Positions 1 through 64,000 of a DNA stretch of 64,000 nt are shown here, piece after piece. The position numbers were made by a program, and so were the translations under genes. This DNA is from Spelaeicoccus albus (GTDB taxonomy: Bacteria; Actinomycetota; Actinomycetes; Actinomycetales; Brevibacteriaceae), in assembly GCF_013409065.1 (NCBI RefSeq), contig NZ_JACBZP010000001.1, forward strand, positions 372,001 through 436,000. The letters run 5' to 3'. The notes below the pieces were generated by a model that was not told the origin of the DNA, searched no databases, and saw only the letters and a list, made by a program, of their open reading frames with translations. The stretch's first letter is position 1. Each line of letters opens with the position of its first letter.

Positions 1-2
1 TC

Positions 3-1484
3 GAAGACGTCATCGGCGAGCACCTTGATCAACTGTTCCCCGGAATGGAGGTCGTCCACAGCCACACGTTCCGGGTCACCCGCAATGAGGACCTCGAGGT
101 CGAAGAGGACGACACCGAGAACTTGTTGCAGGCCCTGGAAAAGGAACTGCTGCGACGCAGGTTCGGGCCCGCCGTCCGGCTCGAAGTGGCCCCCGACATT
201 CATCCGACGGTGCTCGACCTCTTGGTCCGCGAGCTCGGCGTGCACAACCGGGAGGTCTACGAGTTGCCGGCGCCGCTCGACTTGCGCGGCCTGAGCGATC
301 TGGCCGCGATCTCCCGAGGCGACCTGCACTATCCCAAGGCGGTGCCGCGGATGAACCGGTACCTGTCGGAGGCGGAGAGTTCGAATCAGGCGGACGTGTT
401 CGGCGCCATCCGTGCCCGCGACATCTTGTTGCACCACCCGTACGATTCGTTTTCGACGAGTGTGCAGGCGTTCTTGGAGCAGGCCGCAAACGATCCGCAG
501 GTGCTGGCCATCAAGCAGACCCTGTACCGTACCTCGGGCGATTCACCGATCGTCGATGCGCTCATCGATGCGGCCGAAGCCGGCAAGCAAGTGCTTGCCG
601 TTGTCGAGATCAAGGCCCGGTTCGATGAACAGGCGAACATTTCCTGGGCGCGGAAGCTCGAGCAGTCCGGCGTGCACGTGGTGTACGGCATCGTCGGGTT
701 GAAGACCCATTCGAAGCTGTGCCTGGTGGTACGCCAAGAAGTCGACGGCCTGCGCCGCTACTGCCACGTCGGCACCGGCAACTATCATCCGAAGACGGCA
801 CGGCTGTACGAGGATTTCGGCCTGCTGACCTGCAACGATCAGGTCGGCGACGATCTGACTCGGCTGTTCAACCAGTTGTCGGGGTACGCGCCGTCCACGA
901 CCTACCACCGGTTGCTGGTGGCGCCGCGCAGCGTCCGCTCGGGCCTGCTCAAACTGATCAAGTCCGAGGTCGAGCACTTCGAGGCGGGCCGGGCGGCGCG
1001 CATTCGGATCAAGGTCAATTCGATCGTCGACGAGCAGATCATCGATGCGCTGTACCGGGCCTCTATGGCAGGCGTCCCGATCGAGCTGCTCGTCCGCGGC
1101 ATCTGCGCGCTCAGGCCGGGGGTGCCGGGGCTTTCCGAGACCATCCAGGTGCGCAGCGTGGTGGGCAGGTTCCTCGAACATTCGCGTGCGTTCACGTTTG
1201 CCGGCGGCGGCGATCCGACGGTGTACATCGGGTCGGCCGACATGATGCACCGCAATCTCGACCGGCGGGTGGAATCGCTGGTGCGGCTCACTTCCCCCGA
1301 GCACATCCAGGAGATCGAGGCGTTGTTCGACCTGGCATTCAGCGAAAAGACCGAAGCATGGCTGCTCGACGGCGACGGCGCGTGGACGAGGAATCATCTG
1401 GCTGAGGACGGCCACGCGCTTGTCAATCTGCAAGAGGAACTGCTCCGCGTGCACGGCAAGCGGCGAGCACGGGTGCGCAGGTGA
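3..1484 (+). CDS. ppk1: Polyphosphate kinase Ppk1, 3' part (5' end outside window)
   Basis: This frame is open from the first bases of the window, so the gene starts upstream; about 493 C-terminal residues are present out of roughly 700 usual for the family. Ppk1 reversibly transfers the terminal phosphate of ATP to long-chain polyphosphate. Both phospholipase-D-like catalytic halves are visible: the segment [13 protein letters not shown] near nt 700-735 carries the histidine that becomes phosphorylated in this family, and [10 protein letters not shown] near nt 1170-1200 carries the second conserved histidine. The stop overlaps the next start by 4 nt, so the two genes are probably cotranslated. 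The ppk1-mutT1 pairing is also known in mycobacteria and fits the phosphate genes that follow. Confidence 0.96.
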
Positions 1485-2452
1485 CGTCCATCGTGGCCGA
1501 CGCGGCCGATTCGGCGCGCGTCAAGGCCGATGTACTGGCCGGCGGCGCCGTGTGTTGGCGCGAGCGGGACGGCGAGCTCGAAATATTGCTCGTCCATCGT
1601 CCGCGGTACAACGACTGGTCGTGGCCCAAGGGAAAAGTCGACAAGGGCGAGACTCTTCCCGAATGCGCTATCCGCGAGGTGCGCGAGGAGACCGGCTATT
1701 CAATCACTTTGGGGCTGCCCCTGCCGGAAGCCAAATACAAGGTCGGCAAGGGCGCCAAGAAGCACGTGGCCTACTGGGCGGCCGAGATCACCGGCGACGC
1801 CGATCCGGCACCGGAATCGCCCAAGGAGATCGACGAAGCCCGATGGGTGCCGACCGCCAAGGCCCGCACCATGCTCAGCCGGTACGACGACCGCGAACAG
1901 CTCGACGTCGTCGACAAGGCCTGGTCGAAAGGTAATTTGCGCGTGTGGCCGTTGATCATCGTGCGCCACGGCAAGGCCTTTCCCCGGTCGCGCTGGCACA
2001 AGACGGAGCACAAACGGCCGCTGTTGGCCACCGGCGCCCGGCAGGCCGAGTCATTGACGACGTTGTTGAGCGCGTGGGCGCCGCGACGCGTGTACTCCAG
2101 CCCGTGGAAGCGGTGCATGGCGACCATCACGCCGTACGCCGAGTCGATCGGCCGGAACGTGAAGCAAAAGGACGAGTTGAGCGAGAAGGCTCATTCGGAC
2201 ACGCCCGTCAAAGTAGCCGCGCTCTTGTCGAAAATCGTTGAAAAGGGCAAGCCGGCAGCCGTGTGCACGCACCGCCCGGTGCTGCCGACGGTTTTGGCAG
2301 CTTTGGCCGGTCTGGCACCGCCCGCGGTTGCCGCCGAGCTGCCGGACTCCGATCCATATATGTCGCCCGGCGAGATCATCGTGGCCTCGCTGCGTCGCGA
2401 CTCGAAGCCGCGAGTGGTCGCCGTCGAGAGGTTCCGGCCGATCGACGGCTAA
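1481..2452 (+). CDS. mutT1: Nudix hydrolase fused to histidine phosphatase, MutT1 type
   Basis: The 323-residue protein starts with GTG inside the ppk1 stop (GTGA overlap). The N-terminal half has a complete Nudix box (G-x5-E-x7-REVREETGY, residues about 47-70), the metal-binding helix that hydrolyses oxidised or diphosphorylated nucleotides. The C-terminal half has the phosphatase motif VRHGKA near residue 160 and a second conserved histidine in CTHRPV near residue 265. This order matches mycobacterial MutT1, which sanitises 8-oxo-GTP/dGTP and diadenosine polyphosphates and also lies next to ppk1. Substrate is inferred from the family. Confidence 0.93.
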
Positions 2453-2464
2453 GTTTCTCCTCCG

Positions 2465-2486
2465 GTTCACGTGATGTTCACTCGCC
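2465..2486 (+). promoter_or_regulatory. PHO-box-like direct repeat upstream of pstS
   Basis: Two identical GTTCAC units lie exactly 11 nt apart (2465-2470 and 2476-2481). This is the spacing and core of PhoP boxes in actinobacteria, where PhoP binds 11-nt direct repeat units. The site is 75-90 nt upstream of the pstS start and no other gene lies between. Phosphate-starvation control of the pst operon is therefore likely; binding itself is inferred. Confidence 0.7.
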
Positions 2487-2555
2487 GACCGCCTGCGGTC
2501 CACTTCGCTCTTCTACCTTTCAAGTGTCATGAACTCACACTTCGAAAGGCATTCC

Positions 2556-3647
2556 ATGAAGCGTATTTCCCCGGCAATCGCGCTCGCTGCATGTTTCGCG
2601 CTGACCCTCAGCGGCTGCGGCAGCGACGATCCGACCGGCGCCAAGGGCGTGGGTGGGTCCGGTCAGCAAAAGAACGTGTTGCAGGGAATCGGATCGAGCG
2701 CACAGAAATCGGCGATGGACGCGTGGATCGCCGGGTTCGAGAAGAAGCAGTCGACGACGTCCGTCCAGTATTCGCCGGACGGTTCGGGTGCCGGCGTCAA
2801 GCAGTTCCTGGCCGGCGCAGCCAAATTCGCCGGATCGGACAAGTATCTCGACGATGACCAGGCGGCGAAGGCCAACTCTGTGTGCGGCCCGGACGGAGCC
2901 TACGAGTTCCCGGTGTACATCAGCCCGATCGCCGTGGCGTTCAACCTGCCGGGGATCAAGCACCTGAATTTCGCGCCGTCCACCATTGCGGAGATCTTCA
3001 GCGGCAAGATCTCCGCGTGGGACGATCCGGCCATCAAGGCCGACAACCCGAACGCGAAGCTGCCGTCGACGAAAATCACTGCAGTGCACCGCAGCGACGA
3101 TTCGGGCACCACGAACAATTTCACCGATTACCTCCATCAGACGGCACCCAAGGCCTGGCCGGACGAGGCGGCCGAGACGTTCCCGCACAAGGGGGAAGCG
3201 GCGTCCGGCACCACCGGCGTCGTGCAGACGGTGCAGGGCGCCGAGGGCGCGATCGGCTACATCGACGCATCGGCCGTCGGCAAGGATCTCGGCACCGCCA
3301 AGATCAAGGTCGGTTCCAACTTCACTGCGATGACGTCCGAGGGGGCGGCGACGGTCGTGGGCGAATCGAAGCAAACAGCCGGCCGCGGCAAGCACGACCT
3401 GGCCATCGACCTGAACCGCACCACGACGACGAAGGGGGCCTACCCGCTCGTCCTGGTCAGCTACCACCTGGTCTGCTCGTCGTACAAGGATGAGAAGACC
3501 GTGGACGCCGTCAAGGCCTGGGAGAAGTACGTGGTCAGCTCGGCCGCGCAACAGGCCGCGGAAGAAAACGCCGGCTCGGCCGCCATCCCGCAAAGCGTGT
3601 CGGACAAGGCCGTCCGGGCGATCGATTCGATCACGGTCAAGAAATAG
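2556..3647 (+). CDS. pstS: Phosphate ABC transporter substrate-binding lipoprotein PstS
   Basis: About 363 residues. An in-frame ATG 27 nt upstream exists, but the ATG at 2556 gives a proper lipoprotein signal: a KR-containing start, a hydrophobic stretch and the lipobox LTLSGCGS near residue 22. A GAAAGG ribosome site lies just upstream. The body has PstS hallmarks, including the phosphate loop AVHRSDDSGTTNNFTDYL and the FSGKISAWDDP segment. The protein is anchored outside the membrane and delivers phosphate to PstCA. It opens pstSCAB and sits behind the PHO-box-like repeat. Confidence 0.97.
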   Translation: MKRISPAIALAACFALTLSGCGSDDPTGAKGVGGSGQQKNVLQGIGSSAQKSAMDAWIAGFEKKQSTTSVQYSPDGSGAGVKQFLAGAAKFAGSDKYLDDDQAAKANSVCGPDGAYEFPVYISPIAVAFNLPGIKHLNFAPSTIAEIFSGKISAWDDPAIKADNPNAKLPSTKITAVHRSDDSGTTNNFTDYLHQTAPKAWPDEAAETFPHKGEAASGTTGVVQTVQGAEGAIGYIDASAVGKDLGTAKIKVGSNFTAMTSEGAATVVGESKQTAGRGKHDLAIDLNRTTTTKGAYPLVLVSYHLVCSSYKDEKTVDAVKAWEKYVVSSAAQQAAEENAGSAAIPQSVSDKAVRAIDSITVKK

Positions 3648-3653
3648 CGCCCG

Positions 3654-4649
3654 GTGTCAGTGCTCACATCGCGCAATTCGGCGCCGGCCGCCGATTCGTC
3701 GTCCGGCCGGTCGCCACGCCCGTCGCCCGGCCGGTCGCCCGTGCAACGCCGGACGACGCGCGGGCTGGGCGACCGTGTGTTCTGCCGCGTGACGCTCGGC
3801 GCCGGCCTGCTCATCGTGGCCGCACTGGTCGGCGTCGCGGTGTTCTTGGTGTGGCAGGCGTACCCCGCGTTCATTGCCGATCCCGCCGAGGTCAAGGGCG
3901 GCGCCGGGTTTTGGGCTTACGTGGTGCCGCTCGTGGCGGGCACCGTGATCGCCGCGGCCATCGCGCTGGTGATCGCGACGCCCGTTTCGGTCGGAATCGC
4001 ATTGTTCATCTCGCACTTCGCGCCGCGGCGGATGGCATCGTTCCTCGGATATCTCGTCGACTTGTTGGCGGCAGTGCCCAGCGTCGTCTACGGGTTGTGG
4101 GGGTGGCTGTGGCTGTCCGGCCACATCCGCCCGTTGTTCGAAATTCTCAGTCACTACCTGGGCTGGTTGCCGTTTTTCGCCGGCCCTGCTTCAGCGACGG
4201 GCCGCACCATGCTCACGGCCGGGATCGTCCTGGCCGTCATGATCCTGCCGATCATCACGTCGTTGTCGCGGGAGGTGTTCTTGCAGGCGCCGCGGCTGAA
4301 TGAGGAAGCCGCCCTCGCGCTCGGCGCGACTCGCTGGGAAATGGTGCGACTCGTCGTCCTGCCCTTTGGCCGGTCCGGCGTGATCAGCGCCGCGATGCTT
4401 GGCCTGGGCCGGGCTCTGGGCGAAACGATGGCGATCGCCATGGTCCTCTCCCCCGGTGTGCTGACGGCGTCCCTGGTCAAATCCGGCAATCAGACAATCG
4501 CGGCCGAGATCGCGCAGAACTTTCCCGAAGCCGCGGGACTCGGCCTCTCAACGCTTATCGCTGCCGGGCTCGTTTTGTTTGCCATCACCCTCATCGTCAA
4601 CGTGGCGGCTCGCGCAATCATCGCCCGGCAGCCGATGCGCGTCCGATAG
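3654..4649 (+). CDS. pstC: Phosphate ABC transporter permease PstC
   Basis: A 331-residue inner-membrane permease starting with GTG six nt after pstS. The first 40 or so residues are Ser/Pro/Arg-rich and cytoplasmic, followed by about six membrane helices. The EAA loop reads NEEAALALGATRWEMVRLVVLP near residues 220-240, the contact site for the PstB ATPase. LSGHIRPLFE and the conserved GRALGETMAIAMV support PstC. It forms the membrane channel with PstA. The start has no strong ribosome site and probably relies on coupling to pstS. Confidence 0.96.
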   Translation: MSVLTSRNSAPAADSSSGRSPRPSPGRSPVQRRTTRGLGDRVFCRVTLGAGLLIVAALVGVAVFLVWQAYPAFIADPAEVKGGAGFWAYVVPLVAGTVIAAAIALVIATPVSVGIALFISHFAPRRMASFLGYLVDLLAAVPSVVYGLWGWLWLSGHIRPLFEILSHYLGWLPFFAGPASATGRTMLTAGIVLAVMILPIITSLSREVFLQAPRLNEEAALALGATRWEMVRLVVLPFGRSGVISAAMLGLGRALGETMAIAMVLSPGVLTASLVKSGNQTIAAEIAQNFPEAAGLGLSTLIAAGLVLFAITLIVNVAARAIIARQPMRVR

Positions 4650-4660
4650 GAGTTGCAATC

Positions 4661-5590
4661 GTGAGTACCGCGTTCGTCCCCAAATCGAGACTGCGCCGCA
4701 AGCTGACGAACCATGCCGCAACGGTCTTGGTGTGTGCCGCGTTCGCAGCGGCCATGGCGCCCCTGATCGGTTTGTTGTGGACCGTCGCGGCTAACGGCGC
4801 CCCGCACGTGAGCCTGCAGTTCTTGAACACGTCGATGCACAATTTGACAGGCGTTTACGATGTGGCGGCCGATGAGGGCCGCGGCCCGCTGTTCGGCGGC
4901 ATCTACCACGCCATCGTCGGCACGGTTCTGATCACCGGGCTCGCCACTCTCATCTCGGTGCCGGTCGGCCTGCTGACGGCCATTTACCTCGTCGAATACG
5001 CGCGCCGCAGTGCGCTGGCCACGGCAATTCGGTTCCTCGTCGACGTGATGACCGGCATCCCGTCGATTGTGGCGGGCCTCTTCGCGTTCGCATTGTTCAG
5101 CGTGTTGGCCGGTCCGGGTACGCGCAGCGGTCTGGTCGCGGCTGTCGCGCTGTCGGTGCTCATGATCCCGCTGGTCGTGCGTACCAGCGAGGAAATGCTG
5201 CGGCTCGTCCCCGACGATCTGCGTGAAGCCGCGTACGCCCTCGGCGCGCCGAAGTGGAAAACCATCGTCACGATAGTCCTGCCCACCGCCTTGTCCGGCA
5301 TCACTTCGGGGGTGACCATCGCGATTTCCCGGGTGATCGGAGAGACCGCGCCACTGGTCGTGACTGCCGGCGTGGCGTCCGGAATCAACTACAACGTGTT
5401 TTCCGGGTGGCTGACATCGCTACCCGTGTACATCTACAACCAGGTGATGCGTCCGCTTGCGCCCGGGGCGCCGGATCCGAGCTACGACCGGGCATGGGCC
5501 GCGGCGTTCGTGCTCATCGTCATCGTGATGGTGCTGAATTTCGCGGCGCGGTTGTTTGGCCGTCTCATTGCCCCGCGCGGCGTCCGATGA
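4661..5590 (+). CDS. pstA: Phosphate ABC transporter permease PstA
   Basis: A 309-residue membrane permease with a GTG start preceded by AGGAG. About six hydrophobic helices are present, with the EAA loop [20 protein letters not shown] near residues 186-205 and the [11 protein letters not shown] segment typical of PstA. It pairs with PstC to form the high-affinity phosphate channel. It lies 11 nt after pstC. Confidence 0.96.
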
Positions 5591-5663
5591 GGGCAGCCGC
5601 CGGGCGGGTGGGCCAATCTCCGTATTCCGCCGGAAGTCGGAGCCAAAAAACAAGGAGGATTCC

Positions 5664-6506
5664 ATGACGACAACAGAAATGCTCAGCGAACCCGGCGTGC
5701 AGCCCGGAGCACCGGCGTCGCAATTCGACGACGCGCGGATCGACGTGCGGAACCTGTCGGCCTATTACGGCAAGTTCAGGGCGCTGGACGACGTGTCCAT
5801 GCCTATCGCCTCGAATGCCGTCACGGCGCTCATCGGCCCGTCCGGGTGCGGCAAATCGACGCTTTTGCGCACATTGAATCGGATGCACGAGGTGGTTCCG
5901 GGCGCCCGCGTCGAAGGGACGATCGCGGTGGACGGCAACGATCTGTATGCCCCCGAAGTGGACCCGGTCGACGTGCGGCGGCGCATCGGCATGGTGTTCC
6001 AGCGGCCGAACCCGTTTCCGACAATGTCGATCCGGGAAAACGTGCTGGCCGGTCCTCGCCTGAACAGCAAACGGTTCTCGGCAGCGGCCGGCGCCGAACG
6101 CGCCGAGGACGCGTTGCGGGCCGCCAACCTGTGGGACGAGGTGAAAGACCGACTCGGCGGCCCGGCGTCCGGGCTTTCCGGCGGGCAACAGCAACGTCTG
6201 TGCATCGCTCGCGCGATCGCGGTGTCCCCCGAGGTGATCCTGATGGACGAGCCGTGCTCGGCGCTCGATCCGATCTCGACGTTGGCCATCGAGGAGCTGA
6301 TCAGCGAACTGAAGCGCAACTACACGGTGGTCATCGTCACGCACAATATGCAGCAGGCCGCGCGAGTGTCCGACACTACCGCGTTCTTCACGGTCTCCGG
6401 CACCGGCGAACCCGGTCGGTTAGTCGAGCGCGGCGATACTGCGAGGGTGTTCTCGAATCCGGCCGAAAAGCGGACGGAGGACTACATTTCCGGCCGTTTC
6501 GGCTAA
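5664..6506 (+). CDS. pstB: Phosphate ABC transporter ATPase PstB
   Basis: 280 residues from the ATG at 5664, chosen over an upstream in-frame ATG (5556) because AAGGAGGA stands directly before it and the longer version overlaps pstA. Walker A is GPSGCGKST, the signature is [15 protein letters not shown] and Walker B is [13 protein letters not shown]. The order of motifs and the C-terminal [11 protein letters not shown] are typical of PstB. It energises PstCA. No phoU follows; the next genes are on the other strand. Confidence 0.97.
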
Positions 6507-6559
6507 GCACCCGCCGCGCCGAGTGGCGGCCACTGGCTGTCCCGACGCCGATTTTGCAA

Positions 6560-6606
6560 CCGTTCGCCACCACTCGATGAGGACCGGCAGCCGTTCGCCA
6601 CCACTC
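6560..6606. repeat. 16-bp direct repeat at convergent gene ends
   Basis: CCGTTCGCCACCACTC occurs at 6560-6575 and again at 6591-6606, 31 nt apart, between the ends of pstB and the pit gene. The second copy reaches the last codons of pit. No hairpin terminator was recognised here. Confidence 0.7.
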
Positions 6607-7588
6607 ACAGCGTGAACAACAGCACCAACAACGCGGCGGCCAGACCGGTCAGCGGCAAGGCGACGATCCAGCTGAGGACGATGGGCGCCACAACCCGAGC
6701 GCGGGTGCCGCGACGCCGTCCGGGAACTCCGGCGCCGGCGATCGCTGCCGTGACCGTATACGTCATGGAAATCGGCGCGCGGAATGCGAACGCCGTCACG
6801 TACAGCACTGCGGCGGTCACCGAATCCGCGACGAATCCACGCACCGGGTCGAGCACTGTGATGCGTTCACCCAGCGTCCGAACAATCCGCCACCCGCCGC
6901 ACAGCGTCCCTCCGGCCAGCGCCAGCGCCACTGCGACGCGCGCCGCGGTCGGCCAGGCCCCGTCTTCCGCCCCCACCGCCGCAAGTGCCAGCACGACAAT
7001 CGCCAGGGATTTCTGTGCGTCCTGGATTCCGTGAGCGAGACTGAGCGCGACCGAGGCCAACGATTGGCCGGCCCGAAAGCGCGTGAACAGCGAGTCCTGG
7101 GAACGGCGCCGGACGATGTGCAACACCGCCCAGCAGATCCCATAGGCCGCGGCAAACCCCACAAGTGGCGAGACCAAGAGCGGCAACAAGACGGACGTGC
7201 CCACGACCGACCAGTGCGTCGTCGCCCCTACTGCGATGCCGGCGCCGAGCAGCCCGCCGATCAGGCCGTGCGTCGACGAGTTCGGTAGCGCCAGGATCCA
7301 GGTGACGACGTTCCACAGGATCGCGGCAAGCAACGCGGCTCCCAACAGGGCCATCGCTTCGGTCGGCTGTGAGGGCACTGTGACAATTCCGTCGCCGACG
7401 CGGCGCACGATGCCTTCGCCGATCATCGCCCCGATGAAGTTGAACACCGTCGCGACCACCAGGGCGATTTTCGGCGTGAGCGCGCGAGTCGTGACGGCTC
7501 CGGCCACTGCGGACGACGTGTCATGGAACCCATTGCTGAAAGCAAAGACCAATGCCAGCGCAATCACGCCGCCGAGCAGCCAACCCAC
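6605..7588 (-). CDS. Low-affinity inorganic phosphate transporter, PiT family
   Basis: A 327-residue membrane protein with about ten hydrophobic segments. It has the PiT family signatures FSNGFHDTSSAVAG near the N-terminus and LPNSSTHGLIGGLLGAG in the middle, the paired repeats that bind phosphate. Members import metal-phosphate or phosphate driven by protons or cations. The start follows directly on the stop of the DUF47 gene, so the two form an operon. Together with pstSCAB this gives the cell low- and high-affinity uptake in one locus. Confidence 0.93.
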   Translation of the reverse strand: MGWLLGGVIALALVFAFSNGFHDTSSAVAGAVTTRALTPKIALVVATVFNFIGAMIGEGIVRRVGDGIVTVPSQPTEAMALLGAALLAAILWNVVTWILALPNSSTHGLIGGLLGAGIAVGATTHWSVVGTSVLLPLLVSPLVGFAAAYGICWAVLHIVRRRSQDSLFTRFRAGQSLASVALSLAHGIQDAQKSLAIVVLALAAVGAEDGAWPTAARVAVALALAGGTLCGGWRIVRTLGERITVLDPVRGFVADSVTAAVLYVTAFAFRAPISMTYTVTAAIAGAGVPGRRRGTRARVVAPIVLSWIVALPLTGLAAALLVLLFTL

Positions 7589-8215
7589 CTACGATTCCTT
7601 GACGGCGATTCGACCGACAACGCGCGCGATACCGCGGAACGCGTCATCGGCGCGGCCCAGCGCTTCGGCAAGTGCCAATGTGGCCACCTCGATCGGGCCC
7701 GCGGCCTCGCCGAGACCGGGCCGGGCGGCCGCGACGATGTTTTCGTACAGCCCGTGACCGCGCAACGTCAGTCGGGACACCTCGTCGTGGTACTCCCAGA
7801 GGTCGCGCATTGCGGCAAGCCTCGTCGTCATTCGCACCGTCAGTTCCGCTTGGCTGCCGATCAGCTGCAGGTACTGCGCAGTGCCGGCCGGCGGTTCTTC
7901 CAAAGCGTCGGCCGACAGCGCGAACGCGACCGATCGCATCACCCGACAGGCGTGACGCAGTCCTTCGCCGAGCTCGAAGATGTCCTCGCGGGGCAACGGG
8001 GTGATGTAGTTTTCGCGAAGTGCGCGCAGCACGCCGTGCATGGATTCGTCCGCTTCCGTGCAGATTCCGGCGACCCGTTCCAGGATGGTGTCACGTTCGT
8101 CGACGGCGGCCCCCGACATTTCGGCCAGGACGAGTTGTTCATCGGCAAGGAGACGCGCCAGCGCTGCCAGGAGATCGAAGAACACCTTGTCTTGCGGCAC
8201 TACCCGTAATCGCAC
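7589..8215 (-). CDS. DUF47 / PhoU-like Pit accessory protein
   Basis: A 208-residue, largely helical protein with a GTG start. The pattern FFDLLAALARLLADEQLVLAEM followed by repeated helices and the acidic EADESMHGVL segment matches DUF47, a PhoU-related family often encoded next to pit genes. DUF47 proteins are thought to modulate Pit activity in the cytoplasm. Its stop abuts the pit start without a gap, which supports a joint function. Confidence 0.88.
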   Translation of the reverse strand: MRLRVVPQDKVFFDLLAALARLLADEQLVLAEMSGAAVDERDTILERVAGICTEADESMHGVLRALRENYITPLPREDIFELGEGLRHACRVMRSVAFALSADALEEPPAGTAQYLQLIGSQAELTVRMTTRLAAMRDLWEYHDEVSRLTLRGHGLYENIVAAARPGLGEAAGPIEVATLALAEALGRADDAFRGIARVVGRIAVKES

Positions 8216-8414
8216 GGTGACCCTTCTTCATCATCGGGCGGTTGCTTTCCGATGATTGTATATGGACGCCGAACCGGGAGCGCCTCTCGGCGAGTGGCCG
8301 CTCGTAGCGGCATATGTTGGAGCCCGGGGCTACCGCGGCTCGGCGTCCACGGCCGCCTTAAAAAACGACCGGTACCAGTGTGCGCCTTTCCCTGCCGATG
8401 GATCAAGCGCCGGG

Positions 8415-9041
8415 TCAGTCGAGTGTGTCGGCACGCCAAGCGGCGGCGCAGTGTCCAAGGGTGTCGGCCGTGTCGACGAGCGCGGCGGACGACGCGAGCG
8501 CGGCGTCCGGAGCACCGGCGTCCCGTCCCCCGCGTTCCGGCGTGCGTTCGGTTCGGCCCAGCGCCAAGATCCGCAAGAATGCGGCGGCCCGCTCGAGCGC
8601 CACGGCGAAATCGCCGCGATAGGCGCCCGCGAGGATCTCGTCGATTGTCCCGCGTACTTCGTCGGGACCGGGCGGCTCGGCGACGCCGGCCACGACCTCC
8701 GAGACCTCGTCCCGCCGCAGCCCACTGCGAAAGTCCTCCGCCGTGCCGCTCGGATCGGCACGCACGCCCTCCCGCAGAACGTACAAGCGCCACAACGCGC
8801 CGGGCAGCGAAACCGCCGGCGCGTGCGCCCACATGTCCGCCAACACCTCAAGTCCCATTTCGTCGGCCAGCGACACAAGACGCCGGACGACGTCCGGATC
8901 GTCGCTTTCGTGGCCCCGATGCAGCAGGACGGCGGCCGTCAAGTGCGTCAGTTCGGCTTGCGCGGCCGGATCGAGCTCGGATTGCAGGTTTTCCAGTGAC
9001 GCCCTGGCGATCGGACGCCGGAAATGTCGTTGATTTACCAC
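8415..9041 (-). CDS. Conserved hypothetical helical protein
   Basis: A 208-residue GTG-started protein (first residues MVNQRHFRRP). It is rich in Ala, Leu, Asp and Glu, has no signal peptide or membrane segment and no catalytic motif I know. Reverse-frame codon use is consistent with a real gene; the overlapping frames on both strands are shadows. It is separated from the DUF47 gene by 200 nt and is divergent from the betaine transporter. Function unknown. Confidence 0.7.
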   Translation of the reverse strand: MVNQRHFRRPIARASLENLQSELDPAAQAELTHLTAAVLLHRGHESDDPDVVRRLVSLADEMGLEVLADMWAHAPAVSLPGALWRLYVLREGVRADPSGTAEDFRSGLRRDEVSEVVAGVAEPPGPDEVRGTIDEILAGAYRGDFAVALERAAAFLRILALGRTERTPERGGRDAGAPDAALASSAALVDTADTLGHCAAAWRADTLD

Positions 9042-9299
9042 ATTTCCACGCTACTCGCACGCGCTTTGGGCAAAAATCCACTAGGCTAAGTCAGCACAGA
9101 TGAGACCTGGCTCACATCAGGAAAGGACCCCCGGAGCAGTGCGGCTAAGGTGGACCGAGCGATTTTAAATGTCACATGACAGCCACAGTTCGTTCATGAT
9201 CGATTAATTTCCGTGTCATTACCACGCAAACGCGCAATACTGGCGGTGCATACGACTGGGGCGATGTAGACGATACGACTATAGGCGGAGGTGACGCGG
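9042..9299. promoter_or_regulatory. Intergenic promoter region between hypothetical gene and betaine operon
   Basis: 258 nt without a gene between two divergent units. It is clearly AT-richer than the flanking genes (for example near 9170-9240) and must carry promoters for both directions. I could not single out -35/-10 boxes with confidence. The ribosome site GGAGGT at 9287-9292 sets the proV-type start. Confidence 0.5.
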
Positions 9300-10682
9300 A
9301 TGGATAAGGTTCGTGTCCAAAATCTTTATAAAGTCTTCGGAAAGCGAGAGTCGGAGGCCGTCAGACGCCTGAAGAACGGCGAGACTCGCGAAGATGTGAA
9401 AAATCTCGGCACGGCTGCCGTCATCGATGCGAGCTTCAACGTCAAAGAGGGCGAGATCTTCGTCGTCATGGGCCTGTCCGGATCGGGTAAGTCCACGCTG
9501 ATCCGCATGCTCAACGGCTTGTGGAAGCCGTCGGCCGGCGACGTCTTCATCGGAGACACCAATATCAACAAGATCGGCGCGGCCAAGCTGCGCCAGGTCC
9601 GCGCCACGGAGCTGGCGATGGTGTTCCAGCACTTCGCATTGCTGCCGCACCGCACCGTCCGTGAAAATGCCGGATTCGCGCTGGAGATCCAGGGCATCGA
9701 CAGCAACGAACGACTTGAACGGGCCGATCATTGGCTCAAGCAGGTCGGGCTGGACGGATGGGGCGATAAACTGCCCGGCCAGCTGTCCGGCGGTATGCAG
9801 CAGCGCGTCGGGCTGGCCCGTGCGCTGGCAGCCGAGACAGACATCCTGCTGATGGACGAGGCGTTCTCTGCTCTCGACCCGCTGATCCGGCGAGAGATGC
9901 AAGATCAGCTCATCGACCTGCAGGCCACCCTGGGCAAGACGATCATCTTCATCACGCACGATCTCAACGAGGCCATGCATATCGGCGCGCGAATTGCGGT
10001 GATGCGCGACGGCCAGATCGTTCAAATCGGCTCGGCCGAGGACGTGCTGACCGACCCGGCCAACGACTACGTGGCCAAATTCGTCCAGGATGTCGATCGT
10101 GCCCGCGTTTTGACGGCTTCGTCCATCATGGAGCAGCCGCGCGCAACGGTGCCGTTCAGCGCCGGGCCGCGCGGGGCGCTGAAGGTGATGCAGGATACCC
10201 AGATCAGCCGGGTCATCGTCACCCGCGACCGCAAGGTCGTCGGGATCGTGTCAGACCGTGCGGTTGTTCGTGCAGTGCGCGAGGGCAAGACCGATCTCGA
10301 ACCTTTGGTACACAAGGACGAGATGACGTTGGTCAGCGAGGACGATCCGCTGACCAGCCTGTTTGCACCGTCCAGCAGTTCGGCTGCGCCGTTGGGCGTC
10401 GTTGATGCCAATGACCGTCTGGTCGGCATCATCCCGAGAATCGCCTTGCTCGCCTCGATGGCGAATATCGGACCCGACACCGGGGAATTCCCCGTGATCG
10501 CCGATAACGGCGAGCTGCACGCCGGGGTCCCGGTCAACGGCGGCGTCAGATCGGCCGGAAATACGCCGGACAACGGCGGGCCGGACGATCCGGGCCCCGG
10601 TGATACGGGCCCGGCCCACTCGGCAGCTTCGTACGATCCGGAGCGATCAACCGATGACGACGCGAACGAGGGAGTGAAGTAA
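9300..10682 (+). CDS. Glycine betaine/proline ABC transporter ATPase with CBS domains
   Basis: 460 residues from the ATG at 9300. A GTG 9 nt upstream is also in frame, but it lies inside the ribosome site GGAGGTG, so the ATG is preferred. Walker A is GLSGSGKST, the signature LSGGMQQRVGLARAL and Walker B ILLMDEAFSALDP. A CBS pair follows at about residues 265-390 (ISRVIVTRDRKVVGIV, LGVVDANDRLVGII); in OpuA-type ATPases such domains sense ionic strength. The last 70 residues are low-complexity Gly/Pro/Asp. The stop overlaps the permease ATG by one nt. Confidence 0.95.
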   Translation: MDKVRVQNLYKVFGKRESEAVRRLKNGETREDVKNLGTAAVIDASFNVKEGEIFVVMGLSGSGKSTLIRMLNGLWKPSAGDVFIGDTNINKIGAAKLRQVRATELAMVFQHFALLPHRTVRENAGFALEIQGIDSNERLERADHWLKQVGLDGWGDKLPGQLSGGMQQRVGLARALAAETDILLMDEAFSALDPLIRREMQDQLIDLQATLGKTIIFITHDLNEAMHIGARIAVMRDGQIVQIGSAEDVLTDPANDYVAKFVQDVDRARVLTASSIMEQPRATVPFSAGPRGALKVMQDTQISRVIVTRDRKVVGIVSDRAVVRAVREGKTDLEPLVHKDEMTLVSEDDPLTSLFAPSSSSAAPLGVVDANDRLVGIIPRIALLASMANIGPDTGEFPVIADNGELHAGVPVNGGVRSAGNTPDNGGPDDPGPGDTGPAHSAASYDPERSTDDDANEGVK

Positions 10683-11560
10683 TGCGATTGGCAAGCTTTG
10701 ACATTCTCTCGCCGTCGATTCCGCTCGGCGACTGGGTCTCCGACTTCATCGACTGGCTGCAGACGGCGATCCCGCTCGTTTTCGATTTCGTCCAGATCGT
10801 ACTGGACGGTGCCTACAACGGGCTGAACTTCATCCTGGCCACACCGAGTTACATCTACATCATCATCGCGTTCACGATCATCGCGTACTTCGTGCGGGGG
10901 TGGAAGTTCGCACTCTTCACGCTGATCGGTTTCTATCTGATCCGATCGTTCGACGTGTGGGAACACACGATGAACAGCTTGGCGCTCGTCATCCTGGCAG
11001 TCGTCATCGCCGTGATCATTTCGGTTCCCATCGGTATCTGGGCGTCGAAGTCCGAGGCGGTGTCGAACACGATCAAACCGGTCCTCGACCTGATGCAGAC
11101 GCTTTCGCCGCTGGTCTATCTGGTCCCCGTGCTCGTGATCTTCGGTGTGGGCGTCACCCCGGGCGCGATCGCTACGATCGTGTTCGCGCTGGCGCCGGGC
11201 GTCCGTTTCACCGAACTCGGTATCCGGCAGGTGGACCCGGAAGTCGTCGAGGCCGGCAAATCGTTCGGCTCCACGCCATCCGGAATCTTGTGGAAGATCC
11301 AGATCCCGTTGGCGATGCCGACCATCATGGCCGGGATCAACCAGGTCATCATGCTGTCGTTGTCGATGGTCGTCATTGCCGGTATGGCGGGCGCACCCGG
11401 GCTGGGAGCGGACGTGACGAACGGCCTGCAAACGCTCAACGTTCCACTGGGCGTCAACGCGGGTCTCGCGGTCGTCATCATCGCGATCTTCCTGGACCGG
11501 CTCAGCGCCGCGTTCAGCGCACGCTCCAAGGTCGCGAAGGCAAAGAAGGTCAAAGCGTAG
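10682..11560 (+). CDS. Glycine betaine/proline ABC transporter permease
   Basis: A 292-residue membrane protein of the ProW/OpuAB family with about seven hydrophobic segments. The ATPase-contact loop reads VEAGKSFGSTPSGILWKIQIP near residues 190-210, and LSMVVIAGMAGAPGLGADV is the usual conserved permease segment. It overlaps the ATPase gene by one nt (TAATG). It carries osmoprotectants across the membrane with the ATPase and the lipoprotein encoded next. Confidence 0.95.
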   Translation: MRLASFDILSPSIPLGDWVSDFIDWLQTAIPLVFDFVQIVLDGAYNGLNFILATPSYIYIIIAFTIIAYFVRGWKFALFTLIGFYLIRSFDVWEHTMNSLALVILAVVIAVIISVPIGIWASKSEAVSNTIKPVLDLMQTLSPLVYLVPVLVIFGVGVTPGAIATIVFALAPGVRFTELGIRQVDPEVVEAGKSFGSTPSGILWKIQIPLAMPTIMAGINQVIMLSLSMVVIAGMAGAPGLGADVTNGLQTLNVPLGVNAGLAVVIIAIFLDRLSAAFSARSKVAKAKKVKA

Positions 11561-11605
11561 CGGCAAAAGCATCAACTACTTGCAACTAAATAGAAAGGCA
11601 GAAGA

Positions 11606-12640
11606 ATGAAAAAGACGAAAATGCATTCGCTGATCGGCGTTCTTGCCGTCGGCATGCTGGCCCTCTCCGGCTGCGGCGCGAGCAACTCGGGCGGAGGCAG
11701 CGACGACAATGGCGGCTCGGGCAGTGACTCGGGCGGCAGCAACGCCAGCTATATGAAGAAGTACGGCAAGTGCGACGTGACGGCCAACGTCAAGGACGTG
11801 TCGTCGACGAAGGGCACGGGCGACGACAAGAAGACCGACATCACGATCGGCGCCTTCAACGGCTGGCCCGAGTCGTTCGCCACGTCATATCTGCTCCAGA
11901 ACGTGCTGGAAAAGCGCGGCTACGACGTGACGGTCAAGGGCTATGACGCTGCAGCCCTCTTCACCGGCGTGTCCAAGGGACAGATCGACTTCGTCACCGA
12001 CGTCTGGCTGCCGACCACGCACAAGACGTACATCAAGAAGTACGGCGATCAGATGGAGGATCTGGGCTGCTGGTACGACAACGCCAAGCTCGCCATCGCA
12101 GTGAACAAGAAGTCGCCGGCAAAGTCGATCGGCGACCTCAAGAAAATGGCCTCCGACTACGACAACCGGATCGTCGGCATTGAGCCGGGCGCCGGTGAAA
12201 CCGGCGTCGTCAAGGACAAGACGATTCCGGACTACGGCTTGCAGAGCCTGAAGTTCATCACGTCGTCCTCGCCGGCGATGCTGTCCGAGATCAAGAAGAC
12301 CCAGCAAGACGGCAAGAACATCGCCGTGACGCTGTGGCACCCGCACTGGGCGTACAAGGCCTACCCGATGCGCGACCTGAAGGATCCGAAGGGCGCTATG
12401 GGCGGAGCCGAGTACATCCACGCGTTCGCGCGGAAGGACCTGTCGAAAGACGATCCGCAGCTGGCGCAGCTCGTCCGCAACTTCGTGTTCCCCGACAGCA
12501 AGCTCAACACGTTGGAGAACCTGATGTACGGACCGAAGCATGCCAATAGCAAGGAAACGAAGTTCCCGGCCATGGTCAAGCAGTGGTTGTCCAACAACCC
12601 CGACTTCCCGAAGCAGCTTGCCAAGGGCACGCTGAAGTAA
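11606..12640 (+). CDS. Glycine betaine ABC transporter substrate-binding lipoprotein
   Basis: 344 residues with a lipoprotein signal (MKKTKMHSLIGV then LALSGCGASN). A Ser/Gly/Asp linker of about 25 residues follows the lipobox. The binding domain belongs to the OpuAC group: NGWPESFATSYLL, DVWLPTTH and LWHPHWAYKAYP supply the tryptophans expected to form the aromatic cage for quaternary amines. A purine-rich AGAAAGGCAGAAG site lies before the ATG. Last gene of the operon, followed by a terminator. Confidence 0.95.
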   Translation: MKKTKMHSLIGVLAVGMLALSGCGASNSGGGSDDNGGSGSDSGGSNASYMKKYGKCDVTANVKDVSSTKGTGDDKKTDITIGAFNGWPESFATSYLLQNVLEKRGYDVTVKGYDAAALFTGVSKGQIDFVTDVWLPTTHKTYIKKYGDQMEDLGCWYDNAKLAIAVNKKSPAKSIGDLKKMASDYDNRIVGIEPGAGETGVVKDKTIPDYGLQSLKFITSSSPAMLSEIKKTQQDGKNIAVTLWHPHWAYKAYPMRDLKDPKGAMGGAEYIHAFARKDLSKDDPQLAQLVRNFVFPDSKLNTLENLMYGPKHANSKETKFPAMVKQWLSNNPDFPKQLAKGTLK

Positions 12641-12664
12641 GAGTACCGATCGGTTCGATCGCGA

Positions 12665-12698
12665 GAACGGCCCCGGCATCCGCCGGGGCCGTTCTTTT
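12665..12698 (+). terminator. Intrinsic terminator after betaine transporter operon
   Basis: A perfect 13-bp stem (GAACGGCCCCGGC with its complement) closes a 4-nt loop and is followed by TTTT. It lies 25 nt after the substrate-binding protein stop. Confidence 0.93.
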
Positions 12699-12744
12699 CG
12701 TCGGCACGCAAGCTACTGTCAGCCGCGCCACGTAAACTGACGCG

Positions 12745-13575
12745 GTGGCAAAACGATGGAAACACACGTACGGACCGGGTCTCGAGATCGCCGCGCACGC
12801 GGCGATTCGGGACGACGGCACACTGCACCCGGGTCTGCACGGCGGCTTTGACAGATTCCTCTCGGTCCAACGACCCGTCGTGCTCGCCGACATCCGGCGG
12901 GTACGCCGGCGGCATCCCGATTCGAGTCCGGCCGAGATCATCGCGCTCCTGGAACGGCGCTATCTCACGGCAATGATCGGCGGCGGCGCGGCAGTGGGCG
13001 CATCGGCCGTCGTCCCCGGAGTCGGCACCGGAGTGTCGCTGGCCTTGTCCGGCGTCGAGACGGCCGGGTTTTTGGAAGCCAGCGCCCTCTTTGCCCAAGC
13101 GGTCACCGAGATCCACGGAATAGCCGTCACCGAGCCCGGGCGGGCTCATGCGCTCGTCATGACCATGATGCTTGGCGGTTCCGGTACGAAAATGGTGCGC
13201 CAATTCGCGGCGCACGCCGCCGGCACAGGTCCTTCGGTCATGAGCCAGTGGGGCCCGATGGTCACGTCGAGTCTGCCCCGGGCGGCCGTGTCCAAGCTGA
13301 CCGCGAAGTTGCGCCGGACGTTCGTCAAGCGGTTTGCCGTCCAGCAAGGTGCCGGGGTGGTGGGGCGCGTCTTGCCGTTCGGCATCGGGGCCGCGATCGG
13401 CGGTTTCGGTAACCGCGTCATGGGCAAACGGGTGATCGCCTCAGCCCGGTACGCCTTCGGCCCGGCTCCGGAGTTCTTCCCGCCGGAGTTGGCCGACCCG
13501 TTCAAGCGCCCGAAGACCCTGAAACAAGGGGGCCCGGTCAAGCAGCTGCGAACCCGTTTGCGTCTACATCGCTGA
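12745..13575 (+). CDS. Hypothetical Gly/Ala-rich membrane-associated protein
   Basis: 276 residues with a GTG start. The middle has two Gly/Ala-rich hydrophobic stretches (MIGGGAAVGASAVVPGVG near residue 72 and GRVLPFGIGAAIGGFG near residue 208) that may insert in or lie on a membrane. The N-terminus and C-terminus are basic. I do not recognise the family. It follows the betaine-operon terminator closely and has its own short AT-richer upstream region. Confidence 0.72.
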   Translation: MAKRWKHTYGPGLEIAAHAAIRDDGTLHPGLHGGFDRFLSVQRPVVLADIRRVRRRHPDSSPAEIIALLERRYLTAMIGGGAAVGASAVVPGVGTGVSLALSGVETAGFLEASALFAQAVTEIHGIAVTEPGRAHALVMTMMLGGSGTKMVRQFAAHAAGTGPSVMSQWGPMVTSSLPRAAVSKLTAKLRRTFVKRFAVQQGAGVVGRVLPFGIGAAIGGFGNRVMGKRVIASARYAFGPAPEFFPPELADPFKRPKTLKQGGPVKQLRTRLRLHR

Positions 13576-13666
13576 GCACGGCGAACGGTTTTGCGCCGGG
13601 ACGTGCCGACGCGATAACTTTAGAGAGCTGTCATTCAGACGGTTCACCGCGCTATCGAGCCGGTGA

Positions 13667-13739
<73 letters not shown>

Positions 13740-13740
13740 C

Positions 13741-13950
13741 CCATCCCGTCGTCATGCGCCGCGGCCGCCGCTTGACACGAGCGATTGACAGCAACATTGA
13801 CAGCAACGCATAAAAGGCCCGATTCACGTTTTGCGGCTCCAAAGGCGTTCCAACACTTGAAGTAAATACGAGTTCATCCTGCGGCCAGCGCATCCCCAAG
13901 TTCGCAAACTCACCCGACGCTTCGACCGTTAGGCAAGCCCGGAAGGATTA
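13741..13950 (-). pseudogene. Tyrosine integrase remnant next to tRNA-Lys
   Basis: Read on the minus strand, the frame contains MRWPQDELVFTSSVGTP and LEPQNVNRAF, the conserved stretch before the catalytic HxxR region in phage-type integrases. It then jumps to a Lys/Arg-rich tail typical of integrase C-termini and runs into the antisense of the tRNA. The catalytic Arg, HxxR and Tyr boxes are absent, and a stop lies upstream at 13948-13950. I take it as an internally deleted leftover of an element that integrated at tRNA-Lys. The rest of 13741-14081 holds no other recognisable gene. Confidence 0.65.
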
Positions 13951-14081
13951 TCAACGTCGGCGACATTCCCGTACCGAGGCGACATTAATCCGCGATTTGA
14001 GAGTCGAATTACGATGGCGCGTTACCGCAGATTGACTTCGCCAGGCATCAAACATCACGGCGGGGGGTTGGTGCTGATCGC

Positions 14082-15134
14082 CTATCGAATGCCGAAGATC
14101 TTGACGAACATCGGCGTATCGATCACAACGTGTGGTGCGATCGCGTGATACGCCCACACGTGCGTCCAGGCGTTGGCGGTGCGAATGGTGATGAATGTCT
14201 TGAACATGCCCGGTCCGGTGTAAAACAGCAACAGATACAACAGGGACATGAGCGCGTCAGCCGGTGATGCGAAAGTGGTCCAGCCGTCGAAGAAGTGCAG
14301 CAACGCGTACGTGACGCCACCCAAGATCACCGTCGCGGAAATCGAGTCCGTCAGCTTGAGATATCGCGGGGCAAGGATGCAGTAGATGAAAACCATTGTG
14401 GGCAGTACGGTTCCGGCGAAGGCGAGCATGAACGTGATAGGGGCACCCAGCAAGATTTGATGGGCGGAAATCGTCAGGATGGACGATTCGGCGGAGACCA
14501 GCTGCACCGCGGACTCGACGAGGAGCACCACGAGGATGATCAGGAAGTCGGCCTTCCGGTTGGACGACTTCAAGTTGAGTTGCGTGTTGCTGTAGCGGCG
14601 CCGGAAAGCCAGGTAGGGGATGAGGGCGTAGACGACGCCGTTATAGAGCGCCCAGCAGATCGCCTCGGCTGGCACGACGGGTTGCCCGGTCCTGATCACC
14701 ATGCCATCCAGATGAAAGCTGAACGCGTGCCAGCCGAGGAGTCGGCCGAGCGTGAAGCCGCCGAGCATCGCGACCAGCCCGTACACCAACATGTACGACA
14801 CTTCCCGTTTCGCCTGACTCGGTCCAGGCGCCCGGGAGGCGATGTCGGGCACCGGGCGGTGTCGAGTCAGCAAGTGCACAATCGTCATCTGCACAAATAC
14901 CTCCACGAACATCGCATTAGTGAGAATCACCTTGTCCAGGGCGGGAGGGGTTGCCAGCGATGACGCTTGGAAAGGCAGATGACCACCGGCGATCGTGATG
15001 AGCGTGACGTTGACTGCCAACCAGACCACAAGAGCGATCTGGACACTGCGATGACGAAGTAGACGAAGCGGGTGGAACTTCCGTATGGGAAGGAGTGGCG
15101 TCGTGGTGGGCGTCGACTCGTTTTGAGTGGACAT
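14082..15134 (-). CDS. Hypothetical polytopic membrane protein
   Basis: 350 residues with about eight hydrophobic segments, including IALVVWLAVNVTLITIAG near residue 33 and FLIILVVLLVESAVQLV near residue 200. The N-terminus is Thr/Pro-rich and cytoplasmic. I recognise no transporter signature. The gene is divergent from the TetR-type regulator at 15181, with 46 nt between the starts, so this protein is the likely regulatory target. Confidence 0.82.
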   Translation of the reverse strand: MSTQNESTPTTTPLLPIRKFHPLRLLRHRSVQIALVVWLAVNVTLITIAGGHLPFQASSLATPPALDKVILTNAMFVEVFVQMTIVHLLTRHRPVPDIASRAPGPSQAKREVSYMLVYGLVAMLGGFTLGRLLGWHAFSFHLDGMVIRTGQPVVPAEAICWALYNGVVYALIPYLAFRRRYSNTQLNLKSSNRKADFLIILVVLLVESAVQLVSAESSILTISAHQILLGAPITFMLAFAGTVLPTMVFIYCILAPRYLKLTDSISATVILGGVTYALLHFFDGWTTFASPADALMSLLYLLLFYTGPGMFKTFITIRTANAWTHVWAYHAIAPHVVIDTPMFVKIFGIR

Positions 15135-15157
15135 GATTCAAATCATACGCTTGAACC

Positions 15158-15169
15158 ATACAGTTGTAT
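15158..15169. promoter_or_regulatory. Candidate TetR operator
   Basis: The inverted repeat ATACA-GT-TGTAT lies between the divergent starts of the membrane protein (15134) and the TetR gene (15181). It covers the expected promoter area of both, so a dimeric regulator bound here could repress both directions. The site is seen in sequence; binding is inferred. Confidence 0.5.
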
Positions 15170-15180
15170 AGTACGATGGT

Positions 15181-15795
15181 ATGATCGAACATGTGAGGCA
15201 TCAAGCATCCGCGCGGGACCGCGTCTTGAACGCGCTCATGGACATCATTTCCGAGCATGGCCTGGACCGGGTGACCATCCGTGAGGTCGCCTCCGCGGCC
15301 GCGGTATCGATCGGCACCGTCCAGTACTACTGCCGTAGCAAGGAAGAGATGCTGCGACTCGCATTCGAACACGTCATCCACAACGCGTTGGTCCGAGTGG
15401 AAGCGATTCCGCGCACCGGGGATGTGCGCGCGGTGTTACGTATCGCGCTGCAGGAGTTCATGCCATTGGACGAACGTCGCAGCCGGGAGACCCGGGTCTA
15501 TCTTGCCTTCGCCGCCCGAGCGCTCGTCACGCCAGACCTCTCCGCAGTACAGCACGAGATCATGACTCACCTCCGGCGGCTTTGCGCCGACGCTTTCCGA
15601 CTCGCTCAACAACGTGGCCAAGCGTGTACCGAGACCGATGCTGAACTCTTCGCGGTCGCGACCGTGGCCTTGCTCGACGGACTGAATCTGCAGTTGCTCT
15701 CCGATCCCGCAGGGCTCGATACCGCCACTGCCGTAGCTATCACCGACCTCCACCTGGCGAAACATTTCCAGGTGCGTGGCTGGAGCGAAGCTTGA
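15181..15795 (+). CDS. TetR family transcriptional regulator
   Basis: 204 residues. The N-terminal helix-turn-helix is clear: ARDRVLNALMDIISEHGLD, then VTIREVASAAAVSIGTVQYY near residues 30-50. The C-terminal part is a helical ligand/dimerisation domain without a specific signature. The gene is divergent from a membrane protein and an inverted repeat sits between them, the usual local-repressor arrangement. The ligand is unknown. Confidence 0.9.
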   Translation: MIEHVRHQASARDRVLNALMDIISEHGLDRVTIREVASAAAVSIGTVQYYCRSKEEMLRLAFEHVIHNALVRVEAIPRTGDVRAVLRIALQEFMPLDERRSRETRVYLAFAARALVTPDLSAVQHEIMTHLRRLCADAFRLAQQRGQACTETDAELFAVATVALLDGLNLQLLSDPAGLDTATAVAITDLHLAKHFQVRGWSEA

Positions 15796-16050
15796 CGATG
15801 TCTCGGTGGGGTCGGTACCGGTTCAACGATTCCAACGTGGCCATCGAGACCATTGAGAGGTTGCGCGGATAGGGAGTCTTCTCAAGTCATAGCCCTTGAC
15901 AGGACGATCAGCCCACCTGAAGCGGATCCAGAACGCTGAACCGCTCGTCCGCTGCAGCCGGCTCCAACGGCCCGATCCGATCGCCTCGCCGCCAGTCGCG
16001 GACTGAGACACCAATGTGCGAATATGCTCGATTGTCGTAGGCTCTAACCC

Positions 16051-16971
16051 GTGGGCGGCGTACTAACGGGTTTTTCGATCATCGCCTTCGTCATTGCCGT
16101 TGGTTACGTCATCGAGCGCTTTCAGATTTGCGGCCCGCGCGCCCGGCCGGTTTTCAACCGCACGGCCTTTTTCGTCACGAACCCCGCCCTCTTGTTCACG
16201 GTGCTGGCCGGGGCCGATCTACACGCGGCGTTCTCCACCGTGATCCGGACGTCGCTGATCAGCGCGGTGCTCTCGGCGGCCATCTTCGTCGGTGTGAGCA
16301 GGCTGTTCTTCCGCAGGAAGGCCGCCGAAACGACAATTGGCGCGTTGGCCTCCAGCTACGTCAATGCCAACAATATCGGCATCCCCGTCGCCTCGTACGT
16401 CCTTGGCGACGCCACATATGTCGCGCCGGTGCTGTTGCTGCAGCTGATCGTCTTTGCCCCGACGGCCTTGACCGTGCTCGACATGACCACGCGTGCCTCC
16501 GTCTCCCTTCGCGCGATCCTGACTCAGCCGTTCCGCAATCCGATGATCATCGCTTCGGCGGTCGGGGTCGTGGTCTCATTGACGGGCGTGCATCTTCCGG
16601 ATCCCGTTTTCGAACCGTTCAAGCTTCTCGGCGGCGCTGCAGTCCCGTTGGTGCTCATGGCGTTCGGCATGTCGCTCAGCGGGTCCAAACCGCTGAAGGC
16701 GGGGTCGGGCCGGAAGGAAATCCTCACTGCTGCGGCACTCAAGTCGGTCGGCATGCCGGCCATTGCGTTTGTGAGCGGGCATTTCCTTTTCGGCGCATCG
16801 GGCCACCTCTTGTTCGTCATGGTCGTACTTGCGGCCCTGCCCGGCGCTCAGAACATCTACAATTTCGCCGACACGTATTCCCGCGGCCAGACGATCGCCC
16901 GCGACAGCATATTGCTCACCACGATCGCTGCCGTCCCGGTTCTCATCGTGATCGCCGCGTTCCTGGCCTGA
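16051..16971 (+). CDS. AEC family (auxin efflux carrier-like) permease
   Basis: 306 residues, GTG start, about ten membrane helices. The pattern (N-terminal GFSIIAFVIAVGYVIERF, NANNIGIPVASYVLGD near residue 112, and a second half with VPLVLMAFGMSLSG) matches the AEC family, whose bacterial members move organic acids or amino acids. The 255 nt upstream hold no gene. The substrate cannot be told from sequence. Confidence 0.87.
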   Translation: MGGVLTGFSIIAFVIAVGYVIERFQICGPRARPVFNRTAFFVTNPALLFTVLAGADLHAAFSTVIRTSLISAVLSAAIFVGVSRLFFRRKAAETTIGALASSYVNANNIGIPVASYVLGDATYVAPVLLLQLIVFAPTALTVLDMTTRASVSLRAILTQPFRNPMIIASAVGVVVSLTGVHLPDPVFEPFKLLGGAAVPLVLMAFGMSLSGSKPLKAGSGRKEILTAAALKSVGMPAIAFVSGHFLFGASGHLLFVMVVLAALPGAQNIYNFADTYSRGQTIARDSILLTTIAAVPVLIVIAAFLA

Positions 16972-17016
16972 CTTCCGCACGGCTTCGGACGGTACCCGTG
17001 CCGGGACGCCGTCCGG

Positions 17017-17607
17017 TCACTTCCGCTTTTGCGGATGGAGAGTCTCGCCCCGGGCGAGCATCTCGACGAACTGCCCGATTTTGCGCCGCCGGGTCTCTTG
17101 CCGCTTGACGGTTCCCAACCGATAGATCAGTGCGTACCTGTTTTGCGACGTGAGCGAGTCGAACGTCGATTGCGCGTCCGGATTGTCCGCTATCGCTTCG
17201 GCTAAATCAGCGGGCACTTCGGCGGACGCCGGGCCGGCGTACGCTTTCTGCCACCGCCCGTCGTCTTGCGCGGCCCGAACCGCGGCGAGACCGGCCGGTG
17301 CCATTTTGCCGGCGTCCGTGAGCCGCTGGACGTAACGAACGTTGCGCTCCGACCAGGCACTGCGTGCCGTTCGTGGCGTGAATCGTTGAATGAAGCTGCC
17401 GGCGTCCCGCGAGCGCACGCGACCGTCGATCCAGCCAAAGCACAGTGCCTCGTCGAGTGCGGCCGGATAATCCAACTCGGTCTCGGTGCCGCCCTTCTTC
17501 GACAAGACGAGCCACAGCGCCGCTTCCGAGTCATGGTGCCCGGTCAGCCATTCTCGCCAGGCGGCCGCATCCGGAAATACCATTGCCTGCTCGGGGTCGT
17601 CGCTCAT
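17017..17607 (-). CDS. YdeI/OmpD-associated-like protein
   Basis: 196 residues from the ATG at 17607; an ATG at 17625 is also possible. Signatures of the YdeI-like family are present: WREWLTGHHDSEAALWLVLSKKG, then ALDEALCFGWIDGRVRSRD and FIQRFTPRTARSAWSERN. The C-terminus is basic (KRQETRRRKIGQFVEMLARG). Members are cytoplasmic and have been linked to bacteriocin or antimicrobial-peptide tolerance, but the mechanism is unclear. Convergent with the AEC gene. Confidence 0.86.
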   Translation of the reverse strand: MSDDPEQAMVFPDAAAWREWLTGHHDSEAALWLVLSKKGGTETELDYPAALDEALCFGWIDGRVRSRDAGSFIQRFTPRTARSAWSERNVRYVQRLTDAGKMAPAGLAAVRAAQDDGRWQKAYAGPASAEVPADLAEAIADNPDAQSTFDSLTSQNRYALIYRLGTVKRQETRRRKIGQFVEMLARGETLHPQKRK

Positions 17608-17653
17608 ATCCACAGGGTGCCACATGGCGCCTCATCAATTGCCGTAATCGCCA

Positions 17654-17680
17654 TTTAAAACGAGTACTATGCGTTTTAAA
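17654..17680. promoter_or_regulatory. Perfect 9-bp inverted repeat, candidate operator of the SufR-like regulator
   Basis: TTTAAAACG (17654-17662) and its exact complement CGTTTTAAA (17672-17680) flank a 9-nt spacer. The repeat is AT-rich in a GC-rich region and ends 15 nt before the preferred GTG start of the regulator gene, so it would overlap the core promoter. It may also affect the divergent YdeI-like gene. Autoregulation is inferred. Confidence 0.65.
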
Positions 17681-17695
17681 CGATACGATGGTCAC

Positions 17696-18427
17696 GTGGC
17701 ACCGCAACGAACCGACACACCGACCGGACGCACCCGGACGCATGCCGCCCTGGGCTCCGAACGGCGGTTGACGCTGCTCGATTTGCTGCGCGAATCCGGC
17801 GAGGCCATGGACGCCGCGACCCTGGCCAAGGCGACCGATTTGCACGTGACGACCGTCCGGTTCCATCTCGACGCGCTCACCGATGCCGGCCTGATCGAAG
17901 CCACCCGTGAACGCGCCGCCCGTCGCGGCCGTCCGCGTCTGCTCTTTTCAGCGACCAGCAAGACCGAGGACGACGATTCCGCCGGCTACGCGCGCCTGGC
18001 CAAGGTGCTGGCCAGCCATTGGGGCGACGACGCTCCCTCCCCCGCCGCCCGGGCCGAAAACGCGGGCCGCGATTGGGCGGCCGCGCAACATCTGACGCCA
18101 TCCGGCGACTCGGATCTGCGCACCGCCGCCGAGCGCGTGTCGACAACGTTCAACGAGCTTGGATTCGAAGCCGAAGCCGAAGATCACGGCTCCGAACAGC
18201 GCATCATTTTGCACCACTGCCCGTTCGCGGCAGTCGCCCGCGAACACCCGGAGGTCGCCTGCGCCGTCCACCTGGGTTTGCTGCGCGGCGTCCTCGACAG
18301 TCTTGACGCACCGCCGTCCGAAACGTCGCTGGTCCCGTTTGTCGCGCCCAACTTGTGCATAGCGCACGTGCGAGCCGGTAACCCGAGCGCTGCACCCGCA
18401 ACCCGTCCGACCTCAGGAGAAGACTAG
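17696..18427 (+). CDS. SufR-like helix-turn-helix regulator with conserved cysteines
   Basis: About 243 residues. An ATG at 17669 is in frame but lies inside the inverted repeat, so the GTG at 17696 is preferred. A winged helix (LDLLRESGEAMDAATLAK, TTVRFHLDALTDAGLIE) takes up the first third. The C-terminal domain has HHCPF, EVACAVHLGLL and PNLC, three cysteines spaced C-x13-C and about 30 residues, close to the Fe-S-binding pattern of SufR-type repressors. It is followed directly by a haemoglobin and a DUF488 gene, which suggests a redox or nitric-oxide-responsive operon. Cluster binding is inferred. Confidence 0.8.
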   Translation: MAPQRTDTPTGRTRTHAALGSERRLTLLDLLRESGEAMDAATLAKATDLHVTTVRFHLDALTDAGLIEATRERAARRGRPRLLFSATSKTEDDDSAGYARLAKVLASHWGDDAPSPAARAENAGRDWAAAQHLTPSGDSDLRTAAERVSTTFNELGFEAEAEDHGSEQRIILHHCPFAAVAREHPEVACAVHLGLLRGVLDSLDAPPSETSLVPFVAPNLCIAHVRAGNPSAAPATRPTSGED

Positions 18428-18847
18428 ATGCCCGAATTGCCCGATTTGAAAAGCCGTGCGGATGTCGCGCGCATGGTGCGGTCGTTTTACGAAACGGCGA
18501 TGGCCGATCCGATGCTGAAGGGCATCTTCGAGCGTCATCTCGACCTTGACGAGCACATGCCGATCATGACCGATTTCTGGGAGACCGTCCTATTTCGAGC
18601 GGGCAAGTATCGGCGCAACGCGCTGCAGGTGCATTTCGACATCCACGTGGTCGACCCGCTCGAATGGCCGCATTTCGAACGCTGGCTGGAAATCTGGAAG
18701 GCCAACGTCGATTCGCTTTACGCGGGTGAGCACGCCGAGCGGGCCAAACTGCAGGCCACCCGGATCGGGGCATCGATCCATCGGCGTCTGCACGGACGCA
18801 ATCCCAGCCAATTCGAAACCGTAGGAACCAGGGAGGAAACGACGTGA
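18428..18847 (+). CDS. Group III truncated haemoglobin
   Basis: 139 residues starting immediately after the regulator stop, with AGGAGA upstream. The sequence FYETAMADPMLKGIF, then FWETVLFRAGKYRRNALQVH and HFERWLEIWKANVDSLYAGE, is diagnostic of group III truncated globins, including the heme-proximal helix with HF near residue 76. Such proteins bind oxygen and NO in the cytoplasm and are associated with nitrosative or microaerobic stress. The stop overlaps the next start (GTGA). Confidence 0.88.
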   Translation: MPELPDLKSRADVARMVRSFYETAMADPMLKGIFERHLDLDEHMPIMTDFWETVLFRAGKYRRNALQVHFDIHVVDPLEWPHFERWLEIWKANVDSLYAGEHAERAKLQATRIGASIHRRLHGRNPSQFETVGTREETT

Positions 18848-19209
18848 CCGACGCGAAGTCACGCACGCACACGGTGCGTCTCAAACGTGCGTACGACGAG
18901 GTGGCCAAGGCCGACGGTTTCCGTATTCTTGTCGACCGGATCTGGCCGCGCGGCGTCTCGAAGGACAAGGCGCAGATCGATGAATGGGTCAAAGAGGTCG
19001 GCCCCTCGACCGACTTGCGCAAATGGTTTGGGCACGACCCGGACAAGTTCGATGAATTCGCTCGCAAGTACAAGCAAGAGCTTTCCGGAAGCGATGCGTG
19101 GAAAGACTTGCAGTCCCTCGTCGCCGATCACTCGACGGTCACTCTCGTCTATAGCGCCAAGGACGAAAAACACAACCAGGCGGTCGTCTTGAAAGACCTG
19201 CTGACGTAG
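18844..19209 (+). CDS. DUF488 family protein
   Basis: 121 residues, GTG start overlapping the globin stop. The motif VKLKRAY-like start (TVRLKRAYDEV), FRILVDRIWPRGVSKDKAQIDEW and WFGHDPDKFDEFARKYKQEL match DUF488/YeaO-like proteins, which are small and cytoplasmic; some members are proposed to be heme-related. Its place in a regulator-globin operon supports a redox role. The final VTLVYSAKDEKHNQAVVL is the conserved C-terminal strand and helix. Confidence 0.87.
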   Translation: MTDAKSRTHTVRLKRAYDEVAKADGFRILVDRIWPRGVSKDKAQIDEWVKEVGPSTDLRKWFGHDPDKFDEFARKYKQELSGSDAWKDLQSLVADHSTVTLVYSAKDEKHNQAVVLKDLLT

Positions 19210-20604
19210 CTATTCGTCCCGTGCCCAGCGCGGCGGGTCGGCGCCCCACTCGCGGCCGCACCCCGTGAACTCGTCCGGAACGCCGGCCACGCGCACGGCC
19301 GGGCGGACCATTTCAAGACGTCCGGACGGCGTGTCGACGCCCGCCAACCGCGAGGCAAAATCCCAGTGCGGCCCGGTCTCGGCCAGGCGTTGCGGCGTCG
19401 ACTCGAGCAGCCATTGCGCCGTGCGCGCCAGCCGGCAGTCGACACGCCAGCTGTCGCCTTCGGACAATTGCCGGGTCACTGCCGCCAGCACTCCGGCGGC
19501 CAGCAGATATCCGCTGGCGTGGTCGAGCGCTTGTGCCGGCATCGTCCCGGGCACCTCGCCGTCCGATTCGCGCCAGGCGATGCCGCTGGCCGCCTGAACT
19601 ATCGAATCGAACCCGCGCTCGCCCGCACGCGGGCCGGCATCGCCCCACGCGCTCAGCCTGCCGATCACCAACCCGGGATTCCGGTCGGCGAGCTCGCCCG
19701 GCTCGAGCCCCAACCGGGTCAGCGCGGCAGTGCGATAGCCCAACAGGACGACGTCCGCCTCGCCCACCAGGTGGTCGAACCGGCAGCGGTCCTCGGGGGC
19801 GCGCAAGTCAAGCAACGTCGAACGTTTGCCGGCGCCGGTCGCCAGGTGCTGCAGGCGCAATTCGGGCAGCCCGGGCGAGTCCACGCGCAGCACTTCCGCG
19901 CCGAGCCAGGCCAGCGTCCGGCCGGCCACGGGCCCGGCGATGACGCGCGTCAGGTCCAGCACCCGCAGTCCGGCCGCCGGAGCGCCCATGCCGTGCGAGA
20001 GCAGCCTCTGCGGGGCGTGTCCGAGCCGTCGCACCTCGGTCATCGGCACGCCGGCCAGCGCGGTGTATTCCTCGCTACGGCGCCACTCGTGCTCCGTGCG
20101 GACCGCTACGGCGATCCCGCCGGCGTCGCGGACGGCGGATTCGATGTCGGCGGCGCCGAGCCGGGCAATTCGCGCCTCGGCGTCATGACGCCCCGCGCCG
20201 GACGGCAGCTCCAGCGCCGCGAGCAGCCGACGGCGGTGATGCGGATAATTCCCGTGCGTGCGAACCCAGCCGTCGCGGGCGCGGAAGAAGCCGGACAGGT
20301 CGGCAAACGGTTCGGTCACGGCCCCGCCCACTTGCATGAGCCGTTCGCACCGGAACGCGGCGGCGACCGACAACGGGTCCACGCGGACGGCCGGAGGGGC
20401 CGCCCGGTTGCGGGCGGCCGCCAACATAGCCGCCGCATACCCTGCCGCAGCCGAAGCGCCGGACGCCAGTTCCATCACGGGCAAGTTCGACGGCAGCGCC
20501 GCTCCGGGCCCGGAATCCACGCAGCCATCGGCGAACTCGACGGACGGAGCGGCACCCCGGGCCGCGGCCTCCCGCTCGAATTCCTCGAGGATCCGATTGA
20601 CCAT
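19210..20604 (-). CDS. CoA-transferase family III (CaiB/BaiF) protein
   Basis: 464 residues. The central segment RVLDLTRVIAGPVAGRTLAWLGAEV near residue 215 is the CaiB/BaiF nucleotide-binding signature, and GERGFDSIVQAASGIA follows near residue 330. About 210 residues precede it and look like a diverged second half, so the protein may be an internal dimer with one degenerate domain. Family members transfer CoA between carboxylic acids; the substrate is unknown. The stop abuts the convergent DUF488 stop. Confidence 0.85.
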   Translation of the reverse strand: MVNRILEEFEREAAARGAAPSVEFADGCVDSGPGAALPSNLPVMELASGASAAAGYAAAMLAAARNRAAPPAVRVDPLSVAAAFRCERLMQVGGAVTEPFADLSGFFRARDGWVRTHGNYPHHRRRLLAALELPSGAGRHDAEARIARLGAADIESAVRDAGGIAVAVRTEHEWRRSEEYTALAGVPMTEVRRLGHAPQRLLSHGMGAPAAGLRVLDLTRVIAGPVAGRTLAWLGAEVLRVDSPGLPELRLQHLATGAGKRSTLLDLRAPEDRCRFDHLVGEADVVLLGYRTAALTRLGLEPGELADRNPGLVIGRLSAWGDAGPRAGERGFDSIVQAASGIAWRESDGEVPGTMPAQALDHASGYLLAAGVLAAVTRQLSEGDSWRVDCRLARTAQWLLESTPQRLAETGPHWDFASRLAGVDTPSGRLEMVRPAVRVAGVPDEFTGCGREWGADPPRWARDE

Positions 20605-20706
20605 GATCTAGTTTCCCACCGCCGGCGGCGCTTGGGCTACTGCTTCGGGAGCCGGGCCCCGGCCCCGGACGGCGCGAGGCGACCTAGCGGTGGCGCGGCA
20701 CGCCGA

Positions 20707-21213
20707 TCAGTCCGGGCGGGCAATCCTGGCCACATGGGCATTGGTGAGCATGACCAGGTCGTTGGGGGCCAGCTCGATGTCGAGGCCGCGTCGTCCGCCG
20801 GAGATCAGGATTCGTTGGAAGTCCAAGGCCGACATGTCGAGCACTGTCGGGGACGTTTGCCGTTGACCGAGCGGACTCATCCCGCCGACGACGTAGCCGG
20901 TGCGACGCTCGGCCTCGGCCACCCCGGCCAAATGCGCCTTCTTGCCGCCGTGCGCTGATGCCAATGCCTTCAAATCCAGCTGCGAACTCACCGGCAGAAT
21001 CGCCACAACCAGATCGTCATCGACCTTGATCAGCAACGTTTTGAACACGCGGTGCGGCTCCACGCCGAGTTTGGCCGATGCTTCGGCGCCGAAACTGCGC
21101 ACTGCAGGGTCATGCGTGTACGCATGGATCTCGTACGGGACACCGATCTGCTCAAGGATGCGCGTGGCCGGTGTGCCGACGTGAGTCTTGCTGGCAGACG
21201 AATTGTTATTCAA
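20707..21213 (-). CDS. YbaK/EbsC-type prolyl-tRNA editing deacylase
   Basis: 168 residues from a TTG start whose TTGA overlaps the stop of the upstream kinase. A longer version from 21294 is unlikely because AAAGGAGA precedes the TTG. The protein shows the YbaK fold: PATRILEQIGVPYEIHAYTH, VFKTLLIKVDDDLVVAILP and YVVGGMSPLGQRQ. These enzymes hydrolyse Cys-tRNA(Pro) or related mischarged tRNAs. Translational coupling to a sugar kinase has no obvious functional reason. Confidence 0.9.
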   Translation of the reverse strand: MNNNSSASKTHVGTPATRILEQIGVPYEIHAYTHDPAVRSFGAEASAKLGVEPHRVFKTLLIKVDDDLVVAILPVSSQLDLKALASAHGGKKAHLAGVAEAERRTGYVVGGMSPLGQRQTSPTVLDMSALDFQRILISGGRRGLDIELAPNDLVMLTNAHVARIARPD

Positions 21214-22361
21214 CTGTGCGTCTCCTTTGCAGTTGCGGGATAGGGGCGCAGCCCAAGTGTCGCGGTCGACCGGCGATCCGATGTGGGCCGCCATTCTAGC
21301 GGGATGAGGTCACCGAGGAATTCGTACTCTTCGCGCAGGCGTCTGTCCCCTACGGCCCGCATGTGCGTGTACCACAGCGCGACATCCGCCCACCCCGGCG
21401 CCGAAAGCGATCCGCCGATGTATTGCACCGACATCGCCGCGCACAGGTTGGCCATGCGAAGCCGCTGGACGAGGTCCCACCCGGCGAGTGTGCCGACGAT
21501 CAGGGCCGCGCTGAACACGTCGCCTGCTCCTGTCGGATCGATCGCGTCCATGACGAGGCCCTCGACTTCCGCCTGCTCGCCGGTCGACGAGTCGATGGCG
21601 ATTGCGCCGCGGTGCCCCCGGGTGATGACGGCCAGCGGGACGAGCTCGGACAGCGCCCGCAATGCCGCCTCGGGGGTGTCTTTGCCGGTGCAGCGCATCG
21701 CTTCGGACGAATTCGGCAAAAACGCATGGCAATCGCTCAGGCCGTCGAGGTTGTCGGCCGACCACGTCCCCGAGGAATCCCAGCCGGTGCCGCCGAACAC
21801 CAGCGCGCCGTCCGCCGCACGTTTCCTGGCCCAGCCGGGCAATTCCTCCTCGAGCTCGACGAATACGGCTCGTGACGACGGCAGCCCGGCCGTCAGCTCA
21901 TCGGTCGCGATGGGCGAATCGTGTTCGTGAGTGATCATCGACCGGTCGGACGAATGCGCCACCGACACCGTCACCGGCGAATGCCAGGCGGGAATGCGAC
22001 GGGATGACGACAAGTCGATCCGTTCTCCCGATTCAAGGGTTTCCCAGCAGAAGTCGCCGTACAGATCTTCGCCGAACGAGGACGCCAGCGTGGTACGCAG
22101 GCCGAGCCGCGCGGCGGCGACGGCCAGGTTGGCGACGCCGCCCGGGCACGACCCCATTCCCTCGGCATGCACTTCGCTGCCGGGCTCGGGAGCGTGCGGC
22201 AGGCCGGTGAACACTATGTCGTAAAAGACGTTGCCGACGAGTGCCAGGTCGAACGACTCGCCCGGGATCCCGCTTCGCAGCTTGGACAGCGGATCGTGCG
22301 GTTCCCCGACGAGCGGCGTTTGTTCGGCAAGCCGCTCGTCACCTTGTCCGCGGGAGACCAC
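21210..22361 (-). CDS. PfkB family carbohydrate kinase
   Basis: 383 residues, GTG start. The N-terminal DLALVGNVFYDIVFTGLP and CPGGVANLAVAAARLG are the first PfkB signature, and DAIDPTGAGDVFSAALIVG near residue 290 is the second, with the catalytic Asp of GAGD. The first 35 residues and last 60 extend beyond the family core. It probably phosphorylates a sugar or nucleoside; the divergent GH4 glycosidase suggests sugar metabolism. It is translationally coupled to the downstream deacylase. Confidence 0.88.
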   Translation of the reverse strand: MVSRGQGDERLAEQTPLVGEPHDPLSKLRSGIPGESFDLALVGNVFYDIVFTGLPHAPEPGSEVHAEGMGSCPGGVANLAVAAARLGLRTTLASSFGEDLYGDFCWETLESGERIDLSSSRRIPAWHSPVTVSVAHSSDRSMITHEHDSPIATDELTAGLPSSRAVFVELEEELPGWARKRAADGALVFGGTGWDSSGTWSADNLDGLSDCHAFLPNSSEAMRCTGKDTPEAALRALSELVPLAVITRGHRGAIAIDSSTGEQAEVEGLVMDAIDPTGAGDVFSAALIVGTLAGWDLVQRLRMANLCAAMSVQYIGGSLSAPGWADVALWYTHMRAVGDRRLREEYEFLGDLIPLEWRPTSDRRSTATLGLRPYPATAKETHS

Positions 22362-22390
22362 GTTGCACCTCGCAATTCGAAAACTATGCT

Positions 22391-22398
22391 CTAATTAG
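22391..22398. promoter_or_regulatory. Palindrome in the kinase-glycosidase intergenic region
   Basis: CTAATTAG lies 30 nt upstream of the kinase start, in an AT-rich patch of the 114-nt divergent region. It could be part of a regulator site or a -10 region for either gene. No regulator gene is adjacent. Confidence 0.3.
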
Positions 22399-22475
22399 CG
22401 TTGCTCTCTTTCCATTGTCGCCCAGGCTGTCCAATCGCCGTCGCAGCGGGCATGCCCCGGGCAGGAGGATCTTCC

Positions 22476-23900
22476 ATGAAACTCACTATCGTCGGGGGTG
22501 GCGGATTCCGCGTGCCGCTCGTGATCGGCGCGCTCATCGGGTCCGCTGCCGACGGCCACACCATCATCGACAGGGTCGACCTCTACGACACGGACCCCGC
22601 AGCGCTTGCCACGATGGACGCCGTCCTGCGCGGCCAACGCGGCGCGCTCGGCGTCGCGCCGGGGAGAACGGCGAGGGGGTCCGGGGCCGGCCGTCCCGTG
22701 CCGCTCGACGTCCGGACGACGACCGACCTGGACGACGCGCTGGCCGGAGCCGACTTCGTGTTCTCCGCCATTCGCGTGGGCGGGCTGCACGGCCGCGTGC
22801 TCGATGAGAAAGTCGCGCTGGATGCCGGCGTCCTCGGCCAAGAGACCGTCGGCGCCGGCGGTCTCAGCTATGCGCTGCGCACCCTTCCGGTCACCAACGC
22901 TTTGGCGCGGCGGATCGCCGAGATCGCGCCCGATGCCTGGCTGATCAACTTTACGAATCCGGCCGGAATCGTCACGGAGGCCGCGCGCGGCTATCTGGGC
23001 GACCGGGTGATCGGCATTTGCGATTCGCCGGTCGGGTTGATCCGCCGGGCGTGCCGGGCCGGCGGCTTCGATCCGGCGGCCGCGACCGCTCAGTACGGCG
23101 GGCTGAATCACCTGGGGTGGCTGAATGGCCTGTCGGTGGACGGCGTGGACCGGCTACCGGCGCTCCTTCGCTCCCCCGCCGTGTCGACATTCGAAGAAGG
23201 CCGGCTCTTCGGACCGCACTGGTTGCGCATTCTCGGCGCGTTGCCAAACGAGTACCTCGATTATTTTTATCGTCGGGACGAAACCCTGCGCAGCGTGCGC
23301 AACGCTGTGACGACGCGCGGCGAGGAGATCGAGCGCGACGTCGGCGCCTTTTTCGCCGGCACCGGGCCGCAAACGCCGCCGGACGACGCCTACCGGCGAT
23401 GGGTGGATGCTCGCGCGTCTCGCGAGGCCGGGTACATGGCCGATAACCGGGCAGCCGCCGGCGCCGGCGACCGTGACGAACGTGATTTGTCCGGCGGCGG
23501 GTACGAGGGAGTCGCACTGGAGCTCATGCGCCGCCTGGCCGGGGCATCGGGCGGCTCCGGCGGCGAGTTGATTCTCAACGTCCCCGGCCACGGCGCCATC
23601 ACCTGCTTGCCCGGCGAGGCGATAGTCGAGGTGCCGTGTACCGTTTCACCGGCAGGCGCGAAACCCGCCCGGACGCAGCCGCTGTCACTGCACCAGCAGT
23701 CGCTCGTTTCAGCAGTCAAGGCGTCCGAACGTGAGGTGATTGACGCAGTCGACAACGGATCGCGGGCGGCTGCCGAACGTGCGTTCGCATTTCATCCGCT
23801 GATCGCCTCGGAATCGACGGCCGGGCATTTGCTCGACGGATACGAACAGGCCTTCCCCGAGCTTGGCCGCCTATTCCGCAAAACGCGCCGCGGCGTATAG
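22476..23900 (+). CDS. Family 4 glycoside hydrolase (6-phospho-beta-glucosidase-like)
   Basis: 474 residues from the ATG at 22476, which has AGGAGGA directly upstream; an ATG 75 nt earlier lacks a ribosome site. The NAD-binding start KLTIVGGGGFRVPLVIG, the NFTNPAGIVTEA segment and the metal/active-site region IGICDSPVGLIRR followed by GGLNHLGWLNGL are GH4 features. These enzymes use NAD and Mn2+ to cleave 6-phospho-glycosides in the cytoplasm by an oxidation-elimination route. CDSP differs from the CNVP I associate with well-studied beta-specific members, so the exact substrate is open. Confidence 0.9.
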   Translation: MKLTIVGGGGFRVPLVIGALIGSAADGHTIIDRVDLYDTDPAALATMDAVLRGQRGALGVAPGRTARGSGAGRPVPLDVRTTTDLDDALAGADFVFSAIRVGGLHGRVLDEKVALDAGVLGQETVGAGGLSYALRTLPVTNALARRIAEIAPDAWLINFTNPAGIVTEAARGYLGDRVIGICDSPVGLIRRACRAGGFDPAAATAQYGGLNHLGWLNGLSVDGVDRLPALLRSPAVSTFEEGRLFGPHWLRILGALPNEYLDYFYRRDETLRSVRNAVTTRGEEIERDVGAFFAGTGPQTPPDDAYRRWVDARASREAGYMADNRAAAGAGDRDERDLSGGGYEGVALELMRRLAGASGGSGGELILNVPGHGAITCLPGEAIVEVPCTVSPAGAKPARTQPLSLHQQSLVSAVKASEREVIDAVDNGSRAAAERAFAFHPLIASESTAGHLLDGYEQAFPELGRLFRKTRRGV

Positions 23901-23949
23901 CCCGCGCCGTCATGACGGCGCGTTCCCGACGCCGCGGCGCGTTTTGCGG
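23876..23949. terminator. Nested palindromes between convergent genes, likely bidirectional terminator
   Basis: A perfect 21-bp inverted repeat has arms at 23876-23896 and 23929-23949. The 32-nt spacer itself contains a perfect 20-bp palindrome at 23903-23922 centred on TCATGA. The left arm encodes the last residues of the GH4 protein. Each outer arm also contains CGCCGCGGCG, a palindrome by itself. The position between convergent genes fits a bidirectional terminator, but the size and symmetry exceed what is needed. Confidence 0.75.
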
Positions 23950-23966
23950 GGAGGGCGGCTCGTTGT

Positions 23967-24887
23967 TCAGTCGTGGAGTCGCGGTTCGTGCGCCGAATGA
24001 TCGGCCGGCTCAAGCTGAAACGTGCAATGTTCGACGTCGAAATGCCCGCGCAAGCAGTCGGCAAGCCGGTCCAGGACGTGATCGATGCCGTCCGCGTCCA
24101 GCCAGTCCCGCTCGACCACGACGTGGGCCGAGAGCACCGGGACCCCCGAGGTGATTGTCCACGCATGCAGGTCGTGCAGGTCGATGACGCCGGGCACGGA
24201 TGAGACGTGGTCACGCACCTTTTCCAAATCAATGCCCTTGGGCGTGGCCTCCAGCAGCACGTTCACGACGTCGCGCAAGAGCGACCATGCGCGCGGCAGG
24301 ATCATGGCCGCGATCAACAACGACGCAATCGAGTCGGCCGGTTCGAACCCGGTCGTCATGATCACGACGGATGCCACGATGACGGCGGCGGATCCCAGCA
24401 GATCGCCGAGCACCTCGAGGTACGCGCCGCGCACGTTCAAACTTGCTTTCTGTCCGCTCGCCAAGACGCTCATCGAGATGGCATTGGCGACAAGGCCGAT
24501 GATGCCGAAGATCAACATCGGCATGCTGTGCACGGAAGCGGCGGATCCGAGTCGCGAGATCGCTTCGACCACGATCAGCACGGCTATGACGATCAGCACG
24601 ACCGCATTGCTCAACGCGGCAAGGATTTCGGTGCGTTGCAGCCCGAATGTGCGCTGGTCGTTCGCCGGCGTCGCAGCCAGTCGGGTGGCGATCAGTGCGA
24701 TAGTGACACCGGCGGCGTCCGTAAACATGTGCCCGGCGTCCGACAAGAGTGCCAGGGACCCGGAAACGAGCGCTCCGATCAACTCGAGCACCATCACCGA
24801 CAGCGTGATGCCGAGGACCAGCGCCATGCGTCGAGAATGATTACCCGCGGCGGTGGTCGGCATGCCGTGATCGTGGCCGAGTCCCAT
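23967..24887 (-). CDS. Cation diffusion facilitator (zinc/cobalt efflux) transporter
   Basis: 306 residues from the ATG at 24887 (MGLGHDHGMPT); an ATG 33 nt upstream is also possible. Six membrane helices are present with the metal-site motif LLSDAGHMFTDAAG in helix 2 and a C-terminal cytoplasmic domain (VPGVIDLHDLHAWTI). Members export Zn2+, Cd2+ or Co2+ in exchange for protons. The histidines at the N-terminus (GHDHG) are usual for the family. Confidence 0.92.
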   Translation of the reverse strand: MGLGHDHGMPTTAAGNHSRRMALVLGITLSVMVLELIGALVSGSLALLSDAGHMFTDAAGVTIALIATRLAATPANDQRTFGLQRTEILAALSNAVVLIVIAVLIVVEAISRLGSAASVHSMPMLIFGIIGLVANAISMSVLASGQKASLNVRGAYLEVLGDLLGSAAVIVASVVIMTTGFEPADSIASLLIAAMILPRAWSLLRDVVNVLLEATPKGIDLEKVRDHVSSVPGVIDLHDLHAWTITSGVPVLSAHVVVERDWLDADGIDHVLDRLADCLRGHFDVEHCTFQLEPADHSAHEPRLHD

Positions 24888-24938
24888 GCCTCCCACACTA
24901 TCGGCGCGTCGACCGCTCACCGGGCGCCCGTGACGAAA

Positions 24939-25292
24939 TTAACCCCAACCGAGTTCGTGCAACCTGGCGTCGTCGATGCCGAAATGGTGCGCGATTTCAT
25001 GGACCACGGTGACGGCCACCTCTTCCGCGACCTCCTCGGGCGTCTCGCAGATGGAAAGAATCGGATTCCGGAAGATGGTGATCTTGTCCGGCAACGGTCC
25101 GATCCCCCACATGTCGCTGCGTTCGGTAATCGGCACTCCTTCATAGAGGCCCAGAAGGACGGGGCCACCCGGCGGAGGATCGTCCTCGATCACGAGCGCA
25201 ATGTTCTTCAGGCGGGCCGAGACCTCGCCGGGAATCAGGTCGAGAGCGTCCGATACGACGTTCTCGAACTCTTCTTCCGACATCCAGATCAT
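24939..25292 (-). CDS. Small zincin-like metallopeptidase family protein
   Basis: 117 residues from the ATG at 25292; an ATG at 25283 is equally possible because the ribosome site GGAG is 2 or 11 nt away. The zinc motif is VTVVHEIAHHFGIDDARLHELGWG (HExxH plus a downstream Asp). The N-terminus EEFENVVSDALDLIPGEV is typical of this small actinobacterial family. It would be a cytoplasmic zinc-dependent hydrolase of unknown substrate. Confidence 0.87.
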   Translation of the reverse strand: MIWMSEEEFENVVSDALDLIPGEVSARLKNIALVIEDDPPPGGPVLLGLYEGVPITERSDMWGIGPLPDKITIFRNPILSICETPEEVAEEVAVTVVHEIAHHFGIDDARLHELGWG

Positions 25293-25462
25293 GGCTCCAG
25301 TGTGCCCGCGCCGCCCGCGGAAAGCGACAACGGTTCCGGCAGGCCCGTGGAAGCTTGCACGGCGGGCGCATCTCGTTTTGCCAACAGGCATGTTTTAGCC
25401 CTATGCTGTGTGAGGTTCGAAATGAACGACGGAGCAATCCCGAAAGCATTTTGTTTCCCCTG

Positions 25463-25535
<73 letters not shown>

Positions 25536-25632
25536 CACGGTATGCAAGGCGTCTGCTTTGGATATCGCAGGCTGTTTATGACAGTGTGTAGTTCATTGAA
25601 GTAGCACGGTGCAATACCCTTGCAGCCAGCAA

Positions 25633-25706
25633 GGCCCCGTAGCGCAGTTGGTTAGCGCGCCGCCCTGTCACGGCGGAGGTCGCGGGTTCAAGTCCCGTCG
25701 GGGTCG
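25633..25706 (+). tRNA. tRNA-Asp (GTC)
   Basis: Acceptor GGCCCCG/CGGGGTC, anticodon stem CCGCC/GGCGG with loop CTGTCAC (anticodon GTC), T arm GCGGG-TTCAAGT-CCCGT, discriminator G, all as expected for tRNA-Asp. Confidence 0.96.
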
Positions 25707-25715
25707 CGAGCGAGA

Positions 25716-25745
25716 CCGCTCCTTAGAGTTAAGGAGCGGCTTTCG
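25716..25745 (+). terminator. Hairpin between tRNA-Asp and tRNA-Phe
   Basis: A perfect 10-bp stem (CCGCTCCTTA with its complement) with the loop GAGT, followed by CTTT. It probably ends transcription from the Glu-Asp pair, so tRNA-Phe may have its own promoter. Confidence 0.8.
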
Positions 25746-25753
25746 TCACTTAA

Positions 25754-25829
25754 GGCTCTGTAGCTCAGTTGGTAGAGCGTTCGACTGAAAATCGAAAGGT
25801 CACCGGATCGACGCCGGTCGGAGCCACCA
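25754..25829 (+). tRNA. tRNA-Phe (GAA)
   Basis: Acceptor GGCTCTG/CGGAGCC, anticodon stem TTCGA/TCGAA with loop CTGAAAA (anticodon GAA), discriminator A and an encoded CCA. It is the last chromosomal gene before the accessory region, so it is the best candidate attachment site for the element to its right. Confidence 0.96.
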
Positions 25830-25859
25830 AACCCCCGGTCTTCCGGGGGTTTTCTTTTT
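25830..25859 (+). terminator. Terminator after tRNA-Phe
   Basis: AACCCCCGG and its complement form a 9-bp stem with a 4-nt loop (TCTT), followed by a T-rich tract (TTTTCTTTTT). It starts right after the encoded CCA. Confidence 0.9.
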
Positions 25860-26006
25860 ATAACCGTCAAGCACCCCGCATAAACCCCGCACTTTCAATT
25901 CGAAGACCGGCGAAGGCGACTCTGCGCGCCGCACGATTGCGAGTCATTTCTACCATCGAGCGATACTGCGCGGTATGGTATGAATATTGGCTCCGAAGGG
26001 ACTGTC

Positions 26007-26351
26007 ATGAAATCAAGCGACGCTACACTCCACGATTTTCACGTCTCTGTCACAATCGAGACTGGGCACGCACAAAGTCGTGCGCGTCTGCTCAATGCGT
26101 TCAAGAAGGCTCTCACGCCGGATAAGTTCCCGCAGGCTTTCCGTGTACAAATCAATGACGGACTTGAAGCCTCCGATATCGATATCTCCTTCGCCATCAA
26201 AGCACAAAGCAATCCCGACGCCCAACGCCGCGTCAACGAACTCATGAGCAAACTCGCACCGGCTATGACTGCAGTATCGGAAAGCGGCCCAGCGACAGAC
26301 GAGGACTATGAAGAAGTTGGACGCGGGTTACGTCCACTTACGGCAGTATGA
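26007..26351 (+). CDS. Hypothetical protein, first gene of element-edge cassette
   Basis: 114 residues from the ATG at 26007, preferred over an in-frame ATG at 25980 because GAAGGGA lies 8 nt upstream. It is a soluble alpha/beta-looking protein without known motifs (HDFHVSVTIETGHAQSRAR near the start). Its stop overlaps the next ATG (ATGA), so the two proteins are made together. The base composition is lower in GC than either the chromosome or the transfer genes. Function unknown. Confidence 0.7.
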   Translation: MKSSDATLHDFHVSVTIETGHAQSRARLLNAFKKALTPDKFPQAFRVQINDGLEASDIDISFAIKAQSNPDAQRRVNELMSKLAPAMTAVSESGPATDEDYEEVGRGLRPLTAV

Positions 26352-27313
26352 CCCCAGAGCCCGACGGACTCACCGGAGAAGAAAGATCCTCCTGGGTCGG
26401 TGCCCGTATCATCATGGGAATACGCGAGTATTTCCCAGTCTCGTTGACGATTGCAGTTGCCGTCCTTGGTGCCATCGTCGCAGCACCTGCCATACTCAGA
26501 TTCATAGTCTCTGGCCTTGACTGGGCCAGCCTCGACGGGATCGAAAAGACGACATGTATCATAATGCCGCTCCTCCTCGTCTTGATCATCCTTTCGGCAA
26601 TATTTGATCGGCGACAAACGGCTTCCAAGAACCAATTGCAGCACGACGCTCTCGCCGCTCAAGAAAAAGCAGACACGTACAAGAAACAGCTCGCACACCT
26701 CCGCGAGAACAATGCGGCCAGCCAGAGGAATGCAGCGGAAGCCATTCAAAACAGTCTCGCGGCCGCACTCGAAGCCCCACTGAAGGCAACTCTCGAAGAG
26801 CTGGGCGTCTGGAGTGAGCAAAGCAGAGTGTCGGCGTATCGCCATGACGCAAAGATGTCGGCGTTCGTCATGATTTCGCGGATCTCAGCGGATCCGTCAC
26901 TCGCGAAAGCCGGCCGAGGCACGTATCCCGATGACATCGGCCTCATCAGTGCGGCATGGACATTGGGCCAATGCGATGACGATTGCAATCGGACAGACTC
27001 AGATGCCTGGGCGAAATACCAAGCCAGAAACGCCGACCTCCCCTACGGCACTGGCATTGGTGTCATGATGAAAGCCCGCAGCATTCGAGGTATCCGCGTG
27101 AACGATGGGGACGACATGCACCCCCTGGGAGTTCTCATCTTCGAGCATATGGATTATCAACGTTTTACACATCCACAGGTGCTGAATGCCCTGGCCGGGC
27201 TCTCGGAGTTGCCCGCCTACGGATGCATACAGACGGCCTTCAAAGCCGTCCCCCCTCATACATTCCACCATACCAATGGCTTGACTCGGGCCGATACCGC
27301 AGTCAGCAAATGA
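26348..27313 (+). CDS. Two-helix membrane protein with coiled coil and GAF-like C-terminal domain
   Basis: 321 residues. Two membrane helices stand near residues 33-58 (VSLTIAVAVLGAIVAAPAIL) and 73-88 (MPLLLVLIILSAIF). They are followed by a Gln/Ala/Glu-rich coiled coil (about 95-150), then a globular domain with LPYGTGIGVMMKARSIRGIRV and MHPLGVLIFEHMDY. The last segment resembles the end of a GAF sensor domain, but this is only pattern similarity. Coupled by ATGA to the preceding gene and lower in GC than its surroundings; it may be a cargo, possibly defence, pair. Confidence 0.72.
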   Translation: MTPEPDGLTGEERSSWVGARIIMGIREYFPVSLTIAVAVLGAIVAAPAILRFIVSGLDWASLDGIEKTTCIIMPLLLVLIILSAIFDRRQTASKNQLQHDALAAQEKADTYKKQLAHLRENNAASQRNAAEAIQNSLAAALEAPLKATLEELGVWSEQSRVSAYRHDAKMSAFVMISRISADPSLAKAGRGTYPDDIGLISAAWTLGQCDDDCNRTDSDAWAKYQARNADLPYGTGIGVMMKARSIRGIRVNDGDDMHPLGVLIFEHMDYQRFTHPQVLNALAGLSELPAYGCIQTAFKAVPPHTFHHTNGLTRADTAVSK

Positions 27314-27431
27314 TCAGGAGCATCAGACTCGAGGACGGTTTCGTCCCCAGCCGCTAGGGAATCCTTGAACCAGGAAAAAATCGATAGTGTCGCCGCGCAG
27401 TTGTATGAACGTTGACGACCGCATCGCACTT

Positions 27432-28583
27432 TCAAATCAGCCCGTCGAGCTGTTTCTGCATTACCGCACCGGCTCTCGTGTCGCCCTTGAGGGTGTTCAT
27501 GTAGACGTCCTGTGTCATCGACGGGTTCTTGTGCCCGAGGAACGCCGCGATCTCGGTCGCCGACATCCCGGCCCGATCGAGCATCGTCGCGGCGGTCTTG
27601 CGAAAGGTGTGGGTCGAGAGTTCCGGATAGCCCAGTGCGTCGCGAACGTCGCGGAGCTCCCGCTGAGTGTTCGACGGATCGCGCAGAGTCATGACGGTCG
27701 TGGGGAAAAGCAGCGTCGTGAATTCCTTGAGGCGATCATGCCGCCGTTGCAGTAGATCCATGGTCGGCTCCGGCAGCGGTGTAACGCGCCAGCCCGCGTC
27801 AGTCTTCGGTACTGTTTGCCGAATGATTCCGCGACCTTTCACGCGGACGTTCGTAGCCTCCACTTCGGCGGTGCTCGCCTGGAAGTCGATCGACGAAACA
27901 TCGAGAGCGCAGGCCTCCCCGACTCGCCACCCCGCCGCGACCATGAACTCGAGAAGCTCGACCGTGTCTTGCTCGATGAGGCTGGGGGCCGATCGGAGCT
28001 TGCCCATGAGGTCGGCGAGGTCTTCGGGAGCGATAGCGGAAGCCCCCTTCTTCCCCTTGGATTGGGCGATGCGCTCGACGTCACGTACTGGGTTTCGGGA
28101 GATGGCTCCGTTACTCACCGCCAGCGACATCATGCCGCTTAAGGTAGACCGGCAATTCTTCGCCGCGCCGTGACCCGACTCCCTGTGCACCGCGTTGAGG
28201 AATTTCTGCAGACGGTCCGGTTTGGCTTCCGCCACGGAAAGATCACCGATCCGCGGCGTGATGTGCGCGGTGACCGCGTAGCCATAGGTCTCGAGACTGC
28301 CTTCTGAGAGTTGTAGGTCGCGCTTGTGGGCGAGGAAAAGTTGCCCGAGCACGTGTAGCGGCGTCGTGGGCTTGAGCTCGCCGCCGCGGCCGGTCTCGAT
28401 GGTGGTCAGCGCCCGTTTCAAGGCGGATTCCGACTTCGGTTTGCTCGCACCGAACCTCTCGACCTGTCTGGTTTTGCCGTCGGCAAACCTGTACCGCGTG
28501 CGTGCCCGCCATTTGCCGGGCCGTACTTCGACCGAATTGATCGTTCCGTATGTTCCGATGCTCATTCTGGGCCGAACCATCAC
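27432..28583 (-). CDS. int: Tyrosine recombinase (element integrase)
   Basis: Up to 383 residues; a GTG and the following ATG are both possible starts, with AAGGAGG upstream favouring the ATG at 28580. The arm-binding N-terminus is basic (GKWRARTRYRFADGKTRQVERFG). Catalytic boxes are complete: Arg in AAGWRVGEACAL, HTFRK (HxxR), GHKNPS and the nucleophile Tyr in TQDVYMN. It should carry out integration and excision at the tRNA-Phe site. Its start overlaps the stop of the upstream XRE gene, so both are cotranscribed. Confidence 0.95.
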   Translation of the reverse strand: MMVRPRMSIGTYGTINSVEVRPGKWRARTRYRFADGKTRQVERFGASKPKSESALKRALTTIETGRGGELKPTTPLHVLGQLFLAHKRDLQLSEGSLETYGYAVTAHITPRIGDLSVAEAKPDRLQKFLNAVHRESGHGAAKNCRSTLSGMMSLAVSNGAISRNPVRDVERIAQSKGKKGASAIAPEDLADLMGKLRSAPSLIEQDTVELLEFMVAAGWRVGEACALDVSSIDFQASTAEVEATNVRVKGRGIIRQTVPKTDAGWRVTPLPEPTMDLLQRRHDRLKEFTTLLFPTTVMTLRDPSNTQRELRDVRDALGYPELSTHTFRKTAATMLDRAGMSATEIAAFLGHKNPSMTQDVYMNTLKGDTRAGAVMQKQLDGLI

Positions 28584-29335
28584 ACCTCCTTAGCCGCAGC
28601 CTCGCGGATCTCGTCGACAAGCACGCGCGTTACGCGGCCGCGCGCCTGCGGTGTGCTTCCGGCCCCGGCTCGCCGCGCGGATTCTTCTTCCAGTGGACGC
28701 TCCCAGAGTTGGATCGCTCTTCGCTGGAGTTCCCCGGTCTCTATGCCGAGCTTCTTGGCCGCCCGCTCTTCCGCCAGACTCGCCGGGGCTTCCCCATCTT
28801 CACGGTCCCATTCCGGCTGCGGAGGCATTTGGCTCTCGTCGAGCAGTTGAGCGACTTGGTCCGCTCGCTCCGTCGCGGTCAATTTGTGTCCGGACAACTC
28901 GCGCATTTTCTGCAGCGCCGCATGCTCAAGTTCTTCATCGAACTCGTCGTAAGGATCGCGGGATGACGAGTCACGCGAATAGTCGGCGTCTGACAGCTCG
29001 ACGGCGTGTCCCTCGAGTACACGATCGAGCCATGCGCGCGTCACGGGACGTTGATCACCCGGACCAAGCTTGAGCGTCTGCGCATCCCCCAGCAGGTCGG
29101 AAAGTCTTAGCCGATCGCCGGTGAGGTCACCAAGCGCCAGCGCAAGATAGATGAGCGTCGGGAGCGCGGGCGTCGCCTGTCCTTGTTCGAGGTTCCGCAC
29201 GCTACTGGCACTCCAAGTCGCACCGTATCGCCGGCCCGCCCGGGCGATCTGATCGAGCGTGAGCCGGTTCGCCCGCCGCACGAACGACAAGTACGAGCCC
29301 AGAGCAGCGTTGAGGGTCACAGCATCCATAAACAC
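28580..29335 (-). CDS. XRE-like helix-turn-helix protein upstream of integrase
   Basis: 251 residues from GTG (or 249 from the ATG at 29329). The N-terminal HTH reads RRANRLTLDQIARAGRRYGA then WSASSVRNLEQGQA. The rest is charged and helical with a DPYDEFDEELEHAALQKM stretch. It overlaps the integrase start, so it probably controls or accompanies integrase expression. A 7-bp inverted repeat lies just upstream. Confidence 0.85.
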   Translation of the reverse strand: MFMDAVTLNAALGSYLSFVRRANRLTLDQIARAGRRYGATWSASSVRNLEQGQATPALPTLIYLALALGDLTGDRLRLSDLLGDAQTLKLGPGDQRPVTRAWLDRVLEGHAVELSDADYSRDSSSRDPYDEFDEELEHAALQKMRELSGHKLTATERADQVAQLLDESQMPPQPEWDREDGEAPASLAEERAAKKLGIETGELQRRAIQLWERPLEEESARRAGAGSTPQARGRVTRVLVDEIREAAAKEV

Positions 29336-29345
29336 AGGTTACAGC

Positions 29346-29386
29346 ACTTGTAATTAACACGAGAAGCCAATAGCATGAATACAAGT
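29346..29386. promoter_or_regulatory. Inverted repeat between divergent XRE/int and xis-like operons
   Basis: ACTTGTA (29346-29352) and TACAAGT (29380-29386) form an inverted repeat in the AT-rich region between the two divergent start sites (29335 and 29413). It is a candidate operator for the XRE protein, placed where it could control the choice between integrase and excisionase expression. Confidence 0.45.
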
Positions 29387-29412
29387 ATTAACATCTGTAC
29401 ACGGAGGAACTT

Positions 29413-29646
29413 GTGGATACACGAAGCGGCGAAGCGAGGCATTCCTCTCTACTCACGGTCGAAGACCTCGCCACCCAGCTCGGCCTCAGCGTCAGCTCGA
29501 TCTACCGGATGCGTTCGACGGGTGAATCGCTGCCTCGCGCGGCGAAGCTCGGGTCACGGGCAGTGCGGTGGAGACAGACCGACGTGGACGCATGGGTCGA
29601 GGACCACCTCGAGCCTTCCGCGCACCTCCCCTCCGAGGCGCGATAA
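29413..29646 (+). CDS. AlpA/excisionase-like DNA-binding protein
   Basis: 77 residues, GTG start with a strong GGAGG ribosome site. The winged-helix pattern LLTVEDLATQLGLSVSSIYRM, then GSRAVRWRQTDVDAWVEDHL, is the MerR/excisionase fold used by element-encoded directionality factors. Its location beside, and divergent from, the integrase module supports that role. Confidence 0.88.
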   Translation: MDTRSGEARHSSLLTVEDLATQLGLSVSSIYRMRSTGESLPRAAKLGSRAVRWRQTDVDAWVEDHLEPSAHLPSEAR

Positions 29647-29671
29647 CCCGAACGTAAACGGAGACATCAAA

Positions 29672-30247
29672 ATGACTCGCACCATCATCCGCAAGACCGA
29701 AGTACCCCGGGCATCCACCAGAGACGCCTACGCCCGGTATTTCCGCGATCTCACGGCAGAGTACCTGGCACGGTCGCAACGCCTGGAGCGTCGCCTGCTC
29801 ACCGGAGGGACATCCAAGAATTCACCAGACATGATCGTCCTCGAGAAGCCAACATGGGAGCTCGACGACGTCTGCTGCTTTACGAATATCACCCAGGGCG
29901 AGCTGCAACAGGTGCTCCCGCCGCTGTTCGATGCCTTCCGTCGGCTCAACCGCGCGAGGTTCGCCGCAATGTCTGCACGGCACGTCAAGCGCAGCGAAAG
30001 GCTGGAACTCGCCGCGCTCGGCGTCGACATCATGATCGCTGGCCTTCTCGAACGCCTGCATCCCGAACGCGCCGACTACGAGAATGTGGCCGAAGAGATC
30101 ATCGACAGCTGGCTCGAGCCGATGTTCGGGCCGTGCCGGTGGAGCGAGTTCGATCATTTCGGTCACCGCTGTCGGAAGCCGGTCGACTGGACTCACGCCG
30201 ATATGGGCGGTGGCCATTCCGTCAGAAGCGCGAGGTGGGACCAATGA
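29672..30247 (+). CDS. Hypothetical protein downstream of xis-like gene
   Basis: 191 residues from the ATG at 29672 with GGAG upstream; the open frame extends further up but overlaps the xis-like gene. Soluble and helical, with no known motif. A conserved-looking C-terminal part includes WLEPMFGPCRWSEFDHFGHRC. It lies 25 nt after the xis-like gene and is probably cotranscribed. The protein may be a replication or regulatory accessory; function unknown. Confidence 0.72.
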   Translation: MTRTIIRKTEVPRASTRDAYARYFRDLTAEYLARSQRLERRLLTGGTSKNSPDMIVLEKPTWELDDVCCFTNITQGELQQVLPPLFDAFRRLNRARFAAMSARHVKRSERLELAALGVDIMIAGLLERLHPERADYENVAEEIIDSWLEPMFGPCRWSEFDHFGHRCRKPVDWTHADMGGGHSVRSARWDQ

Positions 30248-30548
30248 GGGTCAGCAGTGCCCGCGCTGACTGGGTACAGTGACGGACGCTCGGCGACTCT
30301 ACCCTTGAGGTGGCCGTCGACCCTCTCGTCGCCGTCAGCAACAGTCGGCTTCTGGACCGCTGCCGGGACTGCCGTGACGACTCCGGCTGCTCCCGGCGTA
30401 CCCCAAATCTCGTCTCTCCGTCCGGAAGTTTCTGGACTTTGCCCCTCTTGGGCTGCCGACGGGGCATCAACCGCCGCCCGGCTTCTTAGACCAGTCTCAG
30501 CCCCCTGGTTCCAGTCGATGTCGCGACCAGCGACCCCAATACCTGACG
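30248..30548. other. Gene-free spacer between convergent genes
   Basis: 301 nt between the end of the hypothetical gene on the plus strand and the end of the NACHT gene on the minus strand. I see no convincing gene, hairpin terminator or repeat in it. Confidence 0.5.
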
Positions 30549-33398
30549 TCAGGAAGAGTCGTCGCCCAAATCGACCGGTCGCCGCCATAGTCCTGGGAGC
30601 ACGTTTTGGCGAAGAATTGCCATGAGACGCGGTGAGCCCGCCGCAACGTGACACAATGCCTCACCGAGGATGATCACGTTGTCGGGCTCATCGAGAAAAG
30701 CCACAAGATCGCCCAGCTGTTGGTCACGAAATCCGCCTGCCGCCTGAACGTCCTGAATCAGACCATCCATCGTGTGCATTGCGTTCTCGGTGTCAGGCTC
30801 CGCGTACTCGTGCAGAGTGTCCGAGAACGCCGCCCAGTTCGCCACGGGCTCGGCTGGGAGCGTCTTCGAGGCGTCACGACGTACGCTGGCGAGTCCGAGC
30901 ACAGCCGTGCACGCGCCCGTCGCGCGACCGATGTCGGTGATAGCTCCCTGTATGGCCTCGGCGTTCTCGCGCGATGTGGCCGGCCCGCCGAGTGCGTCAC
31001 GCAGTCCGTCAGCAACGAACCCGCGCACGGCGTCAGACGTGGCCGCTGCCGACATGAGCATTCGGGTGTAGCCGGTCAGCTCGAACCCGGCAGGCTCATT
31101 GAGCGCACTCATCGCATGGGCCACCAGGTGCCGCAGGAACTTCGGTACCGCGATCATTCCGTCGTCGATAATGTCAGCGGCTACGTTTGGGCCTACTGGG
31201 AACATCGATCCGAACCGCTCCGGCGCATCCTCATCGAGCGTGAGCACAAGATCGGTGATCGCCCGCTGCTGGTAGGGCTGCGGCTCCGTGAACAACCGGC
31301 CGGCGGCGAAGAGGAATGTGTTGCGCCAATGAGGCGAAGGAGCGATGCGGCGCAGCCTCGGGATAGTCTCCTCGAGCGGTCCGGTCGTCAGAGCAAAGGC
31401 AGCCATCAACTCCTGAAGAGATCGCACATCGAAGCCGAACCCTCCGCCGGGGCGTGGGGTGAGCAGCACCAGACGATGCGTAGCTGTCTTCACGATCCGT
31501 TCAAGCAGCTCCTGATCACGGGTCTCAGGCTCATACTCGGCCTCCGCAAGCACCTTCCACGCTTCATTCCGCAGTTCGAGCGGAGACAGGACCGCGTCAG
31601 TTCCAGTGGCAGTCTCAGCCTCCTTCTGGAGCAGCAGTCCGACACGCCGATGCAGTTCGAGCACTTCAAGTGCATGCTCGCGCAGCAGCCTGGAAAGACT
31701 CGAGTTCTTGTTCTGTTCACGCTTCGCGATCGTGCTGTAGTACCCCCAGAACAGCTCGTACCTACTGGGCGCGAACTGCTTGGCAGACTCGGCGATGATA
31801 GACATGATCAGCGTCTGCAACGGTGTTCGGAGCAGGTGCTTGGTTCGGTCATCTTGTGCCGCCTGCTGGAGCTGCGACATGATTCGGTCCTGTCGAGCTT
31901 CGTCGTCGGGCAGCCGCAGCTTGGTGACGAGCTGCCCGTAGCGGAGCGCGTCGTTAACAGCGAGATCAGTGAGATCGATGCGCTCGAAGGCCTCGGAGGG
32001 CAGCTCGTCCTGATAGCCGGTCGGGCGAGTGGTGACCATGATGAGCATGTCGCACCTCTCGGACTCGGCCTCGGCTGCGAACGTCTCGAGGTTGGCGATC
32101 AGCGCCTTGCGTACGGACGGTTCACTGACTTCGTCGAGGCCGTCCAGCACGATGAACGAAGGCCAGTGTTTTAGCCACTCCCAAAGTTCCCAGCGCGGGA
32201 TGTCCTTGGACGCGGTCTTCCCGGTCAGGGTGGTCGCAATCCAGTGCAGTAGTGAGTAGCTATCGGCTGTGCCCTGCTCAATCGCAAACCTGGCGAGGTC
32301 GATGTTCATCGGCCATCGCCGGTTCTTCGGCACGCGAACGCCCATGGCGACAAGCGCGTCCGTGGTGCTCGCCACCGTCTTCAACTGGTCGTCGCCGATT
32401 TCGAGGTCTTCGCCGAGGAACACGGCTCGGTACGCGTGAGTCAGAAATTTGGAGACAGTCGACTTGCCGTTGCCGGGAGCACCCGTGAGTACGAGGTGCC
32501 GCGGCTTCGCAACCGTAGTGAGTCCCGGCTTGAGAACTCGCTCCCCGCGTTCTAGCGCAAAAGCAATCACGTGGTCGCTCGTTTGCCGGTTGCCCACCAG
32601 AACTGGTAGGTCAATAGCAACGTCCTCGACCGGCACGCCGTGACCTTCGTAACCCGCTTCGTCGAAATAGACACGTCGTTCGCCCACCAACATCGACCGA
32701 GCGTGCTTCTCGAGCGCCGTTCCCAGCTCCGCCTGGTTAACGTTCGTGGAGAGCATTGACAGATCCGCGAGCACGTCTCCGGCGGTCAGGAAGCCGTTGA
32801 ACGCACGGCGCACTCCGTCGTGAGCGTTGAGAAGACCGACGATCTGATTGCCGTCCCACAGACGCCATTTACGTAGCCTTTTCATTCGGTCGCGTCGAGC
32901 GCGTCGCCGCTTCCGCGCTTCTTCGCGTGCCGACTTCGGGACGTCGTCCTCAGCAAGTTCGTTATTCAGCTGATCGAGGTACCGCTGGATGTTGGTATTG
33001 ATGGTGTCGAACCCGCCACTGCCCGGAACTGGCGTGAGCGGAATGTTGGTAGCGAACACGAGATAGTGCGGTACGTCGCCTCGCGTCGAGTCGGGGTCAC
33101 CCCACTCGTCCAACTCGGTTTTGATGCTCTGCCAGAACGAGGAAGCATCCTTCTGCGTACCCTCTAGCGTCTCCTTGTGCTTGACTTGGAAGATCGTCGT
33201 GCCATCCCAGGTCTCCGCTTTCGGGTGGCGCTCATCGGCGGACCACACGATGACCCCGTCGCTGACCAACATGTCGCGGCCACCGTCCCTGCCACGCCCC
33301 ATCGGACGGATTTGGGGGCCGAGCACCTTGATTGCCAGCGCGGCTACGACGTCTTGGAAGCCTACGCCGCCGAGACGCTGCAGGTCGTCATTCTCCAT
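30549..33398 (-). CDS. NLR-like NACHT NTPase with N-terminal Mrr-type nuclease domain
   Basis: 949 residues from the ATG at 33398, which has AAAGGGA upstream; a GTG-type extension to 33452 is less likely. The first 110 residues form a PD-(D/E)XK restriction-like domain: GVGFQDVVAALA, GRGRDGGRD (Asp 38 and 42) and FQVKHK (Gln 71, Lys 73). The STAND/NACHT ATPase follows: Walker A GAPGNGKST near 305 and Walker B FIVLDGLDEV near 415. The remaining 450 residues are helical and probably sense the trigger. This layout matches bacterial NLR/Avs-type antiphage proteins, in which an ATPase activates a nuclease that destroys DNA. The exact clade and trigger are not determinable here. Confidence 0.88.
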   Translation of the reverse strand: MENDDLQRLGGVGFQDVVAALAIKVLGPQIRPMGRGRDGGRDMLVSDGVIVWSADERHPKAETWDGTTIFQVKHKETLEGTQKDASSFWQSIKTELDEWGDPDSTRGDVPHYLVFATNIPLTPVPGSGGFDTINTNIQRYLDQLNNELAEDDVPKSAREEARKRRRARRDRMKRLRKWRLWDGNQIVGLLNAHDGVRRAFNGFLTAGDVLADLSMLSTNVNQAELGTALEKHARSMLVGERRVYFDEAGYEGHGVPVEDVAIDLPVLVGNRQTSDHVIAFALERGERVLKPGLTTVAKPRHLVLTGAPGNGKSTVSKFLTHAYRAVFLGEDLEIGDDQLKTVASTTDALVAMGVRVPKNRRWPMNIDLARFAIEQGTADSYSLLHWIATTLTGKTASKDIPRWELWEWLKHWPSFIVLDGLDEVSEPSVRKALIANLETFAAEAESERCDMLIMVTTRPTGYQDELPSEAFERIDLTDLAVNDALRYGQLVTKLRLPDDEARQDRIMSQLQQAAQDDRTKHLLRTPLQTLIMSIIAESAKQFAPSRYELFWGYYSTIAKREQNKNSSLSRLLREHALEVLELHRRVGLLLQKEAETATGTDAVLSPLELRNEAWKVLAEAEYEPETRDQELLERIVKTATHRLVLLTPRPGGGFGFDVRSLQELMAAFALTTGPLEETIPRLRRIAPSPHWRNTFLFAAGRLFTEPQPYQQRAITDLVLTLDEDAPERFGSMFPVGPNVAADIIDDGMIAVPKFLRHLVAHAMSALNEPAGFELTGYTRMLMSAAATSDAVRGFVADGLRDALGGPATSRENAEAIQGAITDIGRATGACTAVLGLASVRRDASKTLPAEPVANWAAFSDTLHEYAEPDTENAMHTMDGLIQDVQAAGGFRDQQLGDLVAFLDEPDNVIILGEALCHVAAGSPRLMAILRQNVLPGLWRRPVDLGDDSS

Positions 33399-34319
33399 CG
33401 CATCCCTTTGATTCGCGCGTACGAAACATCTGATTCGAGCCACGAGAGACACGGCCCTTGAGGTACGGCAGTGCTCCAGAGGATCGTCTCGATCATCCTA
33501 GTGGCCGACGACCACCAATGGGTCGGTGCCGCACCGGCTCACGCCGCAGCAGGACTTTTCTATGACCTGATGAGATCCAGTATCAGACACGAGCTTGGAT
33601 CAGACCGCAAGCCTCAGAGGTTTGAGAGACGACAGACCAGGAAACTGGTTCTACGGCTGATAACCAGAAGGCCGGCAAGCTCGGGCCGGCGGCCATCACC
33701 GTCGGCCTTAGCCAAGAGGCGAAGCCTGCACCGGGGTCGGCCGCCACTCATGCATGGCGGAGAGCGGGAGAGCAGGCGGAGAGCACCGATTTGGCGGTGC
33801 TCTCCCACCAAAAGACTGTCTGACCTGGGGAAACACCGGACGGGAGAGCGGGAGAGTAAGAAACATACTCTCTACGTGTGACCGTGTGTGCGCGTTCCAA
33901 TCGTTCGCATAGCTGCGCACACGCACACATGCTGCCGTAGCGGCGGACGCCATCCTGCTCTCCCGCTCTCCGGGTCGACTAAATCCGACTCTGACCTGGG
34001 GAAACACACGGAGAGCAGGCGGAGCGCACCGCTCGGCGCGTGCTCTCCCGCTCTCCGGTTCCGGTCGCAGAAGTCCGGTGTGCCCTACTTCTTAGTCCGG
34101 GCGATCCAGCCTGTTGCCCTGGATGCCTGCAGGGCCAGCGCGAACTCTTAGCTCCGATCATCAGCTCGCATTGACACGGAGCACGCAGGGTCGCTGCGAC
34201 CCGTCACGGTAGAGACCGTGACGGCGGCGTTATACCCAAACTGGGTCACTGGAGGCGCATGACCCCGGGATTCGCGTCGAACGGCACCGCTCGTTGGCCC
34301 GGCACACTGTCCCGAAAGC
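33399..34319. other. Long gene-free, repeat-rich leader of the NACHT gene
   Basis: About 920 nt between two minus-strand genes without a convincing gene; an open frame at 33471-33881 has no ribosome site or protein-like composition. It holds the direct and inverted repeats listed below and should also contain the promoter of the NACHT gene. Such a long leader is unusual for a single defence gene. Confidence 0.6.
33760..34055. repeat. Interleaved direct and inverted repeats upstream of the NACHT gene
   Basis: GAGAGCAGGCGGAG-[A/C]-GCACCG occurs at 33768-33788 and 34011-34031 (20 of 21 identical). CTGACCTGGGGAAACAC occurs at 33820-33836 and 33991-34007. GAGAGCGGGAGAGCA near 33760-33774 is the complement of TGCTCTCCCGCTCTC at 33956-33970 and 34041-34055. 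GAGCACCG/CGGTGCTC forms an 8-bp hairpin at 33781-33802. The same order of units appears twice, as if a 100-nt structured block had been duplicated. Confidence 0.8.
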
Positions 34320-34724
34320 TCAGATCTCGACATCGGGCAGCTCGACACCGCGGGCAGACGCCTCTCGCTCACCCTCCAGAACCCTGACCGACAGCTCCAA
34401 CTGCCTGACATCGTCGCGGGCCTGTTGGAGTCGCGCATGAGCTTTGAGGAGAGCGGCCCGTTTAATCTCGAGGTGCCGGTCAATAGTTGATGTATCGGTG
34501 AGTAACGTCATCAGCTCAACATCAAGCAACTGCGCGATGGCCACGGCCTCGTCAATCTTGACCGTCCGCTTGCCCTTCTCGATTCTCGTCATCGCACTGG
34601 GGTCGATCGTGTCGTCGAGCATGCCGGAGAGCCGCCGCGCGAACTCAATCTGACTCAGGCCGGCCCGCTCCCGTTCTTCGCGTAGACGACTAGCGAAGAT
34701 GATCCCGGCTGTACTGTGCGACAT
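34320..34724 (-). CDS. XRE family regulator with C-terminal coiled coil
   Basis: 134 residues. The HTH is classical (ASRLREERERAGLSQIEFARRLSG, then DPSAMTRIEKGKRTV). Residues from about 80 on form an Arg/Glu/Leu heptad pattern (LKAHARLQQARDDVRQLELSVRVLE) suited to dimerisation. It is divergent from the replication module at 34974 and upstream of the NACHT gene on the same strand, so it may control either. Confidence 0.87.
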   Translation of the reverse strand: MSHSTAGIIFASRLREERERAGLSQIEFARRLSGMLDDTIDPSAMTRIEKGKRTVKIDEAVAIAQLLDVELMTLLTDTSTIDRHLEIKRAALLKAHARLQQARDDVRQLELSVRVLEGEREASARGVELPDVEI

Positions 34725-34837
34725 TGCGAGATCCCCTCGTTTACGAATACAACTAGTGCGATTTACTCCGTACTTTACGTGCTAATTGTTAAAATTGCCA
34801 TTTTCGGGTAGGATTGGAGAACCAGACGGAACCTCGG

Positions 34838-34850
34838 TCGATTAGATCGA
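34838..34850. promoter_or_regulatory. Palindromic site between XRE gene and replication operon
   Basis: TCGAT-TAG-ATCGA lies in the 249-nt divergent region between the XRE regulator (34724) and the next plus-strand gene (34974). A short hairpin, CGCCTC-AC-GAGGCG, follows at about 34870-34883. The palindrome is a candidate operator for the XRE protein; this is inference. Confidence 0.4.
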
Positions 34851-34973
34851 GGGGAAGCAAACCGTTTAACGCCTCACGAGGCGGCGGGTCGAGGGACGGA
34901 CTCGAAACTGGGCCGGGCCGCGGCAATCGCGGATTGTAACCGGACACCACTTCGATCACGAGGGGTCCCCGAT

Positions 34974-35291
34974 ATGGCAACCGCACCGGCGCTCGAGCGC
35001 CTCTACGCACTCCGACAGCTGCACGACGCAGGTTACGGCGATCGGGTCACTCTCACCAAACGCATTCGCGAGGGAGTGCTGCCTGCGGTCAAGGTCGGCA
35101 ATGCCTTCAAAATTCGCGAACGCGATCTCCACCTGATCGGCGCAAGCATCAACATGCCCGAAGACGATTCACGCGTGGCCCCGACCGATGAACTCGGTGA
35201 CCTCGTGAAGAACGTCGTCGATGCCTTCCCGCAGCTCTCCGCCGACCAGAAGTGCCAACTCGGCCGACTTCTCACCTCTGCCGCTGCCTAA
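34974..35291 (+). CDS. Excisionase-like small DNA-binding protein
   Basis: 105 residues. YALRQLHDAGYGDRVTLTKRIREGVLPAVKVGNAFKIRERDL resembles the HTH and wing of MerR/excisionase-type proteins (choice of a value, then a basic wing). The C-terminal half is acidic and helical. It precedes the primase gene by 76 nt, so it may regulate or initiate replication of the element. The ribosome site is GAGGGG. Confidence 0.72.
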   Translation: MATAPALERLYALRQLHDAGYGDRVTLTKRIREGVLPAVKVGNAFKIRERDLHLIGASINMPEDDSRVAPTDELGDLVKNVVDAFPQLSADQKCQLGRLLTSAAA

Positions 35292-35301
35292 ATACGAAAC
35301 G

Positions 35302-35325
35302 CCCCGGCTGACGGGCCAGGGCGCT
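35302..35325 (+). terminator. Weak hairpin between excisionase-like and primase genes
   Basis: CGCCC and GGGCG enclose a GC-rich 14-nt segment with further pairing possible, followed by CTTCTACTTCTT. It may attenuate transcription into the primase gene rather than stop it. Confidence 0.4.
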
Positions 35326-35367
35326 TCTACTTCTTCAACCAGGACGGTATTGAAAGTCGAGTCCATT

Positions 35368-37968
35368 ATGACAGAGATCGCTGAGGATTGCACAGGCGTC
35401 GATAGCGCCTCGGATGATCTGGATAGCCCACTTACTAGTTATCAGAACCTGGCCCCGGAGCACGCGAAGGAGCTTTTCGGCAGCTCGGTTCCAGCGTCCG
35501 TGGCCGCTGAACAACGCGTCCACACGGCGCATACCCGCGGCGAGCTTCCAGCTTGGGCGCAATGGATCGCCGAGTTCGACAGCGCGCTTCCGGCGCTCGT
35601 GTACCCAATGGTTCACCCCGACGGATCCGAGACCGGGCAGGTCAAGCCCGCTCCGGGCACCGTGACCTCTTCCGAGGGCCGGCCCCTCAAGTACGTGTCG
35701 CCCGGCCACGACGACGGCCCACCCAAGCTGCCTGTATTGCGTACTGTCAAGAGCCCTGAAGTCGTCCTCATCGTCGAGGGCGTCAAGCAGGCACTGGCCG
35801 CGCTGTCCTGGGCACCCGAGACCTGGTCGATCTACCGGATCGCCGGCATCTGGTCGTGGCGGGTCGCCGGTGACGGCGAGGACGTCCCCGGTACACCGAC
35901 GCCGCATCTGACGGCCGTCCAAGGCCAGAACGTTGTGATCGTGCCCGACGCCGATGCGAAGTCCAACGTCCGCGTCTTCGACGGGGCCGTCGCACTCGGT
36001 GAGGCATGCCGAGGCTACGGGGCAGCCAGCGTGAAGTTCGCCCGGCTGCCCGGTGCGGGCAAAGACGGTCTGGACGACCTGCTCGTTCGCCTGGCCGACG
36101 ACGATGCCCGTCGCGAACTGCTGAAGTCCTGGGTGACTACCGCGAAGTCCCGTCCCGCGGATCTGAATCAGCGACAGCGGGAGCGGCTCCGAGCCAAGGT
36201 CGCCGCCAAAGATGCGCAGAAGGCTGCAAAAGCCGCTGTATCCGGTGACGCATTTGACGGCCGTGTCGGCATCGATCTGGACGGGGACCCACGGCAAGTA
36301 TCGCTCCACCTTCTGTCGACGCTCGTCGAGAACCGCGGTGGCGGGTCCATCTTCCAGCTCAATCGCAAGCTGGTGCGACTGCGGCGCGGCGACGACGGCG
36401 CGCTGCGGGCAGACGAGTTGGACCCCTCGGGACTTCATCGCGAGCTGCTCGACGTCACGTGCCCGTTCAGAATGATGAAGACCGGTGTTCAGCCCATGCA
36501 ACTCCTGGGCCCGACGCTCGGCCTCGTGGCCGACCATTGGAACGAACTTCCGCGCCTGACGGGAGTGACTCGTTCGCCGGTCGTTCGCTCTGATGGCACC
36601 ATCAACACCACTGACGGCTATGACGCCGAGACGGGGCTGTATCTGGACCTGTCGTCGGACATACGGGGCATTGAAGTTCCTGAGCACCCCACTGACGCCG
36701 ACGTTGCAGCAGCCAGGACGATGATCCGCGACGACCTGTTCGCTATGGATGGAGCCGGTGGCTACGACGGCTGGGTCTTTCGGGATGTGGCCGATCAGAC
36801 GAACGCCGTCGCTGGGATGCTAACTCCGCTGATCCGATCTCAGGTGACCTGCGTTCCTCTACTGCTGTTTGACGGGATCCAGCCGGGAGTCGGCAAGGGC
36901 GGCCTGCTCGAGATGACTCATCAGGTCCCTTTCGGGACCCCGGCGTCGGTCCAGCCCGCGCCACGGTCGGACGAGGAGATGGACAAGCGCATCGTCGCCC
37001 AACTCTCGGAGAGTTCGACCTCAGTTTGTCTGGACGAGGTGCAGGACGAGGACGACACGTGTCGGCTGAAATCGGCATCATTGCGGGCCGCTCTGACGTC
37101 GGCAATCTACCGCGGGCGTGAGCTCGCGAAGACGAAGATGCTCAACCTGCCGAACATGGCGTCCTGGTACGCGCTCGGCAACAACGTCCAGATCCCAGCC
37201 GACATGGCGCGTCGCGTCGTCCCCGTCAGGCTGGACTCGGACAGGCCAAATCTGGAAAACCGCGACAGCTTCCGCCACGACTTGGTCACGTGGGTGCCTG
37301 AGCATCGCACGGAGCTGCTGCAGGCATGTCTGGTGCTTGTCCGCGCGTGGTACGACCGCGACCAGCCGATCGCACCCAAATCGTTCGGCTTCGCCTCGTT
37401 CGGTGAGTGGCAGCGCATTGTCGGCGGCATTCTGCACCTCGCCGGATTCGAAGGCTTCTTGGCCAACGTCATGGAGGTTCGCGAGGCCGCCGACAGCGAG
37501 GGCGTGGACAACCGGGAGTGCTGGGCGTGGGCCGAGTCGCTGGTCCCGGTAGGAACGCGCTGGGGCGCGGGTGAGGTGTACGCGCAGGGCAAGGCGGACC
37601 CGGATGCCCCACCACCGTACGGGACGTCGTGGAAGGAACTGGACGCGCGCAAGCTCTCGAGGTACTTCGGTCAGCACCCGCGGTGGTATGGCGATCTGCG
37701 CATCCGAGCGGACGGGAGGATGCACGGCGGGGCCAAGGCATTCGTCTTCGAACGTTTGCCGTCGGGAGTGTCTGCGGTCCCGACGTCGTCTTCTGCGTCA
37801 CCGCCGGCCCCTGGTCCGAGGCAGTCCGGACCGCGCCCTGCCGCCGGTACCGCACCGGGAGAGGTCATCGAGCTGACCGACCGCAGCGGGGTCAAACAGC
37901 GGGTTGCAAGGGCGATGCCGACCATGAACGGCAAGACCATCGCGGAGCTCGGAGGTGACGCATCATGA
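35368..37968 (+). CDS. Toprim primase/helicase-like replication protein
   Basis: 866 residues from the ATG at 35368; the open frame runs further up but overlaps the previous gene. A Toprim-like domain near residues 130-220 has VVLIVEGVKQALAAL and NVVIVPDADAKSN (DxD), then KDGLDDLL. An ATPase core near 500-560 has the P-loop GIQPGVGKGG, with Gly replacing the usual Thr/Ser, and the acidic VCLDEVQDEDD. This is the plan of plasmid and phage primase-helicases that prime and unwind element DNA. Its stop overlaps the polymerase start (ATGA). Confidence 0.84.
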   Translation: MTEIAEDCTGVDSASDDLDSPLTSYQNLAPEHAKELFGSSVPASVAAEQRVHTAHTRGELPAWAQWIAEFDSALPALVYPMVHPDGSETGQVKPAPGTVTSSEGRPLKYVSPGHDDGPPKLPVLRTVKSPEVVLIVEGVKQALAALSWAPETWSIYRIAGIWSWRVAGDGEDVPGTPTPHLTAVQGQNVVIVPDADAKSNVRVFDGAVALGEACRGYGAASVKFARLPGAGKDGLDDLLVRLADDDARRELLKSWVTTAKSRPADLNQRQRERLRAKVAAKDAQKAAKAAVSGDAFDGRVGIDLDGDPRQVSLHLLSTLVENRGGGSIFQLNRKLVRLRRGDDGALRADELDPSGLHRELLDVTCPFRMMKTGVQPMQLLGPTLGLVADHWNELPRLTGVTRSPVVRSDGTINTTDGYDAETGLYLDLSSDIRGIEVPEHPTDADVAAARTMIRDDLFAMDGAGGYDGWVFRDVADQTNAVAGMLTPLIRSQVTCVPLLLFDGIQPGVGKGGLLEMTHQVPFGTPASVQPAPRSDEEMDKRIVAQLSESSTSVCLDEVQDEDDTCRLKSASLRAALTSAIYRGRELAKTKMLNLPNMASWYALGNNVQIPADMARRVVPVRLDSDRPNLENRDSFRHDLVTWVPEHRTELLQACLVLVRAWYDRDQPIAPKSFGFASFGEWQRIVGGILHLAGFEGFLANVMEVREAADSEGVDNRECWAWAESLVPVGTRWGAGEVYAQGKADPDAPPPYGTSWKELDARKLSRYFGQHPRWYGDLRIRADGRMHGGAKAFVFERLPSGVSAVPTSSSASPPAPGPRQSGPRPAAGTAPGEVIELTDRSGVKQRVARAMPTMNGKTIAELGGDAS

Positions 37969-39821
37969 GCATCGTCTACGTCGACCTTGAGACCGCCGAC
38001 GCCGACCGGCTCTGGGACTACGGCACCGGGTTCGTCCGGATCGCCGGCTACGCCGTCGACAACCGGCCGGTGGAAAGCACGACCGACATCGCCGCAGTGA
38101 CCCGGACGATCGAGCAGGCCGACCTCGTGGTCGGGCACAACGTGCTCGGCTTCGACCTGCTGGCGCTGGAGCGTTACCACGATCTCGACCTTTCACGCCT
38201 GGTGCGCGAGGACCGTGTCGTGGACACGCTGCTCGCGGCTCGGCAGAACGACCCGCCGCTGTCAGGAAGCGCGGACGCGCGCCGGTATAACCTCGACGCG
38301 ATCGCCAAGCGCCTGGGTCTCGACGGGAAGATCACCGGTGCCGGGGGCACAGCACTGAAGGCGCTGGCGAAGAAGTTCGGTGGCTTCGACCGGATCCCCG
38401 CCGACCATCCCGATTACCTGCGGTACCTGATACAGGACGTCGAACTTGTTCGGGAGTTGTCCAAGCACCTTGCCGTCGATGACTACTTGTGGCGCGAGCA
38501 CCGGGTGATGTGGCGGCTGAATCACATCACCAAGCACGGCTTCCGTGTGGATGTCGATCTCGCGGAGCGCTTAATCGCCGAGCGCCAGACTCGTGTGCGG
38601 GCTCAGAAGAAGCAGCTACACGACGTCTACGGTCTGCCGCTGGACGGCAAGAAGCCGCACACGACGACTGATGGCAAGGTCGCGCTCGAGAAGGCTTTCA
38701 TCGATCTTGGCATTGAGCCGCCGCGTACACCGACGGGTGCACTGGCAACCGGAAAAGAGGTACTGATGGGACTCGAAGCCGGACACCCGGACAACACCGG
38801 TTTGGTGGAGCTGTGCCGCACGCTGAGGGCATTCAACGGCGAACGGTCGATGGCGCAGACCCTCATGGATCACGCCGGCAAAGATGGGCGCGTGCATCCC
38901 GGCGTGGATCCCCACCAAGCCACCGGGCGAATCAGCATCACCAATCCCGGGCTGTCCGTGATGGGCAAGCGCGACCGCGGCAACGTCTGCGAACGAGCGA
39001 TGCTCCTCCCCGACGTCGGGCACGTTCTGATCAGCGCGGACCTCTCGCAGATCGACGCGCGGGCGATGGCGATGCATTGTCAGGACGCGAACTACATCGC
39101 CGCGCTGGAGCCAGGCAAGGACATGCACGACGAGATGGCGGCGGCCGTGTTCGGCGAGAGCGGCTGGGACCGTAGCGCCGGTCACCACCCGCGTCGAGGC
39201 GATGCCAAGGCGATCACGCACGCCACGTCGTACGGCATGGGCGCGAGGGCGCTGGCTGACAACGCGGGGATCAGCCACGATGATGCCGAGCGGCAGCTTG
39301 CGGCTTTGGAGCTGAAGTTCCCGGGATTGACGGCGTTCAAGACCTGGGTACGCGACGACGCCCGTCGTCAGGTCATCGAGAACGCGTTCGGACGGCGGAT
39401 GCGGGTGCGACCAGGCAAAGAGTACACACAGGCACCAGCGCACATCGGCCAAGGCACGGCGCGCGACCTGATGATGGAGGGCGTCCTGCGGCTGCCAGAG
39501 TGGCTGCTGCCAGGCCTGCGCGCAATCGTCCACGACGAGCTCGTTCTGTCCGTGCCGGAGAGCCGGGCGGACGAGGCCGAAGCCGCCGTGCTTAAGGCGC
39601 TGCAGTTTGCGTACCGAACCGCGCCAGGGAAGACCCCGGTGCCGGTTCTGGCCGACAAATCTGATCGAGGACGTGACTGGGCCGACTGCTACCGGTCAGA
39701 GAAGAAGAACTGGCCCGAGGTCGCCCGTGACCACCGTGATCTACCGACGTGCGGCGACAGCGACTGCACATGGCATCTCGGCAACGAAGTTATCTCTGAG
39801 GAGAAGGAGAACGCAGCATGA
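37965..39821 (+). CDS. Family A DNA polymerase with 3'-5' exonuclease domain
   Basis: 618 residues. The exonuclease part keeps the DEDDy residues: VDLET (residues 6-10), VGHNVLGFDL near 60 and YLIQDVELV near 155. Polymerase motif A is ADLSQIDAR near 360, motif B includes DAKAITHATSYGMG near 415 and motif C is IVHDEL near 522. The 5'-nuclease domain of chromosomal PolA is missing. Length and layout resemble phage-type replicative PolA. ATGA coupling to the primase/helicase suggests a self-contained element replisome. Confidence 0.94.
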   Translation: MSIVYVDLETADADRLWDYGTGFVRIAGYAVDNRPVESTTDIAAVTRTIEQADLVVGHNVLGFDLLALERYHDLDLSRLVREDRVVDTLLAARQNDPPLSGSADARRYNLDAIAKRLGLDGKITGAGGTALKALAKKFGGFDRIPADHPDYLRYLIQDVELVRELSKHLAVDDYLWREHRVMWRLNHITKHGFRVDVDLAERLIAERQTRVRAQKKQLHDVYGLPLDGKKPHTTTDGKVALEKAFIDLGIEPPRTPTGALATGKEVLMGLEAGHPDNTGLVELCRTLRAFNGERSMAQTLMDHAGKDGRVHPGVDPHQATGRISITNPGLSVMGKRDRGNVCERAMLLPDVGHVLISADLSQIDARAMAMHCQDANYIAALEPGKDMHDEMAAAVFGESGWDRSAGHHPRRGDAKAITHATSYGMGARALADNAGISHDDAERQLAALELKFPGLTAFKTWVRDDARRQVIENAFGRRMRVRPGKEYTQAPAHIGQGTARDLMMEGVLRLPEWLLPGLRAIVHDELVLSVPESRADEAEAAVLKALQFAYRTAPGKTPVPVLADKSDRGRDWADCYRSEKKNWPEVARDHRDLPTCGDSDCTWHLGNEVISEEKENAA

Positions 39822-40120
39822 CGATCAAGAACCGCACTGTCGAAGAGCAGCATCGGCTGAATGGATACAGGCGTCGCCGACGCGTGCTCGAGTATGCGCT
39901 CTATCATTCGGTCCAAGCCGAGCCGGCGACCGCCGGCGAGGTGAAGCAGTTCCTCAAGACCGCACCGCCCGAGGTCTTCATCCTTCTGGATGGCCTCGCC
40001 ATCGGCGGACCCCGCGGGCAGCGACCCCACGGCGTAGATAAGGAGCGCAATGACCGCATCGTCGCCGGTGTCGTCGGCTGGCTGCTAGGGAAGCCCGGGG
40101 TGACCGGCCGTGACCATTAA
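39818..40120 (+). CDS. Small hypothetical protein of replication operon
   Basis: 100 residues, starting inside the polymerase stop (ATGA) with GAGGAGAAGGAG upstream. The N-terminus is very basic (NGYRRRRRVLEYAL), followed by a small hydrophobic and Gly-rich part. It may bind nucleic acid. No known motif. Cotranslation with the polymerase suggests an accessory role in replication. Confidence 0.72.
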   Translation: MTIKNRTVEEQHRLNGYRRRRRVLEYALYHSVQAEPATAGEVKQFLKTAPPEVFILLDGLAIGGPRGQRPHGVDKERNDRIVAGVVGWLLGKPGVTGRDH

Positions 40121-40270
40121 CTCTCAAACGTCACGCGACGCGCCTGATCTTCTGACCACGAGCAGAGACAGAGACCCGACTACCGGCCGCCAGGCCGGGC
40201 GGAGAATGCCCCGACGGCCGTCGGGCCGGATCTCAGCACACAACAGGATACGCAATAGAAGGGACGACCG

Positions 40271-40387
40271 ATGAGCAACCACGACACGGGCGATCTCGAC
40301 GACCAGCTCAAGTATCTGCGGGACGGGCACAAGCCTGGTTTCGCCAAGCTCAGCAACGAGGAAGCTCGCGGCATCGACACGGACTGA
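40271..40387 (+). CDS. 38-residue hypothetical protein
   Basis: A short ORF with the ribosome site AAGGGA 6 nt before the ATG. The product is hydrophilic (MSNHDTGDLDDQLKYLRDGH at the start, then KPGFAKLSNEEARGIDTD). It lies between two genes of the same strand. Function unknown; the evidence is the ribosome site and position. Confidence 0.5.
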   Translation: MSNHDTGDLDDQLKYLRDGHKPGFAKLSNEEARGIDTD

Positions 40388-40459
40388 CGCGTTGATTCCA
40401 TATTCGAATTCACGGTAATTGACGAAATGAAATAGCACGCAACAGGAGGGCTGATCACG

Positions 40460-40996
40460 ATGATTACGAAAAAGAACCGTACCTCAAAGGTCGAGGAGCT
40501 GCGTCGGCAGCTCGAGGAAGCCGAGAAGGCAGAACGGGCGCGGGACAAGGCCGAAGGGCTTGCTCTCCGCCGAGCCAAGAAAGCCGCTGGCGATAACCAC
40601 ACTCGCCTGGCGTTGTCGCTGTATGACCTGCTCGGTGTCGAGCCCGAGCAGCCGACTATTCGCGTCATCGACGGTGAGCGCAAAACCGTGGCTGTCGACA
40701 AGGATGAGAGTCTGCGGTCGCAGCGCCTGTTCGACATGGTCGAGGAAATTGTCGAGAAGGCTGATCCGTCGCTGGTCGAAAGGCTCAAGCGCGCGGACAA
40801 TCAGGGCCGTAATGAGCGCAAGCCGAAGGCGAAGAAGGGCGAGGACGAGAAGCCGAAGAATGGCGCTGACGAGCCGAAGGCTCAGCGCGCCGCCGGCGTT
40901 GCTGCTTCGTCATCGTCACAGCCTGCACCGACTGCTCCGTCACCCACCAACGGCCAGCTTCAGGAGTCGGGAACGCCGCATCACCAGCCCGCGTAA
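40460..40996 (+). CDS. Hypothetical charged coiled-coil protein
   Basis: 178 residues with AGGAGGG upstream. The first 45 residues are a basic/acidic coiled coil (VEELRRQLEEAEKAERARDK), followed by a globular part with SLYDLLGVEPEQPTIRVI and a Lys/Glu/Ala/Ser/Pro-rich disordered tail. The layout is like that of small mobilization or partition accessory proteins, but I do not recognise a family. Confidence 0.72.
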   Translation: MITKKNRTSKVEELRRQLEEAEKAERARDKAEGLALRRAKKAAGDNHTRLALSLYDLLGVEPEQPTIRVIDGERKTVAVDKDESLRSQRLFDMVEEIVEKADPSLVERLKRADNQGRNERKPKAKKGEDEKPKNGADEPKAQRAAGVAASSSSQPAPTAPSPTNGQLQESGTPHHQPA

Positions 40997-41028
40997 AGCA
41001 CCAGCGCCGACATCTCCGGCGTCATCGA

Positions 41029-41064
41029 GAAGCCTCGGCTCGCCATCAAGGTGGCCGGGGCTTC
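41029..41064 (+). terminator. Candidate terminator after coiled-coil gene
   Basis: GAAGCCTCGGC pairs with GCCGGGGCTTC (11 bp with one G-T) across a 14-nt loop. Only TT follows before G/C-rich sequence, so termination may be weak. Downstream, 41065-41241 shows no gene. Confidence 0.5.
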
Positions 41065-41241
41065 TTCGTGCATAATTCGACTTCCCGTACCAACTCCCAG
41101 GCCGGCGACCTCTTCCGATTGTCTGTATCGACGTTGGCCGAGGTCACTGGCGAATGACAGCTGCCTGACCATCGCGAGACTTGAATGAGTCGATCACCGA
41201 GTTTGGTGCACCGTGCTAGCTACCGCATTTAGTATCGAGTT

Positions 41242-41922
41242 GTGGTCGATAACGAGCCGCCAACATGGCGGGATACTGCCAGTCGCGCACTCAGCGAGCA
41301 AGTGCGCGCACTTCCAATAATTAGACAGACCGTCGGGCAGGCGTTCGCCGTGGTTCTGGAGGATACGCGTGCCCGCCGTGACGCACGCTTCACCGATACC
41401 GTAGTGACGATAAAGGACCGGGTTGGTGACGTTGCCCGCGTCAGTCGACGGCTCGCCGAGGACGAAGAACTGGAGGCGCTATTCATCGCCGGTGTCAATG
41501 CCGCTGTCGACACCGGTCTCAAAGCCAAGCGCCGACACCTCGCTAAAGTCATCTCGGCTGCAATTCTCGACGACGCGCGCGTCGACGAGTCGGCGCTCAT
41601 CGTCCAAACACTGCGTGAACTAGACGCACCCCACTTCCGGGCCCTCGAGCGGATCCGTCGCGAACAGGACACGGAGCCGGAGGACAGATCCGGCGATGCT
41701 CCGCCCGGAGGCCGGCCAAGCCCCCACCAGCATGTCGTGGACACCGTGGAACAGGAAAGCGAGCCGGTGATTTCCGCGCTGGTTCGGGCGGGGACGCTTC
41801 GACAGGTCACGGGCGGGCTCGTATTCGGCATCGGCGGAAACCTCGTGGTCACTGGGCTGACAGAATTCGGCCGGACTCTTCTTGACAACGTCCTGGCGGA
41901 GGATACGAAACACCAGCTGTAG
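41242..41922 (+). CDS. Hypothetical helical protein with possible winged-helix end
   Basis: 226 residues with a GTG start. Mostly helical and Arg/Asp/Glu/Ala-rich; the middle is KAKRRHLAKVISAAILDDAR. The last 45 residues (GLVFGIGGNLVVTGLTEFGRTLL) resemble the end of a winged helix, where LTxFGRxLL closes the wing. This similarity is weak. It stands alone between the replication and transfer modules, so it may be cargo. Confidence 0.68.
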   Translation: MVDNEPPTWRDTASRALSEQVRALPIIRQTVGQAFAVVLEDTRARRDARFTDTVVTIKDRVGDVARVSRRLAEDEELEALFIAGVNAAVDTGLKAKRRHLAKVISAAILDDARVDESALIVQTLRELDAPHFRALERIRREQDTEPEDRSGDAPPGGRPSPHQHVVDTVEQESEPVISALVRAGTLRQVTGGLVFGIGGNLVVTGLTEFGRTLLDNVLAEDTKHQL

Positions 41923-42563
41923 GGCGGTCGAAAAACCAACCGTCAGATGGAGGGATTCGAACCGTGAAGATTCGGCGGTTTGCCCCGTACCCGAAGACTG
42001 CACCGATCGTGATTCGTAGCCTGGCGACTCGAGAGTAGACGCACTGACAAAAGCGACGACGAGTTCCCCGGCCGCCTCTTTCGTCTAAGGACTGACAGCT
42101 AAGCCGCACGGACTTCCACTGACAAAAGCGCGTCCGCAATCCGCTCAGACGGCCCGAGCAATTTGCCGTGTATCTGTGACGATGATCTACACTCCTGCTC
42201 CTACATCGCTGCTCGCTCTGCGCCAACCGTGTTGTCAAAAGTGTCCGTGCTGTGTCGTCGGAAGCCCTGGCGGCGTCGTCATCGGAACGACTTTCTCTCT
42301 TCTGCGCGAATGGCGGCCGTCTCTGGGGGTAGCGAGCAACGCGAGCAGGGGGCAAAGCCCCCTATCTCAACCGAAGGCCGAGCTCGCGAGGCCTGGATCA
42401 AGCATCTGACTAATCGAGCGCAGCGAGGCCCGAAGGGATGTTAACTAGTCAGACTGCTTGCCTGCTTATGTGTTCCCTGAGATAATAGAGATACCCCGAC
42501 GACAATTCTCATTGTCAATGAAGTAACTAACTATGACTTTGTTGATGGTGGGGGTGCTGCCAG
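41923..42563. other. Gene-free region with hairpins, candidate oriT
   Basis: 640 nt directly upstream of the MobC-like and relaxase genes. Two open frames on the plus strand (42163-42444 and 42176-42409) look spurious. The hairpin AGGGGGC-AAA-GCCCCCT stands at 42347-42363, and a 7-bp inverted repeat CTGACTA/TAGTCAG at 42406-42412 and 42446-42452. Position upstream of a mobilization operon and the inverted repeats are what an origin of transfer would look like; no known nic consensus was recognised. Confidence 0.55.
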
Positions 42564-43073
42564 ATGAACGCAGCGAAGAAGTCGCCAAGCCGCACCGTCG
42601 TCGGTGTTTCCTTTCAACCTGACGAGCTCAAAGATCTCGAGCGTCAGCGTGCCGTGCTCGGCGTTCGCGACTCGGGTCAGCCCAAGTTCTCTCTCGCCGG
42701 AACAGTGAAGCTGCTGTGGGAGAAGTTCGGCGACGAGGCCGTTGCAGTCGACGCGCAGCAGCAGGTTGTTGCCGAAGCGGACGCGCGGGTTACGCAGCCG
42801 CTCATCGATGCCCTGGACGCGCTGGCAACCGCCTGGAACCGGCGGGCTCACCAGCGCCAGGCGATCGGAGTGCTGAACAACCAGATCGCGAAGTTCGTCA
42901 ATGCGCAGCAGTTCGATGACGATCCGCTCAGCACCGAAAACGTCGAGCGCCTGATCCTGGCTCTGCAGGGCATAAAGCGCAGGCTCGACGACCAGTCCGC
43001 CGCTGAGCGCGAGGACGATCAACTACTGGCCGCCGTGCGCGCCCTCGTCGACCAGGCTGCGTCCAGGTCATGA
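42564..43073 (+). CDS. MobC-like mobilization accessory protein
   Basis: 169 residues. The beginning (SRTVVGVSFQPDELKDLERQ) resembles the ribbon-helix-helix start of relaxosome proteins, and NNQIAKFVNAQQF with the following helical segment fits the MobC pattern, in which a basic helix and LNQIARxxN motif are usual. It ends four nt into the relaxase start. It probably binds oriT and guides the relaxase. Assignment rests mainly on position and pattern. Confidence 0.75.
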   Translation: MNAAKKSPSRTVVGVSFQPDELKDLERQRAVLGVRDSGQPKFSLAGTVKLLWEKFGDEAVAVDAQQQVVAEADARVTQPLIDALDALATAWNRRAHQRQAIGVLNNQIAKFVNAQQFDDDPLSTENVERLILALQGIKRRLDDQSAAEREDDQLLAAVRALVDQAASRS

Positions 43074-45322
43074 GCGAGGCGACGGCGGGCGGTGTCACCC
43101 GCAAAACGCTCACCGGCCGATCGGCCCGTGGGCTCCTCACCTACGAAGCCGACGTCCCGGAGGGCAAAGAGCCGCCGCTCTTCTCGGCAACTCGGCACTG
43201 TTCGAGCGACCTCCCGACGCAGATCCTTGAATGGAAGGCCGTGCGCGAGCTACACGGCACCAATGGGGCGAAGCGCGCACCGAAGGCGAAATACGAGACG
43301 GTCGATCCCGAGACCGGACTGCATGCGAGCGGCCAGAAGGGCACGCACGTCAAGGAGTGGGACGGCAAGCGCAACCGCAAGCGCCCGGTCCGTCACGGCG
43401 AGATGCCTACGCACCTTCGCGTCGAGACAGACAACCTGATGGAGAAGGAGTCCGAGGCCGTCCACACGATCTATGCCGCCGGTGCAGATCTGGTGAACCC
43501 GCAGAACATCGAGGACTGCGAACACTTCTTCAACTTAGTCAAGGCCGAGCGCGACGAGCTGTATTCAGGTCTCCAGGAGAAGCTGTGGCTCGAGCGCAAT
43601 GGCGAAAGCGGGCTCGTTCATGTCCACGTCGCGTCGAACGCGACGATCTACCGGGCATTCACGCTCGACGGTGTGGACTACAAGGCTGGGCAGAAGATGG
43701 CCGGGGAGCTGACACGAGTACACACGATCCGGGATCGCTCGGACCAGTTTCTCGACGCCCACCCCGAGCACGGGTTCTCGCAGAGTCTCGCACGAGTCGG
43801 CACCCAGGAGTACCAGGACGCGCAGCTGCGCTCGAGCCAGAAGGACTACTGGGACGCCAAGCGCCGCAAAGAGTCCGCCCACGACCAGGTTCGCCGGAAG
43901 GTCTACGAGGCCCTCGTCGACAGTAACGTCCACGACCGGGATACGTTCATCACCACGATGGCCGACCTCGACGTCGATGTCATCGAGACCGGACTGCGCC
44001 GCGGCAAGCCCGGAAAGAATCACGACTATTCGTACAAGATCGCCGGAGCGAAGCAGGCAGTCAGAGGCAAGACGCTCGGTGCGGGATGCGGCTACAACGC
44101 CGTCGGCAAGCAGCTGGATCTGAAGGCACTGGGTCACGACATCGAGTTGCCCGAGAGAAAGCAGCAGACCGGGCTGGCCAAGCCTCTGCCCTTCGAGGTC
44201 AAGCCGCTGTCCGGCGAGCAGCATCGTGCCTACGACCAGATGGTCAGCGACGTCAGAGAGCTGGCGCAGCGCGAGCGTGAGGAGCAGGTTAGGCTCGACC
44301 AGCATCGTAAGAGCCACTCGTCCGGGGAGCTGCTCGCCGATGCCACGGGCGGCACGCCCGTGGACCTCGACATGCCCTTCCGCGATCGGTACCTGACAGC
44401 TGAAGCAACATCGACGACTGCCCACCAACCGACTGCCATGTCACCTGAGCCCGCCGTAGAGCAGCAGCCGGCGACGGGGGTCGAACCTTTGGCGGGCCAG
44501 TCGTTCGAGGAGATGGTCGCCGAGGTCGAGGCCAGTCTGGGTGGGGACGCAGATCTTCTCGACGTTGATGATCACAGCGCGCATGAGCAAGAGACACCAG
44601 CAAAAGTCGAAGATCTCGCCGTCAAGACGTCGGATGCCGTCGACGAACTCGAGGGCCAGTACATGGACGAGCAGGAGCCGGAGACGCAGGTCCAGCCCGA
44701 GCCCGTGGAACCTCCGAGGTTCCGGTCGAAACTGCGCGACGTCGAGAGCGGCGAGTTCCAGAAACCCCGGCGCAAGCTCGAGGGGCTGGCGCAGCTGGAG
44801 GAGGACTACCGCGGTCGCCGGCCCGATGCGGAGTTCGAACAGCGCATCGCCGACAAGGAAGGCGAGATCAGGGGCGTCGGTCCGAAGTTCCTCAAGCACT
44901 ACGGCCACAACATGGACGAGGACCTGCGCGGGCAGCTGGAGAATCGCCGGGAGCATCAACTTAAGACAGACGAGGCGAACAGGCTCGATCACGAGCACGG
45001 CGACCGAGCCAAGTACCTTGCCAGCCGCGGCGATCTGTTCAAGCTGCAGCACGCCGACGAGATCCGGGAGGACAAGTGGCAGCAGCGCTTCCATGCCGGA
45101 CGGGTCGAGCGTCTGCGCAGCGAACAGGCCGAGGGGGTCTACAACCAAGACACCCCCGGTGCCCGGCAGGAGTTCGAGAACCTGAAGCGACACGTCTCCG
45201 ACCGTGCCGCTGACATCGAGCCGACTGAGGCGCAGCAGAGGGTGCAGGAGAGCAAGGAGCGACTCCGGGGCGACCGGGCCGCGGCCAAGAGTCGGCCACA
45301 AGACCAGGGCATGGAGATGTGA
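43070..45322 (+). CDS. Relaxase (mobilization nuclease)
   Basis: 750 residues, ATGA overlap with the MobC-like gene. The N-terminal domain has GLLTYEADVP with an early Tyr and, near residues 180-190, GLVHVHVASNAT, which matches the relaxase metal-binding motif HxHxxxN. A long Glu/Gln/Ala-rich part (residues 430-600) and a charged coiled coil follow. The C-terminus is basic with RLRGDRAAAKSRPQDQGMEM. It should nick oriT and lead the strand through the coupling protein. Its family within relaxases is not clear to me. Confidence 0.83.
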   Translation: MSEATAGGVTRKTLTGRSARGLLTYEADVPEGKEPPLFSATRHCSSDLPTQILEWKAVRELHGTNGAKRAPKAKYETVDPETGLHASGQKGTHVKEWDGKRNRKRPVRHGEMPTHLRVETDNLMEKESEAVHTIYAAGADLVNPQNIEDCEHFFNLVKAERDELYSGLQEKLWLERNGESGLVHVHVASNATIYRAFTLDGVDYKAGQKMAGELTRVHTIRDRSDQFLDAHPEHGFSQSLARVGTQEYQDAQLRSSQKDYWDAKRRKESAHDQVRRKVYEALVDSNVHDRDTFITTMADLDVDVIETGLRRGKPGKNHDYSYKIAGAKQAVRGKTLGAGCGYNAVGKQLDLKALGHDIELPERKQQTGLAKPLPFEVKPLSGEQHRAYDQMVSDVRELAQREREEQVRLDQHRKSHSSGELLADATGGTPVDLDMPFRDRYLTAEATSTTAHQPTAMSPEPAVEQQPATGVEPLAGQSFEEMVAEVEASLGGDADLLDVDDHSAHEQETPAKVEDLAVKTSDAVDELEGQYMDEQEPETQVQPEPVEPPRFRSKLRDVESGEFQKPRRKLEGLAQLEEDYRGRRPDAEFEQRIADKEGEIRGVGPKFLKHYGHNMDEDLRGQLENRREHQLKTDEANRLDHEHGDRAKYLASRGDLFKLQHADEIREDKWQQRFHAGRVERLRSEQAEGVYNQDTPGARQEFENLKRHVSDRAADIEPTEAQQRVQESKERLRGDRAAAKSRPQDQGMEM

Positions 45323-45341
45323 TCGAAGGAGGTGATGAGGC

Positions 45342-45554
45342 ATGAGCATGAAGAACGAAATCGAAGCCGGAGGCCTGGACCGCCGGGCCGCCGAGCTCGA
45401 ACGCAGAGCTAAGGAGACCGACGTGGAAGCCCACGTCCATTTCAGCCCCAGCCGGCACGCTTTCTGGCAGGAGTCGGAGCGAGCCGACAGGTACCGCAGC
45501 CGGGCCCACGATCTGCGTGATCAGGCCGCGAGGCTGCGCCGGCAGACCGACTGA
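45342..45554 (+). CDS. Small charged hypothetical protein
   Basis: 70 residues, with a perfect AAGGAGG ribosome site 8 nt upstream. It is Arg/Glu-rich and helical, ending RDQAARLRRQTD, with no known motif. It lies between the relaxase and the Gln/Glu-rich protein in the transfer operon. Confidence 0.7.
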   Translation: MSMKNEIEAGGLDRRAAELERRAKETDVEAHVHFSPSRHAFWQESERADRYRSRAHDLRDQAARLRRQTD

Positions 45555-45598
45555 CGCAGAAGCACACCAGCAGAACCACACAAAGGGAGGAAAGAACG

Positions 45599-46411
45599 AT
45601 GGCACAGAAGACCCAGCAGGACATCGACCAGGAACAGGCCGCCGAGATGCGGCGGTTGCTCGCTGACGAGGGCGAGCAGGCAGTGGCTCATCGCTACGGC
45701 GAGGACGCGCTCAATTCGCCTGAATACCAGGAGGCCGAGAAAGAGCTCCAGCAGCGTCGCCAGCGTGAAAAGGAGATGCGGCTGCAGGCCATCAACGAAG
45801 AAGCGGAGGCACAGGACGATCGTGTCGCAGCCCCGGGTGCCGAGAACAGCGTCGACACTGCGGACGACCCGAAGCTGATGGTGTCCGATCAGGAAGCTGA
45901 AAGTATGGCGGACGAGCAGGAGGCCGAACAGCGGGAGCGTCTCGAGCAGATGCAGGAAGAGCGCCGTCAAGAGCTGGCGGAGCAGGAGGCCCGCGAACGC
46001 GACGCCGAGCAGCAGGAAGAACAGCAGCAGGAGGAGGAGGCCCGGCGACAGGAGCACGAGGCCGACGAGCAGCAAGAGGGTCAGGAAGAGCAGCAGGACC
46101 AGGTGCAGTCTCACGGAGAGGAGCGGAACGATCAGCAGGCCGAGTCCGAGCAGCAGGTCGACGGACCGTCGCACGACGATGCCACCGATCAGCCGGCGGA
46201 ATCCGACCAGCAGGGACGGGCTACATCCAATCGCGACGCCGGCTCGGCACAGGACGGCGACGACCAGGACGAAGCGCAGGATCAGGATTCGGAGCAGTCG
46301 GCCCAGGCCGAGCGCCAGGCTCGCGTCGAAGCTGGGCGTGAGCGTCTGCGCAAAGACCGGGAGCAGGGTCGCGACCGCGGGCGCGACCAGAGCGCCGGTA
46401 TGAGTATGTGA
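45599..46411 (+). CDS. Gln/Glu-rich coiled-coil protein with relaxase-like C-terminus
   Basis: 270 residues with AGGGAGG upstream. The first 100 residues are ordinary and helical. Residues about 100-240 are Glu, Gln and Asp repeats with almost no hydrophobic residue, so extended or coiled-coil. The C-terminus (GRERLRKDREQGRDRG, then RDQSAGMSM) is basic and close to that of the relaxase (KERLRGDRAAAKSRPQ, then DQGMEM). I infer a shared recognition tail. The protein is the last gene before a bidirectional terminator. Confidence 0.76.
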   Translation: MAQKTQQDIDQEQAAEMRRLLADEGEQAVAHRYGEDALNSPEYQEAEKELQQRRQREKEMRLQAINEEAEAQDDRVAAPGAENSVDTADDPKLMVSDQEAESMADEQEAEQRERLEQMQEERRQELAEQEARERDAEQQEEQQQEEEARRQEHEADEQQEGQEEQQDQVQSHGEERNDQQAESEQQVDGPSHDDATDQPAESDQQGRATSNRDAGSAQDGDDQDEAQDQDSEQSAQAERQARVEAGRERLRKDREQGRDRGRDQSAGMSM

Positions 46412-46432
46412 GTCCCGGGAAGACACACGGAA

Positions 46433-46465
46433 AAGAGGGCGGGAACCTGGTGTTCCCGCCCTCTT
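46433..46465. terminator. Bidirectional terminator between transfer operons
   Basis: A perfect 14-bp stem (AAGAGGGCGGGAAC with its complement) and a 5-nt loop, CTGGT, lie between convergent genes ending at 46411 (+) and 46483 (-). A-rich sequence on the left and T-rich sequence on the right give usable tails in both directions. Confidence 0.92.
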
Positions 46466-46482
46466 CGTCCGTACCGGTCGGT

Positions 46483-47943
46483 CTAGTTCAACAGGTCCGT
46501 CTCGCTGATGTCGGGCAGCCTGACGAACATGCCGGGCTGGCCGCCGATCAAGAGCCGACCCTCGCCCTTCTTGCGCGGTATCAGCTCGGACGCTGTCACG
46601 CGTTCGACTCGCTCGGTCGAGCGCGTCGTCCGGTCGTACTCATCGGTCGACGACGTCACGCGTTCGTCCTCGCCGGCGAACCACGAAGCCTGTTCGAGAA
46701 GATCCTTCTCCGGGGTCCCCGGCATGATGAGCACACTCGGGAAGGTAGTCAGCATCTCCTCGTAAGAGTCCTTGTAACGGCGCTTGAGCTGCGTCGTATT
46801 CTGCACAGCCGCAATCAGTCGCACGTTGTAGCCGCGGAGCACGGAGATATGGGCGGGCAGTTTGGGCAGCGGCGCGCACTGGGCCAGCTCGTCCAGGAAG
46901 AGGCCAAGGGTCGGCAGCTTGCGGCCCACATTCCTCCGCCACCACTGGATCGACTGCTCGATCACGGCGCAGGCCGCCGAAGCCGTGCTCCCGTCGATGG
47001 GTGAGGTGACGTAGAGCGTGGCCCCGGGCTGTTCGAGCATGGAGGGGTGGAACGCCTCGGCGTCGCGGTCACCGGCCACCGCGTCCAACGACCACGCCTT
47101 CAGCGCGTTGCGCATGTTGATCGCCACCGAGTCGCGTTGCTTGTCAACCATGTTCATCACGGCTCGCAGGGACTCCGCGTGACGAGACTCGAGCAGCGCG
47201 CTGGCGCGCAGGTAGGCATTCGACCAGTTCGGGGTGACGAAATCACTCTCGGTGGGGTCGTCAACAGCCTGGCCGTCCCTGTCCAACCTCGGCGGATGTT
47301 CGAGCGCCTCGACGACCCAATTGACCCCGCCGCCATCGACCATCTCACCGGTGTCCGGGTGCGGCAGTGCGCCGCCCGCCCGGATGAACGCAGCCAGGGG
47401 CCTGGCAGCCAGGTTCTCCCACGTCGGGTCGGAGTTGCCTGAGTCGCCGCCACTGGCAGACCCCACCTTCGCTGTGGCCTGGAGCAGATCGCTCATTGCC
47501 ATCGACTCGTCGTCGGTGTTGACGAGCTTGCAGGGATCGGAGACGACGCGAGTGACCTCGACCCCCTTCAGGTCGGACTCCATGACCTCCTCGGACAGGT
47601 CCATGAGATAAACCGGCCCACGCTGCGCGCGCTTCTTGATCGTCACGTCGACGAGGTCGCCCTTCGTCGACATGGCGATCACCGGCTGATGCGCCCACAT
47701 CACGATGTTCTGGCAGATGACGCGACGGCCCTTACCTCGGCCGGTCAGTCCGCTGAGCAGCATGTGCGGCCCCGTCAGCGCGAACTCACCCGCTTTGCGC
47801 CCGGCATTGATCTCCTCACTGAGTGGGTCCTCGTCCTCGATCAGGAGGCCCGCATAGGGCATCTCGGGCACGTCGATCGGCACGGGCCGCGGTTGGGACT
47901 CGTCGGCATTGCCCTTGATCTTGCTCCTGTTGATCGGTTTCAT
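46483..47943 (-). CDS. VirD4/TraG-like conjugative coupling ATPase, no membrane anchor
   Basis: 486 residues from the ATG at 47943, which has AAAGGGG upstream; the open frame continues upstream but overlaps the next gene. Walker A is GLTGRGKGRRVICQNIV, with Gly after Lys as in VirD4, followed by MSTKGDLVD. Walker B is LGLFLDELAQ near residue 355, and the RGYNVRLIAAVQNTTQLKRR segment is typical of TraG/TraD proteins. The N-terminal membrane helices that normally precede the ATPase are missing. It should couple the relaxosome to a secretion channel. Confidence 0.86.
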   Translation of the reverse strand: MKPINRSKIKGNADESQPRPVPIDVPEMPYAGLLIEDEDPLSEEINAGRKAGEFALTGPHMLLSGLTGRGKGRRVICQNIVMWAHQPVIAMSTKGDLVDVTIKKRAQRGPVYLMDLSEEVMESDLKGVEVTRVVSDPCKLVNTDDESMAMSDLLQATAKVGSASGGDSGNSDPTWENLAARPLAAFIRAGGALPHPDTGEMVDGGGVNWVVEALEHPPRLDRDGQAVDDPTESDFVTPNWSNAYLRASALLESRHAESLRAVMNMVDKQRDSVAINMRNALKAWSLDAVAGDRDAEAFHPSMLEQPGATLYVTSPIDGSTASAACAVIEQSIQWWRRNVGRKLPTLGLFLDELAQCAPLPKLPAHISVLRGYNVRLIAAVQNTTQLKRRYKDSYEEMLTTFPSVLIMPGTPEKDLLEQASWFAGEDERVTSSTDEYDRTTRSTERVERVTASELIPRKKGEGRLLIGGQPGMFVRLPDISETDLLN

Positions 47944-48032
47944 CAGGTATCCCCTTTTTCGTTTCGCACCCCGATCACGCGGGCTTGCGCGCTGCTTCCC
48001 GTCGAACTCGATTCTGCGTTCGCCTTCGACGG

Positions 48033-48296
48033 TTATATTCGATCGTCTGCCTCCTCGTTCGTCTCCTGCGGTGCCGACAGCTTCTTCGTGGGTCGGCCTG
48101 CACCCGGGCGCTGGCCGCCGTGGCCCGTGTCGGGCGCGGCGTCGGCGATCCGTGCCGCAATATCGTCGTCTTCGAGAGCGACGCGCACGGCACCGCGGAT
48201 CCATCCAGACCCGCTTAGGTATTTACCGGGACGGCGCGCCGACTTCACCAACGCCTCCAGCCGACGTGCGTCGTCGTCGGGAAGTCTGATCCTCAT
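48033..48296 (-). CDS. Small RHH-like DNA-binding protein
   Basis: 87 residues. The start MRIRLPDDDARRLEALVKSA fits a ribbon-helix-helix strand and helix, and the middle RPGKYLSGSGWIRGAVRVAL the second helix. Near the end, GGQRPGAGRPTKKL resembles an AT-hook core. It is 90 nt upstream of the coupling ATPase on the same strand, and repeats lie just in front of its own start. Likely a local repressor of both transfer operons. Confidence 0.76.
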   Translation of the reverse strand: MRIRLPDDDARRLEALVKSARRPGKYLSGSGWIRGAVRVALEDDDIAARIADAAPDTGHGGQRPGAGRPTKKLSAPQETNEEADDRI

Positions 48297-48298
48297 AG

Positions 48299-48352
48299 TT
48301 TTATTCTAGTGGTTCCTCTTGATTTTATTCAAGTGGCTCCTGTAGAATAAAA
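48299..48352. promoter_or_regulatory. Tandem direct repeat in front of the RHH-like gene
   Basis: Two copies of about 21 nt (TTTTATTC-[T/A]-AGTGG-[T/C]-TCCT-[C/G]-T, at 48299-48319 and 48323-48343) stand 24 nt apart, followed by GAATAAAA, the complement of TTTTATTC. They sit directly before the start of the RHH-like gene and about 95 nt before the divergent membrane gene. Tandem sites are typical operators for ribbon-helix-helix repressors, so both operons may be controlled here. Confidence 0.6.
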
Positions 48353-48444
48353 GTCTCGACGCCAGCACCTCACTGGCAGCTCTGACACACCAACCGGTGT
48401 CCGGCGTCGACTCCAGCCTGGGCACCCTGTCCGGGAGGGGCCCC

Positions 48445-48645
48445 ATGAGTGGATTCGTGTTCAAGGCCATAGGCTTTCTCATCGTCGTCGGCGTGATCTT
48501 CTTCGCCGGCTTCTTCGCCGGCGGGAGCTTTGCCACCGACGCGGCCGAGGGCTCTCAACAGCAGCAGATCGAGCAGTGCCTGCCGATCAACACGGCACAA
48601 GAACTCACGGCGTGCGTCGGTGAATCTGACGGCGGTTCGCGATGA
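48445..48645 (+). CDS. Small single-helix membrane protein
   Basis: 66 residues from the ATG at 48445, with GGAGGGG upstream; an in-frame start at 48397 lacks a ribosome site. The membrane helix is FVFKAIGFLIVVGVIFFAGF (residues 4-23) with a Gly-rich part after it. The extracytoplasmic tail has two cysteines (EQCLP, TACVG) that could form a disulphide. Its stop overlaps the next start by ATGA. It may be a transfer accessory. Confidence 0.72.
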   Translation: MSGFVFKAIGFLIVVGVIFFAGFFAGGSFATDAAEGSQQQQIEQCLPINTAQELTACVGESDGGSR

Positions 48646-49514
48646 GCGCGTCACGTTGGGAGAAGGAACGCGCGGCACTAGTGCTCTCCCGGTCGCGTCC
48701 GGGAACGTCCGGCCGCCGCCGGGCCGAGGTGATCGGGCGTCGCGCTCGGCGTCTCGGCCGGAGCGGGACCGGCGTGGCCGCGACCTCACTGCGCGAGGAC
48801 ATCACCCCTCCCCTCATCCGCCGGATGCTCTCCACCGACGAGGGCACGAAGGAGCAGCTCTCTCGTGTGATCCTGGTGCCGGTGGCCTTCCTCATCGTGG
48901 GCCTCGCCATCGGCCCGGCGATGCTCTTCGCCGCGGCGGCCTACGGTCTGATGTGGGCGTTGGCTCCGCGGATCGGACGACTGTGGGCCTGGCCGTGGTT
49001 CGTAGCCGGCGTCCTGTCCGCAGTCGCGGGAGTCTGGGCGCAGGTCGTCATTGCGGCCGGCCCCGGCGCGTGGGTGGAACCGTGGCCGCCGTCGCTGCAC
49101 ATCTATCTTCCGGTGTTCGCGCCGACGTGGCTGTGGGGGCAGGTCACCCTCGGTCTGTTCTTCACCGCCCTGCACATTCGGAGGTGCGGCTGGCAGGCGG
49201 TCAAGCAGGGCGCAGCGCCGAAGCCGGAGAAGGACAAGAACGGCGAGTTCCTGACGACGCCGGAGCACAAGAAGGTCAAGCTCGATCCGCTCGCCGGGGT
49301 CACATCCTCATCTGCTTCCAAACCTGAGCCAGAGCAGCCTGCGCCGAAAAAGGTCTCCCTGCCGGCGTTCACGGCAGCGCCGAGCGCACCGACAAAAGCA
49401 TCCGAGGCCATCACCGACGAGTCTGAACCGGACGAAAAGCCGGTGTTCGCAGACGAAGACGACGAAGAGTTCGACCTCGATGAGTTCGTGCATGACCGAC
49501 GCGATACCGCGTAA
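48642..49514 (+). CDS. Multi-helix membrane protein of transfer operon
   Basis: 290 residues. After a basic N-terminus (RAALVLSRSRPGTSGRRR) come three to four hydrophobic segments at about 75-175 (VILVPVAFLIVGLAIGPAML, AYGLMWALAPRIGRLWAWPW, VAGVLSAVAGVWAQVVIAAG). The rest is a Glu/Asp/Pro/Lys-rich cytoplasmic tail ending in DEDDEEFDLDEF. The gene lies opposite an anchorless VirD4-like ATPase, so it may supply its membrane anchor; this is inference. Confidence 0.78.
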   Translation: MSASRWEKERAALVLSRSRPGTSGRRRAEVIGRRARRLGRSGTGVAATSLREDITPPLIRRMLSTDEGTKEQLSRVILVPVAFLIVGLAIGPAMLFAAAAYGLMWALAPRIGRLWAWPWFVAGVLSAVAGVWAQVVIAAGPGAWVEPWPPSLHIYLPVFAPTWLWGQVTLGLFFTALHIRRCGWQAVKQGAAPKPEKDKNGEFLTTPEHKKVKLDPLAGVTSSSASKPEPEQPAPKKVSLPAFTAAPSAPTKASEAITDESEPDEKPVFADEDDEEFDLDEFVHDRRDTA

Positions 49515-49654
49515 CGGTCACCCATGGGGCGGGCCCGGACCCCGTTCTCCCGTCTATCAGGGCGGCGCGCATATGACGCCGAAAAGTCGGCAGGCTGCGG
49601 GGACGGTCCCCGGGAGCACCGCAAAAAAAACGGAGAGATGGAAAGGACAAGACC

Positions 49655-50212
49655 ATGACTGACATGTCAGCCGATCAGCCGGATCGGCAGCCCATTATCG
49701 AGAACCACATTCACAACAACCACACGGTGGACGCCAATGCGCATGTGTGGCGGGTCGCGGGGACGATCCTGGCAATCGCCGCATTCGTCTCGCTCGCCTG
49801 GGGCTTGAGCACCGCAGGGCTCGCGGAGCTCGCCGCGAGCGGCACCGCAGCCATGATCTCTTGCCTGGTTCAGCTGCTCATCCGCAACGGGATGATCGTG
49901 ATCCCCGAGCGAAAGAGCGACGACGCACGCATCGAGGAAGGCAAGAGCGCGATCAAGTCGATCGTCGGGATGTTCCAGGCGTTCCTCGACCGGAGCTCGC
50001 TGCTTCGCCTGGCGCTCATCGCCATCGGATACGCCGTGCTGTTCATCTTGCTCCGCGCGGGGATCCAGGCACTGCTGGGCGTGTTCGCCAACATCTGGAT
50101 CGCAGGTGCCTTCGGTGCGGCCGTCGCCAGCGTGATCTGCGCCCCGACTCTCTTTACCGGCCTCTTCCGGGCCATGAAGGCGAAGTCGGGATACAAGGGC
50201 GGTGACGCCTGA
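49655..50212 (+). CDS. Membrane protein, transfer operon
   Basis: 185 residues, AAAGGA ribosome site. The N-terminus is His/Asn/Asp-rich (ENHIHNNHTVDANAHVW), then a membrane helix near 34-52 (AGTILAIAAFVSLAWGL) and others near 60-80 and 120-165. A charged segment with RKSDDARIEEGKSAIKSIVG separates them. No known family. Its stop overlaps the next start by one nt. Confidence 0.75.
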   Translation: MTDMSADQPDRQPIIENHIHNNHTVDANAHVWRVAGTILAIAAFVSLAWGLSTAGLAELAASGTAAMISCLVQLLIRNGMIVIPERKSDDARIEEGKSAIKSIVGMFQAFLDRSSLLRLALIAIGYAVLFILLRAGIQALLGVFANIWIAGAFGAAVASVICAPTLFTGLFRAMKAKSGYKGGDA

Positions 50213-50358
50213 TGTCGATCATCATGTTCATCGTTGGGTTCGCAATCGCCGTGCTGGTCGTACCGCCGTCACTGCAGAGAAAGGTTCAGAAGTCTTCGCG
50301 CCGCATGATTCGCCGACTGGCGAAAAGCACTAAGAACAAGGGGGATTCGCGATCATGA
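50212..50358 (+). CDS. 48-residue membrane microprotein
   Basis: A short ORF overlapping the previous stop by one nt (TGATG) and the following start by four nt (ATGA). One membrane helix, MSIIMFIVGFAIAVLVVPPS, is followed by a basic cytoplasmic tail (RKVQKSSRRMIRRLAKSTKN). The double overlap indicates that it is translated. Function unknown. Confidence 0.72.
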   Translation: MSIIMFIVGFAIAVLVVPPSLQRKVQKSSRRMIRRLAKSTKNKGDSRS

Positions 50359-51014
50359 AAACCAGGAAGATCGCGTCCGGTCTGGCCGTGGCAGTGGTGA
50401 CGCTGACCGCGCTGACCGGCTGCGTCACCATCGAGACCGGGCCGAAGCCGTCGGACACGTCGGCACCGTCGAAGAGCGCGACCAGCACGCCGGCTCCGAC
50501 CAAGGACTCGCCCAAGCCCAGTGCCACGAGCAGCCCGAAGGATGCCGGCGACGACACAGGCAAGAAGGACGCAGACAAGAACGACAAGGCCAAGAAGGCA
50601 AAGGTCCACGCTCTGAACCTCGACGAAATCAAGGGCAAGCGCTACAGTCGCGCGAACGACTTCAAGGGGGTGTTTCAGCCGAGCCCGGTGATCGGGCCGT
50701 ATCTCGAGTCCTGGTTCGTCGACGGCAACGAGTTCCGGTACATCCACCAGAACTGTGCCGGCCAGGTCAAGCGCGACGTGAGCGGGACGATCAAGAACGG
50801 CAAGCTCGTCTGGACTGGCACCGACGATCATGTCGACCCGTGGATCGGCGATCTGGACACGCACACCACGCCGGTCACGATCACCGCCACCACGCTCGAT
50901 CCCGACCGGATCAGCGTCGAAGCGTCGACGACCCACATCGCCGACGAGAAGAAGGCCTTCGCCGGCTACTGCAAGAAGCGCGGCAAGCAGGTCGGCAAGG
51001 TTTTCGCGGACTGA
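50355..51014 (+). CDS. Lipoprotein of transfer operon
   Basis: 219 residues. The signal MKTRKIASGLAVAVVTLTAL ends in the lipobox LTGC. A 60-residue Ser/Thr/Pro/Lys/Asp linker then leads to a globular domain of about 130 residues (GKRYSRANDFKGVF onward) with NCAGQVKRDVSGTIKNG. It is anchored on the outer face of the membrane. As the last gene of a membrane operon beside the coupling protein it may act in mating or entry exclusion, but no sequence feature proves this. Confidence 0.78.
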   Translation: MKTRKIASGLAVAVVTLTALTGCVTIETGPKPSDTSAPSKSATSTPAPTKDSPKPSATSSPKDAGDDTGKKDADKNDKAKKAKVHALNLDEIKGKRYSRANDFKGVFQPSPVIGPYLESWFVDGNEFRYIHQNCAGQVKRDVSGTIKNGKLVWTGTDDHVDPWIGDLDTHTTPVTITATTLDPDRISVEASTTHIADEKKAFAGYCKKRGKQVGKVFAD

Positions 51015-51024
51015 GGGGAGCAAG

Positions 51025-51609
51025 GTGAAGTACGGGTATACGCGTACCTCGACCAAGGACAAGCAGGACGACGATCTGCAGCGCCGGGCGCTGATCGATG
51101 CCGGTGTCGCGGACCGCCAGATCTACGCCGACCAGGTGTCCGGGGCCAAGCACGCACGTGCCCGAGCAGGCTGGTCGGCACTCGACGAGCGGCTGCGGGG
51201 CGGTGACGAGCTCGTCGTGTGGCGGATCGACCGCATCGGCCGGTCGATGATCGACGTCATCACCACCGTGACCGAACTGCTCGACCGGGATGTGGCGGTT
51301 CGGTCGCTCACCGACGGTATCGACCCGTCGACCAGAGAAGGGCGACTGATGCTGAACCTGATGGCGACGTTCGCCGAGTACGAGCGCGAGTTGATCCAGG
51401 AGCGGGTGCAGGCCGGCGTCGACTCGGCGCGGGCACGAGGCGTAAAGTTCGGTCGCCCGGCACCGGACGCTGCGAAGGTAGCGAGGAACCTACGGACGGT
51501 GCAACACCTCATTGAAGCTGAAGGTCTGAGTGTCGTCGAAGCGGCGACGACGGTGGGATGGTCCAAAGCGACGTACTACCGACACCGGGCCAGCCAGGTG
51601 ACGTCATGA
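51025..51609 (+). CDS. Small serine recombinase (resolvase/invertase type)
   Basis: 194 residues from a GTG with GGGGAG upstream. The catalytic Ser is in YGYTRTSTKD near residue 8. The conserved core is present: DQVSGAKHARAGWSAL-like (DQVSGAKHARARAGW), DELVVWRIDRIGRSM with the catalytic arginines, EGRLMLNLMATFAEYERELI. A C-terminal HTH, SVVEAATTVGWSKATYYRHR, ends it. It may resolve dimers, invert DNA, or belong to a second element. Ten nt after the lipoprotein gene. Confidence 0.92.
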   Translation: MKYGYTRTSTKDKQDDDLQRRALIDAGVADRQIYADQVSGAKHARARAGWSALDERLRGGDELVVWRIDRIGRSMIDVITTVTELLDRDVAVRSLTDGIDPSTREGRLMLNLMATFAEYERELIQERVQAGVDSARARGVKFGRPAPDAAKVARNLRTVQHLIEAEGLSVVEAATTVGWSKATYYRHRASQVTS

Positions 51610-51635
51610 CACGTCACAAGGGCTTAGCTGGGTGC

Positions 51636-53516
51636 CTAGCGGCGCAAGTCAGCTAGTGCACGTACGCAGGCACTTGCTACGTGGGCGTTTTCAGCTTCCC
51701 GTGCATATCCACGCAGTGCGCGAACATTTCGTACCCAGGCGCGAAGATCATCTCCTTCCTCCCTATCGATAATGGCTCCCGCTGCCCGGTCCCACTCATC
51801 CTCGGACAACGGTGAATCGCCATCGAGACGGCTAGCGGCCGCGATTGCGATAATCCCAAGGATGGACTGCTTCGCGCCAAGCGTTTCAATTCCGTCCGTA
51901 TATGTTCGGAACCTATCTAGAGAGGTGACAAACGAGTGCTCCGTCGCTCGTGTAACGACACGAATGGTTGCCCGAGTTATCGAATTTGGATACATGACGC
52001 TAAGGGCGGCTGCAAGGGGCATCCAATCCGGCTCTGGTCCCTGCGCGTAAATGATTAGATCGTTGTCTAAAACGTCAACAGACTCGCTTCGGAGGTCGAA
52101 CGCCCCCAGAAAAAGGGCCACTGCAGCGTCGCGATCTCTGGGAGCCAGGTAGTCGTTATATTCGAATTCAACACCAAGACGTGCCGTGGCGAGGACTACG
52201 CCAACGAACGTCGCCACAGTGGTTTCCAAGTAGGCAAGGAATCGATCAATGAAATGGTCCATTGAAAAATGAACGTCATCGATTCGCACAGCAGTTTCGC
52301 TGAGGTCGATGTCGGCGTGCGCTCCGGCGTCACGCAACGCTTTAGTGAGATTCTCATCCAAAAGCAGAGCAGGAATAGACGATGCCGCCTTGCCAATTAC
52401 AGCTCCGGCGTTTTTTCGAGCCAGCCTCAGATACTGCTCACGTGAGCTTGCCATGATCGTAGCGAGAGCATGCCTTAAAACGCCATCGCGAAGGGTGGCT
52501 ATTGCTTCGACTGCCCGATGTACGATTTCGAAGTCACTGCCACCGGCGGTAAAGATCGCTTGGTGAACGGAAGCAACGGCACTTCCGAGGAAGGCAGCCG
52601 CACGGGCGTGACGCTGCTTCCATTCTTTAGAGTGCACGAATTTCTTCCCCGCCAGCCCGGCGGCGGCGTCTGAAGCTCTCAGGACCTGAGTGAAGGATTC
52701 AAGGTCAAAGGAGCTCAGCGCCAAACTCTGGATAGCGTGCGCTTGTAGCCCCATTCCTTCAGAGGCTGATTCCCAGCCCACTCCGGATCTTAGGGCTCGG
52801 TCGAGTTCGTCCAAAGAAGACTCTTGCCCGGCAAGTTGACGAGCTGCTCGGCCAATGCTGTTGAGGCTGTCTGCTGGTGATGATTCCGCGAAGACTTCGT
52901 CAACTTCATCCAATTGCTTGAGAGCAGCGAGCTTGTTCGCAGCTTCTTTAAAGAATTGGTTTCCCTGTCTCTCATATTCTTGGGCGGTAATCATATCGGG
53001 GGCTATTAGCGCTTCCAGGAACTGCTCGGCAGCTTCGGAGTATCTCTGAAGCGCATTACCAATAATCCTGCCGCGGTTCCTTTGCGGGCGTGGCAGTAGG
53101 TTCTGCCAGCTCGCTACCAATCGGTCCAATGAAGCATATGCAGCCACTAACGAGTCAGATGTACGGTCTGATCGAGCTGCGCCAGACAGCGCTCGAAGCA
53201 CCGCTTTTGTCGCTCGGTCACATGTCGATTCGAGGTCATGAATATTGGGGAATTCACCGTTCGGAGTCTTGCGACGGCTCCGGAACTCGGTGACGACGCG
53301 TTCGCGACGTTGAAGGTCGGGCTGCACCTCGTATGGCTTCGGACGTGCCCCACAATCAGGGCATTGTCGTGCCAGGAGGCGCACGCTATTGCATTTTGCG
53401 CAGGTAATGGTGTCAAACCGCAAGGACAACTCTTCGTCTTTTCTCCGTCGCCCCATGCCTCGCCCGCGCCTCTCATGTGTGTCTGCGAATTTCAGTACAT
53501 CACGGCGCTCTGACAT
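51636..53516 (-). CDS. Large zinc-ribbon protein of unknown function
   Basis: 626 residues from the ATG at 53516; an ATG at 53456 is also possible. An N-terminal zinc ribbon (TCAKCNSVRLLARQCPDCG, residues 38-57) is the only motif I recognise. The rest is helical, with no membrane segment or nucleotide-binding loop. Its base composition is visibly lower in GC than the transfer genes around it, and it lies tail-to-tail with the serine recombinase, which suggests separate acquisition. It may be a defence or other cargo gene; nothing in the sequence shows the function. Confidence 0.78.
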   Translation of the reverse strand: MSERRDVLKFADTHERRGRGMGRRRKDEELSLRFDTITCAKCNSVRLLARQCPDCGARPKPYEVQPDLQRRERVVTEFRSRRKTPNGEFPNIHDLESTCDRATKAVLRALSGAARSDRTSDSLVAAYASLDRLVASWQNLLPRPQRNRGRIIGNALQRYSEAAEQFLEALIAPDMITAQEYERQGNQFFKEAANKLAALKQLDEVDEVFAESSPADSLNSIGRAARQLAGQESSLDELDRALRSGVGWESASEGMGLQAHAIQSLALSSFDLESFTQVLRASDAAAGLAGKKFVHSKEWKQRHARAAAFLGSAVASVHQAIFTAGGSDFEIVHRAVEAIATLRDGVLRHALATIMASSREQYLRLARKNAGAVIGKAASSIPALLLDENLTKALRDAGAHADIDLSETAVRIDDVHFSMDHFIDRFLAYLETTVATFVGVVLATARLGVEFEYNDYLAPRDRDAAVALFLGAFDLRSESVDVLDNDLIIYAQGPEPDWMPLAAALSVMYPNSITRATIRVVTRATEHSFVTSLDRFRTYTDGIETLGAKQSILGIIAIAAASRLDGDSPLSEDEWDRAAGAIIDREEGDDLRAWVRNVRALRGYAREAENAHVASACVRALADLRR

Positions 53517-53856
53517 CACCGCGCTTTCAGCATTCGCGCTAGACCGCGAGCGTCTTGTGCCGTATCCGTGATGAGTGATCCCGGAGCGATCTGTCCTGCG
53601 GATGACAGTACTGTCTCTCGGGGCGCGAGGCATGCCAAGTTGATGACGGCACCGGTCTTAGAAACCCCAAAATAAGACGCCGACCGGCGAGACACACTTT
53701 CTGAGACAACTTAGCCGGTGATCACCCCCGTTCGGTTCTCGTCTCGCAAAGGTGATGTTCGTGAGACTCCACGTCGACGACAATCGAGTGGACCGAGATA
53801 AAAGAAGCCCCACCCGCCCGAATGCAGGTGGGGCTTCTTCGTACCCGACGGCGGAG
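53517..53856. other. Gene-free region upstream of the zinc-ribbon gene
   Basis: 340 nt with no convincing gene. It holds the promoter region of the minus-strand zinc-ribbon gene and, near its right end, the perfect hairpin described next. A long plus-strand frame starting at 53752 crosses the hairpin and is antisense to the next gene; I regard it as a shadow. Confidence 0.5.
53802..53839. terminator. Bidirectional-looking terminator before the zinc-ribbon leader
   Basis: A perfect 13-bp stem (AAGAAGCCCCACC with its complement) with a 12-nt loop. It lies 18 nt downstream of the stop of the minus-strand gene 53857-54342 and ends in runs of A or T on both sides. Confidence 0.88.
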
Positions 53857-54342
53857 CTAGGCCGCAGGCGTGTGGTCGACCTGTTCTCGAAGCTGCACGA
53901 AGACACTACCGAGATCGAGGCCGCTGTAGCGGAGGTGATTGGCGAACGGTTCGATGAAGAGGTTCATGAACGCACCTGCGCTCTCACGACGAGTACGTTG
54001 AACGCGCTGCTCGAGGATGCGGACTTCGTCTTCGTTCCTCGTCGGGAACTTGGCCAGCTGATCGACGTGGACCAGGGCTGCCTCATACTCCTCAGTCGGG
54101 CGTTCCCAGGTGTGGTCCAAGTGAAACACCGGAGAGTTCTCGCCGGGCACGACATCGTGCACGAGGGCAGCGAAGCGCACGGCGGCCTCGGCGTCCAAGG
54201 CCTCGGCGATTCGCGCCTCGTTGGCGAAGTCGAAGAAGTCGTTTCCGAACGAGTGATTGTCGACCGTACGGTTCTTGCTCCTGACCTCAACGAGGTCGAG
54301 GTAGAGGTTGTTGGTGGACTGAGTTGCGGTGGTGGCGGTCAT
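53857..54342 (-). CDS. Hypothetical protein
   Basis: 161 residues, followed by the hairpin above. The start MTATTATQSTNNLYLDLVEV is preceded by GAAGGAG. Soluble, Asp/Glu/Ala-rich; DHTWERPTEEYEAALVHVDQL and REQVDHTPAA are the most distinctive parts. No known family. It follows the damaged or unusually started frame at 54469-54840 on the same strand. Confidence 0.68.
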   Translation of the reverse strand: MTATTATQSTNNLYLDLVEVRSKNRTVDNHSFGNDFFDFANEARIAEALDAEAAVRFAALVHDVVPGENSPVFHLDHTWERPTEEYEAALVHVDQLAKFPTRNEDEVRILEQRVQRTRRESAGAFMNLFIEPFANHLRYSGLDLGSVFVQLREQVDHTPAA

Positions 54343-54468
54343 GGTTGGCTCCTTCGTCGGTTTCTCGAAGGGAGTGAATCCCCTTCACCGACGCCCCCGG
54401 GCGGGCTCCGCCCGCCGGGCGGCGCGCAGCACCAGCCCGGTGTGGCTTCGACAGACGTGGTTGACGAC

Positions 54469-54840
54469 CTACTCCCTGATGGCTCCTTCTCGCCCGAACT
54501 TGAGCTGGTGGTCAGCTGGGTACGGATACTCATACCCGTCGTGAAAGGTCACCAGGACATACGGGCCGAGGTCCGGATCTTCGCCCACCTCCACGCGTGC
54601 GACCAGCCGGTGCTGCACATCGGCGTTGCAGTCACCATGCCGGAGGTCAGCCGCACGGATGCTCGACTTGCTCTGATTGTCAGCGATCCGCTCCAGCCAC
54701 GGTCGCGGTCCGACCCACAGATGAGCACCCGGCTTCTCGATCTGTTGCCTTCGCCTCTGCAGCTCGTCTTGGGGCAGAATCTCGTCATCCTCGCCACACA
54801 GACGCTTGATCGCATCGCGGTACCGTGCGCGCCATGGCTG
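54469..54840 (-). pseudogene. Protein-like open frame without a normal start codon
   Basis: The minus-strand frame is open from the TAG at 54841-54843 down to the stop at 54469-54471, about 123 codons. It reads as a credible soluble protein: WRARYRDAIKRLCGEDDEIL, HLWVGPRPWLERIADN, YVLVTFHDGYEYPYPADHQL. No ATG, GTG or TTG lies in its first 70 codons, although an ATG one frame away (54833-54835) is well placed. Either a frameshift has broken the gene near its start, or translation begins at CTG. It overlaps the start of the opposite-strand gene at 54806. Confidence 0.5.
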
Positions 54841-55471
54841 CTATGGCAAAGCACTCTCGGAGTGGAAGCGGTGGAGCTGTGAAAGACCTCTCTCCTGGAA
54901 CCTCTCCGCCCTCCTACGAGCGCCGTTCGACCGTAGCGAACTCAGCGATCATCGCGAAGGAGTCACCCTCCTCGCGCAACTCGACGACGATCCGATCCAC
55001 CTCAGCCTGGACAGCACGGTCCAGATCAAGCAGATAGGCAAACGCCGGGACAGCCCCGAACGATCCCTATGGGTGAAGGCAGAGTACGGCGAGCCCGCCC
55101 TCGAGGGGTGGCGGCAGGAGTCCTGGTTCGCCAGCCCGAGGAAGGGAAAGCCGAGCATCCGCTCAGGCGACCTCGTCGTCATATGTGCACAGGACAGCCA
55201 CGATTGCTACACCGTCGTGGAAGTCACCACCGATCCGGAGTTCCAGCCTCACGATTACGTCGACTGGGCCAACACCGAGGACCCGGGTGCCCATGACCAA
55301 TGGCCGTGGATCAGTCGCACCAAGCCCCGTCTCGTTCCGTCGAGCCTCGTGGAACTCAAACTCCACGAACTGGGCGTGAAGGGACAGCGCCTCCAGAACG
55401 GCCATGTGCGCCTAAAGTTCGATCAGTTCACTGCGGGCGTCCGTGCTCTCGCGCGAATCGCGTCGGAATGA
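54806..55471 (+). CDS. Hypothetical protein, possibly EVE/PUA-like
   Basis: Up to 221 residues. The first 30 to 50 residues are doubtful because they are antisense to the minus-strand frame and no ribosome site stands before the ATG. From about residue 85 the sequence looks real: SLWVKAEYGEPALEGWRQ, then GDLVVICAQDSHDCYTVVEV and DQWPWISRTKPRLVPSSLVE. The order of Trp, GD-VV-strand and final helical segment recalls the EVE/PUA fold that reads modified bases, a weak resemblance only. The true start is uncertain. Confidence 0.55.
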   Translation: MIASRYRARHGCYGKALSEWKRWSCERPLSWNLSALLRAPFDRSELSDHREGVTLLAQLDDDPIHLSLDSTVQIKQIGKRRDSPERSLWVKAEYGEPALEGWRQESWFASPRKGKPSIRSGDLVVICAQDSHDCYTVVEVTTDPEFQPHDYVDWANTEDPGAHDQWPWISRTKPRLVPSSLVELKLHELGVKGQRLQNGHVRLKFDQFTAGVRALARIASE

Positions 55472-55665
55472 CCGCCGCTGGGCGTTCACGCACGCGATCC
55501 TTCTGCGCCGTACTCGAGAAAGCCCTTGAGGAAGAACCCAAAGGCCAGAACCGCCAAACGAATACCCTGACGCCGGCAGGCACCTTACGCCCAGCGCTCG
55601 GATTAATACCTCGAGAAAGCAAGCCAAATTAGCAATCCGTACGGAACGCGCCTTCCACGGTTTGT

Positions 55666-56184
55666 TCAGCGGCCGTCGTCCTTGGTGCGAACAACCCGCA
55701 GATTGCCTCGTCGCTTCGTGGCTGCGATTTCCTCGCTGCGAGCCCGCTCCATCGCGAACTTGCGCTCCAGCTCCCATTCATGACGGAGGAGACTGCCGGA
55801 ACCGATGAACTGTCCTCGGTAGTCTTCCAGGCGGCGTACGGCTGCCTCGTACTGCGCTTTCCAGTGGTCTTCGGCATCCTGCTTGCCCTTCCAGTCGTGT
55901 TCTTCACCCAGAGTCCAGTACGCGCCGATATCGGCGAAGGACATCCCCAACACGTCCCGTGCGTGAACCACGGCGATGTCGAGCTCTTCATCGACAAGCC
56001 TCTTAATCGTCTTGAGAGTCTGGATTTCAAGTGCGCGGACCCAGGCACGACCCCGTGGTGTATTCGTAGCTTTATCGGCTTTGATGAGCGCTTTGCCGTG
56101 GGTCACCTGCGCTTGAATACGCTGCCAATTGACTCGAAAGCGTTTCCAATCGACCCCGACCATGTCGCCCTCCCCGATGTTCAA
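55666..56184 (-). CDS. Hypothetical helical protein
   Basis: 172 residues; the ATG at 56163 (MVGVDWKRFR) is an alternative start with a GGAG-like site upstream. Charged and helical, without known motifs; LDIAVVHARDVLGMSFADIGAYWTLGEEHD looks like a helix-turn-helix-like sigma or phage-type segment in which DIGAYWTLG may be the recognition part. The basic C-terminus (KRRGNLRVVRTKDD) could contact nucleic acid. Function unknown. Confidence 0.68.
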   Translation of the reverse strand: MNIGEGDMVGVDWKRFRVNWQRIQAQVTHGKALIKADKATNTPRGRAWVRALEIQTLKTIKRLVDEELDIAVVHARDVLGMSFADIGAYWTLGEEHDWKGKQDAEDHWKAQYEAAVRRLEDYRGQFIGSGSLLRHEWELERKFAMERARSEEIAATKRRGNLRVVRTKDDGR

Positions 56185-56482
56185 CTGAGCCGTCTGCCGG
56201 CCCCTTCGTAGGTACGATACTAATCGCCCCAGAGTCGGCCCATTCGTTTTTCCTCCACACCCTCCGGAGCGATTTGGACGTCAAAGCTGGCTCTTCGACG
56301 CAGGCCCAACGAGTCAGCGATCTCAGTCTTCGCCCGCCAGCTGCTCCACAACGCTGGTCGAGGAAGCCGTTGGCACAACGTCACGCAACCCCACGAACAG
56401 CCGCCAGCACGATAGCGTCGAAACCACGAGTGATCCCGCGAAACACGCGGTCACGGGCACAGATCGACCCAGGAGGAACAAT
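56185..56482. other. Gene-free spacer
   Basis: 298 nt between divergent genes; I see no convincing gene or repeat. The right end contains the strong ribosome site AGGAGGA of the next gene. Confidence 0.45.
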
Positions 56483-56962
56483 ATGGGCAATGCCTTCATG
56501 AAGTCCGACGCGACGCGCAACTGCGTGCGATGTGGACGGCAGTACCGGGAATCAGACGACGACGCCGGCCGCTGGAACGTCGACTTCAACGCCGGCTACG
56601 CGACGGCCCTGGTATGCCCCCGGTGCCAGACGAACACAGAGTCCCTCGGAGCGGAGATCGACTCCATCGAACTTGAGGGTGCCGGGACGGCCGACTGGAA
56701 CACGCTCAGCGACGAGAATCGATCCGACATCATCCTGCAGGTGATCGAGCAGCGCGCCCGCACCGTAATTGCCGACCACAAAGACAAAGCACAGATGGCC
56801 GGCGACACCGAGGTCGCCTTCAATCTCGAAGCCTGGGCCGCCGAGGCTATCGACGGCGCGCACTTCTTCGACGGACAGCCGGAGACGGTCCAGGCAGAAG
56901 CCCGCGCGGCTGCGGCGAGCGTCATCCGGCAGATGTTGAACCTCGACGAGATCGGCTACTGA
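56483..56962 (+). CDS. Zinc-ribbon protein
   Basis: 159 residues with AGGAGGA upstream. The N-terminus has two CxxC pairs: RNCVRCGRQYRESD near residue 14 and LVCPRCQTNTES near residue 45, a zinc-ribbon. The C-terminal 100 residues are acidic and helical (DEVQ-like IILQVIEQRARTVIADHKDKAQ, then EAWAAEAIDGAHFF). Function unknown; maybe a regulator or adaptor. Confidence 0.75.
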   Translation: MGNAFMKSDATRNCVRCGRQYRESDDDAGRWNVDFNAGYATALVCPRCQTNTESLGAEIDSIELEGAGTADWNTLSDENRSDIILQVIEQRARTVIADHKDKAQMAGDTEVAFNLEAWAAEAIDGAHFFDGQPETVQAEARAAAASVIRQMLNLDEIGY

Positions 56963-57088
56963 GCGAGGCGCCCTGTCGAGACTGCGACGCCCTATTTATT
57001 CTGCCGCTATTCACCATCACAGCAACGGCTGTCGGTGCCTCCCGATAGCGTCGTTTTACACGCTGGGTTCAAGCGAAGGAGAAGTGGA

Positions 57089-57262
57089 ATGACAATGGAA
57101 TCGACGCGAAACGACCGGGACGAGCGTTGCCCCTCGAGCGGCGAACCGATCGGGCGCATGATCGAATCTCCGGCCACTGACAACTGGTATATCCAGTGCC
57201 CGACCTGCGGCATGAAGTGGGCCGGCGGAAGCACGACCCTCAGTGAGCACAACCGGCCGTGA
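57089..57262 (+). CDS. 57-residue zinc-ribbon-like protein
   Basis: ATG at 57089 with AAGGAGA upstream; an in-frame ATG at 57035 lacks a ribosome site. ERCPSSGEPIGRM and IQCPTCGMKW give one C-terminal CxxC pair and a single upstream Cys, so a metal site may be incomplete. Its stop overlaps the start of the next gene (GTGA), implying joint translation. Confidence 0.68.
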   Translation: MTMESTRNDRDERCPSSGEPIGRMIESPATDNWYIQCPTCGMKWAGGSTTLSEHNRP

Positions 57263-57951
57263 GCAACGGACCGACGCGTCAGTCCGTGCTGGGAACGCTC
57301 GTGGACCGGGCAGTCTGCATGCCGTACGCCAAACCACAGGTGCTCCGACGCGGACACCGCCGCCACAGGGACGCGGAAGACAGTCACTGGAAAAGCGTAG
57401 CGACGATCCGGGAAGACGTTGGACAGGCAGCGTCGTTCATCGCTGGCAGCCTCAAGTCCCGAGGAGCACGGCGCGCCTGGTCCACGGCCGAAGTGGCCTT
57501 GGACCCCGCCGGCCCGTGGTGGCCCAAGCCGCGCGGCGACTTCTTCGAGCTGGACAGTGAGTCTCGCGAATGGGCAATGGAGCGGCTCGAAACCACGGCC
57601 GACCGTGCGGCAGAATGTCTCCAGGACGAAGCCGTTGACAGAGACTGGGGATGGCTGTGGTCGCAGCCCTCATTCGCCGCACCCGGGAAGATGCGCCCGT
57701 CCATCACGCGGCCGGACCTCGTCGGCGGCCTGGACAGAACCCGCTGCGACGTCCTCGACCTCAAGATCACAAGTCAAGCCGACCTCGGTCCCGCGGTAAC
57801 GGAGAAGCAGACGAAGTCTTTTCTATCCTGGGCTACATCTCTGAGAGCACTGGGCTTCGCGCCCATGAACTGCTGGGTGCTCGCGGTGTCGGCAACTGAC
57901 GAACGCTATCAGTGGACCGAGTTCCCGACAGCGGCGGAAGACACTGTTTAA
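57259..57951 (+). CDS. Hypothetical protein with possible PD-(D/E)XK nuclease core
   Basis: 230 residues, GTG start coupled to the zinc-ribbon-like gene. Near residues 150-170 the stretch RPDLVGGLDRTRCDVLDLKI resembles the PD-(D/E)XK core, with an Asp, then a strand ending in D-x-K. The N-terminus is basic (GHRRHRDAEDSHW) and the middle has several Trp. This is pattern similarity only. If correct, it is an element-borne nuclease of unknown target. Confidence 0.6.
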   Translation: MSNGPTRQSVLGTLVDRAVCMPYAKPQVLRRGHRRHRDAEDSHWKSVATIREDVGQAASFIAGSLKSRGARRAWSTAEVALDPAGPWWPKPRGDFFELDSESREWAMERLETTADRAAECLQDEAVDRDWGWLWSQPSFAAPGKMRPSITRPDLVGGLDRTRCDVLDLKITSQADLGPAVTEKQTKSFLSWATSLRALGFAPMNCWVLAVSATDERYQWTEFPTAAEDTV

Positions 57952-58113
57952 AGCTCACATCACGGGCCGAGGGCTCAGAGCTTTACACCGGCCATCCGGG
58001 AACTCGTCCGGGCCAGTTCCGGCTCGGCGGTCGTCAGGGTCCAATCACACCTGAGCTACCCGCATATCGTCCCTGAACGTGCCGACCGGCTTCAACGATG
58101 GCCTCGTCTGCAG

Positions 58114-58209
58114 TCAGCTCGTGACGAGCCGCTCGACATCGACTTTCTCGCGCAAGCGCTTGAGGATGAACGTGACGAGCGCTTTCTGGTCGTCGCCAAG
58201 ATAGCCCAT
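58114..58209 (-). CDS. 31-residue ORF coupled to lipoprotein gene
   Basis: The ATG follows the lipoprotein stop by one nt (TGAAATG) with GAAGAGGA as ribosome site. The product (MGYLGDDQKALVTFILKRLR, then EKVDVERLVTS) is one amphipathic helix. Its conserved-looking composition and coupling suggest translation; function unknown. The remaining 57952-58113 shows no gene. Confidence 0.5.
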   Translation of the reverse strand: MGYLGDDQKALVTFILKRLREKVDVERLVTS

Positions 58210-58210
58210 T

Positions 58211-59014
58211 TCAGTCCTCTTCGGTGGGCTGCTTCCACTTTCCGTCGATGCTCACGTCGGCAGCGGTACCGCCAGTGATGATCGTGGTGGTACCCGCACC
58301 GCCGGACTGGCCGCCACCGGACACCATGGCGATGTCTACGCTGGCGAACTTGTCATTTCCAGCTTCTTTCGAATCCTGTTCGATGTACGGGTTGGTCAGC
58401 TCGAAGATGTCATCCTCGTTGTCGTCACTGCATTCGTTGACAAAGGTGATGTGCTCCATGTCCTTAGTGACGTAGGTGGATCCTTCTTCTACCTGGTCAT
58501 TGCTCGGAACCTTGTCGACGACCTTGTCGCCGCCGTTCGTCTCAAGACCATGGTCGATCATGTACACCAGGAGGTTCGACGCGGGTCCTTCGTCCTCGCC
58601 GTATGGGTCCACAGAGGTCAGGGCCTTCTTGCCGCCACCGGCGTAGTCGATAGCGACATCGAGCCGGCAGATTCCGGTCGAGAAGGCCTGCGGCGTGAGT
58701 GTGAACGTGTCGATCGCTACGCGTGATCCGTCGGGGATCGCAGCCTTCAGCTCGTCGGGCATCTTGATGATGATCGAATCTTTGGTCGTGACGAACGGTG
58801 TTTCGTCTTCGCTGTCGCCTACGCGGGTGTTGTTGAACTGGTAGACGGCTGCATCACCGGTGTCACCGGCAGCCTGGCTGGAGCCTGCTCCAGCGGTTGT
58901 ACCACCGGCCTTGACGTCCGAGTCGCTGCTCCCGCCGCAGGCAGTCAGTGCCATGGCAGCAGTCAGGGTCAGGGCCGCGGCGGTGGCGGCCCGCTGAGCG
59001 GTCCTGATGGTCAT
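58211..59014 (-). CDS. Secreted lipoprotein of unknown function
   Basis: 267 residues from the ATG at 59014. The open frame continues upstream but covers the Lsr2 gene end. The signal MTIRTAQRAATAAALTLTAA ends in the lipobox LTAC. A Gly/Ser/Thr linker is followed by a beta-rich domain (AVYQFNNTRVGDSEDETPFV) and an acidic segment with CSDDNEDD. It would be an outer-surface lipoprotein. The family is not recognised. Confidence 0.78.
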   Translation of the reverse strand: MTIRTAQRAATAAALTLTAAMALTACGGSSDSDVKAGGTTAGAGSSQAAGDTGDAAVYQFNNTRVGDSEDETPFVTTKDSIIIKMPDELKAAIPDGSRVAIDTFTLTPQAFSTGICRLDVAIDYAGGGKKALTSVDPYGEDEGPASNLLVYMIDHGLETNGGDKVVDKVPSNDQVEEGSTYVTKDMEHITFVNECSDDNEDDIFELTNPYIEQDSKEAGNDKFASVDIAMVSGGGQSGGAGTTTIITGGTAADVSIDGKWKQPTEED

Positions 59015-59073
59015 ATACGCGAATACCTCCAGTATTTTTTTTCGGTTGAAATGGGTCTTAGCGGCGCGCGTTC

Positions 59074-59412
59074 TCACGCGGCACGGTTCACCTCGTGGGC
59101 CCTGTCGTAGGCGGCCATGATCTTCTTCGGGATCCTGCCGCGATCGGCCAACGCAAAGCCTTGCTCGACTGCCCAAGCCCGAATCTCGTCCCGTTCTTGA
59201 GACGTCGTCTCGGGCACCTCCCGCTTGCGCGCAGTGTCCTTCGCAAGCGCCCGACGGCCTGATCCGAGATACGGCTCGAGCACGGCTTCGAGCTTTTGCT
59301 GCTCTTGCTTCGTCAGATCAACCACATACCAGGTATCCGCGTACCCGAGACGCGTTTCCATGGCGTCGGCTGCCCCACTGAGATCCGATTCGACGATCGA
59401 TCGTGTCGTCAT
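59074..59412 (-). CDS. lsr2: Lsr2-family nucleoid-associated protein
   Basis: 112 residues. The C-terminal DNA-binding domain is clear: SQERDEIRAWAVEQGFAL then ADRGRIPKKIMAAYDRAHE, with the RGR AT-hook-like tripeptide and the IPxxIxxAY helix of Lsr2. The N-terminal half (VVDLTKQEQQKLEAVLEPYL) is the dimerisation domain. Lsr2 binds AT-rich DNA and silences foreign genes in actinobacteria. Being encoded on a mobile element, it may silence the element's cargo. It is preceded by an acidic 32-residue ORF. Confidence 0.9.
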   Translation of the reverse strand: MTTRSIVESDLSGAADAMETRLGYADTWYVVDLTKQEQQKLEAVLEPYLGSGRRALAKDTARKREVPETTSQERDEIRAWAVEQGFALADRGRIPKKIMAAYDRAHEVNRAA

Positions 59413-59414
59413 GA

Positions 59415-59513
59415 TTACCCCTCCTGTTCCATGGCCGTGGCCACTTGGTCCTCGTACACATCCCCTACGTCCTCCCCGTCAGCATCGAGGATTTCCTCCC
59501 AATCGGTGCCCAT
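59415..59513 (-). CDS. Acidic 32-residue microprotein upstream of lsr2
   Basis: ATG with a perfect AGGAGG ribosome site 7 nt before it. The product has 12 Asp or Glu and no Lys or Arg: MGTDWEEILDADGEDVGDVY, then EDQVATAMEQEG. The stop (TAA) lies 3 nt before the lsr2 start, so both are cotranslated. An all-acidic small protein coupled to a DNA-binding silencer suggests a DNA mimic or an Lsr2 antagonist; this is inference. Confidence 0.65.
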   Translation of the reverse strand: MGTDWEEILDADGEDVGDVYEDQVATAMEQEG

Positions 59514-59694
59514 TTACCTGCCTCCTAGCCTTCAAATGTGATTCAGGAGTCCTGATCGAGTCCCGTCGATTTCGCACGGTCGCGGGTAGACGGCGCGACG
59601 AGAGCCGACTCGGACGATCTGGAGACCATCCTATACACAAACTAGAAGTTATGACTACCTGGTTGTTATCGCTTCCACACTAAAGCATTGAATA

Positions 59695-59919
59695 ATGACT
59701 GAAAGATCATTGAGATCGATCCTCGGATCGAACGCGCGCGCATTGCGCCGCTCTCGAGGGCTAACTCAAGAGGGACTCGCAGAGGTGCTCGGCGTTACCC
59801 CGCGCTACTACGCCGGCCTGGAACGCGGCGAACGAAATCTCACCCTCGACAGCATCGACGACCTCGCCAAACAACTCCAGGTGCCTGCCGGGTCACTTCT
59901 AGCCGAGGCCGAGCAGTAA
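59695..59919 (+). CDS. XRE family regulator
   Basis: 74 residues, a bare HTH: ARALRRSRGLTQEGLAEVLG, then VTPRYYAGLERGERNLTLD. The ATG follows an AT-rich region with no ribosome site visible, so it may be leaderless. Small element regulators of this size usually act as repressors. Its targets may be the divergent lsr2 operon or the small genes that follow. Confidence 0.86.
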   Translation: MTERSLRSILGSNARALRRSRGLTQEGLAEVLGVTPRYYAGLERGERNLTLDSIDDLAKQLQVPAGSLLAEAEQ

Positions 59920-59942
59920 CGACAGGAACAACCGGTGGCAAT

Positions 59943-60230
59943 ATGGAAGTTATGACTTCTGCCATCACCGCCGACGTCGTCCATCACCTCGTCAATCCGG
60001 GGGAACTCCTCCCCTTTTGTGGGACCGTGCCCGGCCCGAATCGGAAATCAGGTGACTGGCACACCGTCCACGACCGTGATCTGCTGCTGCAGTGCGTCGA
60101 CTTCGGCTTGTGCTGCTGCATGACGTGTTTGTCGCCCGAGGCACTGGGCGGATGGACGCCGTTGATCATGGACGACGCCCATGAGCAAAACGAGTCAGGC
60201 GTGCCCGATGACCAATGGTGGGTCGACTGA
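59943..60230 (+). CDS. Cysteine-rich small hypothetical protein
   Basis: 95 residues. Six cysteines lie in two groups: PFCGTVPG near residue 26 and LLQCVDFGLCCCMTCLSP near residue 50. His and Asp residues are frequent, so a metal or Fe-S site is possible. It follows the XRE gene by 23 nt and is probably cotranscribed. Family unknown; an ATG 9 nt downstream is an alternative start. Confidence 0.6.
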   Translation: MEVMTSAITADVVHHLVNPGELLPFCGTVPGPNRKSGDWHTVHDRDLLLQCVDFGLCCCMTCLSPEALGGWTPLIMDDAHEQNESGVPDDQWWVD

Positions 60231-60233
60231 TCC

Positions 60234-60536
60234 ATGCCACATCCTGCGATCGACGACGGCATCGCCGGTGCGCGCACGATCTTGATCCGTGCCCGCGAGG
60301 ACGGCAACGACATGTGGGCGATTTGGGCGACCGCCGCGGAGATCGACCGAGCAAGGAAATTCGGCCTGTCCTGGGACGAGGTCGAGGGCCGAATCGATCT
60401 CGCAGACCCCGACACCTGTTTCAGCGAGGATAGGCACGTTCGCGCGGCGTGGCGGATGCTAATCGCCCGGAACCTGGACCTCGTCGCGGCCGCCAGGCAA
60501 CTCCTCGACGAAGAGTGCACTGCGAATTGGTGCTGA
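60234..60536 (+). CDS. Small hypothetical helical protein
   Basis: 100 residues, 3 nt after the previous stop. Helical and acidic, with WAIWATAAEIDRARKFGLSWDEVEGRIDL and a C-terminal LLDEECTANWC. No known motif. The tight spacing indicates an operon with the XRE and cysteine-rich genes. Confidence 0.66.
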   Translation: MPHPAIDDGIAGARTILIRAREDGNDMWAIWATAAEIDRARKFGLSWDEVEGRIDLADPDTCFSEDRHVRAAWRMLIARNLDLVAAARQLLDEECTANWC

Positions 60537-60809
60537 ATGTGAAATCCACGGCATCGACGAGTGGAATTTTGGGCTCTACCTGCATCCACGGTTATCGAGT
60601 GGGACACCCGGCGCATTTTTGAGCGAGCGGCACCGTGAACCTGGCCGCAATTTCGAGACGGATGACGGTGTGCCTACTGAACGAGGTCTACGGACGACGT
60701 GCCTCACCGATACCAGCATCGCAACCTTGAGCCGATTCCGACTGGCCGTTATGTGACAATAGGCGGGCAGATCGACGCGCGCGAACGGCCGCAGTAAGGG
60801 GTGAGGTGA

Positions 60810-61379
60810 ATGGCTTGGTGGAGACGCAAGCCGGACAAGGCAAACCGAGATGTCCGCGTCGGCATCAGAAGCTCACGCACACCGGTCGACGAGTCCACGA
60901 CCCAAGTCACGGTCACCCGAGTTAAGGACGTCGGCGGGCGCTATTTTCCGCACCTAGCGGGAGTTGTGCTGCGCGCCGTACCAACCCTGCCACCGCCAAC
61001 CGGATGGGAGTACGCATCGAGCCGGCGGTACTCGGCAGGCGACGGGGCCGAGTTGCTCTACCGGATGCCCATGCTGGTCTGTCCGGTTCACAACCTCTCG
61101 CGGGGTGAGTCACGGGACTACACAGTGCCCGCTGCGGCCGGGACGATTGCCGGACTGCTGTTGGGGTCGTTGACGACCAAGGCGTGGATCGATGACGGCC
61201 GCAAAGTCACCTGGCTGAACGACCACGACAACCAGCCTGGCCTGTTCGACTTCGCCGAGAGGTTCCACAGCGACCCGGACGTGCGAATCTACGACGTCGA
61301 CACCGCCGGCTCCCGTATCAAGATCAAGCATCGCCGCACGGTCCGACTGTCGCATCTTGACGAGCACGCCGCCGACTGA
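60810..61379 (+). CDS. Hypothetical protein with one hydrophobic segment
   Basis: 189 residues with GGGGTGAGG upstream. The N-terminus is basic (MAWWRRKPDKANRDVRVGIR), the middle has CPVHNLSRGESRDY and the hydrophobic stretch VPAAAGTIAGLLLGSLTTKAW near residues 108-128. The rest is soluble. No known family. The 273 nt upstream (60537-60809) hold nothing recognisable. Confidence 0.68.
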   Translation: MAWWRRKPDKANRDVRVGIRSSRTPVDESTTQVTVTRVKDVGGRYFPHLAGVVLRAVPTLPPPTGWEYASSRRYSAGDGAELLYRMPMLVCPVHNLSRGESRDYTVPAAAGTIAGLLLGSLTTKAWIDDGRKVTWLNDHDNQPGLFDFAERFHSDPDVRIYDVDTAGSRIKIKHRRTVRLSHLDEHAAD

Positions 61380-61552
61380 TCTGGGACAGACCAACAGGTT
61401 TTCGCGGGCCAAGACGATCTATCGAGGATTGCCGCGCTCAGACGACACAGCCAGCCCTCCGTCGCCTCGAAAACGAACGACAGCCCGTCTGCGGCACTTC
61501 GGCAGGTTGTGAGCATGCCCCGATGGCCTTGCGCCTCGGATAGCGTAGCCCC

Positions 61553-61786
61553 ATGGCCACGAATCCACTACGCGACATTTTCGCCGAACGCCTGCGTTCA
61601 ACGCGCAGGGCTGCGGGACTTTCTCAACTCGCGCTGGCATCTGCCGCCGGGATGGACCGCAAGACAGTGAACCGGATGGAGCAGGCGACGGTACCTGTCA
61701 CGCTCGACCAACTCGACGCGCTGGCTTCCGCCCTCAACGTTGCCCCCGCCGGAATGCTCCTGCCGAACACGTCACCTAAGGAATAG
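61553..61786 (+). CDS. XRE family regulator
   Basis: 77 residues, ATG almost at the likely transcription start (AGCGTAGCCCC before it), so it may be leaderless. The HTH is AERLRSTRRAAGLSQLALAS, then AAGMDRKTVNRMEQATVPVT. It resembles the XRE protein at 59695 in size and layout. Target unknown. Confidence 0.86.
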   Translation: MATNPLRDIFAERLRSTRRAAGLSQLALASAAGMDRKTVNRMEQATVPVTLDQLDALASALNVAPAGMLLPNTSPKE

Positions 61787-61974
61787 TCAGAGGCAGACAC
61801 GAGATTTCCGCGTCGGTGCCTCCAGCATTTCGCAACACGAGTCCAGCTCGGCAACAGCCTTTGCGGCGGCCGGCACACAAGATCCCGTCCTACGGTCCGG
61901 TTCGTAGATCTCGCGGTCAGCGGTGGTCAGACGTCGAGATCACCTGCCATGTCGTCTTGGGAGACACATGAGAG

Positions 61975-62553
61975 TCAGTCGCTATGGTCATCCGTCGCGC
62001 GGAGCGGCCGCCACCAGGCAGGACCATCACCCCAGGGGTCGAACCCGCTCTTCCGGTACGCCGAGCGCAACTTCGCCATCGCGCTATCTCGCTCAGGACC
62101 GTACTCATAGGGGCCACCACCGCCCGGAAGCTGAGGCTCCGGCTCCAGCACGACCACGGTCTCCAAGGGCTCAAGTTGGAGCAGATCGATGAGATTGGCG
62201 ATGAGTGCGCCGCTGAGCTTGTGACCGCGCCACTCTTCGACAAGCGTCATCCGATCGACGAGGATCGCAGAGGAGATCAGGTCGTCCCCGTGCGCCTCGA
62301 CGATTTCCTTTACCGCCCAGCTGAGGGTCGTCGCGTCAGTACTGATCGAGTCCCCTGCATCCAACAGCCGCTCAGAGAACGCGTACCAGGTGACCCAGCC
62401 GGAGATGGTGCCGATCTGCCTTGACTCGCCATCCGACTCAGCATCGTCGTAAACCGTAGCGACGAACGCGCGAAGTACGCCGTATTCGTCGGCGTCGTCC
62501 CGGAAAATCCGTACGGAGATGCCGATGCTGTCGAGCTCAAGAGTTGGCTTCAT
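61975..62553 (-). CDS. GNAT-like hypothetical protein
   Basis: 192 residues from the ATG at 62553 (MKPTLELDSIGISVRIF); the open frame is longer but lacks protein-like content upstream, and an ATG at 62565 is an alternative. AILVDRMTLVEEWRGHKLSG resembles GNAT motif A, with its Arg/Gly loop for acetyl-CoA, and LETVVVLEPEP the following strand. The motif is weak, so acetyltransferase activity is only suspected. C-terminal DPWGDGPAWWRPLRA is unusual. Confidence 0.6.
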   Translation of the reverse strand: MKPTLELDSIGISVRIFRDDADEYGVLRAFVATVYDDAESDGESRQIGTISGWVTWYAFSERLLDAGDSISTDATTLSWAVKEIVEAHGDDLISSAILVDRMTLVEEWRGHKLSGALIANLIDLLQLEPLETVVVLEPEPQLPGGGGPYEYGPERDSAMAKLRSAYRKSGFDPWGDGPAWWRPLRATDDHSD

Positions 62554-62790
62554 GACCCCAAGCATGGCGCCCAGGTCAGACAACTCGAAGAGGCGGAATC
62601 GGTCACGACGCGGATCCGTCTTGTAGGAGCATCGATACTCTCGAAGAGATAAGCTCGCCCTTTGATGCGACCGAAGTAAGTCGATGTCAGAGCCGCTGCT
62701 GGCCATGCCGCTTGAGGCCACGCAGAACAGTCGGCACGTGGACGCATCGGCGTCAGTGCGAGACAATGGGGCCGACGAATAGGAGCAGCC

Positions 62791-62937
62791 ATGAGCGCGC
62801 GCACCGGGGTCTCCCCGTCGGATATCCGACTTGCGCGTTCTCTCGTTCGTGCCGCCGCCAAGAGGGGGCGGCGCGAGAGCCCGAAGATCGAGACGATCGC
62901 ACAGATGAAGACCCCAGAAGAGCGCACAACTTCCTGA
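62791..62937 (+). CDS. 48-residue basic hypothetical protein
   Basis: ATG preceded by AGGAG at 7 nt. The product (MSARTGVSPSDIRLARSLVR, then AAAKRGRRESPKIE) is basic and helical and could bind nucleic acid. It is divergent from the GNAT-like gene. Support is the ribosome site and composition. Confidence 0.5.
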   Translation: MSARTGVSPSDIRLARSLVRAAAKRGRRESPKIETIAQMKTPEERTTS

Positions 62938-63306
62938 TCGCGTCTCAGCAGACCGGGACATCGCGCACGATCAACACGGTCTGCCCACAGACTCGCCCCG
63001 TGCCCGTAACGTCCGCACCAGCGAATACTCGGCGTTATGGTGCGAGCTATAGACGCCAGACGCAGGCAGTTTTACCTCAGCCGCGCGTCAAAGAACGACG
63101 ATGACGCGCGCCATCGCCGACTCGGCACCGCGCTCGGCCGCCGCCATTGGACTCGCGGGCTGAATCGAATCCAGCACGCCTACGGCATCACACGCCTCTA
63201 CAACTACGGTCGAGAGCGTTGCCAGAACGTCTTGGCCGCTACGACCTCCGCTAGACCCACGTCTCGTTGGTGTCGACTACAGTACGGTGCTGTCATGGGA
63301 GCCCCG
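62938..63306. other. Spacer before the last gene
   Basis: 369 nt. An open frame from 63037 joins the last gene in frame, but its first 86 codons are Arg-rich and have no ribosome site, so I do not count them as coding. No repeat or hairpin seen. Confidence 0.4.
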
Positions 63307-64000
63307 ATGTTCTATGAGAAGCCGGCCGGCCGCGGCAGCCTTCTGCACGTTGCTCCCGCGCCGGCGAGCTGGGACGCAGCAGGCTCACCGAGCCAGATCC
63401 GTTCGGCTGACTTCATCGACGACGTCCACGATCTCGCGGCTGAAAAGATGGCGGCGCTGCCGGATCCTCTCAGCCTGCTGCTCGACGTCGGTCTGCCGGA
63501 TGCCGTACCGCTTCTCGAGCGTCACGACCTGGACAACTACCTGTTCCCACTGGTCCCACAGCTTACGAAGCGCACCGGTCGACAGTTCGTCTCCGTATGG
63601 GCGACGAAGCGGCACGCCACCAGCTCGTCAGTTCTCGTCGGAACCGCCGTGCCGACAACGGATCCGGGAGGTACGTACTCATTCGACGTCGAGACTACCC
63701 CGGCTGCGGACACCACAGCGTACAAGGAACAGATCCGTGATCAGGTCTCGGCGGCGACTCCGTTGGGCGGTGCCGGGGTCGCGCTGCAGATCGCGTTCGT
63801 CGTTGGACCGCGCCGGTCGTGGCCCAACCTCTGGAAAGCGACCATCGACTCGTTGGGCCCCATCCTCGGCCGCGACGACGGTGCCGGCGAATGGAACATT
63901 CGCGATGGCCGCGTCACGCATCTGGGCCTACACTCCGCGGTCAATCCCGAGCAGGGGAACGAGGTCCGCATCACGCTCAGAGTATCGAGCGCCGCGGCGG
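63307..64000 (+). CDS. Hypothetical protein, 3' end outside window
   Basis: The frame is open to the end of the window, so at least 231 residues. The ATG at 63307 has GGGAG five nt upstream; ATGs at 63295 and 63037 are in frame. The protein is soluble (MFYEKPAGRGSLLHVAPAPA at the start, then LFPLVPQLTKRTGRQFVSVW and VALQIAFVVGPRRSWPNLWK). The last stretch before the edge (PILGRDDGAGEWNIRDGRVT) looks like a conserved core. I do not recognise the family. Confidence 0.65.
   Translation, partial: MFYEKPAGRGSLLHVAPAPASWDAAGSPSQIRSADFIDDVHDLAAEKMAALPDPLSLLLDVGLPDAVPLLERHDLDNYLFPLVPQLTKRTGRQFVSVWATKRHATSSSVLVGTAVPTTDPGGTYSFDVETTPAADTTAYKEQIRDQVSAATPLGGAGVALQIAFVVGPRRSWPNLWKATIDSLGPILGRDDGAGEWNIRDGRVTHLGLHSAVNPEQGNEVRITLRVSSAAA

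Follow-up and report, generated by a model that had tools for sequence, protein, structure and literature searches.

A predicted nuclease-NACHT immune receptor encoded on an integrative element of Spelaeicoccus albus

Identification of a nuclease-NACHT protein

The window analyzed here, a stretch of 64,000 nucleotides from the Spelaeicoccus albus genome, encodes a protein that is in our assessment quite likely a single-protein bNACHT immune receptor armed with a DNase, which an integrative mobilizable element carries as cargo. By analogy with characterized receptors, its function is probably abortive-infection immunity, with the host cell most likely being killed or stalled upon entry of a virus or a competing element. 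A DNase-NACHT architecture is already known from bNACHT25, and the lineage described here is a scattered, unmodelled branch of known bacterial immunity. It adds an NLR-type receptor lineage, spread across three phyla, that is not covered by the PADLOC 2023 and NCBIfam models tested.

The nuclease-NACHT gene occupies positions 30549..33398 on the minus strand, as the initial annotation had proposed, and is an open frame of 949 amino acids from an ATG start; an alternative GTG start at 33452, 18 codons upstream, would yield 967 amino acids. It is intact and found as one copy in the 4.03-Mb genome. All motifs quoted in that annotation are present, and the key residues are invariant in an alignment of 11 sequences, including ten relatives that are 22-46% identical. 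Invariant positions are D38, Q71, K73 and E95, the NACHT residues G311-K312-T314, the Walker A glycines and D419-G420-D422-E423, further P526-L527-Q528 and R560-E561, as well as F656, R659, L661 and E663 of the winged helix. Judged by sequence comparison, motif conservation among relatives this divergent is far beyond chance. A decayed or spurious reading frame was thus rejected, given that the frame is uninterrupted, present once in the genome and conserved at its motif positions.

Used as a single sequence, the window protein barely passes the cut-off of the Pfam model NPHP3_N, scoring 27.4 against 24.8 bits, barely misses that of AAA_22, yields only weak partial matches to PADLOC and NCBIfam models and gives no match in a sequence search of the PDB. 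On its own it would escape calling by the Pfam, PADLOC and NCBIfam libraries, and none of the Pfam, NCBIfam and PADLOC 2023 models tested covers the lineage end to end. Membership in the PADLOC families PDC-S73, mad8 and Aga_REase was rejected, these being partial matches via the nuclease or P-loop only. The full-length structure was predicted using AlphaFold2 with an alignment of six sequences (mean pLDDT 72) and shows a NACHT fold; a nuclease fold was recovered when the N-terminal domain was modelled separately.

The N-terminal domain is a PD-(D/E)XK nuclease

Residues 1-205 (32784..33398, minus strand; model pLDDT 79) form a PD-(D/E)XK nuclease domain of the Mrr type, characterized by the motifs G36-x-D38-G-G-R-D42 and Q71-x-K73. 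The fold, first proposed from these signatures, is supported by the domain model and by structural matches. When the nuclease domain alone was used in VIA-align, the best match was the N-terminal domain of Avs4 (8dgf; Z 9.2, 155 residues), followed by AF1548, AspBHI, MspJI, Card1 and XisH. Most of the matches with a Z-score of at least 5 are annotated nucleases of the PD-(D/E)XK type. Foldseek alone returned no significant match for the domain, and a PDB sequence search with a nuclease profile returned nothing relevant. Asp42, which had been singled out for mutation together with Lys73, is part of a position that carries D or E across the family, however, the strictly invariant acid is D38. 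In an hhalign comparison with E. coli Mrr, D42 lies opposite D203, although this alignment is weak and non-significant (P 0.15).

A homologous N-terminal nuclease with the same DGGRD and QxK motifs is encoded in ABC-three-component systems of the CTD12 type found on Agrobacterium and Arthrobacter plasmids. There, the nuclease is instead fused to CTD12 and acts beside an ABC ATPase operon. One such homologue comes close to the Pfam Mrr_cat threshold (19.0 vs 21 bits). The domain looks like a widely shared defense nuclease module, and its presence in ABC-three-component systems makes effector swapping between unrelated defense platforms traceable.

Given the Mrr-type motifs, the structural similarity to AspBHI and MspJI, which are both modification-dependent, and the presence of conventional restriction-modification genes on the same element, the protein could be imagined as a modification-dependent (type IV) restriction enzyme like Mrr or McrBC, reading modified DNA and cutting it in an NTP-driven manner with neither protein sensing nor an oligomer switch. 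We consider this quite improbable. The window protein shares the PD-(D/E)XK core with its D and QxK residues with Mrr-type enzymes but lacks their N-terminal DNA-recognition (winged-helix) domain: Pfam detects none N-terminal to the nuclease, which itself starts at residue 5-6 or so, and no separate DNA-recognition domain was found. Further, its NTPase is a NACHT/NLR module and not McrB-like, and the fast-evolving C-terminal tail described below suits the recognition of varied ligands.

The central region is a NACHT module with an NLR-type layout

Residues 255-690 (31329..32636, minus strand) constitute the NACHT module, consisting of NBD, HD1 and winged helix. Its motifs are the Walker A sequence GAPGNGKST, the Walker B sequence FIVLDGLDE(V), TPLQ and FDVRSLQE, with the Walker B fitting the NACHT type hhhhD[GAS]hDE. 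VIA-align superposes residues 220-842 of the model on NLRC4 (4kxf) with a Z-score of 24.5 and an rmsd of 4.1 over 474 aligned residues, and the next matches of the whole model are NLRP3 and NOD2, the three spanning Z 22-24.5 over about 430-475 residues. Sequence identity to animal NLRs is 10-14%, however, based on the NLRC4 match, the NACHT assignment is secure at fold level. Independently, the family profile matches the helical-domain region of NLRC4 (E 0.013), and the Pfam NACHT model recognizes 9 out of 11 members with an E-value no higher than 0.1 (best 9e-6), while sister-group NACHT proteins pass its cut-off. The NACHT ATPase suspected from the Walker motifs alone has thus turned out to be a true NACHT module with HD1, winged helix and HD2.

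The window protein shares the NBD-HD1-WHD-HD2 layout with the animal NLRs NLRC4, NLRP3 and NOD2. It differs from them at both ends, with a nuclease in place of the N-terminal CARD or PYD and a short helical tail in place of leucine-rich repeats. In animal NLRs, a winged-helix histidine within the motif FxHxSxQE holds ADP. The family motif at the corresponding site reads F[DES][VI]R[STQ]LxE, so that, as far as the motif comparison goes, the resting-state contact may differ from that of animal NLRs.

A likeness to Avs proteins, also raised in the initial annotation, applies to one part of the protein. The nuclease resembles that of Avs4 (AVAST type 4), which provides its best structural match, but the ATPase module finds its best matches among animal NACHT proteins such as NLRC4, and the Avs4 chain in 8dgf is 1534 residues long compared with 949 here. 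PADLOC Avs models do not match the window protein at E 0.1. Avs chains are also absent among the best structural matches of the whole model, which is no evidence against kinship.

The C-terminal region contains a short, fast-evolving tail

The C-terminal half was initially described as a helical sensor of 450 residues. It is indeed helical in the AlphaFold2 model, with the tail being its least certain part, but for the most part it belongs to the NACHT module, being made up of HD1, winged helix and HD2. Roughly residues 480-690 are taken up by the first two of these, and HD2-like helices extend from 690 to 770-840, the exact borders being a reading of the predicted model. The NLR layout reaches about residue 840, which leaves roughly 110-180 residues of helical tail as the candidate sensor, and a sensor of 450 residues is not supported. 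All that follows the winged helix amounts to about 260 residues, compared with the long TPR sensor by which Avs proteins recognize terminase or portal. This region (residues 691-949; 30552..31328, minus strand) combines the HD2-like helices with a tail, at about 771-949, that the identity profile marks as fast-evolving. Over residues 481-690, the closest relatives are 46-55% identical and the distant ones 22-38%, whereas over residues 771-949 identity falls from 35% down to 11-16%. A relative of the window protein encoded in genome G019, which is 64% identical over the full length, is 49% identical in the last 89 residues and 62-68% identical elsewhere.

In distant relatives the last ~180 residues are replaced by ~570, and in long members position 690 is followed by about 650-660 residues, compared with 260 in the window protein. 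None of the NACHT-associated C-terminal Pfam models matched the family at E 0.1. A tentative reading, which we regard as possible rather than probable, is that the family represents an undescribed bNACHT clade with a compact core of nuclease, NACHT and HD2 and interchangeable C-terminal sensors. These sensors would be about 180 residues long in actinobacterial members and about 570 in those of P2-like prophages and other long members. If true, a single receptor scaffold would be redirected against various invaders, a reading that the E. coli P2 member makes testable.

Proposed mechanism and comparison with known bNACHT systems

bNACHT25 (WP_001702659.1) is a PD-(D/E)XK-NACHT protein that degrades DNA upon phage sensing, an activity abolished by the D48A substitution (PMC12169576). 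Together with bNACHT32 it belongs to bNACHT clade 6, for which NCH1 is reported (PMC12169576). Compared by description, not by sequence, both resemble the window protein in being single proteins with an N-terminal PD-(D/E)XK DNase, a central NACHT module and a helical C-terminus. They differ in that the window family has no NACHT-associated C-terminal Pfam match, although Pfam may hold no NCH1 model. The nearest E. coli family member, WP_096949132.1, carries a different accession than bNACHT25 and bNACHT32.

We hypothesize that at rest bound ADP would keep the NACHT module (NBD-HD1-WHD-HD2) in a closed state. The C-terminal helical tail would respond to a protein of the invader or to damage that the invader causes, upon which the NACHT module would exchange its nucleotide, open and oligomerize. 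The PD-(D/E)XK domains would thereby gather and could cut host DNA, invader DNA or both, stopping the infected cell before the invader spreads. Autoinhibition, oligomerization, DNA degradation and the abortive outcome are modelled on bNACHT25 (PMC12169576) and NLRs, while the nuclease fold with its active-site residues, the NACHT fold, the family conservation, the mobile setting and the defense-associated neighbors were computed here.

The gene is carried by an integrative element

The location of the gene on a mobile element, also proposed initially, is supported and the att sites are now defined. A pattern search located an exact 38-bp direct repeat, one copy of which (attL, 25792..25829, plus strand) lies in the 3' end of a tRNA-Phe gene (25754-25829). 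The second copy (attR) is found outside the window at G000:C1:442358-442395, where no tRNA is present. The element is 44.6 kb long and its right end lies 6.4 kb past the window. Near attL, a tyrosine integrase is encoded at 27432..28583 on the minus strand (PF00589, E 3e-19; PHROG integrase, 1e-52). Replication of the element is represented by a primase/helicase-like protein (35221-37968) and a family A DNA polymerase (37965-39821), both on the plus strand within 35221..39821 and identified through PHROG and Pfam matches. A VirD4/TraG-type coupling protein for mobilization is located at 46483..48204 on the minus strand (PF02534, E 2e-20; TraG-D_C, 2e-15) and a serine recombinase of the resolvase/invertase type at 50830-51609. 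Based on the replication genes, coupling protein and serine recombinase, the element reads as integrative mobilizable or conjugative. It also encodes a 665-amino-acid open frame (51636-53633) that matches neither Pfam nor PHROG models. Short direct repeats (GGAGAGCAGGCGGAG..., TCTGACCTGGGGAAACAC) occupy the gap upstream of the nuclease-NACHT gene (33767-34061) and could represent a replication or transfer origin of the element.

Upstream of the nuclease-NACHT gene, a repressor-like HTH gene is found at 34320-34724. Some STAND proteins, for example MalT, are transcription regulators, and the window protein might accordingly be a regulator of element excision or copy number that uses its nuclease domain for DNA binding only. 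This appears very improbable. The gene is not bound to one element type but occurs on unrelated plasmids, in prophages and on the window element, a distribution that fits cargo, and the nuclease active site is conserved across the whole family.

Defense neighborhood and relation to the P2 hotspot

Just past the window, the right end of the element harbors a restriction-modification cluster (L035:2710-6287, corresponding to G000:C1 about 436710-440287) encoding a NaeI-family endonuclease (E 8e-100), a C5 methylase (4e-50), Vsr (7e-19) and an HNH protein. It is apparently a complete type II restriction-modification cluster, so that, together with the nuclease-NACHT gene, the element carries at least two candidate defense systems. 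Relatives elsewhere, including those on plasmids, adjoin restriction-modification, Abi, RAMP/CRISPR-type, Lit or N6-methylase genes.

The enterobacterial-type members L031, L032 and E. coli H2 are located between a P2-like portal gene and replication gene A; in L015, the gene likewise lies beside a portal gene, the sequence ending within the family gene. The P2 locus between portal and replication genes is described as a hotspot of anti-phage systems in a study that also notes Mrr_cat-bearing STAND proteins of phage satellites (PMC9122126). Members in this hotspot are only 25% identical to the window protein. A defense context for the latter is supported by the restriction-modification genes on its element and by these distant relatives. 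The E. coli P2-prophage member WP_096949132.1 (L051:7001-10993), named 'NACHT domain-containing protein' in RefSeq, opens both trigger and nuclease to testing in E. coli.

As the family resides mostly on plasmids, prophages and the window element, its members may guard the element and not the host, keeping out plasmids that compete with it or elements related to it, while protection against phage would be secondary or absent. We judge this unlikely, as the P2 hotspot holding some members is known for anti-phage systems; moreover, the protein mechanism would be the same and differ only in its target.

Distribution and phylogeny of the family

Using tblastn, full-length relatives were identified on Rhodococcus and Arthrobacter plasmids, and relatives matching over residues 1 to ~770-800 in Streptomyces, Gordonia, other Rhodococcus, Variovorax, Priestia and Klebsiella. 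Whole-genome searches show the gene to be rare. Among 99 relatives, it was found in S. albus itself and in G019 only, the third match (G002) being a sister-group NACHT protein. Five matches were obtained among 396 Actinomycetota genomes, including S. albus and one sister-group match. A search of genome contigs with the single protein returned one relative. The 40-kb region around the G019 gene shows no synteny with the window element except for the gene itself. Searches of phage records returned nothing. In viral contigs, single-protein scans with three queries were likewise empty, whereas a scan based on the alignment detected three relatives and another one with a single protein added a fourth.

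Nineteen homologues from Actinomycetota, Pseudomonadota and Bacillota, many of them on plasmids, form one NACHT clade with support of 100/100. In the NACHT tree, which was rooted by midpoint only and did not include E. coli H2 or the L015 contig, an HNH-NACHT protein and a second group of Mrr-NACHT proteins fall outside this clade. In these actinobacterial proteins (L045, L046 and L047), a sister NACHT module is combined with an N-terminus of the HNH or Mrr-like type; they belong to a separate clade (100/100), with the effector exchanged in L045. The latter, located at L045:2380-5055 on the Arthrobacter plasmid pAL1, has an HNH domain substituting for the Mrr-type nuclease.

The Rhodococcus plasmid pUSK13_2 apparently carries two inverted copies of the family gene (L003:7992-10856 and 17395-18808), with an inverted repeat of neighboring genes between them. 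On the S. albus chromosome, a segment at G000:C1:1397528-1397800 (L039), within a 361-amino-acid open frame, matches NA-iREase1 (PF22722) above cut-off with 35.5 bits, a family which, going by its name, we take to be a NACHT-associated inactive nuclease.
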